Virus record (IMG/VR): IMGVR_UViG_3300030339_000075
Coordinates: 1 to 45,745 of that record
DNA: 45,745 nt
DNA from: a virus
Strand: one strand, 5' to 3'
Shown here piece by piece: positions 1 to 45,745 of the stretch. Every line of letters begins with the position of its first letter. Position 1 is the stretch's first letter. The notes under the pieces were generated by a model that was not told the DNA's origin, did no database searches, and saw only the letters and a list, made by a program, of their open reading frames with translations. The translations under genes and the position numbers were made by a program.

Positions 1-1
1 G

Positions 2-784
2 GGAGTGGATTTTTATAGTCATATCGTGAAGAAGATTGGAATGGATATGGCTAGGGCATCCCGATCTATTGGTACTCTTGGAGGAGGAAACCATTTCATT
101 GAGGCTGGCTATGGGGCGGATGGAAAACTATGGGTAACTATACATTCCGGTTCCCGTAATTTTGGACTTCAGATTGCAAAGTATCATGGCGAAATAGCCA
201 AGAAGTTGTGTACTATGTGGGGCGCAGATACGCAGGGAATCCCCTTTCTTGCAGTAGATTCTCCTGAAGGACAGGATTATATCAATGACCAGCTTGTAGG
301 TTCTCAGTATGCAAGCATTAATCGTGAAACTATGATGAACAAGTTGGAGAAGTTTTTTGGCAAGGAACCTGTAGATTCCATTGAGTCTAGGCACAATTTC
401 ATTGACGAGACTTGTATGATTCGTAAGGGGGCTACTCCTGCATATGAGGGACAGCGAGTGATTATCCCTTTTAACATGAGGGATGGGCTGGCAATTTGTG
501 TGGGCAAGGGAAATAAGAAGTATAATTATTCCGCTCCACATGGGGCGGGGCGCATCCTATCTCGTTCCAAGGCCAAGGAAATGCTCGATGTAGACTATTT
601 TCAGGAGGATATGAAGCAAGCGGGGGTGTATACGACTACGGCCAATAAGGGAACTTTGGATGAATCCCCGCTTGCTTATAAGGACAAGGGTATTATCCTT
701 CAGAATATTGCCGAGACGGTTGATATCGTAGAGTTTGTAAAGCCTGTGTATAATTTTAAGGCGGGCGGAGATATTGGAGAATAA
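2..784 (+). CDS. rtcB: RNA-splicing ligase RtcB, 5'-truncated by the window edge
   Basis: C-terminal part of an RtcB RNA ligase, which joins 2',3'-cyclic-phosphate or 3'-phosphate RNA ends to 5'-OH ends using GTP and Mn2+ (family knowledge). Numbering from the GTG at 5, the visible motifs are GTLGGGNHF (about 23-31), IHSGSR (46-51), a metal-binding type RHN (129-131), RKGATPA (140-146) and APHGAGR (177-183), whose His179 corresponds to the guanylated histidine. The end, VYNFKA plus a few residues, is where RtcB proteins normally finish. About 260 residues are present against roughly 380-480 in the family, and the frame is open to the window edge, so the GTG at 5 is not taken as the start. In a phage it probably repairs tRNAs cut by host defence nucleases; that role is inferred. 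Confidence 0.9.
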   Translation, partial: GVDFYSHIVKKIGMDMARASRSIGTLGGGNHFIEAGYGADGKLWVTIHSGSRNFGLQIAKYHGEIAKKLCTMWGADTQGIPFLAVDSPEGQDYINDQLVGSQYASINRETMMNKLEKFFGKEPVDSIESRHNFIDETCMIRKGATPAYEGQRVIIPFNMRDGLAICVGKGNKKYNYSAPHGAGRILSRSKAKEMLDVDYFQEDMKQAGVYTTTANKGTLDESPLAYKDKGIILQNIAETVDIVEFVKPVYNFKAGGDIGE

Positions 785-853
785 GAATCAGATTGTGACT
801 AAGGTGCTGGATAATAAGGTTGCGGATAAATTGTTTGATTAAAGGAGCAATAT

Positions 854-1462
854 ATGCTTGTTACTATCATCAATGAACTGAACAGGTTATTTGGGGCGTT
901 CAATGAGAAATACTTCGAGAATAAGCTAGAAGTGCCTGTTATCACTATCCAAACAGCAGGAAGAAAGCCCACTAGGGGATGGTGTACTTGTGCAAAAGTA
1001 TGGGTAGAGGGGGAGGCTAAATTCTATGAAATCAATGTGACCCCTGAATATCTTAATAGAACCCCCGAGGAAATTTGTGCTACACTAATACATGAAATGG
1101 TGCATTTGTATAATTTAATGCTAGATATTAAAGATACTTCTAATAATATGATCTATCACAATAAACGATTCAAAGTGGAAGCAGAGAAACGAGGATTGAT
1201 TATTGCAAAGGATGATACTGTAGGATGGAGTCTTACTTCATTGCAGGAAACTACAAAGATGTTTATTTCCACTTTGGGGATTGATGAAGCATTGTTCAAA
1301 CTATCAAGGGAGAAGCAAGTCAAAGCTAGGGTGGAGAATAAAAATAAGCTTTATAATTATGAATGTCCTTGTGGAAAGGAAAAGAGAATCAAAAGCAAGC
1401 TTACTGAATTGAATGTTAAGTGTGAGGATTGCGGCGACTATTATGCTCTACTTGAGGTATAA
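854..1462 (+). CDS. SprT-like zinc metalloprotease
   Basis: A 202-residue protein with the zincin motif HEMVH at residues 80-84 in an IHEMVHLYN context typical of SprT-like domains. The C-terminus has a zinc-ribbon pattern, CPCG at about 171-174 and CEDCG near 190-194. SprT/Spartan proteins bind DNA and cleave DNA-crosslinked proteins in eukaryotes; the role of the phage members is not settled. An AAAGGAG ribosome site precedes the ATG. The stop codon is followed directly by the helicase ATG at 1463, so the two are co-transcribed and probably coupled. The family call is confident, but a function in phage replication is only inferred from position. The 70 bases before this gene hold no convincing gene. 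Confidence 0.8.
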   Translation: MLVTIINELNRLFGAFNEKYFENKLEVPVITIQTAGRKPTRGWCTCAKVWVEGEAKFYEINVTPEYLNRTPEEICATLIHEMVHLYNLMLDIKDTSNNMIYHNKRFKVEAEKRGLIIAKDDTVGWSLTSLQETTKMFISTLGIDEALFKLSREKQVKARVENKNKLYNYECPCGKEKRIKSKLTELNVKCEDCGDYYALLEV

Positions 1463-2896
1463 ATGATCCGAACTAAAATCAACATGGATCAAGAGCGATC
1501 CATAATTACTAATCTCATCACTGACAAGGTATTTGCCCAAAAAGTGCTTCCTATTCTTCAGCCCAAGTTCTTCAAAACACGCTATGCCAAGGTTGTGTCC
1601 GCTTGGGTGAAGGAATATTGGGATATGTATGAGGATGTGCCTAATGCCCTTATACAGGATATATTCCTACAGAAACAGTCGTCTTTAGTTGATGAGGAGG
1701 AAATGGAGTCGGTGGCTTCATTCCTTCAATCGCTGAGTGACGAGCAAGAGCATACCAATAGTAATTACAACGTAGATACAGCTATAAAGTACATCAAGTT
1801 ACGTTCCCTAGAGCTTCATAAGGAGAAGATAGAAGAAGCTATAGCCCTACATGATCCGGTGAAGGGCGAGCAGTCTATAGCCAATTTCACTCGTGTGGGG
1901 CTTCCTGAAGGTGATGGGGCGGATATATTGAGTGATGCTTCTAAGATTAGTGCCGCTTTTAATGAAAGCCACGAATACGTTTTTAAGTTTCCTGGTGCCC
2001 TAAATCAGACAATGGGAATGCCTATGCGGGGGGATTTGATATCTGCCCTTGCCCCCCCTAAAGGAAAAAAGTCATATTTTCTCTGGTTTGTAGCTGAAAC
2101 TGCCATGTCCCAAGGCTGTAATGTAGTGTATTTCACCCTAGAAATGCGTGAACCACAGATGATTAGGCGAGCATGGCAAAGCATGACTGCATCCCCTAAG
2201 CATAGTGGTATTTACAATATTCCTTATTTTGCACCACAATATATAGAAGGCGATCCTAATCTAAAGGAAGAGGGTAAAACGTGGTCTATTGAACGAGAAG
2301 TAGCGAACAAGGAAGCAGTTACAGATATTCCCATCCAGGGCAGACTTGACAGTTTTCGTCTTGCTTACGGTGGCGGAAATTGTAAGTTTATATTCCTGCC
2401 GATGTACACTGCTACTGTTGAAGATATAGTTGCCTATTTGGATAATATGTATTATTATGAAGGATATGCACCGGATGTGGTGATTGTAGACTATGCGGAT
2501 ATTATTAAGCCGTCTAAGGGTGCAGGGAATGAGTACAGGCACCAGATTAACGATATTTGGATGAAGCTACGGTCTATTGCACAGAACAGGAATATATTGG
2601 TGGTAACAGCCAGTCAGACGAATAGGCAGGGAATGACCGGGGATATTAGCCTTGATAACATAGCGGAGGATATGAGGAAGATTGCCCATGCTAGTATCTT
2701 GGTTGCCTTGAACCAGAATAAGAAGGAAAAGGCGGCGGGGGTGATGAGGCTGGATACCCTGGCGGCACGGGACGAGGTTGATAGTTTTGACCAAGCGGTG
2801 ATATTGCAGAACTTGAGTATTGGACGATTTTATTTGGATAGTCAGTTAGGGAAACAAGTGGTAGGGATGGAAGAGTTTAAGGAGGAGAAGAAATGA
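1463..2896 (+). CDS. DnaB-like replicative DNA helicase
   Basis: A 477-residue RecA-fold ATPase. A helical N-terminal region of about 150 residues resembles the DnaB N-domain. A Walker A variant, APPKGKKS, lies near residues 197-204 and a Walker B, VVIVDYADII, near 336-345, followed by TASQTNRQG, which fits the DnaB sensor/H4 segment. Phage DnaB-like proteins form hexamers that unwind DNA ahead of the polymerase. The Walker A has Lys-Lys-Ser where GKT/GKS is usual, a variation common in phage homologues. It starts directly after the SprT-like stop and ends in an ATGA overlap with the next small gene. No primase or helicase loader was recognised in the window; they may lie upstream. Confidence 0.8.
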   Translation: MIRTKINMDQERSIITNLITDKVFAQKVLPILQPKFFKTRYAKVVSAWVKEYWDMYEDVPNALIQDIFLQKQSSLVDEEEMESVASFLQSLSDEQEHTNSNYNVDTAIKYIKLRSLELHKEKIEEAIALHDPVKGEQSIANFTRVGLPEGDGADILSDASKISAAFNESHEYVFKFPGALNQTMGMPMRGDLISALAPPKGKKSYFLWFVAETAMSQGCNVVYFTLEMREPQMIRRAWQSMTASPKHSGIYNIPYFAPQYIEGDPNLKEEGKTWSIEREVANKEAVTDIPIQGRLDSFRLAYGGGNCKFIFLPMYTATVEDIVAYLDNMYYYEGYAPDVVIVDYADIIKPSKGAGNEYRHQINDIWMKLRSIAQNRNILVVTASQTNRQGMTGDISLDNIAEDMRKIAHASILVALNQNKKEKAAGVMRLDTLAARDEVDSFDQAVILQNLSIGRFYLDSQLGKQVVGMEEFKEEKK

Positions 2897-3045
2897 GAGA
2901 AATAAAATGGATACCGTGTCCTGACTGTGAAGGAGACGGATATTTTATAGAGCAAACAGGATATGAAACTGATGGTACTCCTATTTTAGAACAACGTATG
3001 TGTGATTTTTGCGAAGGATTTGGGGCGGTAGAAGATGATGAATAA
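2893..3045 (+). CDS. small DnaJ-like zinc-finger protein (50 aa)
   Basis: A 50-residue reading frame starting in an ATGA overlap with the helicase stop, with a GGAGGAG ribosome site just upstream. It has two CxxC knuckles in DnaJ-like form: CPDCEGDG near residues 9-16 and CDFCEGFG near 38-45. Together these would bind one zinc ion in a hairpin like the DnaJ Cys-rich repeats. The end is acidic (EDDE). Tight packing, strong ribosome site and paired Cys motifs make it a credible gene. Function is unknown; small zinc proteins of this type in phages may bind protein or nucleic acid. It overlaps the next gene by about 11 bases. Confidence 0.65.
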   Translation: MREIKWIPCPDCEGDGYFIEQTGYETDGTPILEQRMCDFCEGFGAVEDDE

Positions 3046-3244
3046 AATAAATATAAGAGATGTTGCAAATAAATTAGAAGAAGCTGTTACAGATGAAAAT
3101 TGGGGGGAAGTAAAATCTGCACTGAATGATCTATGGGATTGGCTAGATCATAATGTATTGGAACGAGATAAAGTAGCTTTAATGACAGATGAAGAACGTG
3201 GTAAATGGCTTGATGATTTGGCACATAATTCAGGCAAAAGATGA
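3035..3244 (+). CDS. hypothetical protein, small, acidic, helical
   Basis: A 69-residue protein beginning with Met-Met, so the start may be 3035 or 3038. It is rich in Asp, Glu, Trp and Leu and is predicted by eye to be helical (segments around NKLEEAV and LNDLWDWLDHN). No family is recognised. It overlaps the preceding zinc-finger gene by about 11 bases and the following HNH gene by 4 bases, so it belongs to the same transcription unit. There is no membrane segment or signal peptide. It is called a gene because of position, strand and codon use similar to its neighbours; its role is unknown. Confidence 0.55.
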   Translation: MMNKINIRDVANKLEEAVTDENWGEVKSALNDLWDWLDHNVLERDKVALMTDEERGKWLDDLAHNSGKR

Positions 3245-3576
3245 ATAAAAATAGAATTCTTCTTTGGAAGATGTTCGATGGAAAATGTGCATATTGTGGT
3301 GGAAAGTTAGATAAACGATTTCATGCAGATCATATAGACCCCAAATATCGGGGAGGCAAGGACGCTAAAGAAAATCTATACCCCGCCTGTCCTCGATGTA
3401 ACATTAGAAAGGCTACTTATACTGTTGAAGAGTTTAGGCATGAAATTGACAAACAAGTTGATGTTTTAAGAAATAATTCGAGGCCATTTAGATTAGCAGA
3501 AGCATTTGGGCAGATTCGAGTAACCGGACAAGAAGTTGTATTTTGGTTTGAGAAATACATGGCAACAAAGGATTAA
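3241..3576 (+). CDS. HNH endonuclease (small, free-standing)
   Basis: A 111-residue HNH nuclease. It shows the standard zinc-binding version of the fold: CAYCG near residues 17-21, the catalytic core HADHIDP near 29-35, an Asn in KENLYPACPRC, and the second Cys pair CPRC. Such small HNH proteins nick or cut DNA; in phages they are packaging-associated nucleases, homing endonucleases or recombination nucleases. This one is between replication genes, far from any terminase seen, so homing or a general nuclease role is more likely (inference). It begins in an ATGA overlap with the preceding gene and ends one base before the polymerase ATG. Confidence 0.75.
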   Translation: MNKNRILLWKMFDGKCAYCGGKLDKRFHADHIDPKYRGGKDAKENLYPACPRCNIRKATYTVEEFRHEIDKQVDVLRNNSRPFRLAEAFGQIRVTGQEVVFWFEKYMATKD

Positions 3577-3577
3577 C

Positions 3578-6214
3578 ATGTCATTTTGTAATTTCAAGGA
3601 AGTTAGGGAGAAGGGGGTTCAAGCTTCAACCACCCCCAAAAATAATTGTGATGTGTGCAAGCTCTATGAAACTTGTGCTTCTCCCAAACTTCGCCTATTT
3701 GGTGATGGCAACAAAAAGGTTCTGATTGTAGGCTCCTACCCTTATAAAGAGGAGGATAGGGTAGGGGTCTATGGCCGGGACAAGGAAATGTACTTCCTCA
3801 TAGATCAACTAGAGTCATTGGGGATTAGTTTTGAGAAGGATTGTTGGTATACTACGGCTGTTAATTGCAGACCCGTTACTAAAGAGCCTTCTACTAAGAA
3901 CGTGAATCTATGTAGATCACGGCTATTGTCACTTATTGATAAATTACAGCCTAAATCCATTATTCTGATGGGGGAATTTGCATTTGATTCACTCATTGGG
4001 CCGAGACTTACCGGGCGGATTACGGGGACTTCTTTTAGTGCCTTTGTGGGGGAGACTATTCCCGATCAGGAAATAAAGCGGTGGGTATGCCCCGTTTGGC
4101 CTGTATCTTATCTATTCAGTAAGAAAGCCTATGATGACGGCAACTTTAGCAAGTGCCTCTACGAAAAAGACCCTTCTGTACTTAAAATGTGGAAGGAACA
4201 TCTACAGAATGCATTTGAATGTATTACTAAACCATTTTACACTTATGACTATGACGGGGATGTATTCACAACCACAGATAAGGAGCAAGCAATTGAATGG
4301 CTACATGATGCGCTCACTTGGGAGAAAATGTCTTACGACTTCGAGGCAACAGGACTCAAGCCCTACGTTGAAGGCCATAGGATATATACAGCAGCTATAT
4401 GCAATGGACTCCATACCCTTGCCTTCCCATTCTTCAACGACGAAGAATTCAGAATTGCATGGAATAAGCTAACCCAATCTAATGTAGGTAAAATAATCCA
4501 CAATGCCCAATATGAATTTATTTGGGAGAAGATGCGGGGAGGAGTAGGAAATACTGAAGGAATGTGGCCTAAGAGTCTATTATGGGATACGATGAATGTT
4601 GCCCACATATTAGACAATCAAAAACCCACTTCACAGAAGTTCCTTGTGTATACTAAGTTTGGTGTCATTTATGATGAGTCAGTGGATGAATACTTAAAGG
4701 CGTCTAAGGAAGATGAGAAGAAGTATGGTGCGAATGCTATAAATCAGATAGATAAAGCGCCTATAGAGGATGTGTTACATTACAATGGGCTTGACTCTTT
4801 CTATTGCTACAAGCTCTATGAGATGCAAAATGCCAGTTATCTGCCATTCCAGAAGCCGGGGATAGACCTGTTTCATGAATCCGCTGAAACCTTTGCTCAT
4901 TGCACCTACAATGGGTTCAGAATCAGTGAGAAGCAGTTGAATAGCAATAGGTTGATGCTTACAGATGCTATACAGGAAGCCCACCAGAAGATCATGGATT
5001 CCCCTGAAGCAAAGTTGTGGGATAGGGAAGAGCCGTTTAATTATGACTCCTCTACTCAACTATCTCATCTATTGTTCGATATAGTAAAGATAAAGCCATT
5101 ACGGTTCACGGCAGGAGGGAAGTCTGGCATAAAGAAGCCCTCAGTGGACAAGGAAGCATTGCCATTGTATGATGTATCTCTAGTCAAGGATTTGCTCCAT
5201 AAACGGCATCTGTCAACTGTACTGACCAAATTAGAGGAATATGACAGGGAACGGTCTGGTGATTTTGTCCATGCGTCATTTAATTTGAATCGGGTGGACA
5301 CCTTCAGACCTTCAGGGGACAGTCCGAACCTATTGAATATATTCAAGCGGGAGGAATTTGCTAAAAAAATCATTCGTAGTGCGCTTATTCCGAGGGATGG
5401 GCATAGGATTGTGGAGTACGACTATAAAGCTATGGAAGTGGCAGTAGGGTGTTGCTACCATCGTGATCCTAATATGATTAAATACATTACTGATCCATCT
5501 AGTGATATGCACAGATACTTTACTGAAAAATGCTTCGACATAACTTGGGATGAGCTTATTTTGCTTAGAGGCTCTAAAGAAAATGCAAAAGCAGTTAGAC
5601 AAGATATTAAATCAGCGTACACATTTTCCAGTTTTTATGGCTCTTTTTGGAAGCAGACTTCCGTTGATCTATGGGAAGTGGCGAAAAAACATGATCTACT
5701 AACTTATTTGGCCAGTAAAGGTATGAAATCGTTTAAGGATTTTCAGCGGCATATAGAAAGCGTGGACGATGATATGTGGAATAATGTATTCCCTGTGTAC
5801 CGCGATTGGAGACAAGAACAATACAAGTTCTATTTGAAACACGGTTATGTAGACCTATTGACCGGCTTTAGGGCTTATGGTATGATGTCTCGCAATAATA
5901 GCTTTAATACACCTGTGCAGGGAGCCGCATACCATATTTTACAATGGTATATGAATCAAGTACGAAAGGTGCTAGAAAACCCTAAAAAGTTTAAGGATAC
6001 TTATCAAATTACTCAGATATACGATGCTACAGTACATGACGTAAGCCCTACCGAAGAAGATATGTTAGATTATTTAGTTTGGTATTGGGGTACTCAAAAA
6101 ACGAGGGAGCGGTTTGAATGGATCATAGTACCCTTGGTAATAGAAAAAGAGCGGTCGGAAATTAATGGCAATTGGGGAAATATGGTTGAGTGCGGCCAGT
6201 TGCAGGGGGTATAA
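3578..6214 (+). CDS. polA: family A DNA polymerase with N-terminal UDG-like domain
   Basis: An 878-residue replicative polymerase. Residues about 1-190 resemble family 4/5 uracil-DNA glycosylases: Cys pair CDVC, segment VLIVGSYPYKEEDRVG, and NCRP with a Cys 15 residues later, giving a C-x2-C...C-x14-C 4Fe-4S-like pattern. The 3'-5' exonuclease follows with DFEATG (about 254), HNAQYEF (about 308) and YNGLDSFY (about 402). Polymerase motif A is EYDYKAMEVA (about 611), motif B RQDIKSAYTFSSFYG (about 672) and motif C VHDVS (about 819). The exonuclease acids and polymerase aspartates are present. Motif C reads HDV instead of the usual HDE. The ATG at 3578 is chosen over an in-frame upstream ATG at 3536 that would overlap the HNH gene. 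A similar UDG-polymerase fusion is known in phage SPO1. Confidence 0.88.
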   Translation: MSFCNFKEVREKGVQASTTPKNNCDVCKLYETCASPKLRLFGDGNKKVLIVGSYPYKEEDRVGVYGRDKEMYFLIDQLESLGISFEKDCWYTTAVNCRPVTKEPSTKNVNLCRSRLLSLIDKLQPKSIILMGEFAFDSLIGPRLTGRITGTSFSAFVGETIPDQEIKRWVCPVWPVSYLFSKKAYDDGNFSKCLYEKDPSVLKMWKEHLQNAFECITKPFYTYDYDGDVFTTTDKEQAIEWLHDALTWEKMSYDFEATGLKPYVEGHRIYTAAICNGLHTLAFPFFNDEEFRIAWNKLTQSNVGKIIHNAQYEFIWEKMRGGVGNTEGMWPKSLLWDTMNVAHILDNQKPTSQKFLVYTKFGVIYDESVDEYLKASKEDEKKYGANAINQIDKAPIEDVLHYNGLDSFYCYKLYEMQNASYLPFQKPGIDLFHESAETFAHCTYNGFRISEKQLNSNRLMLTDAIQEAHQKIMDSPEAKLWDREEPFNYDSSTQLSHLLFDIVKIKPLRFTAGGKSGIKKPSVDKEALPLYDVSLVKDLLHKRHLSTVLTKLEEYDRERSGDFVHASFNLNRVDTFRPSGDSPNLLNIFKREEFAKKIIRSALIPRDGHRIVEYDYKAMEVAVGCCYHRDPNMIKYITDPSSDMHRYFTEKCFDITWDELILLRGSKENAKAVRQDIKSAYTFSSFYGSFWKQTSVDLWEVAKKHDLLTYLASKGMKSFKDFQRHIESVDDDMWNNVFPVYRDWRQEQYKFYLKHGYVDLLTGFRAYGMMSRNNSFNTPVQGAAYHILQWYMNQVRKVLENPKKFKDTYQITQIYDATVHDVSPTEEDMLDYLVWYWGTQKTRERFEWIIVPLVIEKERSEINGNWGNMVECGQLQGV

Positions 6215-6945
6215 TGAATATAGAAGGATTTGATGTTTTATTAGACGAAGAAGATATTATAAAAGTAGAAGCTTATAAATGGAGATTACATAAATGCAGT
6301 TATAAGACATCAGGGCATCCATATTTTACATCGACTGCACGTATTATGAATGGACATAGCGCATTTTTACATAGGTTTTTGATGGGGTGTTCTTATAAAG
6401 ACGGATATTTAGTGGATCATTGCAATGGGGATACTTTAGATTGTAGAAAACAAAATTTGAGAAAATGCACAAAATCACAAAATGCTATGAATAGTAAAAT
6501 TAATAGAACAACCAATTCTACGGGCTATAAGGGAATTTTTTATGTAGAATCTGTTAATAAGTGGGGAGCGCGAATAAAATTTAATCAAAAAACCGTATAT
6601 TTAGGGCGTTTTTCTTCAAAAGAAGACGCGATTCGTATATACGATATTGCCGCATTACACTATTTCAAAGAGTTTGCCTTATTAAACCTTCCAAAAGAAA
6701 TATACAAAAATATCAATCTGGAAGAAGAACTTCTTAAAGGCAATTTACAAAAAACGTCAGTATATAGGGGTGTGCGTAGAAGAGAAGGAAAATGGGTTGC
6801 CCAAATCACATATGATTATAAATGCACGCATATAGGAAATTTTGATTCAGAAATTGAGGCCGCGAAAGCATTCGATACTAAAAACATAGAACTTAGAGGC
6901 GGCAAGGCAAGACTAAACTTCCCGCTTGACAGTATTTCAAAGTAA
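6214..6945 (+). CDS. HNH homing endonuclease with two AP2 domains
   Basis: A 243-residue protein. The N-terminal half has an HNH_3-type nuclease core: LHRFLMG, then VDHCNGDTLDCRKQNLR and an Asn-rich stretch. Two AP2 DNA-binding domains follow, one around STGYKGIFY...YLGRFSSKEDAI and one around YRGVRRREGKW...HIGNFDSEIEAAKAFD. This HNH-AP2 layout is typical of phage homing endonucleases. The start at 6214 overlaps the polymerase stop as TAATG and has an AGGGGG site upstream; an earlier in-frame ATG at 6190 would lie inside the polymerase. The gene looks more AT-rich than its neighbours, which fits mobile insertion behind the polymerase gene. A promoter-like sequence lies at its 3' end. Confidence 0.85.
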   Translation: MNIEGFDVLLDEEDIIKVEAYKWRLHKCSYKTSGHPYFTSTARIMNGHSAFLHRFLMGCSYKDGYLVDHCNGDTLDCRKQNLRKCTKSQNAMNSKINRTTNSTGYKGIFYVESVNKWGARIKFNQKTVYLGRFSSKEDAIRIYDIAALHYFKEFALLNLPKEIYKNINLEEELLKGNLQKTSVYRGVRRREGKWVAQITYDYKCTHIGNFDSEIEAAKAFDTKNIELRGGKARLNFPLDSISK

Positions 6946-6954
6946 TAGTACAAT
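6926..6954 (+). promoter_or_regulatory. sigma-70-type promoter before the MazG-like gene
   Basis: TTGACA at 6926-6931 and TACAAT at 6949-6954, spacer 17, immediately upstream of AAGGAGT and the GTG start at 6972. The -35 lies in the last codons of the AP2/HNH endonuclease gene. It is close to the consensus and probably drives the nucleotide-metabolism and recombination genes. Confidence 0.7.
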
Positions 6955-6971
6955 ACGTAAAAGGAGTAATA

Positions 6972-7301
6972 GTGAGCAAGCAGACAGAGATTCTATGTGA
7001 GATTGTAGAGGAGCGAGGACGGCAGGATTTAATTCATAATGAGCAAAATTGGCCTATTAAGCCATCCAGCCGGGATTTTACCAGAAAGTTTAAGAACGAG
7101 GAGCATGGGGCTAAGACTAATTATGCCCTAGCCGAGCTTTCGGGAAGCATTACGTGGTATGATATCCTGTGGGAAGAGTTCTGTGAGGTATTTGCTGAGG
7201 ATGATCCTATTAAGCAACGGGAAGAACTGGTGCAACTTAATGCAGTTAGTCTGGCTATGATTGAATATATAGATAGGCGATACCCAAGGAAGGATGAATA
7301 A
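6972..7301 (+). CDS. MazG-like all-alpha NTP pyrophosphatase-related protein
   Basis: A 109-residue helical protein with the layout of phage MazG-like/NTP-PPase proteins: an EERGRQD start segment, a central acidic helix ILWEEFCEVFAEDDP that supplies the metal-binding Glu residues, then REELVQLNAVSLAMIEYIDRR. The family hydrolyses nucleoside triphosphates to monophosphates and clears damaged or unwanted nucleotides, or exhausts a host alarmone or nucleotide pool. The start is a GTG with a good AAGGAGT site, the first after a consensus-like promoter, so this gene opens a transcription unit. The stop overlaps the next ATG by one base. Exact substrate cannot be read from sequence. Confidence 0.6.
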   Translation: MSKQTEILCEIVEERGRQDLIHNEQNWPIKPSSRDFTRKFKNEEHGAKTNYALAELSGSITWYDILWEEFCEVFAEDDPIKQREELVQLNAVSLAMIEYIDRRYPRKDE

Positions 7302-7639
7302 TGGCATCTAAATCAAATAAGGCACTATTTGCGCTGATACAAGAAAACACGGTCCCGTATAAAATTGCCGCTATTTATGCTTCTCAATCCAATCTTGTCG
7401 TAGAGAAGAACAAACGCTATGGCAATGCCGCGCTAGAACCCCTCGGCGTATTTTGCAAGCATATTAAGACAGAGAACAGTGAATCCCTTAATGGCATCCT
7501 TGTACGACTAGATGATAAGCTAAAGCGGGTGAAGCATGGGGAGGAGATTAGGAAGAATGATGTGTCTGACCTTATGGGATATCTGGCCCTGCTATGTATT
7601 GAGAAGGGCTGGACTAATTTTGATGATTTGATTGATTAG
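7301..7639 (+). CDS. Nmad1 (DUF1599)-like protein, possibly linked to nucleotide modification
   Basis: A 112-residue helical protein with the pattern VEKNKRYGNAALEPLGVF followed by ILVRLDDKLKRVKHGEE and KNDVSDLMGYLALL. This matches my recollection of phage proteins assigned to nucleotide modification associated domain 1 (DUF1599): a K-x-(D/R)-YG box, a (R)-(I/L)-DDKL-x-R box and a D-x-x-D-L-x-GYL box. The family was named for its occurrence beside DNA-hypermodification genes; its biochemical activity is not established as far as I know. Its location beside MazG-like and ThyX-like genes supports a nucleotide-pool role. It starts in a TAATG overlap with the MazG-like gene. Confidence 0.55.
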   Translation: MASKSNKALFALIQENTVPYKIAAIYASQSNLVVEKNKRYGNAALEPLGVFCKHIKTENSESLNGILVRLDDKLKRVKHGEEIRKNDVSDLMGYLALLCIEKGWTNFDDLID

Positions 7640-7647
7640 GAGATAGG

Positions 7648-8142
7648 ATGTATATTGAAATAGAGCTTTATAAATATCCATCAGGAGAGGACGTTCATTT
7701 CTGTGCTTGTGCTTCAAGGCTATCCCATAAACAGAATAAGACATATTCTTTTAGTGAAGATATGATTCTGCTATCCAAGTTAGTCCTGCATGGCGATGAC
7801 GAAGCGAAATCCCTACGAGGATTGCAAGTCTATTATTCTCTTACAGCCCCACGCTATTTCTGGCAAGAGTTCTGTACTTATCGTGTAGGCAATGAGCAAC
7901 TAGGCTCAGAATCTACTATGCACTCTGCCCCTAAGTTTGAATCGGAGGATGATTTTCTCAATTATAAAAATGAGATCAAAGAAGGGTTCATGCAGACACG
8001 GTATTTTATGACTAACTATCAAACCCTACGACGAATGTATTTTGCTAGACGAAACCATAGACTGCCCCATTGGAGGGAGTTCTGTGCCTGGATTGAGACA
8101 TTGCCTTATGCTAAAGAACTTATAACAAAGGAGAAGGCATGA
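7648..8142 (+). CDS. ThyX-like phage protein (possible flavin-dependent thymidylate synthase relative)
   Basis: A 164-residue protein. The middle, LTAPRYFWQEFCTYRVG followed by SESTMH, resembles a family of phage proteins distantly related to flavin-dependent thymidylate synthase ThyX, where an R-H-R-x7-S motif binds FAD and dUMP. The later segment LRRMYFARRNHRLPHWREFC is also characteristic of this phage group. The canonical ThyX RHR motif is not intact, so it may methylate or hydroxymethylate a different pyrimidine, or not be an enzyme of that type. An AGGAGA-like site precedes the ATG; the end overlaps the next gene by an ATGA. Fold assignment is by pattern memory and should be treated as tentative. 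Confidence 0.5.
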   Translation: MYIEIELYKYPSGEDVHFCACASRLSHKQNKTYSFSEDMILLSKLVLHGDDEAKSLRGLQVYYSLTAPRYFWQEFCTYRVGNEQLGSESTMHSAPKFESEDDFLNYKNEIKEGFMQTRYFMTNYQTLRRMYFARRNHRLPHWREFCAWIETLPYAKELITKEKA

Positions 8143-8420
8143 AAGTAGACAGTTACACTTATGACGGCATGGCATCCCTTTACTGCAATAAATGCCATGT
8201 TTTACGCACTATTTCATTTGACGGTTCAGATGAGCAACATCCCGAAGATGCCATAGAGGAAGCCCTAGCTGAAATGGGATGGGATGTGCAGAATGGCATT
8301 TGCCCTGATTGCCGTGATCCAGAGGAGGTAAAGAAGGAATGGGATGAGGATTCATGTGAGGATGAGCCTTATGATGAATATGAGGATTATGAGCTTGATA
8401 TGAATGAGGAGGATGAATGA
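8139..8420 (+). CDS. small zinc-ribbon protein with acidic tail
   Basis: A 93-residue protein with two Cys pairs, CNKCH near residues 16-20 and CPDCR near 55-59, spaced as in a zinc ribbon. The last 30 residues are dominated by Asp and Glu. No family is recognised. Acidic tails of this kind are found on DNA-mimic and SSB-interacting proteins, but that is only an analogy. It overlaps the genes on both sides by 4 bases (ATGA), so it is translated within the same coupled unit. Function unknown. Confidence 0.6.
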   Translation: MKVDSYTYDGMASLYCNKCHVLRTISFDGSDEQHPEDAIEEALAEMGWDVQNGICPDCRDPEEVKKEWDEDSCEDEPYDEYEDYELDMNEEDE

Positions 8421-8596
8421 TTATACATATGATTGATGAGGATGGGGAAGCCGTCACTAAGAATTGTGACGGAGAGACTTGGATGGATGTTATTGAAAAG
8501 GTGGCGGAAGGGCTTAGAGGGTTCGGGTATCAGATTCCTAAGAATAGGGAAAAGTTTCTAGCTATGCTGTCAGAAAATATGGAGGCAAATGAGTGA
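8417..8596 (+). CDS. hypothetical protein (59 aa)
   Basis: A 59-residue reading frame that starts in an ATGA overlap with the zinc-ribbon gene and ends in a GTGA overlap with the UvsY-like gene. A GAGGAGGATGA sequence just upstream supplies a ribosome site. It contains DGETWMDVIEKVAEGLRGFGYQI and is mildly acidic with no membrane segment. No family is recognised. It exactly fills the space between two well-supported genes and has matching codon use, which is the main evidence for it. Confidence 0.55.
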   Translation: MIIHMIDEDGEAVTKNCDGETWMDVIEKVAEGLRGFGYQIPKNREKFLAMLSENMEANE

Positions 8597-9054
8597 GAAC
8601 AATAGGTGAGGATTTTAGTCAGGATATCAAGGTTAATCGGTTTAAGCTCGATGGGGAGAATGAGATTTCCGGCGAGCTTAGGAATACTTGGGGAGAAAGA
8701 CATGCAGAAATATTGAATGAAGTGGATAAACTGGAAGCTATACTTGATCTAACCAAGGCAAGGAAGACCCTGTTTTATAGTAACAACCCTATTGACAATA
8801 TTAAGCCTACTGCGGAGAATGTAAAGGCAATGGTGGTGGTTGATCCTGAAGTACAGGATGCACGGGACAAATATGTACAGGCTTGTGCTAAGAAATACAC
8901 ATTAGATAGTGCAATGAAGGATTTGGATCATAGAAAGAGTGGGGTGGATAATCTGGTGGAATTGTACACCCGAAGGTACTACGATACCAAGCAGACTGGT
9001 GGGGATTATGCAGCGGATGAGATGAATGATAGTCTTAATAGGAGGAGTGAGTAA
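8593..9054 (+). CDS. UvsY-like recombination mediator protein
   Basis: A 153-residue, mostly helical protein placed directly before a gp32-like ssDNA-binding protein. The pattern fits phage UvsY-like proteins: an N-terminal LRNTWGERHAEILNEVDKLE helix, a central PTAENVKAMVVVDPEVQDA segment, and a C-terminal LDHRKSGVDNLVELYTRRYYD segment. UvsY helps load the RecA/UvsX recombinase onto ssDNA covered by gp32 (phage T4 knowledge). The start is a GTG overlapping the previous stop as GTGA. Sequence similarity in this family is weak, so neighbourhood carries part of the call. Confidence is moderate to good. Confidence 0.6.
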   Translation: MRTIGEDFSQDIKVNRFKLDGENEISGELRNTWGERHAEILNEVDKLEAILDLTKARKTLFYSNNPIDNIKPTAENVKAMVVVDPEVQDARDKYVQACAKKYTLDSAMKDLDHRKSGVDNLVELYTRRYYDTKQTGGDYAADEMNDSLNRRSE

Positions 9055-10043
9055 TGGCAGAGAACTATGATCTTGGTAATTCTTATGACATCAGCTACAG
9101 TACCCGTGGTGGTATAAACAAGGGTGTTTGTGATTGGAGCCAGAGTAAAAGTGGGGTTCCGAAGTTTTATAAGGCGAAAGAGGGGGATGATACCCCTAAT
9201 AAGCTAGTATTTGTGCCTTATCGAATTAAAAACAAGATTCACCCCTGGGTATTTAAGGGAAAGCGAAATATTGGGGAGCTTGCATACAGCTTGGATATCT
9301 GGACACATTATAAAGTGGGGCCAGGAGAGGAGAGTCTGGTATGTCCCGCTATGAATTATGGGAAGGCATGTCCTCTATGTGAAATAGCGGATAAGTGGAC
9401 TCCCCCTGCTGACAATCCCAAGGCAAAGAATCCCTTTAAGGCACAACGTAGGATGTTCTATAATGTACTGGATATGACTGATCCTGAAGATGGTCTAAAG
9501 GTATTTGATGTCTCCCATGCTTGCTTTGAGAAGGAACTGATTGGAGCGGCACAACGAAAAGGCACGAATGGGCAGTCAGTACATTTTGCAGATGTAGATA
9601 ATGCAACGGGAAGGTTAGTAAAGTGTTTTGGGGAAAAGACTAACGGCGGGGGGTTTAACTACACCAAGTTCAAGGATTTTGAGTTTATTGAGCGTCGGAT
9701 AGATGTGAAGCCCTTCATTGATAAGGCTGTGTCCTTTGATGAGCTTCTTACTCTGCATACCTATGACGAGATTATGATGATTATGAATGGAACTGACGAG
9801 GAGGAGAGCGGTGCTGATCCCGAGCCTGACGAGCCTAGTGCGGATGCTAAGAACGAGGGGGAATTTACGAATGCCGCTGAAGATTCGGCGCTTGAGGCAC
9901 GGCGAAAGGCGAAGGAGGCTGCAAAGGCGGAAGGGGCTAACCCCTGTCCTAGCGGGCACAAGTTTGGTGTAGAATGGGGTGATCATCCTGAATGCAAGAA
10001 GGATACGTGCCCTGCATATAAGGCTTGTGGCGTAGCGGGTTGA
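9054..10043 (+). CDS. gp32-like single-stranded DNA-binding protein
   Basis: A 329-residue protein with the architecture of phage gp32-like ssDNA-binding proteins. The N-terminal half contains an OB-fold region with a CPAMN...CPLC cluster (Cys near 99, 106, 109), the zinc-type element of this group, and an RRMFYNVLDM segment. It is followed by an acidic linker (about 245-275) that in gp32 contacts partner proteins. Unlike T4 gp32 it ends with an extra Cys/His-rich module, CPSGHKFGVEW...CKKDTCPAYKAC (about 300-327), probably a second zinc site. It overlaps the UvsY-like stop by one base. An intrinsic terminator-like hairpin lies 8 bases after the stop. Confidence 0.75.
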   Translation: MAENYDLGNSYDISYSTRGGINKGVCDWSQSKSGVPKFYKAKEGDDTPNKLVFVPYRIKNKIHPWVFKGKRNIGELAYSLDIWTHYKVGPGEESLVCPAMNYGKACPLCEIADKWTPPADNPKAKNPFKAQRRMFYNVLDMTDPEDGLKVFDVSHACFEKELIGAAQRKGTNGQSVHFADVDNATGRLVKCFGEKTNGGGFNYTKFKDFEFIERRIDVKPFIDKAVSFDELLTLHTYDEIMMIMNGTDEEESGADPEPDEPSADAKNEGEFTNAAEDSALEARRKAKEAAKAEGANPCPSGHKFGVEWGDHPECKKDTCPAYKACGVAG

Positions 10044-10051
10044 TAAATAAT

Positions 10052-10084
10052 GCCGAGGTGCCTGTAATAGGTGCCTCGGCTTTT
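10052..10084 (+). terminator. rho-independent terminator-like hairpin after the ssDNA-binding gene
   Basis: GCCGAGG at 10052-10058 pairs with CCTCGGC at 10074-10080, and the stem extends inward through two wobble pairs and CCT/AGG to a GTAAT loop. TTTT follows at 10081-10084. The U-run is short, so termination may be partial. Confidence 0.65.
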
Positions 10085-10093
10085 GGAGGACTA

Positions 10094-10771
10094 ATGAGTT
10101 ATGGTGTATTAGTTGATCTGGATACATTAACAAATCTAAAATACGGATTTTTAACGATTAAAAATTCTCATAGAGAAGTTAGAGGAGGAAAAACTAGAAT
10201 TATATGCGAAGTTGTTTGTGAATGTGGGGGTACAAAGACAGTTGCATTAGATAATCTTAGAAAAGGGCATGTTACTTCTTGTGGTTGCCACACTACAGAA
10301 CAATTCATTTTGCATCACACAAAACACGGCCAAATAAATACAAGACTTTACGGAATATGGACTAATATGAAAACTAGGTGCTATAATAAAAATATCCCCC
10401 GATATAAGAATTATGGAGAACGGGGTATTACCATCTGTGATGAGTGGAAGAATGATTTTTCTATATTTTATGAATGGGCGATTTCTCACGGATATGAAGA
10501 AACCCTAACAATAGAGCGAATAAACGTAGAGGGGAATTATTGCCCCGAAAATTGTACTTGGGTAACTGTACAGGCTCAAGAATGTAATAGAACAGACACT
10601 CTTTATTATACTATAGATGGGGAAACTAAATGTTTATCAGAATGGTGTAGGGAGTATAAGGTAGGGTATGCACGAACTTGGATGAGACTTAAAAAGGGAA
10701 GAGAAATTTATGAGGCTCTAACTTCCCCAAATGATAGTCGGTATGTTACAAGGAAAATTACCTGTGAATGA
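10094..10771 (+). CDS. HNH-related homing-type endonuclease
   Basis: A 225-residue protein of a common phage mobile-nuclease family. The N-terminal part has a Cys-rich DNA-binding-type module, CECGG...SCGC. The core reads RLYGIWTNMKTRCYN, then KNYGERGITICDEWKNDF, LTIERINVEGNYCPENC and W-V-T. The family aligns with HNH nucleases, but the first catalytic His position is Arg/Ile here (ERIN instead of DHIN), so activity is uncertain. The ATG at 10094 has a GGAGGA site; an upstream in-frame start at 10025 would run through the terminator and overlap the SSB gene. The gene is AT-rich and lies between ssb and recA, which suggests a mobile insertion. Confidence 0.7.
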   Translation: MSYGVLVDLDTLTNLKYGFLTIKNSHREVRGGKTRIICEVVCECGGTKTVALDNLRKGHVTSCGCHTTEQFILHHTKHGQINTRLYGIWTNMKTRCYNKNIPRYKNYGERGITICDEWKNDFSIFYEWAISHGYEETLTIERINVEGNYCPENCTWVTVQAQECNRTDTLYYTIDGETKCLSEWCREYKVGYARTWMRLKKGREIYEALTSPNDSRYVTRKITCE

Positions 10772-10802
10772 TTCTGCTTATAAATCTATTGAGGAGGTTA
10801 TA

Positions 10803-11858
10803 ATGGGACGACCTAAGAAAACGGCGGATGAGACGCCAACCGCAAATGAAATGATGTATTTTACTACGGGATGTACTTTGCTTGACTTAGCTTTCGGTGG
10901 AAGTAAAGGGGCATTGGGTATTGCTTCAGGGGATATCATTAACATCCCTGGTGCGCCTTCTAGTGGTAAAACCCTTCTTGCTATGGATATGATTGCGGCT
11001 AATAAATACAAATACAAGGACAAGTTTAGGTTTGTATTTGATGACGCTGAATCAGGCAATACGTTTGACATGACTAGCCGATATGGATTTTCTCTTGATG
11101 AAGGGGAATCTATTCAGTCTACTACTGTAGAGGAGTGGTCTTGCAATGTCCGCAAGTTTGTACGTTCACTAAAAAGTGATGAAGTGGGGCTGTATATTCT
11201 TGATTCTCTTGATGGGCTAGGAAACGATGATCTTACTGAGAGGGTGGAGAAGAGGCAAAAGGCGTTTGAAGCTGGCCGGGATTTCGAGGAGGGCACATTT
11301 GGGATGCAATCTCCGAAATTCCTTTCTACTGAGTTCTTCCGAACCCTAACTGCTGAGATAAATAAGAAGAATATCCTTATTGTTATTCTATCTCAGGTTA
11401 GGGATAATGTAGGTGCAGGGCTTTACGGAGCAAAGTATGTTCGTTCCGGGGGCAGGGCGCTCGATCATGGATGCCATACTATTGCTTGGTTGAAAACCCT
11501 AGAAAAGACTGAAGTTAAGAATAGGATGATTGGTGCGGCAGTTCAGTGCAAGATAACTAAATCCAAGACTCCCCGCCCAAATAGGATATGTGTATTTTCC
11601 TATTTCACTGAGTATGGTGTGGATAATATCGGTTCCAACATTGACTTTCTTTATGAAATTAGGTCAGATAAGACTGGTGAGCTTACTAAGGGTGCCGGGG
11701 CACTCAAGTGGGACGAGGAAGAGCTTTCCCGTGATAACCTTGTCAAGTATATTGAGACTAACCATCTTCAAGCGGAACTTGAGAAGCGAGTTATTGCTAA
11801 GTGGGAGGAGATTGAGGATTCTATAAAGATTGAGAGGGCTAGTAAATATGGAATCTGA
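10803..11858 (+). CDS. recA: RecA/UvsX-like recombinase
   Basis: A 351-residue RecA-fold recombinase. Walker A is GAPSSGKT at residues 50-57 and Walker B is LYILDSLDGL near 134-143. A VILSQVRDN segment near 197 fits the RecA motif 4 and L2 region, and YVRSGGRALDH follows. It would polymerise on ssDNA and drive strand exchange with the UvsY-like and gp32-like neighbours. The ATG at 10803 follows a GAGGAGG site at 10791-10797; an earlier in-frame start at 10731 lies inside the endonuclease gene and is rejected. The length is typical of phage RecA/UvsX proteins. It overlaps the next small gene by 11 bases. Confidence 0.85.
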   Translation: MGRPKKTADETPTANEMMYFTTGCTLLDLAFGGSKGALGIASGDIINIPGAPSSGKTLLAMDMIAANKYKYKDKFRFVFDDAESGNTFDMTSRYGFSLDEGESIQSTTVEEWSCNVRKFVRSLKSDEVGLYILDSLDGLGNDDLTERVEKRQKAFEAGRDFEEGTFGMQSPKFLSTEFFRTLTAEINKKNILIVILSQVRDNVGAGLYGAKYVRSGGRALDHGCHTIAWLKTLEKTEVKNRMIGAAVQCKITKSKTPRPNRICVFSYFTEYGVDNIGSNIDFLYEIRSDKTGELTKGAGALKWDEEELSRDNLVKYIETNHLQAELEKRVIAKWEEIEDSIKIERASKYGI

Positions 11859-12033
11859 TTTGGAAGAAGATATTGAGCAGATGGAGCGAGGTATACTAAA
11901 TGTGCGAGGACTTATATCTGGTATGATAGGCGGACTACGAGCCGATGTGGGGTTTAGTGTACGGACTCAGGATAATGCAGACGATATTATAGCATATCTG
12001 ACTGCTATAGACACTAAACTGGATTTGATTTAA
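11848..12033 (+). CDS. hypothetical protein (61 aa)
   Basis: A 61-residue protein starting at an ATG inside the last codons of the recombinase gene, after GAGAGGG as ribosome site. It is acidic at the N-terminus (ESDLEEDIEQ) with helical segments and a short glycine-rich piece (ISGMIGGLRAD). A TTG start at 11830 in the same frame is less likely. The stop overlaps the next ATG by one base (TAATG). No family is recognised. The regular spacing between two good genes supports it as real. Confidence 0.5.
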   Translation: MESDLEEDIEQMERGILNVRGLISGMIGGLRADVGFSVRTQDNADDIIAYLTAIDTKLDLI

Positions 12034-12545
12034 TGGCATCTCGTACCGTCAAGTTTGATACGTCTGATTTATCCCTTATTGCTCAAATAGGTGAAATGTA
12101 TGTAAATGAGCATGAGGATTCCCCAGGAGTATCTAAGCAGCTACAGGGGATTATTAGGAAATGTAAAAATAATGCTAAGACTATTAAGATTTCATCAAGG
12201 AAAGGGAAGGGGAGAGGACTGCAATACCAGATTTGTAAGGATTTGTCCGAACTTATTGGATGTTATTGGTCACAAGATGATGATAATGCCTCCATTTCGT
12301 CCAGACCTATGGGGCAGCACGGAAACGATATCATTTTACGAGGTAATGCCCTTGCAGAGTTCCCCTTTAGTATTGAGTGTAAATGCTCTGAAAGTCTCAA
12401 TTTAACTGATACTTATGAACAGGTAGTGGCAAACGTCGTCCCCGGAACTGACTGGCTAATCTGTCATAAGCGAAAATCCATACCTGAGATTATTGTCATG
12501 TTGTCTTGGGATGCTTTTAAGAAGATTATAAAGGAGAGGAAATGA
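12033..12545 (+). CDS. PD-(D/E)XK endonuclease, Holliday-junction-resolvase-like
   Basis: A 170-residue nuclease. It has a helix GRGLQYQICKDLSEL carrying the conserved Gln, then RPMGQHGNDIILRG, and FPFSIECKCSE, which together give the PD-(D/E)XK active site (Asp of GND, Glu and Lys of ECK). Near the end a TDWLICHKRK strand completes the fold. Phage proteins with this RPMGQ-x-G-x-DI-x-L and ECK pattern are usually called recombination or Holliday-junction nucleases. Its position after RecA/UvsX fits a role in branch resolution or end processing (inference). It starts in TAATG overlap and ends in ATGA overlap with the next small gene. Confidence 0.7.
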   Translation: MASRTVKFDTSDLSLIAQIGEMYVNEHEDSPGVSKQLQGIIRKCKNNAKTIKISSRKGKGRGLQYQICKDLSELIGCYWSQDDDNASISSRPMGQHGNDIILRGNALAEFPFSIECKCSESLNLTDTYEQVVANVVPGTDWLICHKRKSIPEIIVMLSWDAFKKIIKERK

Positions 12546-12712
12546 AACAAGAAGATTTGCTTAATAACAGCATAGAGATTCTGCTGTCTATTCCGATGGG
12601 TATGTCTGATGAAGACAAACGACAATACCTAAAGGATGCCCTGGAAATGTATGCCGAATATATATATCAATATGTTGCGTTTGAAACGAAAAATGGGGGG
12701 ATAAATGTCTGA
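12542..12712 (+). CDS. hypothetical protein (56 aa)
   Basis: A 56-residue reading frame starting in an ATGA overlap with the nuclease gene, preceded by AAGGAGAGGA. It is helical with acidic and Tyr-rich parts (SDEDKRQYLKDALEMYAEY). The end overlaps the glycosyltransferase start by 8 bases and carries the GGGGGG stretch that can serve as that gene's ribosome site. No family is recognised and there is no membrane segment. It links the recombination genes to the sugar locus in one transcription unit. Confidence 0.55.
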   Translation: MKQEDLLNNSIEILLSIPMGMSDEDKRQYLKDALEMYAEYIYQYVAFETKNGGINV

Positions 12713-14039
12713 TAAACTTTCAGTTTTAGTCTACGGGGACAGCGCGACCGTGGGGACTGGGTTCGCACAGGTAATGAAGAATCTTCTTAGGGTTCTCTAT
12801 GCCACAGGCAAGTACAATTTCACCTGTATCGGCATCAATCACGATGGCTCTCCCTACGACCAGCAGAAATACCCTTATGCCATCCACCCTGCCGTTTCCC
12901 CTCTGTCCATGAATAAGGTCTATGAGGATGTTTACGGCAGACAGAAATTCATCGACTTTGCCAGGACGGGTGATTTTGACTTGGTATTTATGCTTCAGGA
13001 CACCTTTATCGTGGAAACCTTCCTCCCCACACTACTTGAATGCCGTGATAAGTTGCCCAAGGAAAAGAAGTTCCCCATCATTTTCTATTTTCCTATTGAC
13101 GGTGAGCCTAAGAAGTCGTGGATTGAGAATGTGGTGGCTCTGGTGGATTTCCCTGTTGCCTATACGGAATTTGCCAAGAAAGAGTGCCTGAAGTACGTTC
13201 CCGGCCTTGATAAGATGCCTATCATCTATCATGGCGTGGATAAGGCCACCTTCTTTCCGCTCCCTAAAGAGACTGTAGCGGAATTCCGGAAAACCTTCTT
13301 TTCCAAGCACAAGGATAAGTTTATTGTACTGAACGTGAACCGAAACCAGCCTCGTAAGGATTTGCACCGCACGTTTGCCGCATTTGGCCTGTTTCACAAG
13401 GCTAACCCCGATACTTTCCTGTTTATCAATGCACAGGCTAATGATGTAGGCGGGAATATCGTCGAGATTGCAGAGCATTATGGACTGAAGTATGATGAGG
13501 ATTGGGCCTGCCCGAGTAGCGGATTTAATGCTAACCAGGGGTATCCTATCCAGATAGTGAACCAGCTCTATAATGCCTGCGATCTGGTTATTTCCACTAC
13601 TATTGGTGAGGGATTCGGGCTGAGTACCGTTGAAGCGATGGCTGTTAAGAAGCCTATCCTGTTCCCCAACAATACGGCTATTCCTGAGATTGTTGGGCAA
13701 AATGAAGAGTATGGTTATATGTGCAAGTCGGGTGAGACCATCAATGACTGGATGTGCCTCGGGATGCCTGATAATAATATCCTTCGCCCTGTGACTGACG
13801 TACTGGACATGGCGGAAAAATTACAGTACATTAAGGATCACTATGATGAGGCTAGGGCCAAGGCTGAACTGGCTTATGAGCGGGTTTGGACTTGGGAAGG
13901 TGTGGGGGAGCAATGGAAGGATGTATTTAACAAGGCGGATATTAAGAAGCAGATACTTAGAGGAGAGATTAAGCCTGAAGTGAATTCCGATTGCCCCTGT
14001 GGTAGCGGAATTAAATTCAAGAAGTGTTGCGGGAGGTAA
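12705..14039 (+). CDS. GT-B glycosyltransferase (GT4-like) with C-terminal SEC-C zinc motif
   Basis: A 444-residue glycosyltransferase. The N-terminal Rossmann half starts with LVYGDSATVGTGFAQ. The C-terminal half has the NRNQPRKDL loop and the GEGFGLSTVEAMAVKKPIL donor-binding segment with the E-x7-E pattern of retaining GT4 enzymes, then AIPEIVG. Unusually, the protein ends in CPCGSGIKFKKCCG (C430, C432, C441, C442), a SEC-C zinc-binding motif known from SecA tails and other proteins, where it mediates protein binding. The acceptor is unknown. It precedes rmlA and rmlB and so is likely to use a deoxysugar nucleotide made by this locus (inference). Codon composition is somewhat more GC-rich than in the recombination genes. 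Confidence 0.8.
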   Translation: MSDKLSVLVYGDSATVGTGFAQVMKNLLRVLYATGKYNFTCIGINHDGSPYDQQKYPYAIHPAVSPLSMNKVYEDVYGRQKFIDFARTGDFDLVFMLQDTFIVETFLPTLLECRDKLPKEKKFPIIFYFPIDGEPKKSWIENVVALVDFPVAYTEFAKKECLKYVPGLDKMPIIYHGVDKATFFPLPKETVAEFRKTFFSKHKDKFIVLNVNRNQPRKDLHRTFAAFGLFHKANPDTFLFINAQANDVGGNIVEIAEHYGLKYDEDWACPSSGFNANQGYPIQIVNQLYNACDLVISTTIGEGFGLSTVEAMAVKKPILFPNNTAIPEIVGQNEEYGYMCKSGETINDWMCLGMPDNNILRPVTDVLDMAEKLQYIKDHYDEARAKAELAYERVWTWEGVGEQWKDVFNKADIKKQILRGEIKPEVNSDCPCGSGIKFKKCCGR

Positions 14040-14042
14040 TTG

Positions 14043-14927
14043 ATGAAGGGGATTATTCTAGCTGGTGGCGCGGGAACTAGATTATTCCCCGTCACCCAAA
14101 TCGTCTGTAAGCAACTGTTGCCAGTATTTGATAAGCCGATGATTTATTACCCATTGTCAGTGCTTATGCTGGCGGGCATAAGCGAAGTGCTTATTATTTC
14201 CACGCCAGAATCGACTTCCTTATTTAGGAATCTTTTGGGGGATGGGCACCAGCTAGGAATGCGTATTGAATACAAAGTGCAGGATGTTCCTAACGGACTT
14301 GCGCAGGCTTTTGTTCTTGGCGAGGAATTTATAGGCAAAGATAGCGTATGCTTAGTTTTGGGCGACAACATCTTTCACGGGCAGGGACTCTCACGGCTAC
14401 TGAAAGCGGCAGTAGACCAGAAGGACGGCGCTACTATATTCGGATACTATGTCAACGAACCCGAGCGATATGGTGTGGCTGAGTTTAGTCCCTATGATGG
14501 GCGGGTGCTTTCTATTGAGGAAAAGCCCACCCATCCTAAATCCAATTATGCCGTTGTAGGGTTGTATTTTTATGACAACGATGTAATTTCGATTGCAAAA
14601 AACATCAAGCCATCTCCTCGCGGAGAGTACGAGATTACCGATGTCAACAATGAATACTTGCGGCTAAGGAAACTTTCTATGAAGCTGATGGGCCGGGGGT
14701 ATGCTTGGTTGGATACCGGGACGCATGATTCCCTGGCTGATGCAACATCCTATATCAAGACTATTCAAGATAGGCAGGGGCTAAAAGTGGCTTGTATCGA
14801 AGAAATCGCTTACAGCATGGGTTTTATCAATAAGGTGCAATTCCTTAAACTGGCGGAAGGACTCAAGAAATCCACATATGGGGATTACCTCTTTAGGATT
14901 GCGAATGATGGAGCACCCGTAATATGA
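14043..14927 (+). CDS. rmlA: glucose-1-phosphate thymidylyltransferase RmlA
   Basis: A 294-residue RmlA, which makes dTDP-glucose from dTTP and glucose 1-phosphate, the first step of dTDP-deoxysugar synthesis. Visible motifs are the nucleotide-binding [11 protein letters not shown] (residues about 7-17), [17 protein letters not shown], the metal-binding [33 protein letters not shown] and [11 protein letters not shown]. Length is normal (about 290). The ATG at 14043 follows GGGAGG. The end overlaps rmlB by 4 bases (ATGA). All motif positions needed for catalysis appear intact, so an active enzyme is expected. Confidence 0.92.
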
Positions 14928-15958
14928 ACAGGAAATTTTCTACAATACTTGTCACTGGTGGTGCTGGTTTTATTGGCACGAACTTCATTCACTATTTGTT
15001 TGGAAAAGCGGGGTTTGGGGGACGGGTAGTAAATCTGGATGCCCTTACCTATGCAGGCAATCCTGAAAATCTCGTGGATATTGAAAAGATGCATGGCGGC
15101 ACTCACTATTTTTTTGAAAAGGGGGATATTACCAATAGACAGACTATTGAAGCAGTTTTTGTAAAATATAAGCCCGATGCAGTCTTACATTTTGCGGCAG
15201 AGAGCCATGTGGATCGATCTATTCTTGGGCCGGAAGCCTTTATAAAAACTAATGTAATGGGAACCTACACCCTCCTTGATGTTGCTTACAAGGCATGGAA
15301 TGGAAGAAAGGATGTTCTTTTCCATCATGTAAGCACCGACGAGGTTTTTGGCTCATTGGGGGACTCTGGTTTTTTTACTGAGGATACACCCTACGATCCG
15401 CGCTCACCCTATTCTGCAAGCAAAGCGTCAAGTGACCATCTTATAAGAGCCTATTTTCACACTTATGGACTTCCAGTTACCCTTTCCAATTGTTCCAATA
15501 ATTATGGCCCTTACCAGTTCCCCGAGAAGCTTATCCCCCTTATGATCCTTAATATGGTTAAGGGGAAAAGCTTGCCTGTGTATGGTGATGGTAAGAATAT
15601 TCGGGATTGGATTTATGTAGAGGATCACAATGCGGCTGTGTGGGAAATCATGCAAAAGGGTGAAGCAGGACGAAGTTACAATATTGGGGGCGAGACTGAA
15701 TGGGAAAACCTTACATTACTTAATCGCCTAATTGAAATTGTAGCCGAGGAGACAGGTAAACCGATTGATTCGATTCGCTCTCTTATAAGGTATGTTAAGG
15801 ATAGGCCGGGACATGATAGGCGCTACGCTATTGATTGTTCTCGTATTAAGACTGAACTTGGTTGGAAGCAGAGTGTTACTTTTGATGAGGGACTTCGAGC
15901 AACGGTAAAATGGTATCTAAGTAATAGGGCTTGGATGGATAGTATAGGGAGTAAATAA
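14924..15958 (+). CDS. rmlB: dTDP-glucose 4,6-dehydratase RmlB
   Basis: A 344-residue extended short-chain dehydrogenase. The NAD-binding [11 protein letters not shown] lies at about residues 10-20, followed by [13 protein letters not shown], the [12 protein letters not shown] active-site strand with Thr-Asp-Glu, and the [11 protein letters not shown] box with catalytic Tyr and Lys. [19 protein letters not shown] and RDWIYVEDH are also typical of RmlB. It converts dTDP-glucose to dTDP-4-keto-6-deoxyglucose. Length is normal. It overlaps rmlA by 4 bases, and its stop overlaps the Rad50-like N-half ATG by one base (TAATG), so sugar and DNA-repair genes share a transcript. Confidence 0.92.
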
Positions 15959-17163
15959 TGCTACAAAAACTTGAGATAAGTAACTATCAAAGCCATAAGG
16001 ATTCTGTTTTCCTTTTCTACAAGGGAGTGAATGCCTTAACTGGTAGTTCTAATTCTGGAAAAAGTGCTGGATTACGTGCATTAGACTGGATTATCAACAG
16101 CAAGCCTGCTGGGGATGGTTTCGTAAGTTTTTGGTGTTGGAACGAAAAAGGCAAGCAGATTGCCCCCACTTCAGTAAAGCTCACCCTCGATAATGGCACA
16201 GTCATAGAGCGTGTACGGGATGCCGAACGAAATTGCTACATCATTAACGGTAAGCAACTGGATGCCCTTAATCGTTCCGTTCCCCCCGAGGTAGCCGAAG
16301 CCCTGAACTTCTCTGAAACTAACCTACAGAAACAGTTCGGGGCACCGTTCCTTCTTACTGACAGTGCCGGTGAAGTGGGTAAATTCTTCAACAAGATCGC
16401 CCATTTTGACGCCATAGACAAATATCAGTCCGCTATTGAATCCAAGCGCCGGTCTACTAATGCTGAACTAAAGCTAGTACGAGAGAACCTAGAACGTGTA
16501 GACGAGGATTTGAAGAAGTTTGACTGGATACCTATGGCACAGAAACTACTCAAGAAAATAGAAGAACTTGAGAAGAAAAACGGAGAAACCGAATTTATTG
16601 TGGGGGAATTGAAGGAATCCCTGGAATTATGGGAGCGGCAACAGAAGATATTAGAACAGACGGCTGTAATTGATAAGGCAGAGGAACTGTCTACAAACTG
16701 TCTACAGTTACAGCTAAGTGTGGACGATTTGAAACAGAAAATCACCAATATCTCTAATATGGGTGATACTTATGGGATAAATGAATCCATAGTAAAAAAG
16801 TATGAGTTCATTGAAGCGTCTGAACAACTGGTGTTTGGCATCAATCCATTATTGCATCAAAACGCAACTTTAGAGTCTAAAATTAGCTCTTTAGTGCAAT
16901 TTATCGCCGATTATAAGACGCAAAATGAACTGGTAAGTAATACTGATATGTTGCCTATGGCGGAAAAGTTGGTGAATAAGATCGGGATGTTGGGGGCGGA
17001 AAATAAGGGGCTGATGGATAAGATATTTTCCTTGACAAGTATTACCGATCAGTATAAAATCAATAAGAATATGGCGGATATGTCCGAACGGGAATGCGAG
17101 GAATTACAAGGTCAGTTGCCGAAGATGTGCCCGCTTTGTAATGCCCCATTGGAGGCAGTATGA
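15958..17163 (+). CDS. Rad50/SbcC-like ATPase, N-terminal half ending at the zinc hook
   Basis: A 401-residue protein with the N-terminal lobe of an SMC/Rad50-like ATPase: KLEISNYQSHKDSVF and a Walker A GSSNSGKS near residues 30-37. A Q-loop-type segment ETNLQKQFGAPFLL follows, then a long coiled-coil from about 155 to 385. It ends with MCPLCNAPL, a CxxC (C391, C394) that looks like the Rad50 zinc hook, seven residues before the stop. The signature motif and Walker B are absent and are found in the gene at 18847. Together the two would reconstitute a Rad50-like nucleotide-binding domain. The metallophosphoesterase partner is encoded between them. It overlaps the DUF551 gene by 4 bases. Confidence 0.75.
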   Translation: MLQKLEISNYQSHKDSVFLFYKGVNALTGSSNSGKSAGLRALDWIINSKPAGDGFVSFWCWNEKGKQIAPTSVKLTLDNGTVIERVRDAERNCYIINGKQLDALNRSVPPEVAEALNFSETNLQKQFGAPFLLTDSAGEVGKFFNKIAHFDAIDKYQSAIESKRRSTNAELKLVRENLERVDEDLKKFDWIPMAQKLLKKIEELEKKNGETEFIVGELKESLELWERQQKILEQTAVIDKAEELSTNCLQLQLSVDDLKQKITNISNMGDTYGINESIVKKYEFIEASEQLVFGINPLLHQNATLESKISSLVQFIADYKTQNELVSNTDMLPMAEKLVNKIGMLGAENKGLMDKIFSLTSITDQYKINKNMADMSERECEELQGQLPKMCPLCNAPLEAV

Positions 17164-17372
17164 ATGAATGGATTAGCATAAAAGATAAATGGCCTCGATT
17201 AGGTCAAAAGGTGTTATTGTACTCTAATGGTGTAGTACAGAACGAGATTTATTATCTGAATCAAGGTGATGAAGTGGGGTATTTTTGGGATCGTGATGAT
17301 CTTGATAACTCCCCTTTAGTGATTGAAGATGATTATTGGATGCCACTTCCTGCTCCCCCGAAGGTACTATGA
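17160..17372 (+). CDS. DUF551-type small protein (copy 1)
   Basis: A 70-residue protein with the DUF551 pattern: MNEWISIKDKWPRLGQKVLLY at the start and a WMPLPAPP end. The domain is common in phages and has no known function. Copy 2 lies at 18643-18846. The gene is joined to the Rad50-like N-half and to the Mre11-like gene by 4-base overlaps on both sides, so it is translated inside the nuclease module. The C-terminal WMPLPAPP is a useful identifier. Whether it contributes to the nuclease is unknown. Confidence 0.7.
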   Translation: MNEWISIKDKWPRLGQKVLLYSNGVVQNEIYYLNQGDEVGYFWDRDDLDNSPLVIEDDYWMPLPAPPKVL

Positions 17373-18253
17373 GTAAGTATATTTTATTCGGTGACGCACA
17401 TCTCAGGAACGACCGTCCCCTAGCCCGCCTAGACCTAGATTGGATGCAGACTCAAAGAGATGTTCTGTTCTTTATAGCCGATCTAGCCAATGCCCGACAT
17501 GCCAACATTATTGATACCGGGGATAACTTCAATACTCCCCGTGTCCCCGATGAGATTAAAAGCCTTTACCTTGAGTTTGTAGCCCGTTGTAATGGCATGG
17601 TTCATACTATCCCCGCCAATCATACCCTACCCTATCACCAAATGAAGAACATCAATGAATCTTCTATTGGTGTTCTGGCCTCAATAGCCAAACTTCACAC
17701 CCCCAATCTTGTGGTGCATATGTGTGATGAAGCGAATGAGGATGGGCGGTTCGAGCATTCCACCTATCTAACAGAGGATGTATTACTTTGCCATACTTTG
17801 ACATTTCCTTCAGAGGAAGAAATTCCTTTCTACGGCAAGGCTACTTCGGCACAACATCTTATGATGAAGTATAGAGATGCTAAGTGGATTCTACTTGGGG
17901 ATAATCACCATCATTTCTTAGTGAATGAGGATGATAGGTTTGTCATCAATCCTGGCACCCCAATTCCCCAAGTAGCGGATATGCTTGACTATGAGCCGGG
18001 GGTGTATTATATTGATACTGAAGCCGAGGATGTTGAATGGATTCTGGTTCCGTTTGACAGGTCTATGCTTACTAATGACCATATCACTGAACAGCATGAG
18101 CGGGATGAGCGGATAGCGGCTTTTATGGAGGCTATACCGAAAGACGGAAAAGTAAGTCTGTCATTTGAAGACAATTTTGCCAAGGCTGTAGAAAGTAGTG
18201 GGTTGGATCAAAATGCACTCAATTTTATAGAGGAGATAAAGAATGGAGAATAA
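17369..18253 (+). CDS. Mre11/SbcD-like metallophosphoesterase nuclease
   Basis: A 294-residue calcineurin-fold phosphoesterase. Metal-binding motifs in order are FGDAHL (D-x-H, about residues 6-11), DTGDNF (about 54-59), PANHTLPYH (about 83-91, in place of GNHD), LCHTL (about 138-142) and LGDNHHHF (about 178-185, in place of GHxH). It lies between two genes that encode halves of a Rad50-like ATPase, so it is most likely the nuclease subunit of a phage SbcCD/Mre11-Rad50 (T4 gp47/gp46-like) complex that processes DNA ends. The ATG at 17369 overlaps the DUF551 stop as ATGA; an earlier in-frame start at 17336 would overlap more and is less likely. Confidence 0.75.
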   Translation: MSKYILFGDAHLRNDRPLARLDLDWMQTQRDVLFFIADLANARHANIIDTGDNFNTPRVPDEIKSLYLEFVARCNGMVHTIPANHTLPYHQMKNINESSIGVLASIAKLHTPNLVVHMCDEANEDGRFEHSTYLTEDVLLCHTLTFPSEEEIPFYGKATSAQHLMMKYRDAKWILLGDNHHHFLVNEDDRFVINPGTPIPQVADMLDYEPGVYYIDTEAEDVEWILVPFDRSMLTNDHITEQHERDERIAAFMEAIPKDGKVSLSFEDNFAKAVESSGLDQNALNFIEEIKNGE

Positions 18254-18404
18254 CCAGATTCCTGTCAAGAAACCTGATCCTGTTGCTGTAGTGGTAGGTT
18301 TGTTTATGTGGGGGTTTCTTGCTATTGCAGGACTTTTTGCAACGGGCAGTGCGGCTTTACTGGCTATCAAATGGTTTGTATCCTTGATTAAGGGGGGACT
18401 TTAA
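18243..18404 (+). CDS. small single-pass membrane protein (53 aa)
   Basis: A 53-residue reading frame starting 11 bases before the end of the Mre11-like gene, with GAGGAGATAAAG upstream as ribosome site. Residues about 13-45 are hydrophobic (segments VAVVVGLFMWGFLAIAGLF and GSAALLAIKWFVSLI), forming one or two membrane helices, with a short charged N-terminus. The stop overlaps the next ATG by one base. No family is recognised. A membrane peptide inside a DNA nuclease operon is unexpected. Confidence 0.5.
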   Translation: MENNQIPVKKPDPVAVVVGLFMWGFLAIAGLFATGSAALLAIKWFVSLIKGGL

Positions 18405-18646
18405 TGGATACCCAAGAGTTTGAGCAAATCAAGAAGAAGATTGACATTCTCAAGGAGAAGCGGGCTAAAGCTAATGGGGCTATCGAGAATATCCTAGATA
18501 CCTGGAAAAAGCAGTATAGCATCAATTCCATTGAAGAGGCACAGGAACAGCTTGAGGTGTTGCAGAGTGAGTATGATGCTAGTAACGTCAAGATAGACGG
18601 GTGGTATGATGAGTTGAAGGGGCTGACGAATTGGGCCGCTATATGA
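18404..18646 (+). CDS. coiled-coil protein in the Rad50/Mre11 module (80 aa)
   Basis: An 80-residue protein that is almost wholly predicted coiled-coil, rich in Lys, Glu, Ile and Gln (EQIKKKIDILKEKRAKANG, EEAQEQLEVLQSEYDA). There are no Cys residues. It is encoded between the Mre11-like gene and the C-half of the Rad50-like ATPase. The N-half carries a coil of about 230 residues, but the C-half has only about 60, so this protein could supply part of the missing returning coil strand; this is inference. It may equally be an independent small coil protein. It overlaps neighbours by 1 and 4 bases. Confidence 0.55.
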   Translation: MDTQEFEQIKKKIDILKEKRAKANGAIENILDTWKKQYSINSIEEAQEQLEVLQSEYDASNVKIDGWYDELKGLTNWAAI

Positions 18647-18846
18647 ACGATTGGATAAGTGTAAAAGATAAATTGCCGGAAGCAGGAGAGATTGTGCTCA
18701 TTGCCACATCAGATTGGGTAATATTGGGTAAATACAAACCAAGATGGGGCGATGGAAGTGACGACATTTTTTCTGATGACGGCGATTGTGGATTATATGG
18801 GCAACCGTCTCATTGGATGCCTTTACCTATTTCTCCGAAGGCATAA
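18643..18846 (+). CDS. DUF551-type small protein (copy 2)
   Basis: A 67-residue DUF551-like protein beginning MNDWISVKDKLPEAGEIVL and ending HWMPLPISPK. It is a clear paralogue of the protein at 17160-17372, sharing the start and end boxes but differing in the middle. The ATG at 18643 overlaps the coiled-coil stop as ATGA. Its stop is followed immediately by the ATG of the Rad50-like C-half. The function of the domain is not known. Confidence 0.7.
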   Translation: MNDWISVKDKLPEAGEIVLIATSDWVILGKYKPRWGDGSDDIFSDDGDCGLYGQPSHWMPLPISPKA

Positions 18847-19464
18847 ATGTTAAACTATAAATCCCTCCTAGACCAATCCATAGGCAGACGGGATGCCCTA
18901 CAATCTCAAAAGGACGCCTATCTCAAGAAAATAGACTATCTCATCGAGCGCCAAAAGACCATTGAAATTGTACAGGCATTGGTGCAGAAAGTAGCCAAGG
19001 AAACCCAGGAACAACTCAAATTCCAGATAGAGGACATTGTAAAGACCTGTATTGATACCTGTTTCCCTGATGAGTATGATTTCAAGGTGGAGTTTGAGAT
19101 TAAGCGTGGTAAGACTGAGTGCGCCTTGAAGTTCTACAAGAATGGGCATGAGATTGATGATTTGCTTGAGTCGGGGGGTGGAGGCGTGGTTGACCTCGCT
19201 TCTCTGGGGCTTAGGGTGGCTTCATGGGCTTTAAGTAACACCGCCAATACTCTTGTACTAGATGAACCTTGTAAAAATTTGAGCCGTAACTTACAGGATA
19301 GGGCTGGTGAAATCTTATTTGAACTTAGTACAAAATTAGGAATTCAAATTATAATGAGTACACATATACCGGAACTTGTGGAACAGAGCGGTAGAGTGTT
19401 TGATGTGAAGTTACAGAAAGAGGGAAAGTGGGAAGTGTCAAAAGTCACAGTAATGGAGGAATAA
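18847..19464 (+). CDS. Rad50/SbcC-like ATPase, C-terminal half
   Basis: A 205-residue protein carrying the C-lobe of an SMC/Rad50-like ATPase. It starts with a coil of about 60 residues, then a beta-rich part (YDFKVEFEIKRGKTECALKF), the ABC signature ESGGGGVVDLASLG (108-121), Walker B TLVLDEP (135-141) and the H-loop MSTH (His173). It has no Walker A, which is in the gene at 15958. The two polypeptides would need to associate to form ATP sites. The Walker B glutamate is present, so activity is plausible. It starts directly after the DUF551 stop, and its own stop is followed directly by the next ATG. Confidence 0.78.
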   Translation: MLNYKSLLDQSIGRRDALQSQKDAYLKKIDYLIERQKTIEIVQALVQKVAKETQEQLKFQIEDIVKTCIDTCFPDEYDFKVEFEIKRGKTECALKFYKNGHEIDDLLESGGGGVVDLASLGLRVASWALSNTANTLVLDEPCKNLSRNLQDRAGEILFELSTKLGIQIIMSTHIPELVEQSGRVFDVKLQKEGKWEVSKVTVMEE

Positions 19465-19650
19465 ATGAAATTACATTTTCATAAACATGTCACTGTGTAT
19501 AGACAAGGGGGGTTTTGTTTTTGGCCCATACCTACTATTAGGATTTTTTGCATACCTGATTATTTTCAGATCGATTTTAGTTGGTTATTTTTTACATACC
19601 ATATTAATTCTGTGATTCATTGGAAGGATGCAAAGGGAGAAGGACGATAA
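19465..19650 (+). CDS. hypothetical aromatic-rich protein (61 aa)
   Basis: A 61-residue protein with many aromatic residues (GGFCFWPIPTIRIFCIPDYF, SWLFFTYHI) and a basic end. It might associate with a membrane, but no clean transmembrane helix is evident because Pro and charged residues interrupt it. It is packed without gaps between the Rad50-like C-half and rmlC and preceded by ATGGAGGAATAA, which provides a ribosome site. No family is recognised. It is retained because it exactly fills the space between neighbours. Confidence 0.45.
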   Translation: MKLHFHKHVTVYRQGGFCFWPIPTIRIFCIPDYFQIDFSWLFFTYHINSVIHWKDAKGEGR

Positions 19651-20166
19651 ATGGATAAAATAGCACTTCGTATCCCTGGTGTATGGGTACAGGAAATAGA
19701 TAAGTTTGATGATGAGCGGGGAATTTTTGCCCCTATAATAACTAACGAAACAGATTTCCCCATTAAGGAAACATATGTATCCAATACCCATGAAGGCTTC
19801 TTACGAGGGCTACATTTCCAAATGCCCCCCTATGCCCAAAATAAGATAGTATGTTGTGTAGAGGGGCTTGTAGAGGACATCATTGTTGATCTTCGTAAAA
19901 GTTCCCCTACTTATGGGGAAGTTATGACTTTTTTCTTGGATGGGGGTTGTTCCTACATAGCCCATATCCCTGATGGATGTGCTCATGGATACTACGCTTA
20001 TAAGGATAGCACAATCATTTACTTTATGGATGAGGAGTTTCATCCCGAGCTTTATGGAGGAATTAAGTGGGATTCTTGTCTGATAGCATTGCCTAGTGGA
20101 GTACAGACTTCTGCCAAGGATGCAAAGCTACCCCGATTCTGCGATTTTGAGACGCCATTTATTTAG
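19651..20166 (+). CDS. rmlC: dTDP-4-dehydrorhamnose 3,5-epimerase RmlC-like
   Basis: A 171-residue cupin of the RmlC family. The diagnostic segments are DERGIFAP near residue 20, SNTHEGFLRGLHFQ with the catalytic His, and ILVDLR-like EDIIVDLRKSSPTYG. A tyrosine and aspartate region follows: IPDGCAHGYYAYKDSTIIYFMDE. It would epimerise C3 and C5 of dTDP-4-keto-6-deoxyglucose to the L-rhamnose precursor, or C3/C5 of a related 4-keto sugar. Length is near the family norm (about 180). It resumes the sugar pathway after the nuclease module. The stop is followed by TTAGGAGGAAGCT, a strong ribosome site for the next gene. Confidence 0.85.
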   Translation: MDKIALRIPGVWVQEIDKFDDERGIFAPIITNETDFPIKETYVSNTHEGFLRGLHFQMPPYAQNKIVCCVEGLVEDIIVDLRKSSPTYGEVMTFFLDGGCSYIAHIPDGCAHGYYAYKDSTIIYFMDEEFHPELYGGIKWDSCLIALPSGVQTSAKDAKLPRFCDFETPFI

Positions 20167-20175
20167 GAGGAAGCT

Positions 20176-21429
20176 ATGAGGAACATTCAAGTAACTGGAA
20201 TGGATTTAACGGATGTTGATAAGCTGACTATGATCCAGGCCATTACTAATGGAGAAGTTAGCTATGGCAAGTACAATAAATTTGCAGAAAGAGCCTTAGC
20301 TGTATACGAGGAGCAGGATTATGCCTTCCTTGTAAACTCTGGTTCCTCAGCCAATCTCTTAGCATTTATGGCGTTTACTTCCCCTTTGATGCATGATAAA
20401 TGGAGAATTCAACCAGGGGACGAGATAATTACAGTGGCTACTGCGTTCCCTACTACCATTACCCCTATCATTCTTGCTGGATGTGTTCCGGTGTTTATAG
20501 ATATTAATGAATGGTATAACATTGATGTGGGTATGCTTGAAAAGGCGTATAGCCCTAAGACAAAGGGTGTATTTATTGCACATACTCTAGGTATCCCTTA
20601 TGATATTGATGCCGTGCAAGAATTCTGTACTAAACACGGCCTATTCCTTATCAGTGATTGCTGTGATGCTTTGGGTTCCCTTTATAAAGATGTCAAAGTA
20701 ACAAATAAAAAATATGCAGATGTAGTGACAAATTCCTTTTACCCTGCTCACCATATTACCGCAGGGGAGGGTGGGGCCGTTCTTACCTCTGACCCCCTTA
20801 TTGCTAAGATAGTGCAGTCCCTACTGGGTTGGGGCAAGGCATGTTTTTGTGACCCCGGAACTGATAATAAATGTGGGCGTCGTTTTGACGGGCAATTTGG
20901 TACTCTTTCTGAAGGATATGATCATAAATATGTGTATTCCCATTTAGGATTTAACCTTAAAATGGCTAGTCCACAAGCGGCTTTGCTATACTCCCAATTA
21001 AAGCGTATTGACGAGTACACCGATAGGCGCATTCGTAATTTTGATACATTGCATGAAGAGTTGCACCCCTGGGCATTCCCTTATAGATTGTATGACGGAG
21101 TATACACTGATTATGAGGCATATCCTAATTCTGGTACAATTCCTTCTTGGTTTGGATACCCCATTACGTTACCCAAACATGTAGATCGCAAGAAACTGAT
21201 AGTGAAATTAAATTCTCTAGGAGTTGCTACCAGACTTCTGTTCTCTGGAAATATCTTGAGACAACCAGCATGGCAACCAGAATATAAATATCGAATTGTG
21301 GGGAACTTGGATATGTCAAATTACATTACAGAGCATATGTTTTGGATAGGCTGTTGGCATGGTCTTACCGAAGAGGATGTTCTATATGAACGTGAAGTGG
21401 TAAAACAAGCAATTATGGATGCTCTATGA
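20176..21429 (+). CDS. rfbH: RfbH/E1-type PMP- and [2Fe-2S]-dependent sugar 3-dehydratase
   Basis: A 417-residue DegT/DnrJ-fold enzyme of the RfbH (CDP-4-keto-6-deoxyglucose-3-dehydrase, E1) type. The PLP-binding lysine is replaced by His in SFYPAHHITAGEGGAV (first His at 192), as in E1, so it should use PMP for C3 deoxygenation instead of transamination. The [2Fe-2S] cysteines are present as C163...C223-x-C225-x7-C233; spacing after C163 is 59 residues against 57 recalled for E1. YDHKYVYSHLGFNLK, RLLFSGN and FWIGCWHGLT also match. It would make a 3,6-dideoxyhexose precursor. RmlA/RmlB nearby imply a dTDP substrate, as in SpnQ-type enzymes. No reductase partner gene is seen. Confidence 0.85.
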   Translation: MRNIQVTGMDLTDVDKLTMIQAITNGEVSYGKYNKFAERALAVYEEQDYAFLVNSGSSANLLAFMAFTSPLMHDKWRIQPGDEIITVATAFPTTITPIILAGCVPVFIDINEWYNIDVGMLEKAYSPKTKGVFIAHTLGIPYDIDAVQEFCTKHGLFLISDCCDALGSLYKDVKVTNKKYADVVTNSFYPAHHITAGEGGAVLTSDPLIAKIVQSLLGWGKACFCDPGTDNKCGRRFDGQFGTLSEGYDHKYVYSHLGFNLKMASPQAALLYSQLKRIDEYTDRRIRNFDTLHEELHPWAFPYRLYDGVYTDYEAYPNSGTIPSWFGYPITLPKHVDRKKLIVKLNSLGVATRLLFSGNILRQPAWQPEYKYRIVGNLDMSNYITEHMFWIGCWHGLTEEDVLYEREVVKQAIMDAL

Positions 21430-22163
21430 AATTGCTTCTTATAGGAGGTTCTGGGTTACTTGGTACTGAGGTACGCAAACAACTAAAGGCATTAGAATCT
21501 GTTATTTCTGTGGATTCACCGTCTCATAAAGAACTAGATGTATGCAACATTAAAACCATTATTCCTTATGTTCAGAAAAGATATGATAAAATTGTATGTT
21601 TAGTAGGGGAAAAGAATCAAACGGTCATTGAGCTAGATAGTTACCATGCGCTTAGAACTAACATTCAAGGAATAGGAAATGTTGTGGAGGCATTGCAAAT
21701 AAACGACTCCCCATCTCAATTAGTATATATTTCAACCGGGTATGTTTATAAAGGGAACACACGGTATCATAAAGAGGATGACGGAATATACCCATGTTCC
21801 AAATATGCGTGGAGTAAATTAGGAGGGGAATGTGCTGTTCGTATGTTGGATGAAAAACAGCATTTGATTATTAGATGTGAATTCTCTAAACAACCCTGGC
21901 ACCGGGATTGGGCCTATACCGATCAGTATACATCTAGGGAAGAAATTACTGTAACTACCAATAAAATATTGTCCCTTATTATGTTGAATGCTTATGGAAC
22001 ATATAATATAGGAGGAAAGCGGCAAAGCATTTGGAAGTACGCGCAATCTATTAGTAATAAGCCCATCCTCAAAGACACACGTAAAAGTAGTAAGCTTATT
22101 ACCTTTCCACGGGATACGTCTCTTTGCACTAAAAAATATAACAAATTAAGGAGGGGGCAATGA
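21426..22163 (+). CDS. RmlD-like NAD(P)-dependent sugar reductase
   Basis: A 245-residue short-chain dehydrogenase. The cofactor loop is LIGGSGLLGTEVRK at the N-terminus, the active-site strand is LVYISTGYVYKGNTRYH, and the YAWSKLGGE box has Tyr-x3-Lys. The layout follows RmlD (dTDP-4-dehydrorhamnose reductase), which reduces the C4 keto group. It is shorter than typical RmlD (about 290), and the C-terminal substrate part ends differently, so it may act on the 3-deoxy product of the preceding enzyme rather than make L-rhamnose (inference). It overlaps the neighbouring genes by 4 bases on both sides. Confidence 0.75.
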   Translation: MKLLLIGGSGLLGTEVRKQLKALESVISVDSPSHKELDVCNIKTIIPYVQKRYDKIVCLVGEKNQTVIELDSYHALRTNIQGIGNVVEALQINDSPSQLVYISTGYVYKGNTRYHKEDDGIYPCSKYAWSKLGGECAVRMLDEKQHLIIRCEFSKQPWHRDWAYTDQYTSREEITVTTNKILSLIMLNAYGTYNIGGKRQSIWKYAQSISNKPILKDTRKSSKLITFPRDTSLCTKKYNKLRRGQ

Positions 22164-22948
22164 TATATGATTGTTTTACTTTTTTTAAGGAATTCGATTT
22201 ACTAGAAATAAGACTGCATGAACTTAAAGATGTGGTGGATTATTTTGTACTGGTAGAGGCAGATCGAACCCATTCCAATCTCCCTAAACCGTACTATTAT
22301 GAAGAGAATAAGGAACGCTTTAAGGAATTTGAGAAGAAAATTATCCATATAAAAGTGCCTAATGCAGAACGATGGTTTAACCCCAATGATGAGATGGCTA
22401 TTGATATTGCTACTAGAAATGTCATTGCTACTGCTATTCCCTATCAACCGGACGATCTGATTATCATTAATGACTCCGATCAGATTATTCGCGCTTCTGT
22501 TTTGAAAGATTTTGTATACACAGGGCCTAAGAAATTCGAGCTTTCATATTACTATTATTACTTTAATTGTAAGCATACTGTAGCTAAATGGTATGGCGCT
22601 ACTATATGGAAATATAGTGACATTAAAAAATCAATAGCTACATTGCGATTTGACGCCCCACAACCAGATGAGATAATCCCTAATGCTGGGTGGCACTTTT
22701 CTTATCTAGGAGGTAAAGAAGCTATACGAAGTAAACTTGAATCTTTAGCACATTCCCCTTGGATTAACAAACCAGAATATAGAACAGATGAACACCTTGA
22801 TAAAATCATGAATGAGGGACTGGATATCATTCTTCGCACCAGTGAAGGACCTATGGAATTTGTACCTATTGATAATACATATCCACAATATATTCTTGAT
22901 AATAAAGATAAGTTTAAGATGCACATTAAGGAGGTTTGGTATGAATAA
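22160..22948 (+). CDS. GT17-like glycosyltransferase
   Basis: A 262-residue enzyme resembling glycosyltransferase family 17 (beta-1,4-N-acetylglucosaminyltransferase-like). Recognisable parts are MIYDCFTFFKEFDLLEIRLHEL at the start split by family-typical spacing, DYFVLVEADRTHSN, ARNV-like RNVIATAI, and the DxD-like motif IINDSDQI near residue 110. NAGWHFSYLGG is also typical. Family members are GT-A enzymes; bacterial and viral ones occur in surface-polysaccharide loci. The acceptor is unknown. It overlaps the RmlD-like gene by 4 bases and the next transferase by 8 bases. Confidence 0.75.
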   Translation: MIYDCFTFFKEFDLLEIRLHELKDVVDYFVLVEADRTHSNLPKPYYYEENKERFKEFEKKIIHIKVPNAERWFNPNDEMAIDIATRNVIATAIPYQPDDLIIINDSDQIIRASVLKDFVYTGPKKFELSYYYYYFNCKHTVAKWYGATIWKYSDIKKSIATLRFDAPQPDEIIPNAGWHFSYLGGKEAIRSKLESLAHSPWINKPEYRTDEHLDKIMNEGLDIILRTSEGPMEFVPIDNTYPQYILDNKDKFKMHIKEVWYE

Positions 22949-23633
22949 AATTTGCTACATTCCCCTACGTGAGGACGAGGATTTACTCAAAAATGCCATT
23001 GTGGATTTATATGATCAGGTTGATTTTTTTAGAGTCATCAATAGTACAGGAAGGGATTTGCTCCCCTATTTGGCAGATATAGATGTTGGACACAAAATCA
23101 CCTTCATTAACCCTATTACACCATTGTGCTTTGAACAAGCTTTGAATGCGGCTATCAAAGATAGTTGGTATGGCCTTAATAACCAAGACTTTATTCTATG
23201 GGCGCATAATGATATCAGGGTGCAACCGGGCGCTGTAGATGCGCTTATGCGTAGGTATGAAGAGATAAAGGGCAATAAATGGGGAGTTGTCTACAGTAAG
23301 TATGATGTGTTGTGCCTTATAAATCCTCATTTCTTTGTGGATGAGAACATTTGGGGTGATCCCGCACTATTCCCTAACTATTTTGGGGATAATCATCGTT
23401 ACAGGATAATGGATTTACGGGGGTATACACGGTTTGAATGCCCTGAATCTGCCCCTTTAGTTACCCATATTGGCAGCCAAACTATTACCCGCCATCCTTA
23501 TTATGGGATGATAAATGGGCTGACTTTCGATTATGAGGGGCAACTGTATAGAAAAATATGGGGTGGGGGGCCGGGAGAGGAACGAAATACTGATCCTACT
23601 GTTGGAGGATTGTACCCATTGAGGAGTGTATAA
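22941..23633 (+). CDS. GT-A-like glycosyltransferase
   Basis: A 230-residue protein with features of a small GT-A transferase: an N-terminal beta-alpha pattern, ALNAAIKDS, then FILWAHNDIRVQPGAVDALM in the position of the nucleotide-sugar metal-binding DxD (here N-D). Further on there are LINPHFFVDENIWGD and GPGEERNTDP. The ATG at 22941 follows TAAGGAGG; an in-frame extension to 22812 would overlap the GT17-like gene heavily and is rejected. The substrate and acceptor are not known. It is the third transferase of the locus, so up to three sugars or steps could be involved. Confidence 0.6.
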   Translation: MNKICYIPLREDEDLLKNAIVDLYDQVDFFRVINSTGRDLLPYLADIDVGHKITFINPITPLCFEQALNAAIKDSWYGLNNQDFILWAHNDIRVQPGAVDALMRRYEEIKGNKWGVVYSKYDVLCLINPHFFVDENIWGDPALFPNYFGDNHRYRIMDLRGYTRFECPESAPLVTHIGSQTITRHPYYGMINGLTFDYEGQLYRKIWGGGPGEERNTDPTVGGLYPLRSV

Positions 23634-23634
23634 T

Positions 23635-24201
23635 ATGGACAAATACGGCGAAGTGGAAAGCAAACTAATCGAATCCTATGAAATGTACGGCGACTTTACA
23701 GAGTTCGCCGCCATCCTTCGTGAGTCCTTACCCCAGGCCGAGGCGAGCGGGGAGCTGGACGAAGCATGGCGTCACTACCACTACGAGCCCTTTGTAGGCG
23801 ATCCGCTAAATCCCGACGATAAGGAGCGAGTACGCCGCCACGGCGAGGCGTGTAAGAAGGCGTTTCGGGCCGGATTCCTCGCCGCCCGACCCGCGCCGAG
23901 CGGGGGGCTGGGCGTTCCGCCTTGTCCATTCACCGAGAAAACACCGCTAGACGGCAAGAAATGGTGCACTATCGAAGGACATTGCATGGATTGCCATTGG
24001 GGAGCGCATGAGCCTTTTGAAGCCGCCCGCCCCGCGCCGACCGCAGAGAAGAGGCTCAGGGAGGCGCTAAACAGAATAGAGGATCTAGCGGAAGATGTCT
24101 CACCAAATTCTACATTACCTAGTGACAAAGCCTATCTGTATTGTGCTCATCTGGCGCATGACGCCCTCCTCGCCCACGAAGCGCCGAAGGAAGGGGTATA
24201 A
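23635..24201 (+). CDS. hypothetical protein with GC-rich AARPAP repeats
   Basis: A 188-residue protein of unknown function. It contains RAGFLAARPAPSGG and, 47 residues later, FEAARPAPTAEK; the DNA under these (23881-23900 and 24022-24040) is nearly identical and very GC-rich compared with the AT-rich surroundings. Between the two are Cys/His-rich segments (PPCPFTEKT, CTIEGHCMDCHWGAH) that may bind zinc. The start may be ATG 23635 or GTG 23626. The rest is acidic and helical. The composition and the internal repeats suggest recent insertion or expansion. The stop overlaps the next ATG by one base. Confidence 0.6.
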   Translation: MDKYGEVESKLIESYEMYGDFTEFAAILRESLPQAEASGELDEAWRHYHYEPFVGDPLNPDDKERVRRHGEACKKAFRAGFLAARPAPSGGLGVPPCPFTEKTPLDGKKWCTIEGHCMDCHWGAHEPFEAARPAPTAEKRLREALNRIEDLAEDVSPNSTLPSDKAYLYCAHLAHDALLAHEAPKEGV

Positions 24202-24527
24202 TGCAGATACCAGAATCATTTCAATTGCATGGGCAAATTTATCACGTTAAGCACGACCCCACTCTTACTAATAGAACTGATAATAGGGGAGAAACTAAGC
24301 CCCGAACTAATGAAATTATTCTACAGATAAACACGGAAACTGTACCTATTCCCCAATCTCTAGTGGAGCAAACCTTTTGCCATGAGCTAATGCACTGTCT
24401 ACTGATTCATGCTGAGAGTAAAATGGGGGATGATGAGAAGTTTGTTAATCTGATGGGTAATTTATTGCATCAAGCCTGGACGACTATGTCTTATCCTAAG
24501 AAGAAGGGGGTAAATAATGTATCTTGA
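24201..24527 (+). CDS. small zinc metalloprotease-like protein (HExxH)
   Basis: A 108-residue protein with the zincin motif HELMH (residues 61-65) in FCHELMHCLLIHAE, in the manner of phage ImmA/IrrE- or SprT-type minimal metalloproteases. It has no membrane segment or signal. The N-terminal part is beta-rich, containing HGQIYHVKHDPTL. It is distinct from the SprT-like protein at 854. The substrate is unknown; such proteins can cleave repressors or other host regulators, but nothing here indicates that. It overlaps the next small gene by 11 bases. Confidence 0.65.
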   Translation: MQIPESFQLHGQIYHVKHDPTLTNRTDNRGETKPRTNEIILQINTETVPIPQSLVEQTFCHELMHCLLIHAESKMGDDEKFVNLMGNLLHQAWTTMSYPKKKGVNNVS

Positions 24528-24681
24528 TCTAGGATGGTATAAGGGAGAACGGTGGACAGTTTTCGGATTTACTTTCATGGAATTTACTAGCAAAGATTTC
24601 TTTATTCTATTTAATATTTCCATCGCTAAGTTCCGATTTGGTATCAGTTGGGATATTCGTAAAACAGAATTAAAGCGGTAG
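24517..24681 (+). CDS. hypothetical aromatic-rich protein (54 aa)
   Basis: A 54-residue reading frame, the last on the plus strand before the convergent terminator. It is rich in Phe, Trp, Ile and Lys (GWYKGERWTVFGFTF, KDFFILFNISIAKF). A GAAGAAGGGGG sequence upstream may serve as ribosome site. In composition it recalls the small protein at 19465-19650, but no clear alignment is visible. There is no known family. It is accepted because it is packed against the upstream gene and followed by a terminator. Confidence 0.5.
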   Translation: MYLDLGWYKGERWTVFGFTFMEFTSKDFFILFNISIAKFRFGISWDIRKTELKR

Positions 24682-24701
24682 AAGCACCCTTCTGAAGGGA
24701 A

Positions 24702-24765
24702 TTGCACCCTTCCTGCCTTACCTGATCTTTACGATTGGCATGAGGTAGCGAAGGGTGCAATTTTT
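24702..24765 (+). terminator. hairpin terminator between the convergent arms
   Basis: TTGCACCCTTC at 24702-24712 pairs perfectly with GAAGGGTGCAA at 24750-24760, followed by TTTTT at 24761-24765. An inner TACCT/AGGTA pair (24719-24723, 24743-24747) can stack in the loop. It ends the plus-strand arm; the stem could also stall minus-strand transcription, although its T-run on that side is poor. Confidence 0.75.
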
Positions 24766-25279
24766 ACCACCAATGCAGAACTTTATTGCCTACAAGATAT
24801 CCGCCTAAACCTACAGCAATACCACCAAACACATAGGTAGTGTTACGGTAAAGATTTAATGAGAGTTTTAATTTGCTCAAGTCCTTCGCTGACTCCTTGT
24901 AGAGTCGTTCCTGTTCCGCTAAGTCCTTCCGAGATTGTTCCAAGTCCTGTTTGGATAGCGCCAAATCTATTTCTAGCTTCTTCAAGTTGTCGTTGATGTT
25001 CTGTATTTCCATCTCGGATTTGCTGTTCGAGTCGGCCAGTTCCTTTTTGTAGTTCTCCAACTGTACCTGATAATCTTGTATTTGTTTCGATAAGTCGGAA
25101 ATTTGCTTGTTGTATCCCTGTATTGAGAATTGTTCCTGCGACAATATTAGCTGATAATTCGTCAATTTTTCGATTATTTGATCCTTGGATGACTGCGAAT
25201 ACAATGATGGCACCAAGAATAAGGCTAACACCACCGACAATAATATACCATTTAATCTTCTTCCATAGTTCTTGCACAT
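24764..25279 (-). CDS. coiled-coil membrane protein with signal-like N-terminus (frame A of an overlapping pair)
   Basis: A 171-residue protein starting ATG at 25279. The first 29 residues look like a signal peptide or anchor (basic start, then LLSVVLALFLVPSLY). Residues about 33-145 are a Lys/Glu/Gln-rich coiled-coil, and the end TYVFGGIAVGLGGYLVGNK is a membrane segment. It shares its ribosome site AAGGAG with a second frame that starts two bases downstream (GTG at 25277) and lies entirely inside it. Neighbours are a holin-like gene upstream. A spanin-like lysis role is possible, but no lipobox Cys is present. No family is recognised. Confidence 0.6.
   Translation of the reverse strand: MCKNYGRRLNGILLSVVLALFLVPSLYSQSSKDQIIEKLTNYQLILSQEQFSIQGYNKQISDLSKQIQDYQVQLENYKKELADSNSKSEMEIQNINDNLKKLEIDLALSKQDLEQSRKDLAEQERLYKESAKDLSKLKLSLNLYRNTTYVFGGIAVGLGGYLVGNKVLHWW
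24843..25277 (-). CDS. embedded N-anchored coiled-coil protein, i-spanin-like (frame B of the pair)
   Basis: A 144-residue frame starting GTG at 25277, overlapping the ATG of the 171-residue protein (ATGTG). It has a short amphipathic start, one strong transmembrane helix (YIIVGGVSLILGAIIVF, about 11-27) and a long hydrophilic helical domain (segments EQQIRDGNTEHQRQLEEARN and EGLEQIKTLIKSLP). This N-anchor plus periplasmic coil layout is like an inner-membrane spanin. Either frame could be an artefact, but both have membrane and coil features and a suitable distance to the same ribosome site. Lambda Rz/Rz1 is a known precedent for nested spanins. Confidence 0.55.
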   Translation of the reverse strand: MQELWKKIKWYIIVGGVSLILGAIIVFAVIQGSNNRKIDELSANIVAGTILNTGIQQANFRLIETNTRLSGTVGELQKGTGRLEQQIRDGNTEHQRQLEEARNRFGAIQTGLGTISEGLSGTGTTLQGVSEGLEQIKTLIKSLP

Positions 25280-25288
25280 TTACACTCC

Positions 25289-25573
25289 TTATGATTCGTA
25301 ATGGATATCAGATGATGGAATGGATTTAGGCTGAAAGCCTTCAACTAAACCAAGCCCAAGTAAAGCCGCTCCTGCTGTAAGCACCCCGTCTGCTGCTCCA
25401 AGTGCCAAAGAAAGCCTTGTAGCTGCTTCTGCTACAGGTATGAGGGAAGTTAGAGCTAAGAGAGCAAAGGCCAGCTTCATAGCCAACCCTAGCATCATAG
25501 AGATAGAGCCCCAAAGACGTTTAGAACTGTTATCCCCATTAGCATCTTTAAAAAAGCCTATAGGTTCAGACAT
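25289..25573 (-). CDS. holin-like membrane protein
   Basis: A 94-residue protein with a charged N-terminus containing KDANGDNSSKRLWG, followed by two hydrophobic segments (ISMMLGLAMKLAFALLALTS, about residues 24-43, and DGVLTAGAALLGLGLVE, about 62-78) and a polar tail. The FF-x-D-x-NGD-x-SSKRL-x-G start is seen on small phage membrane proteins often annotated as holins. Size and two-helix topology fit a holin, and the gene precedes the spanin-like pair by 9 bases. An AAGGAGG site precedes the ATG. Holin function is inferred from topology and location only. Confidence 0.55.
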   Translation of the reverse strand: MSEPIGFFKDANGDNSSKRLWGSISMMLGLAMKLAFALLALTSLIPVAEAATRLSLALGAADGVLTAGAALLGLGLVEGFQPKSIPSSDIHYES

Positions 25574-25582
25574 ATAACCTCC

Positions 25583-26569
25583 TTAACAACCATTCCTTAA
25601 TTTTGCATATTCCAAAGCATCCTCAAGGCAAGGATAGGGAATAAATCGGTGCTGTTGCGTATCCAATACTATAGCACCGTCCTTACTGGACGAAAAATAA
25701 GAAAACCACCGTTTAGCATACCCATCATTTGTCTTTAAGCTGCCTATTACCATAAATAACTGAAACACGCCTCGTTCAAAGGTGTACTCATATGCGGCAT
25801 CGTGGATGTGCCCTGCAATATAAATGTCTGCATCAGGGATATCCCTGCGAGCAAGTTGTTTCAATCCATGTGTTTTATTAAAACTTGAATTGTACCGTGT
25901 GGTATGTGTGGACACAATCTTATACTTTTGGTCATTAAGTTGGAGGCTACACACACCAATGCCATTAAAATAGACAATATTTCGATTGAGTATATTTTTT
26001 ACTGCACTACGAGCAGATACCTTTTCCTCAAATTCTTGTGTATGATTGCCCCAGCCGGAAAACAAAATCTTATCTTTAATCTCCATTAACCATGATAAAA
26101 GAAACTCATCCTGTTCTTCGGGAGAGATAATCTGAGAAAGCATAGGAAGTTGATTCTTAAAAGAGATAAAATTATCTGTTTCATCTCCTGTCAGGCTAAT
26201 GTACAAATAGGGAATGGTTTTAATAGCGTCTGTTAATTCTATCAAACGTCCATAATCAGTTCCAATGTTTCCGATGTGACTGTCCCCTAATGGTTTATAC
26301 ACAAGACACGGAAACTCTGTCTTAATCGTAATACTAGCAGAATCTTGTGACCAGGACGCCTTTTCGTGGAGACGTTGTCGTTCCTGCATATTAGGAACCC
26401 ATTCTCTCCAATTAAATATCCCGATCTTTTTGTCCGCCATTTTATTAGCGTATTGCATATAGCGTTTAAGGGTTTTTCTTTGCAAATTCAAATCTGCACA
26501 AGCCTTATCCTCTCCGTACTGTTCTATGTATTTTATGACTTCCGCTGTTCTTTCTTTTCCTGCTGGCAT
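25583..26569 (-). CDS. metallophosphoesterase with N-terminal helix-turn-helix
   Basis: A 328-residue protein. Residues about 1-45 look like a helix-turn-helix (TAEVIKYIEQYGEDKACADL...LKRYM). The rest is a calcineurin-like phosphoesterase with all metal motifs: LGDSHIGN (about 94-101), TGDETDN, GNHTQEF, VSTHTTRYN and AGHIHDA. Such HTH-phosphoesterase fusions occur in phages next to late genes; their substrate is not known to me. It could be a DNA nuclease or a nucleotide phosphodiesterase. It is preceded by a promoter-like sequence at 26598-26627 and a GGAGAT site, so it heads the transcript that runs into the lysis genes. Confidence 0.75.
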   Translation of the reverse strand: MPAGKERTAEVIKYIEQYGEDKACADLNLQRKTLKRYMQYANKMADKKIGIFNWREWVPNMQERQRLHEKASWSQDSASITIKTEFPCLVYKPLGDSHIGNIGTDYGRLIELTDAIKTIPYLYISLTGDETDNFISFKNQLPMLSQIISPEEQDEFLLSWLMEIKDKILFSGWGNHTQEFEEKVSARSAVKNILNRNIVYFNGIGVCSLQLNDQKYKIVSTHTTRYNSSFNKTHGLKQLARRDIPDADIYIAGHIHDAAYEYTFERGVFQLFMVIGSLKTNDGYAKRWFSYFSSSKDGAIVLDTQQHRFIPYPCLEDALEYAKLRNGC

Positions 26570-26597
26570 TGTATCTCCTACATTGGAAAGATAGTGT

Positions 26598-26627
26598 AGT
26601 ATATACCTATATATAGTAAAAAGTCAA
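26598..26627 (-). promoter_or_regulatory. minus-strand promoter upstream of the phosphoesterase/lysis genes
   Basis: Read on the minus strand: TTGACT (26627-26622), spacer 18, TATACT (26603-26598). About 30 bases later the phosphoesterase ATG follows at 26569. The -35 lies in one arm of a 9-bp inverted repeat (26622-26630 with 26655-26663). Confidence 0.6.
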
Positions 26628-26663
26628 TACCACAACAGCACTTAGGCCATCATAGTATTGACT
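26622..26663. repeat. 9-bp inverted repeat holding two divergent -35 boxes
   Basis: AGTCAATAC at 26622-26630 and its exact reverse complement GTATTGACT at 26655-26663, 24 bases between. Each arm includes a TTGACT hexamer pointing outward. It could be a shared regulator site or simply two similar promoters back to back. The surrounding 180-base gap (26570-26750) has no convincing gene. Confidence 0.6.
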
Positions 26664-26687
26664 CAATCCTTATTCTAGTACTATACA
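26658..26687 (+). promoter_or_regulatory. plus-strand promoter pointing into the minus-strand late genes
   Basis: TTGACT at 26658-26663, spacer 18, TATACA at 26682-26687. A transcript would start near 26694 and run antisense to the gene at 26751-27053 and beyond. Only a 19-codon frame (26709-26768) without a ribosome site lies downstream, so a small or antisense RNA is the likelier product, if any. Confidence 0.45.
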
Positions 26688-26750
26688 CTCATGGAAAATC
26701 GTAGATAAATGAGCAAGCGAGCAAACTACGGAATATTAGATACATGGCAA

Positions 26751-27053
26751 CTACCCACTGGTCCCTGAAGGAATAATACCCGGAGAATAAACCCATACGG
26801 TTTTAGGCGTCCCAATGTTTCTAATCTCACCACTGGAAGCCATAACCCTAGGCCAGAAATGATAATTGCCCGATTGTGTAGGTGTCAGCGTTGCCGTACA
26901 TGCTCCCGTGGTAGGATTAACTATTATCGCGGTTAATGGGACAATAATTTTATCAGCAGTACGCCAATAATCCAAATAAACAGAATCTCCCGAAGTTATT
27001 GCGCCGATTGTGAACGTTAATGTTTTCGGAACCCCTATATACCAATCACTCAT
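26751..27053 (-). CDS. beta-rich hypothetical virion protein (100 aa)
   Basis: A 100-residue protein, Thr/Gly/Val/Ile-rich and probably a beta-sandwich (TLTFTIGAITSGDSVYLDYW, IVNPTTGACTATLTPTQSG). It is the last gene of the tail-fibre cluster in the minus-strand order. The pattern is similar to small Ig-like or baseplate N-domain proteins of phages, but no family can be named. The gap to the upstream gene is only 8 bases, indicating co-transcription. Its role in the adsorption apparatus is inferred from position. Confidence 0.5.
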   Translation of the reverse strand: MSDWYIGVPKTLTFTIGAITSGDSVYLDYWRTADKIIVPLTAIIVNPTTGACTATLTPTQSGNYHFWPRVMASSGEIRNIGTPKTVWVYSPGIIPSGTSG

Positions 27054-27061
27054 AGCGACTC

Positions 27062-28291
27062 CTAAGCGTATACGCCAAGATTAAGAACATTCAATAAGTT
27101 GTATGCGCCAAGCAAGACAGTGCCACTAATATCATACGCCCCTAGATAAAGTTGATTGCTCTCAATGATAGAGATGGAATCGCCGGCAATGGCTGATTCT
27201 ATAACAAAAACATAATACTCAACACTCCCTACAACGTAGTCCTGAGCGTTTGCGGCCTCTATTACTATGCACTCGCCGGGGCCTGCATATGTTTCGCTTA
27301 TTATGTCTAGCGCAATTAAATCTTCTATTATTTCGACGCTATTGTTTGTGGTTTCGCTTATTATGTCTAGCGCAATTAAATCTTCTATTATTTCGACGCT
27401 ATTGTTTGTGGTTTCGCTTATGGTCTCAGTAGCAGATGCGGCCTCGGAGATGGCCACGGTTGTTCCCGCGCCGTCATCAAAGTCTAAGCCCTGGTAAAGC
27501 GTGCCCGATGTGGTTAAATTGCGCCCGTTCCCCGAACGATCCGTAAGCACAGCGGCCCCGGCGTCCCAATTGAGCGGATAGTCACCCCACATCGTAGCGT
27601 CGGGGCTGAAATTGAGCGCCATCGCATTGATGTCGCTGATCGACGGCTCAGTAGCTAGTGACTTTATCTTCGCGTCGATCACGTTCCCGTCGTTTGTCCC
27701 GTCGCCCGATGTCGTTTGCCCAATTTGGAAAAACGCCAACGAATCGGGAGTCCACGCATTAGCCGCCGCCTGAGTCCAGCCTGCATTAGCTACTAGATCG
27801 GCTCGAAGCTGTGTAAATGTCTTAGTATCGTCTCCTGTTTTAATCGGAGTCCCAGCAAGCCCAAACTTAAGCCACTGGCGCATAATGATGCGAGAGTTGG
27901 CTGCGTCTAAAATTAGTTGGCACGCACAATATTTCCATCCAGTACACTCAGCCTCGGTTAACGCTTTGTCGGACTCGTACCAGTCGTAGTCGGCTATGTA
28001 GTCGGACCCACCTAACTCCGCGTTGGCGTAGGCTGACGCATTAGCGTTGTAATAGATTTGCGAATGATCTTGGGTTATATTAAGGTTATCTATGATCCAT
28101 TTAACGGACCAATTGCCCCCCCCGGTAGCAAACGTCGTAAAATTAACGTGATAGATTGGGTAGGTTCCAATATCGATATTTGCTTTAGCCCATACTCCAA
28201 ACAATACAGCGTTTCCGGGCACAGATGATCGTTGAGGGTAGTCCAGAGTCCATGCGCCGGCGTTTATTTTTATCGATGGTTTTATTGCCAT
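27062..28291 (-). CDS. LamG-like adsorption or tail-fibre protein with tandem repeat
   Basis: A 409-residue protein. The first 250 residues fit a concanavalin/LamG-type lectin domain (VLFGVWAKANIDIGTYPIYH, MNALN-like INAMALNFSP, WDAGAAVLTDRSGNGRNLT). Residues about 285-335 consist of repeats of ISETTNNSVEIIEDLIALDI, encoded by a perfect 60-bp tandem duplication. The C-terminal end has short GAYDISGTVLLGAYNLL repeats. Such proteins usually bind surface glycans. It is likely a receptor-binding or fibre component; no enzymatic motif is seen. DNA here is richer in CpG than the tape-measure gene. Confidence 0.6.
   Translation of the reverse strand: MAIKPSIKINAGAWTLDYPQRSSVPGNAVLFGVWAKANIDIGTYPIYHVNFTTFATGGGNWSVKWIIDNLNITQDHSQIYYNANASAYANAELGGSDYIADYDWYESDKALTEAECTGWKYCACQLILDAANSRIIMRQWLKFGLAGTPIKTGDDTKTFTQLRADLVANAGWTQAAANAWTPDSLAFFQIGQTTSGDGTNDGNVIDAKIKSLATEPSISDINAMALNFSPDATMWGDYPLNWDAGAAVLTDRSGNGRNLTTSGTLYQGLDFDDGAGTTVAISEAASATETISETTNNSVEIIEDLIALDIISETTNNSVEIIEDLIALDIISETYAGPGECIVIEAANAQDYVVGSVEYYVFVIESAIAGDSISIIESNQLYLGAYDISGTVLLGAYNLLNVLNLGVYA
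27291..27420. repeat. perfect 60-bp direct tandem duplication
   Basis: Bases 27301-27360 and 27361-27420 are identical over all 60 positions, and the ten bases before (27291-27300) match the unit's end. It is in frame and adds 20 residues per copy to the lectin-like protein. Copy number could vary by slippage or recombination. Confidence 0.95.
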
Positions 28292-28320
28292 ACACTAATG
28301 ACCCCGCCGACAGTCTATCT

Positions 28321-28899
28321 TTATAGGCTTGCGGTATAAGATACGTTGAGCGTACCACCGGCGCTGACGGCTTGCGGAACCGAAAAGGCTGAAGCGCTAT
28401 ACAGCGTACCAGCCGTCGAACCAATAGTAGAAACAGCGCCAGTCCCGTACACAAGAAAAGCACCCTGAACCGTTCCGCCCGTAGCTCCGATAGTAAAGGC
28501 CCGCGCAGTAGTTAGCGATTTAGCCCCAGCCGCCGCCGCTGCCCATCCGGCGTTCGTGGTAAGTCTCGCGGTAAGCAAAGGATAATTAACGCCGGAACCA
28601 GCCTCAAGCCAACCAGCATGTGAAGCCATGGTATCAGCCGCCGCAACCGCGCTAAAACTAACGCTCGAAATAAGTCCTAGGAACGGGCCTGTAGCCGAGT
28701 ACGTTGAACCGGCAAGGAACGTATCAAGAGCTAGGTTTTTACCTACCGTAGTGACCACATTATCAAGTTCCTCTTCCCACTCGGTTATACCGTCTCGATT
28801 AACAAACGAAAACTTATACCGCCCGTGGGCCTCGGTTTTCTCATAAAGTCCGGGGTAAGCAACCGCAAAAACAGAGTCAAGAGTATTGCATTTCTCCAT
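28321..28899 (-). CDS. hypothetical tail-region protein (192 aa)
   Basis: A 192-residue protein of a widespread phage type in the tail/fibre region. The N-terminus has YKFSFVNRDGITEWEEELDN, then VVTTVGKNLALDTFLAGSTY, GPFLGLISSVSFSAVAAADT, and a Gly/Ala/Thr-rich beta part with TARLTTNAGWAAAA and GAFLVYGTGAVSTIG. The VGKNL-x-LDT-x-LAGS box is common to this group; its function is not known to me, though it is usually found beside fibre or capsid-decoration genes. AGGAGAATATT precedes the ATG. It is preceded by two tiny reading frames and a promoter. Confidence 0.55.
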   Translation of the reverse strand: MEKCNTLDSVFAVAYPGLYEKTEAHGRYKFSFVNRDGITEWEEELDNVVTTVGKNLALDTFLAGSTYSATGPFLGLISSVSFSAVAAADTMASHAGWLEAGSGVNYPLLTARLTTNAGWAAAAAGAKSLTTARAFTIGATGGTVQGAFLVYGTGAVSTIGSTAGTLYSASAFSVPQAVSAGGTLNVSYTASL

Positions 28900-28947
28900 A
28901 ATATTCTCCTATTAGTTAGAAAAAGTTTCGAGCCTTATTGAGCACAA

Positions 28948-28989
28948 TTAAAAATCTAGTTGGCCTGGGGATTGATCTATACTAGCCAT
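28948..28989 (-). CDS. possible 13-residue peptide (tiny ORF 2)
   Basis: ATG at 28989, peptide MASIDQSPGQLDF, stop at 28948. It follows tiny ORF 1 by two bases, whose end GAGGAATAG could act as ribosome site. It may be a leader peptide for the tail-region gene or simply chance. Confidence 0.25.
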   Translation of the reverse strand: MASIDQSPGQLDF

Positions 28990-28991
28990 TT

Positions 28992-29030
28992 CTATTCCTC
29001 ACTATCTTCAAGTGCTAAAACTACTGCCAT
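28992..29030 (-). CDS. possible 12-residue peptide (tiny ORF 1)
   Basis: ATG at 29030, peptide MAVVLALEDSEE, stop at 28992. A perfect TAGGAGGA ribosome site precedes it at normal distance, and a promoter lies at 29053-29082. The strong ribosome site is the main reason to list it. Confidence 0.35.
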   Translation of the reverse strand: MAVVLALEDSEE

Positions 29031-29052
29031 CAATTCCTCCTATATAGATATC

Positions 29053-29082
29053 ACTATATATGAATAAGTCTATGTTTGTCAA
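29053..29082 (-). promoter_or_regulatory. minus-strand promoter before the tail-region genes
   Basis: TTGACA (29082-29077), spacer 18, TATAGT (29058-29053), read on the minus strand just after the stop of the peptidase-like gene at 29086. It would add transcription to 28899-26751. Confidence 0.6.
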
Positions 29083-29085
29083 GCC

Positions 29086-29562
29086 CTAAGAAAGTATATG
29101 AAAAATGCGCAATCCATCCTCTTTGGGGGCGCCTTCTCTTACTGTCCTAGAACCACCCATAATGGGGTCAAATTCTACAGGTTTAACAGTTCCTACAACA
29201 AAATGGGTGAATTTAGTGTTAGGATTGAACCAGGCACATATAGAATAACAATGAGGATCAAGTATTTTTACAGGAGAAAAGTGTCCAGGTATGCATTCTA
29301 TATCTAACCCTAAAATATCGCATAGCCCATTCCAGTCCTGTATTTCACATTCTCCAACATCATCCATATCTCCATCTAGGTTCAAATCACCAGTTATAAT
29401 CTTTTTTGAGATAGCTGATTTCCATACATCCATCAATTCCCTAGCAGTCCAAGGTTTATTCATATATTTTTCTCTATAGTATGCTAAAGAAAGCATTGCA
29501 CATCCATAATGCCATAATTCAGGGCAAAACCTTTGGATAGAGGAGTCATTCTGATATATCAT
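29086..29562 (-). CDS. DUF261-like papain-fold peptidase, candidate endolysin
   Basis: A 158-residue protein that fits a cysteine-peptidase-like (C39/DUF261) fold: the N-terminal YGCAMLSLAYY carries a candidate catalytic Cys21, FTHFVVG (His near 119) the His, and EFDPIMGGSRTV the Asp. The segment DLNLDGDMDD resembles a calcium-binding EF-type loop. The family name is from memory. Proteins of this kind are found in phage and spirochaete elements. Near a holin-like gene and spanin-like genes it is the only candidate cell-wall hydrolase in the window, so an endolysin role is proposed but not shown. Confidence 0.5.
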   Translation of the reverse strand: MIYQNDSSIQRFCPELWHYGCAMLSLAYYREKYMNKPWTARELMDVWKSAISKKIITGDLNLDGDMDDVGECEIQDWNGLCDILGLDIECIPGHFSPVKILDPHCYSICAWFNPNTKFTHFVVGTVKPVEFDPIMGGSRTVREGAPKEDGLRIFHILS

Positions 29563-29586
29563 CTAATTCTCCCAAATATATTCATG

Positions 29587-30144
29587 TTAACCTCCTGCTA
29601 CCTTTGTTAATTTCCACGTTATATAAGCATTAGCAGCGGTAAGCCCCAAAGCTCCTGCCACTCCCGCTATCCATTTCCACGCCGCTATCGCCTTCTTCCC
29701 AGGCTGTTTTTGTAATTCTTTTACATAATTACTGATTTCATCATAATTAGATACCTTATCATCCAGATGCTTCATGCTATCCTTAATAGTGGGCAAATCT
29801 GCAATCTTAGATTCCATACTTTCAATCTTGAAATGGTTTGTCTGTTCCTTTTCTTCTTGCAATACTAACCGATTATTCAGATCATCAAAATGGCTCTTTA
29901 ACCTCGCCTCAGTCAATTCCAACATCTTGGTGAATAGAATGCCGCTTTTTTCTGATGTAGCTTCCACCGCTTCTAGCATCTCAAAATGCTCTGCTTTTCT
30001 ATTTGATTTTATCTCTTGTAAGAACAATTCTTGTTGTTTGGTCATGCTAGCTAATTGCGCATCTAGCCCCTTTACGTGATTATATATTGCCACACCTGTC
30101 TTATAGTCCAGTTCTTGAATGGGTTCTATAGGCTCAAACGCCAT
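29587..30144 (-). CDS. coiled-coil protein with C-terminal membrane anchor
   Basis: A 185-residue protein. Residues about 25-150 are predicted coiled-coil (LDAQLASMTKQQELFLQEIK, MLELTEARLKSHFDDLNNRL, IADLPTIKDSMKHLDDKV). A C-terminal transmembrane helix lies in WIAGVAGALGLTAANAYI. A GGGAGG site precedes the ATG. The arrangement recalls small tail-linked or lysis membrane proteins; in some phages such coil plus anchor proteins are spanin- or holin-like. No family is recognised. It is placed directly after the tail hub gene in transcription order. Confidence 0.55.
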   Translation of the reverse strand: MAFEPIEPIQELDYKTGVAIYNHVKGLDAQLASMTKQQELFLQEIKSNRKAEHFEMLEAVEATSEKSGILFTKMLELTEARLKSHFDDLNNRLVLQEEKEQTNHFKIESMESKIADLPTIKDSMKHLDDKVSNYDEISNYVKELQKQPGKKAIAAWKWIAGVAGALGLTAANAYITWKLTKVAGG

Positions 30145-30147
30145 ATC

Positions 30148-30276
30148 TTACCTCCCATTCTCAAAATGGGCGTCTATATCGGTTTTGAAGTCATTCAAGA
30201 TGTCCCCCACTTGTTTAGAAGTGTCCCGCTCTATTTGAAGTTTTATATATGTGTCATGTTCTGATAATTCATCCAT
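30148..30276 (-). CDS. hypothetical protein (42 aa)
   Basis: A 42-residue reading frame, ATG at 30276, preceded by GGGGGGGGAAG. It is hydrophilic (DELSEHDTYIKLQIERDTSK) and ends in FENGR, with a GGGAGG that serves the following gene's start. No family is recognised. It fills the gap between the coil/anchor gene and the tail hub gene. Confidence 0.45.
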   Translation of the reverse strand: MDELSEHDTYIKLQIERDTSKQVGDILNDFKTDIDAHFENGR

Positions 30277-30357
30277 CTATTTCTTCCCCCCCCTCATCTT
30301 TTCCTCCACCAGTCTCCTGACGGTCAATTCAAAAGCTATTTCGGCTCCTCGGGCCAC
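30277..30357 (-). CDS. possible 26-residue basic peptide
   Basis: GTG at 30357, two bases after the tail-hub stop; stop TAG at 30277, directly followed by the next ATG. Sequence is basic and helical (LTVRRLVEEKMRGGKK). A run of eight G bases lies near its 3' end. Ribosome site is weak, so it may not be translated. Confidence 0.3.
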   Translation of the reverse strand: MARGAEIAFELTVRRLVEEKMRGGKK

Positions 30358-30358
30358 T

Positions 30359-33300
30359 CTACGCTATTTTGCCCTTAAAGGACCACGAAAACAGCAACCA
30401 CGTTGTGCTCGCTAGAGACGCAGTACTACTAAACCTAACCTGGAACGTCGAATCCGACGTCCACAACACCATCGGGGCAGAGATATCGTTCCCGACCATA
30501 CCAGTTGCATCTCGTCTTGACGATGGCGCCGACGCGCTAGCCGACTTATATCCAATGCACTGAACAATGACGTCTCCGGCCTCTGATGGCGTTATTGGTA
30601 GCGCTACGGACGCAACGTTTGAGTACGTCGTGCCGTTTCCATTTATGGCCCCCCACCCACGGCACTCTACTGATTTATTCCCAAACGTATCAAATGCGTT
30701 TGCAGCGGTATTCCCCTCCTCAATGATCCCCGCACCGACACGGGCGTAGCGGCGGAGAGTAATCGAGAAAATAGTTCCTCCCGTACTATACAGAGTCTCA
30801 ATGTAGCCAGATTTTAGTTGCGTATACACCGATGTATAAGCTTTCACTTTCGTGATCGCTGTCATCGACTGCCACACACCTTTGACTCTGACGACCTCGT
30901 AAAGAAATCCTGAATGAGGGCTAGACCTAAAACAGACCCGCATGTCGCCATTAATTTCGAACAGCGCTCGAAGGCCTGTAACGCTATCATTGGTCTGAGC
31001 GGACACGGTTGTTTCAGGAGACTCAGGAGCTGCCCATGTTCCAGACAAGTACACGTATCTATACAAATCGACAGTCTGAGACGCGGAAGAGTGCTCTAAA
31101 TACGCGACAAGAGTACCGTTATTTTCAAGTCCGTAGCATACAGGGGACTTACTCGACGGATCAATGGTAGCCTCATTCCCAAGTGACCCGCTATAAAAAA
31201 TGCGCTCATACGTACCGTTACTTCGGCTATACATTATTCGTACTTTACTATCGGTGTCGACGATGAACTTAAAATCAGTACAATTATCGTCGATAAATAA
31301 AGTTGGCGCGCCCCATGACGTTATAAACTCTTGTATATATACCGAACCCGATAGATTGTAAACCGCGTAGACTCGCCCATCGGCGTCAGTTAAGTAGCAC
31401 CCGCTAACGTTCGCCGCTGTAATTTCCACCTCGCTGCCAATGATAGCGCCTGTACGTAGTCGTTCGCATAGGTGCCCCGACGTATTAATATACATGATTC
31501 GCACAGCGCCGTTAGGCGTCTCAAGTATATCCTTAACGCCATCTGTCGTACTTAGCGCGATGTTTAAGTCTATAGCCTCGCTAGACTCCGATAATATGTT
31601 AGCCTGCCAGTCCCCATCGAGGATGGCAGGCCCATTTACCCCAAGCCGTCCGAAGACACCCCGGAGCAGCTCGGGAGAAGCAGGAGAAGTATCAGGAGCA
31701 TCGATGAAAGAAAACCGACCGTCCTTGAGTTCAATGCAACGCCTCTGCACACCTTGTCCATCGTACCACCTCTGCTTTCCGCCCGCAGGAATAGTTATCG
31801 TTTGGGCGAACAAATTTGCAATAAATGCATCCGCAGTTACCAATTTGGCAAATATAGCGGATGCCGCCGCTATTACAGTTGCCTGAGCCGTTGCCCAAGC
31901 TCCCATATCCCCTAAAAGATCAACATTGCCTAAAGCTGTATGATAGTAATACCAACTGGTATCAGCTTCAGCCCAGGCACTACCCGAATAAAACTCAAGA
32001 ATCCCGCCGCCACTAATAGTAACATTGTTATTCCAGTAGTAGTCATTAGGTAATATATACCCGGAAGGCGCAGTTGTCAATGCTCCCCAATAAAGAGGAG
32101 TAGTAGAGGCGTCAGCACTTACACCACAAATTTTCTCATCACAAAGAAGGGTAGTTCCTCCCATAGCATACAATTGCGCCTTTATATTAGTTACATAATG
32201 AGTTACCCCACTAACGGTAGCCGTAGCAGGAACGGCATAGGAATGAGTTGTTTCATCCACAGAAGATGTATACACATTGTTATAACTACTGCCATCTACG
32301 GAATACGCTATCTTAAAACGACCAGCATAGGCTCCCCCACTACTCAATTTACCGGCTAACAACAATCCAGAAGGGGTTATTACATTGGTTCTGCTACGAG
32401 TTGCGGAATGAGACGATAGGGATAAAGTGGGGGCTTCTACCGCACCCAATGCTACAGTAAAGGAAACCACAACATCAGCAAAGCCTAGTTTAGTGGCAGT
32501 AATAGTGCCTGATCCAGAAGTCCCACTGAGTCCACTAACAGTGTACCTATTTGGATTATCCCCTGTACCAAAAGACCCGGTTATGCCACTTGTAGTGATA
32601 GAATATGCCCAACTTCTTGACATATTCCGTTCGCCTTGATAGATATACAGATCAGTATAGGCATAAGTAAAATCAGGACTGCCGCCATAAGCAATAGGCA
32701 AAACAGCAATCGTAGATTGGGTTAGCTCTGAGGTCACAGTTTCCGTAACTGTAGGATTTTCTTTTACCGTTATGGATTGTCTGGTCAAAGTTCCTACATT
32801 ATTATCTTGTGCTCGCACTTTGTAAGTGTAATACCTCACCGCCTCGTTCCATTGACGAGACATAATAAGACAGTTCTGATTAGTGCCATCATTCATAGTA
32901 ACATTACAGACAGTCCCCACATCAGCGAATTTATCCGACATAACCGTGTAGAATGTGGCTCCTATGTCGTATTGTTTGGCAAGATAGGTAGTAAATGTGG
33001 AAGCATCCGCTTGAGTATGAAGGAATGTACTAACATAGGTATCTAATTTTTGCCCACTTACTGTAGTGTTATTAACTTCAGCAATTCGTGCCGCTGTTCT
33101 ATACCAGACATATCCACGAATATCCAAATACCGTAAAGTCAGATAAGAAGCAGTGGGGTTTTTAAGCACAATTCGAGCTTTCTTGTTATAAAAATGAATC
33201 ATGTCAACAGTAATACCAGTATCAAATCCAGCATCCATGTAACAACCAGACGTAGCTATAATAGAAGAAAAGTCAGAATCAAAGACTTTGTAATTATAAT

Positions 33301-34243
33301 CAAGGCTATGAACTATGGCATAATTAGTCCAATATTTAGAAGAAGAATCATCATATTCTTGATAAACGATAGAACTTCCACTTGTAGTAGTATCTATAGC
33401 ATTACAGGCAGGAGGATATAGATATCCAGGAGTAATTTCATATCCAGTAAAATTGCCATTACTATCGTAAGAACAATTACTATCCTGGTATAATTTGATG
33501 TTAGCACTGTACCCACTGGTGGTTTCAATTTGCCCTATTTCATAATAGGTAGTAGTAAGTCCATAGTAATCTTTTACGGAATCTTCCACTTCCACTTCTT
33601 GAATCATATTGGCTTCAGTGAAATTGGTGGAAACACTATCAGAAGTGATCCATTTAACTGGTGTCAGAACATCACTTTCGTTAAAATGCAAAACATACCC
33701 ATACTCAAATAACAATGTATCAAGTACATCAAGAATGGAATCATTTTCAGATTCAGGAGCAAACGCAGTAATAGTTTTAGCAATTGTAACACTAGAAGTT
33801 ATTTTAGCAGGAGCAAACCCCGCACGATAACACAATTGATGCACTATGGAAGTAGCCGGACTAGCTGGATTACAAATAGCGTACCCGAAATAGACCACAT
33901 CCCCTATATCTACATCGAGTTTTTGCGTAGAATCTTCAGCAGACAAAGATATAGTAGTATTATTCAGAATACCATTATAAGTCCTAGCTTTCGTTGGAAA
34001 AATTCGACCAGTAAAATCGTCAACTCCACTCTTTTTTATATTTACCAATATATCAGTAGTGGCGTTTTTGAGTAAAGCATATAAAGCAGCATTATAGATC
34101 ACATCAAAAGAAGCTTCATTCTGGGCATAGTGAAACGTATCAGAACACCCCTTATTGGTATAAACAAGGGAGTCATACTTCACATACGAGGAAATGTCTC
34201 GATAACCTGCACCATCTTGGAAGTCTAAATATACATTTGTCAT
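30359..34243 (-). CDS. tail hub / central fibre protein (1294 aa)
   Basis: A 1294-residue structural protein directly downstream of the tape measure. The N-terminal about 400 residues resemble tail-hub proteins (start NVYLDFQDGAGYRDISSYV, then FTGRIFPTKARTYNG and LLFEYGYVLHFNESDVL). A middle part (about 480-700) has Ig-like, Gly/Ser/Thr-rich segments. A short coil/linker with AFIANLFAQTITIPAGGK follows, as in gpJ-like fibres, and the last about 350 residues contain repeated 40-50-residue beta units (YVYLSGTWAAPE, RIMYSRSNGTYERIFYSG), suggesting a beta-propeller or sialidase-like receptor domain. It starts in an ATGA overlap with the tape measure gene. The C-terminal third has different base composition. 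Confidence 0.75.
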   Translation of the reverse strand: MTNVYLDFQDGAGYRDISSYVKYDSLVYTNKGCSDTFHYAQNEASFDVIYNAALYALLKNATTDILVNIKKSGVDDFTGRIFPTKARTYNGILNNTTISLSAEDSTQKLDVDIGDVVYFGYAICNPASPATSIVHQLCYRAGFAPAKITSSVTIAKTITAFAPESENDSILDVLDTLLFEYGYVLHFNESDVLTPVKWITSDSVSTNFTEANMIQEVEVEDSVKDYYGLTTTYYEIGQIETTSGYSANIKLYQDSNCSYDSNGNFTGYEITPGYLYPPACNAIDTTTSGSSIVYQEYDDSSSKYWTNYAIVHSLDYNYKVFDSDFSSIIATSGCYMDAGFDTGITVDMIHFYNKKARIVLKNPTASYLTLRYLDIRGYVWYRTAARIAEVNNTTVSGQKLDTYVSTFLHTQADASTFTTYLAKQYDIGATFYTVMSDKFADVGTVCNVTMNDGTNQNCLIMSRQWNEAVRYYTYKVRAQDNNVGTLTRQSITVKENPTVTETVTSELTQSTIAVLPIAYGGSPDFTYAYTDLYIYQGERNMSRSWAYSITTSGITGSFGTGDNPNRYTVSGLSGTSGSGTITATKLGFADVVVSFTVALGAVEAPTLSLSSHSATRSRTNVITPSGLLLAGKLSSGGAYAGRFKIAYSVDGSSYNNVYTSSVDETTHSYAVPATATVSGVTHYVTNIKAQLYAMGGTTLLCDEKICGVSADASTTPLYWGALTTAPSGYILPNDYYWNNNVTISGGGILEFYSGSAWAEADTSWYYYHTALGNVDLLGDMGAWATAQATVIAAASAIFAKLVTADAFIANLFAQTITIPAGGKQRWYDGQGVQRRCIELKDGRFSFIDAPDTSPASPELLRGVFGRLGVNGPAILDGDWQANILSESSEAIDLNIALSTTDGVKDILETPNGAVRIMYINTSGHLCERLRTGAIIGSEVEITAANVSGCYLTDADGRVYAVYNLSGSVYIQEFITSWGAPTLFIDDNCTDFKFIVDTDSKVRIMYSRSNGTYERIFYSGSLGNEATIDPSSKSPVCYGLENNGTLVAYLEHSSASQTVDLYRYVYLSGTWAAPESPETTVSAQTNDSVTGLRALFEINGDMRVCFRSSPHSGFLYEVVRVKGVWQSMTAITKVKAYTSVYTQLKSGYIETLYSTGGTIFSITLRRYARVGAGIIEEGNTAANAFDTFGNKSVECRGWGAINGNGTTYSNVASVALPITPSEAGDVIVQCIGYKSASASAPSSRRDATGMVGNDISAPMVLWTSDSTFQVRFSSTASLASTTWLLFSWSFKGKIA

Positions 34244-37200
34244 ACGGTTAATTCCCCCGCCCTTCGTAATTGGTACATTGTGTTGGCAATAGATTTAGCT
34301 ATATCTTTTTCCGTACTAACACTACCTTGCACATTCACTTGTACTGTTATATTTCCACCAGAGGAACCACCCCCACCTAAAGTTATCTCCCCTCTATCTA
34401 TGGCGGAAGAGAAGTCAGCAGGAATTATTTTCTCGCCTTTATGTATCTGAGCTACCATATCTTGGGGTACATAATTAGTACCAGAAGCATATGTGTTAAT
34501 TCCCGTTGGCTCAATAGATGCGCCTCCTGGGGTATTAGCTGTACCATTAATCTGAGATATACTACTTCCTAATGCTAATATTGACTCTACTACTGATGCA
34601 GTAGAAGTGCTCATTCCGGATATTATGCTATCTGATGCTGCCTTAACTACAGAATTGGTAGAGTCAAGCGCACCCTGCAATTCACCTTGGCTTAAAGGCT
34701 CATTTGTATCAGAAAGCTTATCCAAAAGACCTTGTATCACTGTTATCTGGTCATTCACATTTGCAATTTGTGTTTTTACTTCCGCAGATTTGGCATATAC
34801 ATCAGCAAGACTATAGTTTTCCCCAAGAGCCTTAATTACACTATAAGTACCATCAGAAAAGTATTTTTCAAATTCATCATTTAGAGCCTTTACTTGTGAA
34901 TCATATTCCGCCCCGGTTATAGCACCTACTTCATACAAATCTTGTAAAGAAGATACTTGTGAATCCACCAAATCCTGCGCCGCATTTTTTAACGCATCAA
35001 ACGCTCCATTCAAATCATCTAATGTGTCATTTAGACCATCTAAAGCATCATTAAGTAAATCAGTTTGTTGCTCTACAGTGGCAGTAGTTGTTGCTTCTGT
35101 AGTCTTAAGAAGATGTGCTATTAATTTGATATTAGTACCAAATGTATCATTTATAAAAGTAATAAGACTATTAATTATGTCAATAATCCCATTACCAAAA
35201 GGTACAATTACAGAATCATTAAGCCATGCAAACGCTTTGCCCAATAATTGCAGGATAGGTACTACCGTCACATCTAATATGCCTGCGACGATTGCCAATA
35301 CTGTACCAAATATGTTCAAAAAGGGAGCTACAACTTGCCCCACAACAGTGCCCACTTCTTCTAATATATCCACAATTGGACTTAGTACACTATTAATCAT
35401 AGGCTCCAGAATGTCTTTTGCACTTTCAAGTATAGTGCTGAACGGGTTAAGGACTTTATTGACATTTTCTATAGATAAAAGAAAATCAGCAAGAGCAGTA
35501 ACACCAGAACTCAGTATACCAGCACCAGAGAACCCATTTGATTGCATATTACCAACTTCAGAGCCCGCTAAAACTTGTGTGCTTAATTGTTCCCCAGCAG
35601 CTTTAAGATACGAAGTCATGGCCCCCAAAAACAGGTAAAAAGATTTCTCAGATTTAGCAATCTCTAACATGCTATCGCCAGTAGCATAATTGCCACCAGA
35701 TTCTACTTTCTTGTTTTCCCAATATGAGGATTTACCCTCAGTTAAATTAGTATACGTCTGCTTTGCCAAATCCTTATCTCGTTTAGCAGTCAATGCCCGA
35801 ACATATTCATCATATTTTAATGCAAACATCTTATCGTTTATTGCCTTATTCTGTGCATTCTGTAAATCTGTATCGTAAGTTAGCATTATTCCAGCCAGTT
35901 CATCCCCTAGAGTATCCTGTTGCATTTGACGAATTTCATTTTCATATCCTTGGCGTTTTTCGCGTATTTGCTGATCGTTTTCTTTAATTTCTTGGGCGCG
36001 TAGTTTTTCATTCATACTCAAGATACTACGAATTCTGCTCCAACTCCATTCTTCTGTTTTAGCTGTTTTTATAATTTCTGCTCTTTGCTTATCGTAAGTA
36101 AGTTGAATATCATCTAGTTGATAATCCACAAAATTAGATTCCGCAGTATACTTAGCAGCCATTTCCCTTTCTATCCAACTAATCGCTTTATCAGACCCGC
36201 CTTTTTTCAAACTGTCTAATATTGCTTGAAGTTTTTGCGCTTCAGTAGCTAGAAGCTGAAAAAATCCATAAGATTCTATATTGGGAAATAACTTTTCACC
36301 ATTTTCTCCGATAGCACTTTTTAATGTGGCTATTGTGCCTACAATAGCATCAAGTTCTTTTTGCGCGTCTGCTTCTATGTCTTTCTCAGGCACTTTAATA
36401 CCCAAACTCTTATATATATCATCATTGGCTGAAGCAGCATCTGTAAATCCCTTTATAAACTCGGCGGCGGCAGTTCTACCACTCCAATCAAAATACGCTA
36501 CATCCTTGACTTGAAAGGATTGTTCTGATATACCCATAGTGGAAGCAATTGATGCAGACTGCTGTTTATTTATAGAAAGTGTAGCATTAGCATTATCTAA
36601 TATTTTAAGTTGAGCATTTATATAGTCATTAAGACCTTTAACAGAAGCTGCTTCTTGGTTTACTTGATTAGCCGCTTCTTTTGAAATTGCCTTATTTGCA
36701 AGCAGAATATTTGCCACATCATCATAGCAAGCGGGATACAATTGTTGCAACTGATGCACAAGATCAACTTGGCTCTGTAAAGAAAGAACCGTATAGTTTT
36801 GACCTTTTGAACCTTCAGAGATTGTCTTTGTAGTGAATTCTGCATCAGTTCTAAATTTTATCTCATCTTCTTTAGCTTTATTCACTAAAGCTACAACTAC
36901 AGCTATTGCCGCAGCTATTGCCGCTATGGGAACGGCAATAGCTATTATAGCAGGCAATGCCGCCGCAAAAGCAGACCCAAACCCGGTCACAGACCTACTT
37001 AACATGGCAAAAGAACTCACCATTCCTGGTACTACGGCCCCATTTATTGCAAGAGTCTTTAATGCACTAGAGGCCAACCCTACAGAAGCCCCTAACATAT
37101 TGAAGGTCTCTGGTAAAGCTTTCCAAAGTTTTATTCCACTGGAAAGAACACTCTTAGCTATAAGTAAAGGGATTAATTTTATAAGTAATGGAAGCAGGGG

Positions 37201-38103
37201 AAGAATGGCCTTAACGATATCGAAGAAGGCACTCGCCAAGTTCCCCAAATCCTTGCCAACAGATGCTATTTGATCCTTGTTATTCTTCAGAATGTTAATA
37301 AAGTCATCCACATTCTTCTTTAATACATTGAATAAACTCTCAGTAAGAATACCAGAGGATTGTTGGGCTATATCGGTAAGCATAGACATCTTACCTTCAA
37401 ACGTCTTCATGTATTCATCAAAATAACCGGCGAATTTGCCAGTTCCAGTAGTCATGTTTTGAAATGCTTTTTCTACTTCCTTAAACCCAATCTTCCCGGC
37501 CTCAGTCATCTTCTGCAACTGAGCTACAGGAACTCCCATAACCTTGCCTAATTCCTCGTATATAGGAATACCACGCATAGCGAACTGCATCAAATCTCTA
37601 GTATAAGCTCTGCCCTGACTCTTCAATGTACCATAAACATACGACATATCTGCAAGAGTAACCCCTGTAGCCTTACCTACAGTACCAAGCATCTGAATAG
37701 TAGGAATAAGTTCTTTAACTTCAAATCCATATGCCATTAACTGTTTAGATGCAGTTACAGTTTCTTTGAACGTAAGGGGACTATTAACAGCGAAATTAAA
37801 TAAATCCACCATTGTAGTCTTAGCAGCAGTAATAGACTTCATCATCGTGCCAAAAGCGGCAGTAGAAGTTTCCTTAAAAGAATTAAAATCTATGCCCTCT
37901 TTAACTACATTTTTGACTGTATTCACAGCAACCGCTAAACTGGCATATTGAGCAAGCATTGAAGCGACACTTTTTGAAACTCTACTGGATTCTTGTTCAG
38001 CAGATATGCCGAATGACTGAAGTATTTTTTGAGCTTGCTTGACATTAGCTTGATATTGTTGGATTTCTGCGGCAAAACGTACTGTAACCTGTTCGTTAGC
38101 CAC
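34240..38103 (-). CDS. tape measure protein (1287 aa)
   Basis: A 1287-residue tape measure. The N-terminal part (VRFAAEIQQYQANVKQAQKI, then the TMP_2-like region FKETVTASKQLMAYGFEVKE and GKATGVTLADM) matches the tape measure domain. Hydrophobic helices occur near 300-320 and 375-410 (ALPAIIAIAVPIAAIAAAIA) and near 960-1010. Alanine- and lysine-rich coils occupy the centre, and the C-terminus has GGGSSGGNITVQVNVQGSVS. By the rule of about 0.15 nm per residue it implies a tail of roughly 190 nm. It starts with GTG after AAGGGGG. It is preceded by the frameshifted tail chaperones, the usual gene order in long-tailed phages. Confidence 0.9.
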   Translation of the reverse strand: MANEQVTVRFAAEIQQYQANVKQAQKILQSFGISAEQESSRVSKSVASMLAQYASLAVAVNTVKNVVKEGIDFNSFKETSTAAFGTMMKSITAAKTTMVDLFNFAVNSPLTFKETVTASKQLMAYGFEVKELIPTIQMLGTVGKATGVTLADMSYVYGTLKSQGRAYTRDLMQFAMRGIPIYEELGKVMGVPVAQLQKMTEAGKIGFKEVEKAFQNMTTGTGKFAGYFDEYMKTFEGKMSMLTDIAQQSSGILTESLFNVLKKNVDDFINILKNNKDQIASVGKDLGNLASAFFDIVKAILPLLPLLIKLIPLLIAKSVLSSGIKLWKALPETFNMLGASVGLASSALKTLAINGAVVPGMVSSFAMLSRSVTGFGSAFAAALPAIIAIAVPIAAIAAAIAVVVALVNKAKEDEIKFRTDAEFTTKTISEGSKGQNYTVLSLQSQVDLVHQLQQLYPACYDDVANILLANKAISKEAANQVNQEAASVKGLNDYINAQLKILDNANATLSINKQQSASIASTMGISEQSFQVKDVAYFDWSGRTAAAEFIKGFTDAASANDDIYKSLGIKVPEKDIEADAQKELDAIVGTIATLKSAIGENGEKLFPNIESYGFFQLLATEAQKLQAILDSLKKGGSDKAISWIEREMAAKYTAESNFVDYQLDDIQLTYDKQRAEIIKTAKTEEWSWSRIRSILSMNEKLRAQEIKENDQQIREKRQGYENEIRQMQQDTLGDELAGIMLTYDTDLQNAQNKAINDKMFALKYDEYVRALTAKRDKDLAKQTYTNLTEGKSSYWENKKVESGGNYATGDSMLEIAKSEKSFYLFLGAMTSYLKAAGEQLSTQVLAGSEVGNMQSNGFSGAGILSSGVTALADFLLSIENVNKVLNPFSTILESAKDILEPMINSVLSPIVDILEEVGTVVGQVVAPFLNIFGTVLAIVAGILDVTVVPILQLLGKAFAWLNDSVIVPFGNGIIDIINSLITFINDTFGTNIKLIAHLLKTTEATTTATVEQQTDLLNDALDGLNDTLDDLNGAFDALKNAAQDLVDSQVSSLQDLYEVGAITGAEYDSQVKALNDEFEKYFSDGTYSVIKALGENYSLADVYAKSAEVKTQIANVNDQITVIQGLLDKLSDTNEPLSQGELQGALDSTNSVVKAASDSIISGMSTSTASVVESILALGSSISQINGTANTPGGASIEPTGINTYASGTNYVPQDMVAQIHKGEKIIPADFSSAIDRGEITLGGGGSSGGNITVQVNVQGSVSTEKDIAKSIANTMYQLRRAGELTV

Positions 38104-38114
38104 GTTTTACCCCC

Positions 38115-38851
38115 TTACTTCTTTCTAGTCTTCTCTATTTCTTCCCTTTCAATGGCCCTGGATTCATATTCCAATGCGGTCACAGCCTCTAAAATATCAG
38201 ATGGCCATTCCCCCCATCCCTTACCATTGATTCCACCCCACAATTTTGTATATTGGTAGCATTGCAAGTAAAACCCAAATGCCGGATCATTCACATAGCC
38301 CTTTACTTCATCTCTCGTAACGATGATGTTCTCATCGTGTATTGTCATCGCAAGGATAGGTACAGAACCCTTCTCAGCCCTGTACTTATCCTTGTGCCTA
38401 CCGGCTTGCAATAACCGATAGGCAACTCTTAGTTTTTTTCGTCAACCTTCGACTGAAGCAAATTCTGGAAGTAGGTATACAACTCATCAATGAGAGGATC
38501 AAATTCCACAGGAGCGTTAAACAAATCCTCTGCATTGTTGATCTTGATTACAACTTTATTATCCCCCACAACACGAAGAGGCTTATCACTCTTATCCTCT
38601 GCAATAGGCTTCTCATATGCGGCATTAAAAATCTTCGCATTGAACGCTTTAATAACCTTCTTACGGTCAATCTCCACATGGGTGGAAACTTGCCCATCCT
38701 TATCCAAGTCGAATCCATGAGGCATAGCCCGCTCTTTAATAGCCATAGTCGGGGCATCATGGGTAACTTTGATCTGATCAGAACCAGTCAAATCCTTATT
38801 GTGGTTAAACTCAGGGATAAACTCTCTCGTGCTGGAAACCGTTAAAATCAT
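38115..38851 (-). CDS. tail assembly chaperone fusion made by -1 frameshift (gpGT-like)
   Basis: The upstream frame at 38429-38851 (140 aa) ends in GAA AAA AAC TAA. The heptamer A AAA AAC at 38438-38432 is in the correct phase for -1 slippage. After slipping, translation continues through CTA AGA GTT GCC into the frame running to 38115, containing LLQAGRHKDKYRAEKGSV, giving about 245 residues. This arrangement directly before the tape measure gene is the hallmark of gpG/gpGT tail chaperones, which load the tape measure and recruit tail tube protein. The second frame has no ATG or ribosome site; the only early start-like codon is a TTG at 38411, which also favours frameshift expression. Confidence 0.85.
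38429..38851 (-). CDS. tail assembly chaperone, unshifted product (gpG-like)
   Basis: The 140-residue product of normal termination at the TAA next to the slippery site. It starts MILTVSSTREFIPEFNHNK, has a basic middle, and ends in a helical part PLIDELYTYFQNLLQSKVDE. In lambda-like phages the short form is made in large excess over the fusion and both are absent from the virion. An AGGAGATATACACCT sequence precedes the ATG. Confidence 0.75.
   Translation of the reverse strand: MILTVSSTREFIPEFNHNKDLTGSDQIKVTHDAPTMAIKERAMPHGFDLDKDGQVSTHVEIDRKKVIKAFNAKIFNAAYEKPIAEDKSDKPLRVVGDNKVVIKINNAEDLFNAPVEFDPLIDELYTYFQNLLQSKVDEKN
38432..38438 (-). promoter_or_regulatory. programmed -1 frameshift slippery site
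   Basis: A AAA AAC read on the minus strand, in frame with the upstream chaperone gene and followed at once by TAA. This is a strong -1 heptamer in bacteria. No obvious pseudoknot was identified after it, though the GC-rich region at 38401-38380 could fold. Confidence 0.85.
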
Positions 38852-38902
38852 AGGTGTATATCTCCTTATGTTTCAATCCGCTTACCCATACGGGTAGCAA
38901 TA

Positions 38903-38928
38903 AGTGGGGGAGTATTTCATCCCCCACT
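38903..38928 (-). terminator. hairpin after the tail tube gene
   Basis: AGTGGGGGA (38903-38911) and TCCCCCACT (38920-38928), 9 perfect pairs, 8-base loop, lying 8-33 bases past the tail tube stop. The T-run on the minus strand is weak, so it may be a partial terminator or a 3' stabiliser. A TACCC/GGGTA mini-hairpin follows (38883-38896). Confidence 0.5.
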
Positions 38929-38935
38929 AGGTTAA

Positions 38936-39580
38936 TTAGTTAGTCTTAAAATAGACGATTGGGTCATTGCCGATAAGGCGAATATCGGAACTCCATGACT
39001 GAGCATCCCCCACACTCGCACCAAGGGTATATCCAAGAAATTCAATCTGAGTTACCATAAAAGTCTGCACTTCACCAGTCGTAGTGTCATCATTAAGGTA
39101 GAATACCCCAAACAAATCAGTGGCAACAACGGGGTTAAGTGTAGCAACCACATTAGCAGCAGTAGCAGAAGCAGTTCGCAGGAACCTATTAAGGAAGGAA
39201 CCTGCCTTAGACATTTCAGAGATAAAGTTGATGCCCTCCACCGTACCAGAAACGTCGTTTTTGCCCTTCCTGTACTTCTTATTGCCATCCGCCAATGTCG
39301 TAACTTCAATTTCATCTGCCTTGAAATCAATTTTGAAGGAACTGGCATCCATGGCCTGAGTGGAAGTAAGAAGATACGCGCTATTTCCCACAGTAAAAGA
39401 TTTAGCTGCATCACCAATAAATATATCCCCCGCCGCATATCCAGTGGGGAAAACCGTCGTACCAGAAATTGTGGCGATCTTGTAAAAAGAACCCGCAACC
39501 ATAGAACCAGAAACAGTAGCATTAGTGGCTACAGTAGCTTTGAAAAACGACGCATCTGCGCCTGTAAGCCTATCGACCAA
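38936..39580 (-). CDS. major tail (tube) protein
   Basis: A 214-residue, Thr/Ala/Ser-rich beta protein upstream of the tail chaperones and tape measure, the standard place for the tube protein. Typical features are FKIDFKADEIEVTTLADG, YRKGKNDVSGTVEGI, and a C-terminal part with FLGYTLGASVGDAQSWSSDI. The start is a TTG at 39580 with GAGGAGGG 8 bases upstream; no better ATG is present near this site. A strong promoter (39631-39658) and a hairpin after the stop suggest high, separately adjusted expression, as expected for an abundant virion protein. Confidence 0.75.
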   Translation of the reverse strand: MVDRLTGADASFFKATVATNATVSGSMVAGSFYKIATISGTTVFPTGYAAGDIFIGDAAKSFTVGNSAYLLTSTQAMDASSFKIDFKADEIEVTTLADGNKKYRKGKNDVSGTVEGINFISEMSKAGSFLNRFLRTASATAANVVATLNPVVATDLFGVFYLNDDTTTGEVQTFMVTQIEFLGYTLGASVGDAQSWSSDIRLIGNDPIVYFKTN

Positions 39581-39630
39581 ATTTGTACCCTCCTCTATAT
39601 CTAATCCAATATATAGTAAAATCTATATCT

Positions 39631-39658
39631 ATTATACAGATTTTCGTCCTAATGTCAA
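39631..39658 (-). promoter_or_regulatory. strong minus-strand promoter for the tail tube gene
   Basis: TTGACA (39658-39653), spacer 16, perfect TATAAT (39636-39631), on the minus strand. The -35 overlaps the stop codon of the HNH gene at 39655. The transcript would start about 40 bases before the tail tube ribosome site. Confidence 0.75.
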
Positions 39659-40296
39659 GCCTCTAATTCCCCCTCCCATTTATTAGACTTTTGTAAATTA
39701 TCCTTAGCCCATAAGGGTTGCAAATTTTTATAGTTAAAGCATTGTTTTTGCTGTTCAGAATCAGTTAAATCAAAAGAAGCATAAGGTCGAATATGGTCTA
39801 AATGTATTTCCCCTGATAAAATTTTATCCCAAGTCATCCCCAATGTAAATTTAGATTCTATATATGATTTTAATTCCAAAAATGAACATCCTAGTAATTC
39901 TACAGTAAGAGTAGCTTTTTTTGTATATTGGTTATGAATTGCCATTGATATTCTACGTCTTATTTTTGTGGCTATATTAAACCGAGGGTCTGTATTGTAC
40001 TTTTTAACATTATAGGCTTGCATAGTTTTTCTATTTTTGGCGGCCCACCTATTTGCCACGATTTTTCTTTTTTCTGTTTTTCTGTAGCGGGCATATACAG
40101 CATTTGATTTTTCTGGATTGGTTTTTCTCCAATTTTTACTTATAACAAGACATTTCACCTTATTTTCCTGATAATATTTCTGGCACCTACTTCTTACACA
40201 TTCTTTACAGTCTTTTCTATATCCAGAAAGATTATCTTTACGTTTCGGGAACTGATCCTGCTCTTTCTCCACCCCACACTTATTACAAACCGGCAT
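39655..40296 (-). CDS. HNH homing endonuclease
   Basis: A 213-residue HNH nuclease inserted among tail genes. The N-terminus holds Cys knuckles CNKCGVEKEQDQF and CKECVRSRC, then a basic helical linker of about 90 residues. The C-terminal nuclease core shows MTWDKILSGEIHLDHIRPYA with the D-H-I catalytic core, NYKNLQPLWAKDNLQKSNKW with the conserved Asn and His-type site. This domain set is common in phage homing endonucleases. The ATG at 40296 overlaps the stop of the gene before it (TGATG); a GTG at 40299 is an alternative. The gene is more AT-rich than the tail genes on both sides. Confidence 0.8.
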   Translation of the reverse strand: MPVCNKCGVEKEQDQFPKRKDNLSGYRKDCKECVRSRCQKYYQENKVKCLVISKNWRKTNPEKSNAVYARYRKTEKRKIVANRWAAKNRKTMQAYNVKKYNTDPRFNIATKIRRRISMAIHNQYTKKATLTVELLGCSFLELKSYIESKFTLGMTWDKILSGEIHLDHIRPYASFDLTDSEQQKQCFNYKNLQPLWAKDNLQKSNKWEGELEA

Positions 40297-40724
40297 CACA
40301 GACTCCCCGCAGGCTTATTCCTGGTCATGGTATGCTCTATTTTAGCAGTAAACTGGAACCTGTATGCTCCACCTGTGCCGCTCCACCCTCTAATAGACGA
40401 ACATTCACACCACACATCCTTAGCATTCCCCATAGTTCCTCTATAATTCTCCATAGCATTTAAAGCCGCTTCAGCCAAATTGCTTCCCTTATACATCTGA
40501 GTAGGTCCACAATCCACAGTGATCCTTAAATTGGCAGTTTCCTCAGTAGTATTAGCGGCTATAATTTCCCTCGGCCCTTCCGAATTCTCCACCACCATAT
40601 AAGGCATTAAAGCACCAGTAGGGGCTTGGATCACATATATCCCACTGATAGTAGCAACCGGACTGAACAAAGCGGCCATACCAGACGCAGTACAAAGATA
40701 GGTTCGTACATCCTGTGCTATCAT
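40296..40724 (-). CDS. tail terminator / completion protein
   Basis: A 142-residue protein of the DUF3168/tail-completion type by position and pattern: N-terminal helix DVRTYLCTASGMAALF, ISGIYVIQAPTGALMPYMVV, LRITVDCGPTQMYKG, NAMENYRGTM and C-terminal FQFTAKIEHTMTRN. This protein caps the tail tube and contacts the head connector. The ATG at 40724 overlaps the upstream stop (ATGA); a TTG at 40745 in the same frame is less likely. In the family the sequence is weakly conserved, so synteny is important to this call. Confidence 0.65.
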   Translation of the reverse strand: MIAQDVRTYLCTASGMAALFSPVATISGIYVIQAPTGALMPYMVVENSEGPREIIAANTTEETANLRITVDCGPTQMYKGSNLAEAALNAMENYRGTMGNAKDVWCECSSIRGWSGTGGAYRFQFTAKIEHTMTRNKPAGSL

Positions 40725-41251
40725 ACTTGCCTCTGTGAAGCCCAAAAGTTTTTAAGTTCCGCAATCATCAACCTTCTGCCCAATGCCTCTATCTGATCCG
40801 CAACAGGCCCCATAAAAGGCCATGCATCTGTTCCATTATCCCTTATATTATTTATAGCATTAAATATCTGATGCTCGGTCATTCTGCGTTTTCTTCCCCA
40901 TTCCTTCATCTCTGCAATAAACTCTGCCGAACCTTCAGGATTTATATGAGGGGAGCTTCCTCTCTCACGATAAGCGGCGTGTTCATTGGCAGAACCAATA
41001 TCCACACAATTAGCAGGAGGAGTATCCAGCATATCCTCTGAATTCTTGGGATTACTTCTATTTACAGCAGTTATCCACATAAGAGAATTAGTCAAATCAC
41101 CTTTATCATCATGTGGCTTCGTTAGTTCTTGCATTTTCCCTACACAAACATTTCCGATTCGTTTTAATGCCGCTTCTACAGGTCTAACTATGTCCGCTGG
41201 ATTCATATCGAGAAAATCCCCTGTAAAATCGACATGAACTAACCGTTGCAT
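40721..41251 (-). CDS. HK97 gp10-like neck or tail-joining protein
   Basis: A 176-residue protein located between the head-closure and tail-completion genes, as are HK97 gp10/lambda gpZ-like neck proteins. Recognisable features are ADIVRPVEAALKRIGNVC, DDKGDLTNSLMWI (the G-x-L-x-x-S-x-x-W type segment) and HAAYRERGSSPHINPEG with AWPFMGPVADQIE, similar to the AxxVExGT and ARPFLxPA boxes of gp10-like proteins. The ATG at 41251 overlaps the previous stop as TAATG; a longer start at 41266 is possible. It ends in ATGA overlap with the next gene. Confidence 0.6.
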   Translation of the reverse strand: MQRLVHVDFTGDFLDMNPADIVRPVEAALKRIGNVCVGKMQELTKPHDDKGDLTNSLMWITAVNRSNPKNSEDMLDTPPANCVDIGSANEHAAYRERGSSPHINPEGSAEFIAEMKEWGRKRRMTEHQIFNAINNIRDNGTDAWPFMGPVADQIEALGRRLMIAELKNFWASQRQV

Positions 41252-41583
41252 TATCCAATACTCCATGCGGCACGTTTAAGCATACAAACCATATGAGGAT
41301 TTATATTTCGCCACAGTTCAGGTATACCAACTACTTGCCTTTGTGTGCCCCTAGGATCGATTATCCCGTCATTAGGCCCAATCATAGTTTCATAAGCAAG
41401 AGGGCACAGCAGATATTCAGACACATCAGCAAAGTTCTGGTTATTTATAGGGGATTCAGTGCCATATGAAACTGGCTCTAATCTCCCGGTAATGTCATAT
41501 AAATGAGTCCAGACAGGATCGCTCCCATCTACGCCAACAGGACGCCATACTTGCATGACTTCCTGATATTCATCAAATATCAC
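41251..41583 (-). CDS. head-closure / stopper protein
   Basis: A 110-residue protein in the position of the head completion/stopper. It is beta-rich with EVMQVWRPVGVDGSDPVWTHLY, ITGRLEPVSYGTES, YLLCPLAYETMIGPNDGIID and QRQVVGIPELW, typical of SPP1 gp16-like and related stopper folds. It starts with GTG in a GTGA overlap with the upstream connector gene. Assigned by gene order and beta-barrel pattern; sequence similarity alone is not decisive. Confidence 0.55.
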   Translation of the reverse strand: MIFDEYQEVMQVWRPVGVDGSDPVWTHLYDITGRLEPVSYGTESPINNQNFADVSEYLLCPLAYETMIGPNDGIIDPRGTQRQVVGIPELWRNINPHMVCMLKRAAWSIG

Positions 41584-41957
41584 AGCCCACCACCGAGATA
41601 AGTATTGATTATCTGCTCAGAGGCAACAGTGCCTACACTTCCCGGCATGGAGTCCATAAGACCGAGTAGTTGCATACCGTAGTTAGTAAGCTGAAGTTCC
41701 TCACGAATTACGCCGACGCCACCAAAGGACTTGGATAGACGACCTTCCATGAGATAGGTAATTACGCCAGATTGCCCACCACGAGTACTATTTAGGGTCC
41801 ACATATGGGCGGCACGTAAAGCCACAGCTATATTCCAATTATCACCAAAGAACCCTGAAGAAGTCTGCTGTTTTGCCAACTCTATATAGACATCATAGCT
41901 CGCCGTAGCGGACATAGCTGGGGCAATAACGAGCAGAATTTCTTCGGGGGTTGCCAT
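41580..41957 (-). CDS. head-tail connector / adaptor (DUF4054-like)
   Basis: A 125-residue helical protein with features of DUF4054-like connectors: DVYIELAKQQTSSGFFGDNW, NIAVALRAAHMWTLNST, GVITYLMEGRLSKSFGGVG and a C-terminal LTNYGMQLLGLMDSM. Proteins of this family form the adaptor ring between portal and tail. It is located after the capsid genes and before the stopper, as expected. The C-terminal end GGGL overlaps the next gene by GTGA. Confidence 0.65.
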   Translation of the reverse strand: MATPEEILLVIAPAMSATASYDVYIELAKQQTSSGFFGDNWNIAVALRAAHMWTLNSTRGGQSGVITYLMEGRLSKSFGGVGVIREELQLTNYGMQLLGLMDSMPGSVGTVASEQIINTYLGGGL

Positions 41958-42422
41958 CTATTGCTCCTTAGTTTTAGGGGTATCTATTCCCATACGCCTA
42001 AAAATATCTTCCTTCAAATCCTCTTCCATGTGCCGCTTTAGGGCAGTACAAATATCATCACGATTTTCAGCCTTATACCATTCCACAATAAGCGCAGGAT
42101 TCAAAGTCTCCTTAATGACAGCGGGAAGTCTTTTCCTAGTCAGTTCCTTGAATACAATTGGAATACGAACAGAAGTGACCTGTAGCTTTTCATCCTCACA
42201 AGGAACAGATAGAATTGCCGCTTTATGCTGGGCACCATTTTTCTCCACCGTCTGCCATTCCTCTACTATATCCCCATTTGCAATCTGACAAAGAACAAGA
42301 TCACGGCATAATTTCCATGTAAGATCATCTACCTGATTATATCCAGGTGCTAGAACAACCATTTCATTAGTAGCAGGAACCTGAATTACTTTAACTCCCC
42401 CAAATGTCCAATTAACTAGCAT
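41958..42422 (-). CDS. hypothetical head-region protein (154 aa)
   Basis: A 154-residue protein between the capsid and connector genes. The ATG at 42422 has AAGGAG at good distance; a GTG at 42428 in frame is less likely. The first 40 residues contain VVLAPGYNQVDDLTWKLCRD, and the C-terminal half is helical and charged (ICTALKRHMEEDLKEDIFRR). It may be a minor head protein. No family can be named from sequence alone. The stop adjoins the next gene's ATG region, so they are co-transcribed. Confidence 0.5.
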   Translation of the reverse strand: MLVNWTFGGVKVIQVPATNEMVVLAPGYNQVDDLTWKLCRDLVLCQIANGDIVEEWQTVEKNGAQHKAAILSVPCEDEKLQVTSVRIPIVFKELTRKRLPAVIKETLNPALIVEWYKAENRDDICTALKRHMEEDLKEDIFRRMGIDTPKTKEQ

Positions 42423-42458
42423 AATCACTCCTTGTGCCTATATTGGCTACTTACATTG

Positions 42459-42490
42459 AAAAATCCCCTCCTATATTTCAAGGAGGGGAT
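42459..42490 (-). terminator. intrinsic terminator after the major capsid gene
   Basis: On the minus strand: ATCCCCTCC (42490-42482), 10-base loop, GGAGGGGAT (42471-42463), then TTTTT starting at 42463-42459. Nine perfect GC-rich pairs. It lies 7 bases after the capsid stop and would lower expression of downstream connector genes. Confidence 0.75.
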
Positions 42491-42496
42491 ATATTA

Positions 42497-43423
42497 CTAA
42501 ATCAGGTCAACATAGCATACGGATAGTGGATAGTAAATTATTACTCCCGCACAACGCGCCATGCAAGGAATGGTATAGGTCATTCCCTTCTTGTCCGCAT
42601 CAAACTGCTCAAAAGGAACAGGAAGAATAAGCTGAAGGTGATCTGCATCATTCTTAAACACAATAGCCCTAGTACCGGAACCAGTACCAGCGGTCTTCAG
42701 TTCATTAAGCCACTCAATCCTCTTGATATAGGGATTAGTCTTAAGGAAGTAATCATACACCGTAGAATCACTATACGTACCAAGTCGCTTAGTGATGATA
42801 GTGTTATACTGTGCAAGGGGCAGAAGCATGGTATCAGGGGCTTCTACACCATTGGTGGCGCTAAGAACTGCATATACCATACCATTCATGTCAGCAAGTA
42901 TTTCATCAGCAGTCTTGAGCGCCCACGTACTCCCGCTAGTACCAGAAGTAAGAGTAAATTGAGTAGCACCAGTACAACTAAGAAATCCCGCAAGATTAGT
43001 AGCAGTATCACCAGAGAAGGCGACAGAGTTAATCTTGTCCTCAATAGCCCGACGAGCCGCATCAGCCCTACGAGTCTCAAGGGGGACACCCGCCAACTGA
43101 GCCCTACGAATCTCCTGAATGGAGTAACCGTAGGCCGCGCCAATATCATGGGGGGCAACCGTATACTCCACACCATAGATATCCACACGGGGAAAGTCAC
43201 TAGCATAGTCAGCAACCATCTTGGCATAGCCAACACGGGTATACTGTCGCCAAGTGATTTCCGTGGCACCAGGGCCAGCACTAGAATCCACAGGGAGAAG
43301 CGCAATCGCCTTGTTAGGAGCCCACTTCACATCATACGTATTACTCTTAATAACCTCAAGCTGACGCTTGAAAAACGCGCTCTCATTAGCGTCGAGGTTC
43401 ATTGCATCAATATGTTCAGCCAT
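42497..43423 (-). CDS. major capsid protein (HK97-fold, DUF2184-like)
   Basis: A 308-residue protein that fits the DUF2184 major capsid family. Features include the N-terminal NANESAFFKRQLEVIKSNTY type start, TEITWRQYTRVGYAKMV, the P-domain helix RRADAARRAIEDKINSVAFSGD and the beta part APDTMLLPLAQYNTII, then FKNDADHLQLILPVPFEQFDA and a C-terminal IYYPLSVCYVDLI. The order protease/scaffold, cement, capsid is canonical. There is no sign of an N-terminal delta domain, which agrees with a separate scaffold protein. A terminator lies right after the stop. Confidence 0.8.
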   Translation of the reverse strand: MAEHIDAMNLDANESAFFKRQLEVIKSNTYDVKWAPNKAIALLPVDSSAGPGATEITWRQYTRVGYAKMVADYASDFPRVDIYGVEYTVAPHDIGAAYGYSIQEIRRAQLAGVPLETRRADAARRAIEDKINSVAFSGDTATNLAGFLSCTGATQFTLTSGTSGSTWALKTADEILADMNGMVYAVLSATNGVEAPDTMLLPLAQYNTIITKRLGTYSDSTVYDYFLKTNPYIKRIEWLNELKTAGTGSGTRAIVFKNDADHLQLILPVPFEQFDADKKGMTYTIPCMARCAGVIIYYPLSVCYVDLI

Positions 43424-43437
43424 TTTATACCTCCTCC

Positions 43438-43890
43438 TTACGCTACGAGCTTAATGCCGTTGACTTCGAGCAAAACAAGGCCGGAAGTCGTGGTCTGAGT
43501 AGTACGGAACATACCACCAATATTATAGTTACCACCAGAAGTAGTGCTGAAAAGTCCAGCAGAAGTGGCATACGCAGCGACAGGAGAGCCGGATACCGTA
43601 GTAGCCGCCTGCACCCAAATCATGCCCCTCTTGAGAATATTCACCACATCGTAAGCCGCATAAGTCCCGACATCCGCATCATGGGAAATCTGACTAGCAA
43701 CCGCAATACCCATAAAAATGTCGCCGCTCGCATAGGTGGGATGGACAGAAGCGACGTTGTTGGGAGTCTGATAGACCGGGCGACCAGGCGTTACAGCCGC
43801 AGTACACGGGTAGCTATCAATATAGCAATCGTCAGCAAGTCCATAAAGCAAACCTAGCATAGCGGAATCCATAGTTCCATAAGCAGCCAT
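43438..43890 (-). CDS. head decoration / cement protein
   Basis: A 150-residue, Gly/Ala/Thr-rich protein upstream of the capsid gene. It fits the structural cement (DUF2190/gp24-like) group: SYPCTAAVTPGRPVYQTPNN, ASGDIFMGIAVASQISHD, YAAYDVVNILKRGMIWVQAA and VNGIKLVA at the end. These proteins are small beta-barrels that stabilise the expanded capsid. The ATG follows an AAGGAGGAATC site, suitable for abundant expression. The call rests on the pattern and the gene order. Confidence 0.65.
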   Translation of the reverse strand: MAAYGTMDSAMLGLLYGLADDCYIDSYPCTAAVTPGRPVYQTPNNVASVHPTYASGDIFMGIAVASQISHDADVGTYAAYDVVNILKRGMIWVQAATTVSGSPVAAYATSAGLFSTTSGGNYNIGGMFRTTQTTTSGLVLLEVNGIKLVA

Positions 43891-43899
43891 GATTCCTCC

Positions 43900-44454
43900 T
43901 TATACCTTTTCTTTCTTAGTTAGACGAGCAATGTAAGCTTCCCTGGCCTTATTAGAGTCAGGGGCTTCCTTTACATCGACATTTATAGCAACAGCAGGGG
44001 CATTAGGAGCCCTGACAGCTGCATCAGCATTGTCAACCTCGGCAAGCTGTTCCACCGCACCATCAAAACGGGCATCAAGGTAAACCTGATCCTTACCGTC
44101 AAAATTAGCCTTGGGGAACACCTTCAGGACAACAGCCTTCTGAATCTCGGGCTCTTTCATGTCCTTAACCTCAATACCAGCCTTGGTGGCGGCATCGAGA
44201 ATTCGCACCCTACGGGCAACAGCAGCCTCCACAGCCTTCTCATCAACCCTCGCGGCCTCTAGCTCCTTAACCTTGAGATTGGCCTTCTCTAGGCTATCCT
44301 TCAGGGTATCACGCTCGGCCTCAATCTTAACCTTCTCCGTGGTCAGAGCATCAAGGTTGGACTGAAGACCGTCTGCACGATCCTTTTCCGCCTTAATAAG
44401 ATTCTGAACCTCGGAGGCGTCAATCGTGACAACTACATTAGTAGCTTCTGCCAT
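43900..44454 (-). CDS. internal scaffold protein (in-frame start within the protease gene)
   Basis: A 184-residue product starting at the ATG at 44454, in frame with the protease-scaffold gene. GAGGAGG at 44463-44469, 8 bases upstream, is an excellent ribosome site inside coding sequence. The product would hold only the coiled-coil and C-terminal part. Lambda Nu3 within gene C is the precedent. Other proof is lacking. Confidence 0.55.
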   Translation of the reverse strand: MAEATNVVVTIDASEVQNLIKAEKDRADGLQSNLDALTTEKVKIEAERDTLKDSLEKANLKVKELEAARVDEKAVEAAVARRVRILDAATKAGIEVKDMKEPEIQKAVVLKVFPKANFDGKDQVYLDARFDGAVEQLAEVDNADAAVRAPNAPAVAINVDVKEAPDSNKAREAYIARLTKKEKV

Positions 44455-45027
44455 TACTGGTTCCTCCTCAATTTCATCTCTATTTATTACGGCATTTCCA
44501 GCCGCATCTAACCTAATTCTAGCTGCATCCCCTGCACGAGCGCGAGGAACGATGCTTACATGGTTATAGGATATGTTTCTCTGAATAGCATCATAAGCAA
44601 CCCCACCCCATACCCCAGGAGTGGGATCAAGGTCAGCAGAATAACCACAAGACAATTCCCGCTTCCCTGCCATTACATCATTGATAGCCTCTACATCTTG
44701 CACAATCATATCCACAGTCAAATAGACATTATCCCCAGAAGGATTACTACCCACATTACCGATCTGAACTTGGCGCACATTCTCAGACGTTACTCTGAAA
44801 TCTGGATGCTCATTGGTAAGGGGAAGCAATTTAAGGGAATCCATTGATTCTTGCTTAAACACTTCCTCGGGGCATCTAAGTTCATGGATTATGGTGCCAT
44901 CCGCTTGGGTATAGGGAAATACCCCAATTTGGGTTACACAAGCTCTACCGACTAAATAACCTTCCTTGGTCTTAGTAAATGGTGCAGTAGACCATTTTGG
45001 GGCTTCTACTACATCTATCCTATACAT
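43900..45027 (-). CDS. prohead protease and scaffold protein (DUF2213-like)
   Basis: A 375-residue protein. Residues 1-185 match DUF2213: the N-terminal RIDVVEAPKWSTAPFTKTKE, GVFPYTQADG, LTNEHPDFRV (candidate His), KRELSCGYSADL (candidate Ser) and YNHVSIVPRARAG, together a S78-like protease core. From residue 192 there is a separable region, start MAEATNVVVTIDASE, with a long coiled-coil (LIKAEKDRADGLQSNLDALT) and Ala/Val/Asp-rich end, typical of scaffold. A strong ribosome site before Met192 suggests separate scaffold translation. It begins in TAATG overlap with the small basic peptide gene. Confidence 0.75.
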   Translation of the reverse strand: MYRIDVVEAPKWSTAPFTKTKEGYLVGRACVTQIGVFPYTQADGTIIHELRCPEEVFKQESMDSLKLLPLTNEHPDFRVTSENVRQVQIGNVGSNPSGDNVYLTVDMIVQDVEAINDVMAGKRELSCGYSADLDPTPGVWGGVAYDAIQRNISYNHVSIVPRARAGDAARIRLDAAGNAVINRDEIEEEPVMAEATNVVVTIDASEVQNLIKAEKDRADGLQSNLDALTTEKVKIEAERDTLKDSLEKANLKVKELEAARVDEKAVEAAVARRVRILDAATKAGIEVKDMKEPEIQKAVVLKVFPKANFDGKDQVYLDARFDGAVEQLAEVDNADAAVRAPNAPAVAINVDVKEAPDSNKAREAYIARLTKKEKV

Positions 45028-45164
45028 TACTTGCCCTTCTTCTTAGCTCCACCACAGCCATCCTTGGACTTATCACAAGGTTTAGGCATTGCCTTTCCAC
45101 CATTCATCGGCTTTTCCTTGCCATTCATCGGCTTTTCCTTGCCCTTCATCTCACCTTTGCTCAT
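45027..45164 (-). CDS. Lys/Gly-rich 45-residue peptide with repeats
   Basis: ATG at 45164, preceded by GGAGGATTACAAT. The 45-residue product is very basic with KGKEKPMNGKEKPMNG, encoded by two perfect 21-bp units (45101-45142), and a Cys pair (C30, C37) near KPCDKSKDGCGG. It stops as TAATG in overlap with the protease gene. It follows a promoter at 45206-45235, so it is the first gene of the head transcript. It may bind DNA or be an internal capsid peptide; that is speculation. Confidence 0.6.
   Translation of the reverse strand: MSKGEMKGKEKPMNGKEKPMNGGKAMPKPCDKSKDGCGGAKKKGK
45101..45142. repeat. 21-bp perfect tandem repeat, two copies
   Basis: Units 45101-45121 and 45122-45142 are identical and encode two copies of GKEKPMN in the small basic peptide (minus strand). 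A partial, imperfect third unit follows at 45143. Confidence 0.9.
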
Positions 45165-45205
45165 ATTGTAATCCTCCTATATAGTCGAAATCATATATTT
45201 AAGTA

Positions 45206-45235
45206 TATATAGCACGAAAGTGGGGTACTTGTCAA
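45206..45235 (-). promoter_or_regulatory. minus-strand promoter for the head gene cluster
   Basis: TTGACA (45235-45230), spacer 18, TATATA (45211-45206), read on the minus strand. It precedes the basic peptide, protease/scaffold, cement and capsid genes. The 186-base gap 45165-45350 holds this promoter and a terminator, no gene. Confidence 0.6.
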
Positions 45236-45270
45236 TAGGCTTAAAATGTACTTCTAGGTGGTATAGGTAA

Positions 45271-45306
45271 TTAAAAACAAAAAACCATCCTTTTGAGGGG
45301 ATGGTT
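45271..45306 (-). terminator. intrinsic terminator after the 73-aa gene
   Basis: On the minus strand AACCATCC (45306-45299), 8-base loop, GGATGGTT (45290-45283), followed by TTTT and GTTTTTAA. Well-formed; it separates the upstream minus-strand gene from the head promoter. Confidence 0.75.
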
Positions 45307-45350
45307 AGCTAGCTACTATGTAAAAATCTATTATTTAATTATAATACATA

Positions 45351-45572
45351 TTATTTGGAACTTCCCTGCCCCAAAAACTCATCCTTATCTGTTCGTATTT
45401 CTATAATAGCAGGGTATCCGCCCCCAAATCCCCGATGTTGCAGATAGTAATCCATACAAATTTCCTTAACAATAATATCCCATTCTGTAATTATATTTTT
45501 AGATGTCCAATATTTATATATACCAGATTCATTGTCGTTCTCCTTGCCCTGTGTCCTGTAATGTAATGTCAT
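45351..45572 (-). CDS. hypothetical protein (73 aa)
   Basis: A 73-residue protein, start ATG at 45572 preceded by a GGGGGAT site. It is hydrophilic and aromatic (GIYKYWTSKNIITEWDIIVK, YYLQHRGFGGGYPAII). No family is recognised. It is followed by a terminator, so it is the last gene of the transcript that comes from beyond the right edge. Confidence 0.5.
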   Translation of the reverse strand: MTLHYRTQGKENDNESGIYKYWTSKNIITEWDIIVKEICMDYYLQHRGFGGGYPAIIEIRTDKDEFLGQGSSK

Positions 45573-45605
45573 AACATCCCCCTATATTGGATAGATAAAC
45601 TAAAC

Positions 45606-45745
45606 TTAATTATCAGTGCGATACACGCGAATTTTTCCCTCGTAGGAAGAACTGTCACCGTCCTTGGGTATCCGTTTACGATGCTCCTCAGTAATCTCTA
45701 TATAGTCCCCTGATTCATTAACCTTTACCCGAACTTCCCCAAAGT
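45606..45745 (-). CDS. C-terminal end of a gene extending past the right edge
   Basis: An open frame from the window edge to a TAA at 45606, giving 45 residues (FGEVRVKVNESGDYIEITEE, then HRKRIPKDGDSSSYEGKIRV). No start is present in the window, so the gene begins beyond it. Nothing in the fragment identifies a family. Candidates by synteny would be portal or minor head proteins, but the fragment gives no support for either. Confidence 0.5.
   Translation of the reverse strand, partial: FGEVRVKVNESGDYIEITEEHRKRIPKDGDSSSYEGKIRVYRTDN

Follow-up and report, generated by a model that had tools for sequence, protein, structure and literature searches.

Two overlapping frames behind one ribosome site

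The window, which is the whole stretch of 45,745 bases analysed here, is an IMG/VR phage record that is probably incomplete. It encodes a DnaB-type helicase, a DNA polymerase, a UvsX-like recombinase, a tape measure protein, a major head protein and a head protease. On its minus strand, the succession of TAAGGAG (25291-25285), TGTAA and ATGTG (25279-25275) places two overlapping start codons behind a single Shine-Dalgarno (SD) sequence. The ATG opens a frame of 171 codons (frame A) and the GTG a frame of 144 codons (frame B) that lies wholly within A. These two frames had been reported in the original prediction and match the sequence and its open reading frames (ORFs). The prediction had also judged both starts to be suitably spaced from AAGGAG, and the gap is 5 nt to the ATG and 7 nt to the GTG. 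The remaining same-strand frame over the pair contains 15 stops. The features of the locus are as follows.

25583-26569, minus strand: calcineurin-like phosphoesterase (PF00149 and phrog_7339), a neighbour outside the pair that serves as synteny marker
25289-25573, minus strand: small membrane protein (94 aa, two hydrophobic stretches) located upstream of the pair, where a holin might be expected
25285-25291, minus strand: SD sequence TAAGGAG, one for both starts; its TAA also ends the holin-like ORF that precedes the pair
24764-25279, minus strand: frame A (ATG), 171 aa; signal peptide, coiled-coil helix and C-terminal hydrophobic tail; o-spanin-like partner with counterparts in three other loci (L100, L012 and L124)
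24843-25277, minus strand: frame B (GTG), 144 aa; N-terminal membrane helix and coiled coil; i-spanin-like, wholly within A at an offset of +2 nt, with counterparts in L100, L012 and L124
25196-25279, minus strand: signal peptide of A, with cleavage predicted from the sequence by the general cleavage rule at PSLYS/QSS (slash, cleavage site)
25185-25256, minus strand: N-terminal membrane helix of B, on the same bases as the signal peptide of A; Kyte-Doolittle 19-residue maximum 2.94
24767-24841, minus strand: hydrophobic, glycine-rich C-terminal tail of A, TTYVFGGIAVGLGGYLVGNKVLHWW, beginning directly after the stop codon of B

The 94-aa ORF has no family match, and its position and anatomy suggest that it is a holin.

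Relatives of the pair

Direct searches were uninformative. Scans of viral contigs with single proteins (A, B, the holin-like product and the phosphoesterase) gave no matches, and a tblastn search of 50,697 phages with A and B gave no homologue (one chance-level match, E 0.8). No matches were obtained by tblastn of L012 B and L100 A, and genome-contig scans returned no useful relative. Relatives were reached instead via neighbouring genes, with 80 contigs collected by the major head protein. One of these, G015 (IMGVR_UViG_3300022555_000043), has a head protein 67% identical to that of the window and a phosphoesterase 58-60% identical; both it and G024 have replication and head genes in common with the window.

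In L100, the corresponding locus of G015, the phosphoesterase gene is followed by a GIY-YIG/NUMOD3 homing endonuclease gene (L100:7336-8268, minus strand), a holin-like ORF and then AAGGAGAAGAAAGATTGTG. The TTGTG in this sequence opens a TTG frame of 173 codons and a GTG frame of 143 codons, which match the window pair in their +2 offset and in anatomy. This pair was located by synteny and not by a search for open frames. Its similarity to the window pair is weak (two-sequence E about 0.002-0.003), the A proteins being ~25% identical and the B proteins likewise, and similarity is weak among all four pairs. In L012, an ATGTG opens frames of 299 and 279 codons just upstream of a phosphoesterase that is 68% identical over a 148-residue part; the phosphoesterase homologue at L012:4465-6468 carries a large, intein-like in-frame insertion between WGNH and SEFEERV. 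In L124, which belongs to G024, the starts are adjacent (ATGAATG) with B first, and B has 121 codons and A 148.

Two scans covered 183 loci (1.8 Mb). One looked behind SDs for paired starts whose products both have a hydrophobic N-terminus, and the other for overlaps of 210 nt or more between different frames of one strand, with a hydrophobic tail at the C-terminus. Together they returned only the pairs of the window, L100, L012 and L124. Frame A is +1 relative to B in each of the four, and no pair of the opposite phase was found in the 183 loci. A different arrangement is found in L004 (IMGVR_UViG_3300017991_000193), where the phosphoesterase is 48% identical and a holin-like protein (weak phrog_1350 match) at the same place is followed by ordinary overlapped TM-coil and signal-coil genes in +1 frame. 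The phosphoesterase relatives L002 and L005-L011 have other genes downstream, the phosphoesterase of L102 adjoins an integrase with no pair there, and the closest head-gene relatives (G010-G014 and G030) are fragments without the phosphoesterase region. The integrases of L012 and L102 presumably resemble spirochaete ones; no host is proposed on this account.

Chance versus dual coding

The original prediction held that a stop-free frame of 144 codons with a membrane helix would seldom arise by chance, and permutation of synonymous codons agrees. With protein A fixed, frame B was open over its 144 codons in 0.015% of 20,000 trials, and with protein B fixed, frame A was open in 0.005%. When codons were drawn from the usage of the record, the other frame was open in 0 of 20,000 trials whichever protein was fixed. 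Hydrophobicity and heptads carry over partly between the frames, as seen in mean values with the other protein fixed. Nevertheless, with protein A kept, the N-terminal hydrophobicity of B (P=0.0024) and its heptad strength (P=0.0074) lie above the level of a by-product. Permutation P values with A kept and with B kept were 0.018 and 0.022 for L100, 8e-4 and 5e-4 for L012, and 0.0027 and 0.042 for L124; those of L012 and L124 are post-selection because both loci were found by searching for open pairs. Among the pairs there are several cases in which the features of a frame go beyond those dictated by the other.

Another explanation is that only one frame is a gene and the other stays open by chance over an unusual length, its membrane helix and heptads being by-products of the frame shift. 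The partial carry-over of heptad and hydrophobic patterns would fit this explanation, as would the L100 test with A kept, which is weak by itself, and the case for translation of both frames is built from sequence. It is nonetheless very improbable. The open frames defy permutation, the features of each frame in several cases surpass those that the other would produce, and in four phages both frames persist in the same phase, with starts that overlap or adjoin each other behind an SD. Frame B is not a chance companion of A, or A of B, because the arrangement recurs in three other phages whose sequences are very different. Homologues in which stops break one frame, which the original prediction had named as evidence against itself, were looked for and not encountered: in L100 both frames are open over 143 codons at ~25% protein identity, and L012 and L124 are likewise paired. 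The sequence comparisons thus strongly support dual coding, and the earlier proposal of two real proteins from one ribosome site gains support from the pairs of the same anatomy in L100, L012 and L124.

Anatomy of the two proteins

The two products have the parts that were first described for them, namely a signal-like N-terminus, a coil and a C-terminal hydrophobic segment in A, and an N-terminal membrane helix and a coil in B. All four A proteins begin with a hydrophobic signal ending in A or S before Q (PSLYS/QSS, PAYS/QQS, LLSA/QSL and SVFA/QDT), followed by a coil and then by a hydrophobic tail encoded around or after the stop codon of B. All four B proteins have the N-terminal membrane helix and coil that characterize an i-spanin. 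The predicted periplasmic lengths, with ends set by eye, are matched within each pair (118/113, 121/113, 240/243 and 104/94 residues). All eight proteins have more heptad power than their composition shuffles (P=0.019 at the weakest). Pfam coiled-coil matches for A and B were disregarded as compositional. AlphaFold2 models, made from four-row alignments and thus weak evidence beyond helicity, show A as one long helix (5-170, mean pLDDT 77) and B as helices 2-120 and 126-141 (mean pLDDT 73).

At the DNA level, self-identity tends to rise at lags of 21, 42 and 63 nt, most clearly in L012, which contains 21-nt tandem units. This periodicity suggests that coiled coils tolerate dual coding because heptads in one frame make heptads in the other more likely.

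Neither window protein has a lipobox, as had been noted from the start; the only cysteine of A is at position 2. The A proteins of L012 and L124 also lack a lipobox, and that of L100 has LVGC, a possible lipobox, within its hydrophobic region. The A proteins of the window, L100 and L012 end in an aromatic residue (W, F and Y), and basic residues precede the tail. A C-terminal aromatic residue is common to many outer-membrane proteins, and these features are possibly relevant to insertion in that membrane.

Initiation at the overlapping start codons

Kohl et al. (PMC9841429) showed, in vitro and with in vivo reporters, that AUGUG sites in Escherichia coli start both frames at aligned distances of 12/14, where AUG is ahead of GUG about 3.5-fold (in vitro) to 10-fold (in vivo); other spacings give mostly one frame. 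The window resembles this system in having AUGUG behind a strong SD, and the distance counted by hand from the start of the SD is 12 nt to the ATG and 14 nt to the GTG. By the same count, L012 is at about 13/15 and L124, with two ATGs, at 12/16. L100 is at 15/17 with the weaker TTG first, which is longer than the ambiguous optimum in E. coli. The 12/14 spacing supports co-initiation in the window, as judged by an E. coli reference that may differ from the anti-SD of the phage host. The published work concerned reporters and native E. coli start sites, whereas in the window both frames are long proteins in an architecture kept across phages.

Lysis context and comparison with spanins

Ahead of the pair of L012 lie a muramidase endolysin (PF11860, 168.9 bits), a small membrane protein and an ORF of 95 aa, which puts the pair in a lysis cassette. 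In the window, a holin-like ORF is present and no recognised endolysin was found beside the pair or elsewhere in the 45,745 bases; nor did the 45.7 kb yield any candidate lipoprotein that might belong to a further spanin. Membership of the window pair in known spanin families was not detected, as PF03245 (Rz family) scores A at 20.9 bits, below its cut-off of 25.4 and as coils do, and PHROG Rz-like spanins match at E 0.04-0.05 only. A spanin-like role is supported by context, namely the muramidase neighbourhood of L012 and the overlapped pair of L004 at the same place.

The likeness to nested Rz/Rz1 spanins drawn in the original prediction holds in part. As in the embedded two-component spanins (lambda Rz/Rz1; PMC6139136), a membrane-anchored coil protein and an exported partner are encoded by the same DNA in +1 frame, and a lysis-gene neighbourhood is likewise seen in one relative (L012). 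Overlapped or embedded genes in different frames of one strand are two of the three known spanin layouts, and A is +1 to B in all four pairs. However, the o-spanin starts inside the i-spanin, at 0.4-0.5 of its length, in about 70% of embedded spanins (Kongari et al.; PMC6139136), whereas the nesting is inverted here, with the i-type gene inside its longer partner in the window, L100 and L012, and both genes starting within 2-4 nt. The pair is therefore not a canonical spanin. An o-spanin is an outer-membrane lipoprotein with a lipobox, while A has a C-terminal hydrophobic tail instead. Because the lipobox is absent, the window pair is not classed as a two-component spanin, and it may still work like one.

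Frame A also resembles the unimolecular spanin T1 gp11 in that an export signal at the N-terminus is followed by a periplasmic coil and by a hydrophobic segment at the C-terminus. It differs in lacking the N-terminal lipobox that accompanies the C-terminal TMD of that class and in having a second membrane protein read from the other frame. The L004 pair shares with the window its place after the phosphoesterase and holin-like genes and its order of TM-coil then signal-coil in +1 frame, but its overlap is only 107 nt, the starts are separate and the C-terminal half of the partner differs. Membrane protein pairs encoded by overlapping genes are already known, and so is the ambiguous AUGUG start. 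No description of their combination, with a joint start, an i-type gene nested in its partner, length-matched coils and no lipid anchor, was found in the literature searched.

A proposed lysis pair and its alternatives

The window pair is rather probably a spanin-like lysis pair expressed by ambiguous AUGUG initiation. Translation from the one ribosome site would begin at the AUG, producing A, or two bases later at the GUG, producing B, in a set ratio. B would sit in the inner membrane as a type II protein and extend a coiled coil into the periplasm, like an i-spanin. A would be exported, cleaved by signal peptidase I and left with a periplasmic coil nearly as long as that of B and its hydrophobic tail. 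After the action of holin and endolysin, the two coils would pair across the periplasm and the outer membrane would be disrupted or fused to the inner membrane, with the tail of A as far anchor or fusion segment in place of lipid. In-frame length changes would alter both coils together because both are read from the same bases.

If both frames are translated, the products could also regulate lysis, as an antiholin or lysis inhibitor, or form a membrane-anchored scaffold that acts on the host envelope. With no lipid anchor on either window protein, both could sit in the inner membrane, and a place beside holin-like genes suits regulators too. Two long periplasmic coils of matched length are more spanin-like, however, as is the overlapped pair at the same locus of L004, and a regulator or scaffold is unlikely. 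The lysis regulators known to us are short. A role outside lysis, in superinfection exclusion or envelope remodelling, appears less likely again: function is assigned here from anatomy and context, and the window pair has no recognised endolysin next to it, but there is a muramidase near the L012 pair and, again, a spanin-like pair in L004.

If the spanin-like reading is correct, lysis by a pair that lacks a lipid anchor may account for some of the phages for which searches find no spanin, and gene-calling programs averse to overlap would miss one of the two genes. The pairs may even represent a class of outer-membrane-disrupting proteins free of lipid anchors, with 21-base-periodic DNA, two length-matched coils and a single ambiguous start, the same bases setting stoichiometry and coil length; this broader proposal is tentative, at slightly less than an even chance. 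To our knowledge, two long genes that share one start and overlap almost completely on the same strand are rare in bacteria and phages. Four diverged cases in the same frame phase offer a natural system for the study of joint selection on two frames and for asking how ambiguous AUGUG initiation sets a protein ratio.

Other genes of the window

Elsewhere in the window, HNH and AP2/HNH homing-endonuclease-like genes (3241-3576 and 6190-6945, plus strand) flank the DNA polymerase gene. A run of sugar-nucleotide/glycosyltransferase-type genes (12705-22948, plus strand), including an epimerase, an aminotransferase and a dTDP-sugar isomerase, is interspersed with nuclease-like genes. A Pro/Ala-rich ORF of odd composition (23626-24201, plus strand) has no family match, and a fibre-like protein (27062-28291, minus strand) carries the tandem repeat SETTNNSVEIIEDLIALDI near its C-terminus.
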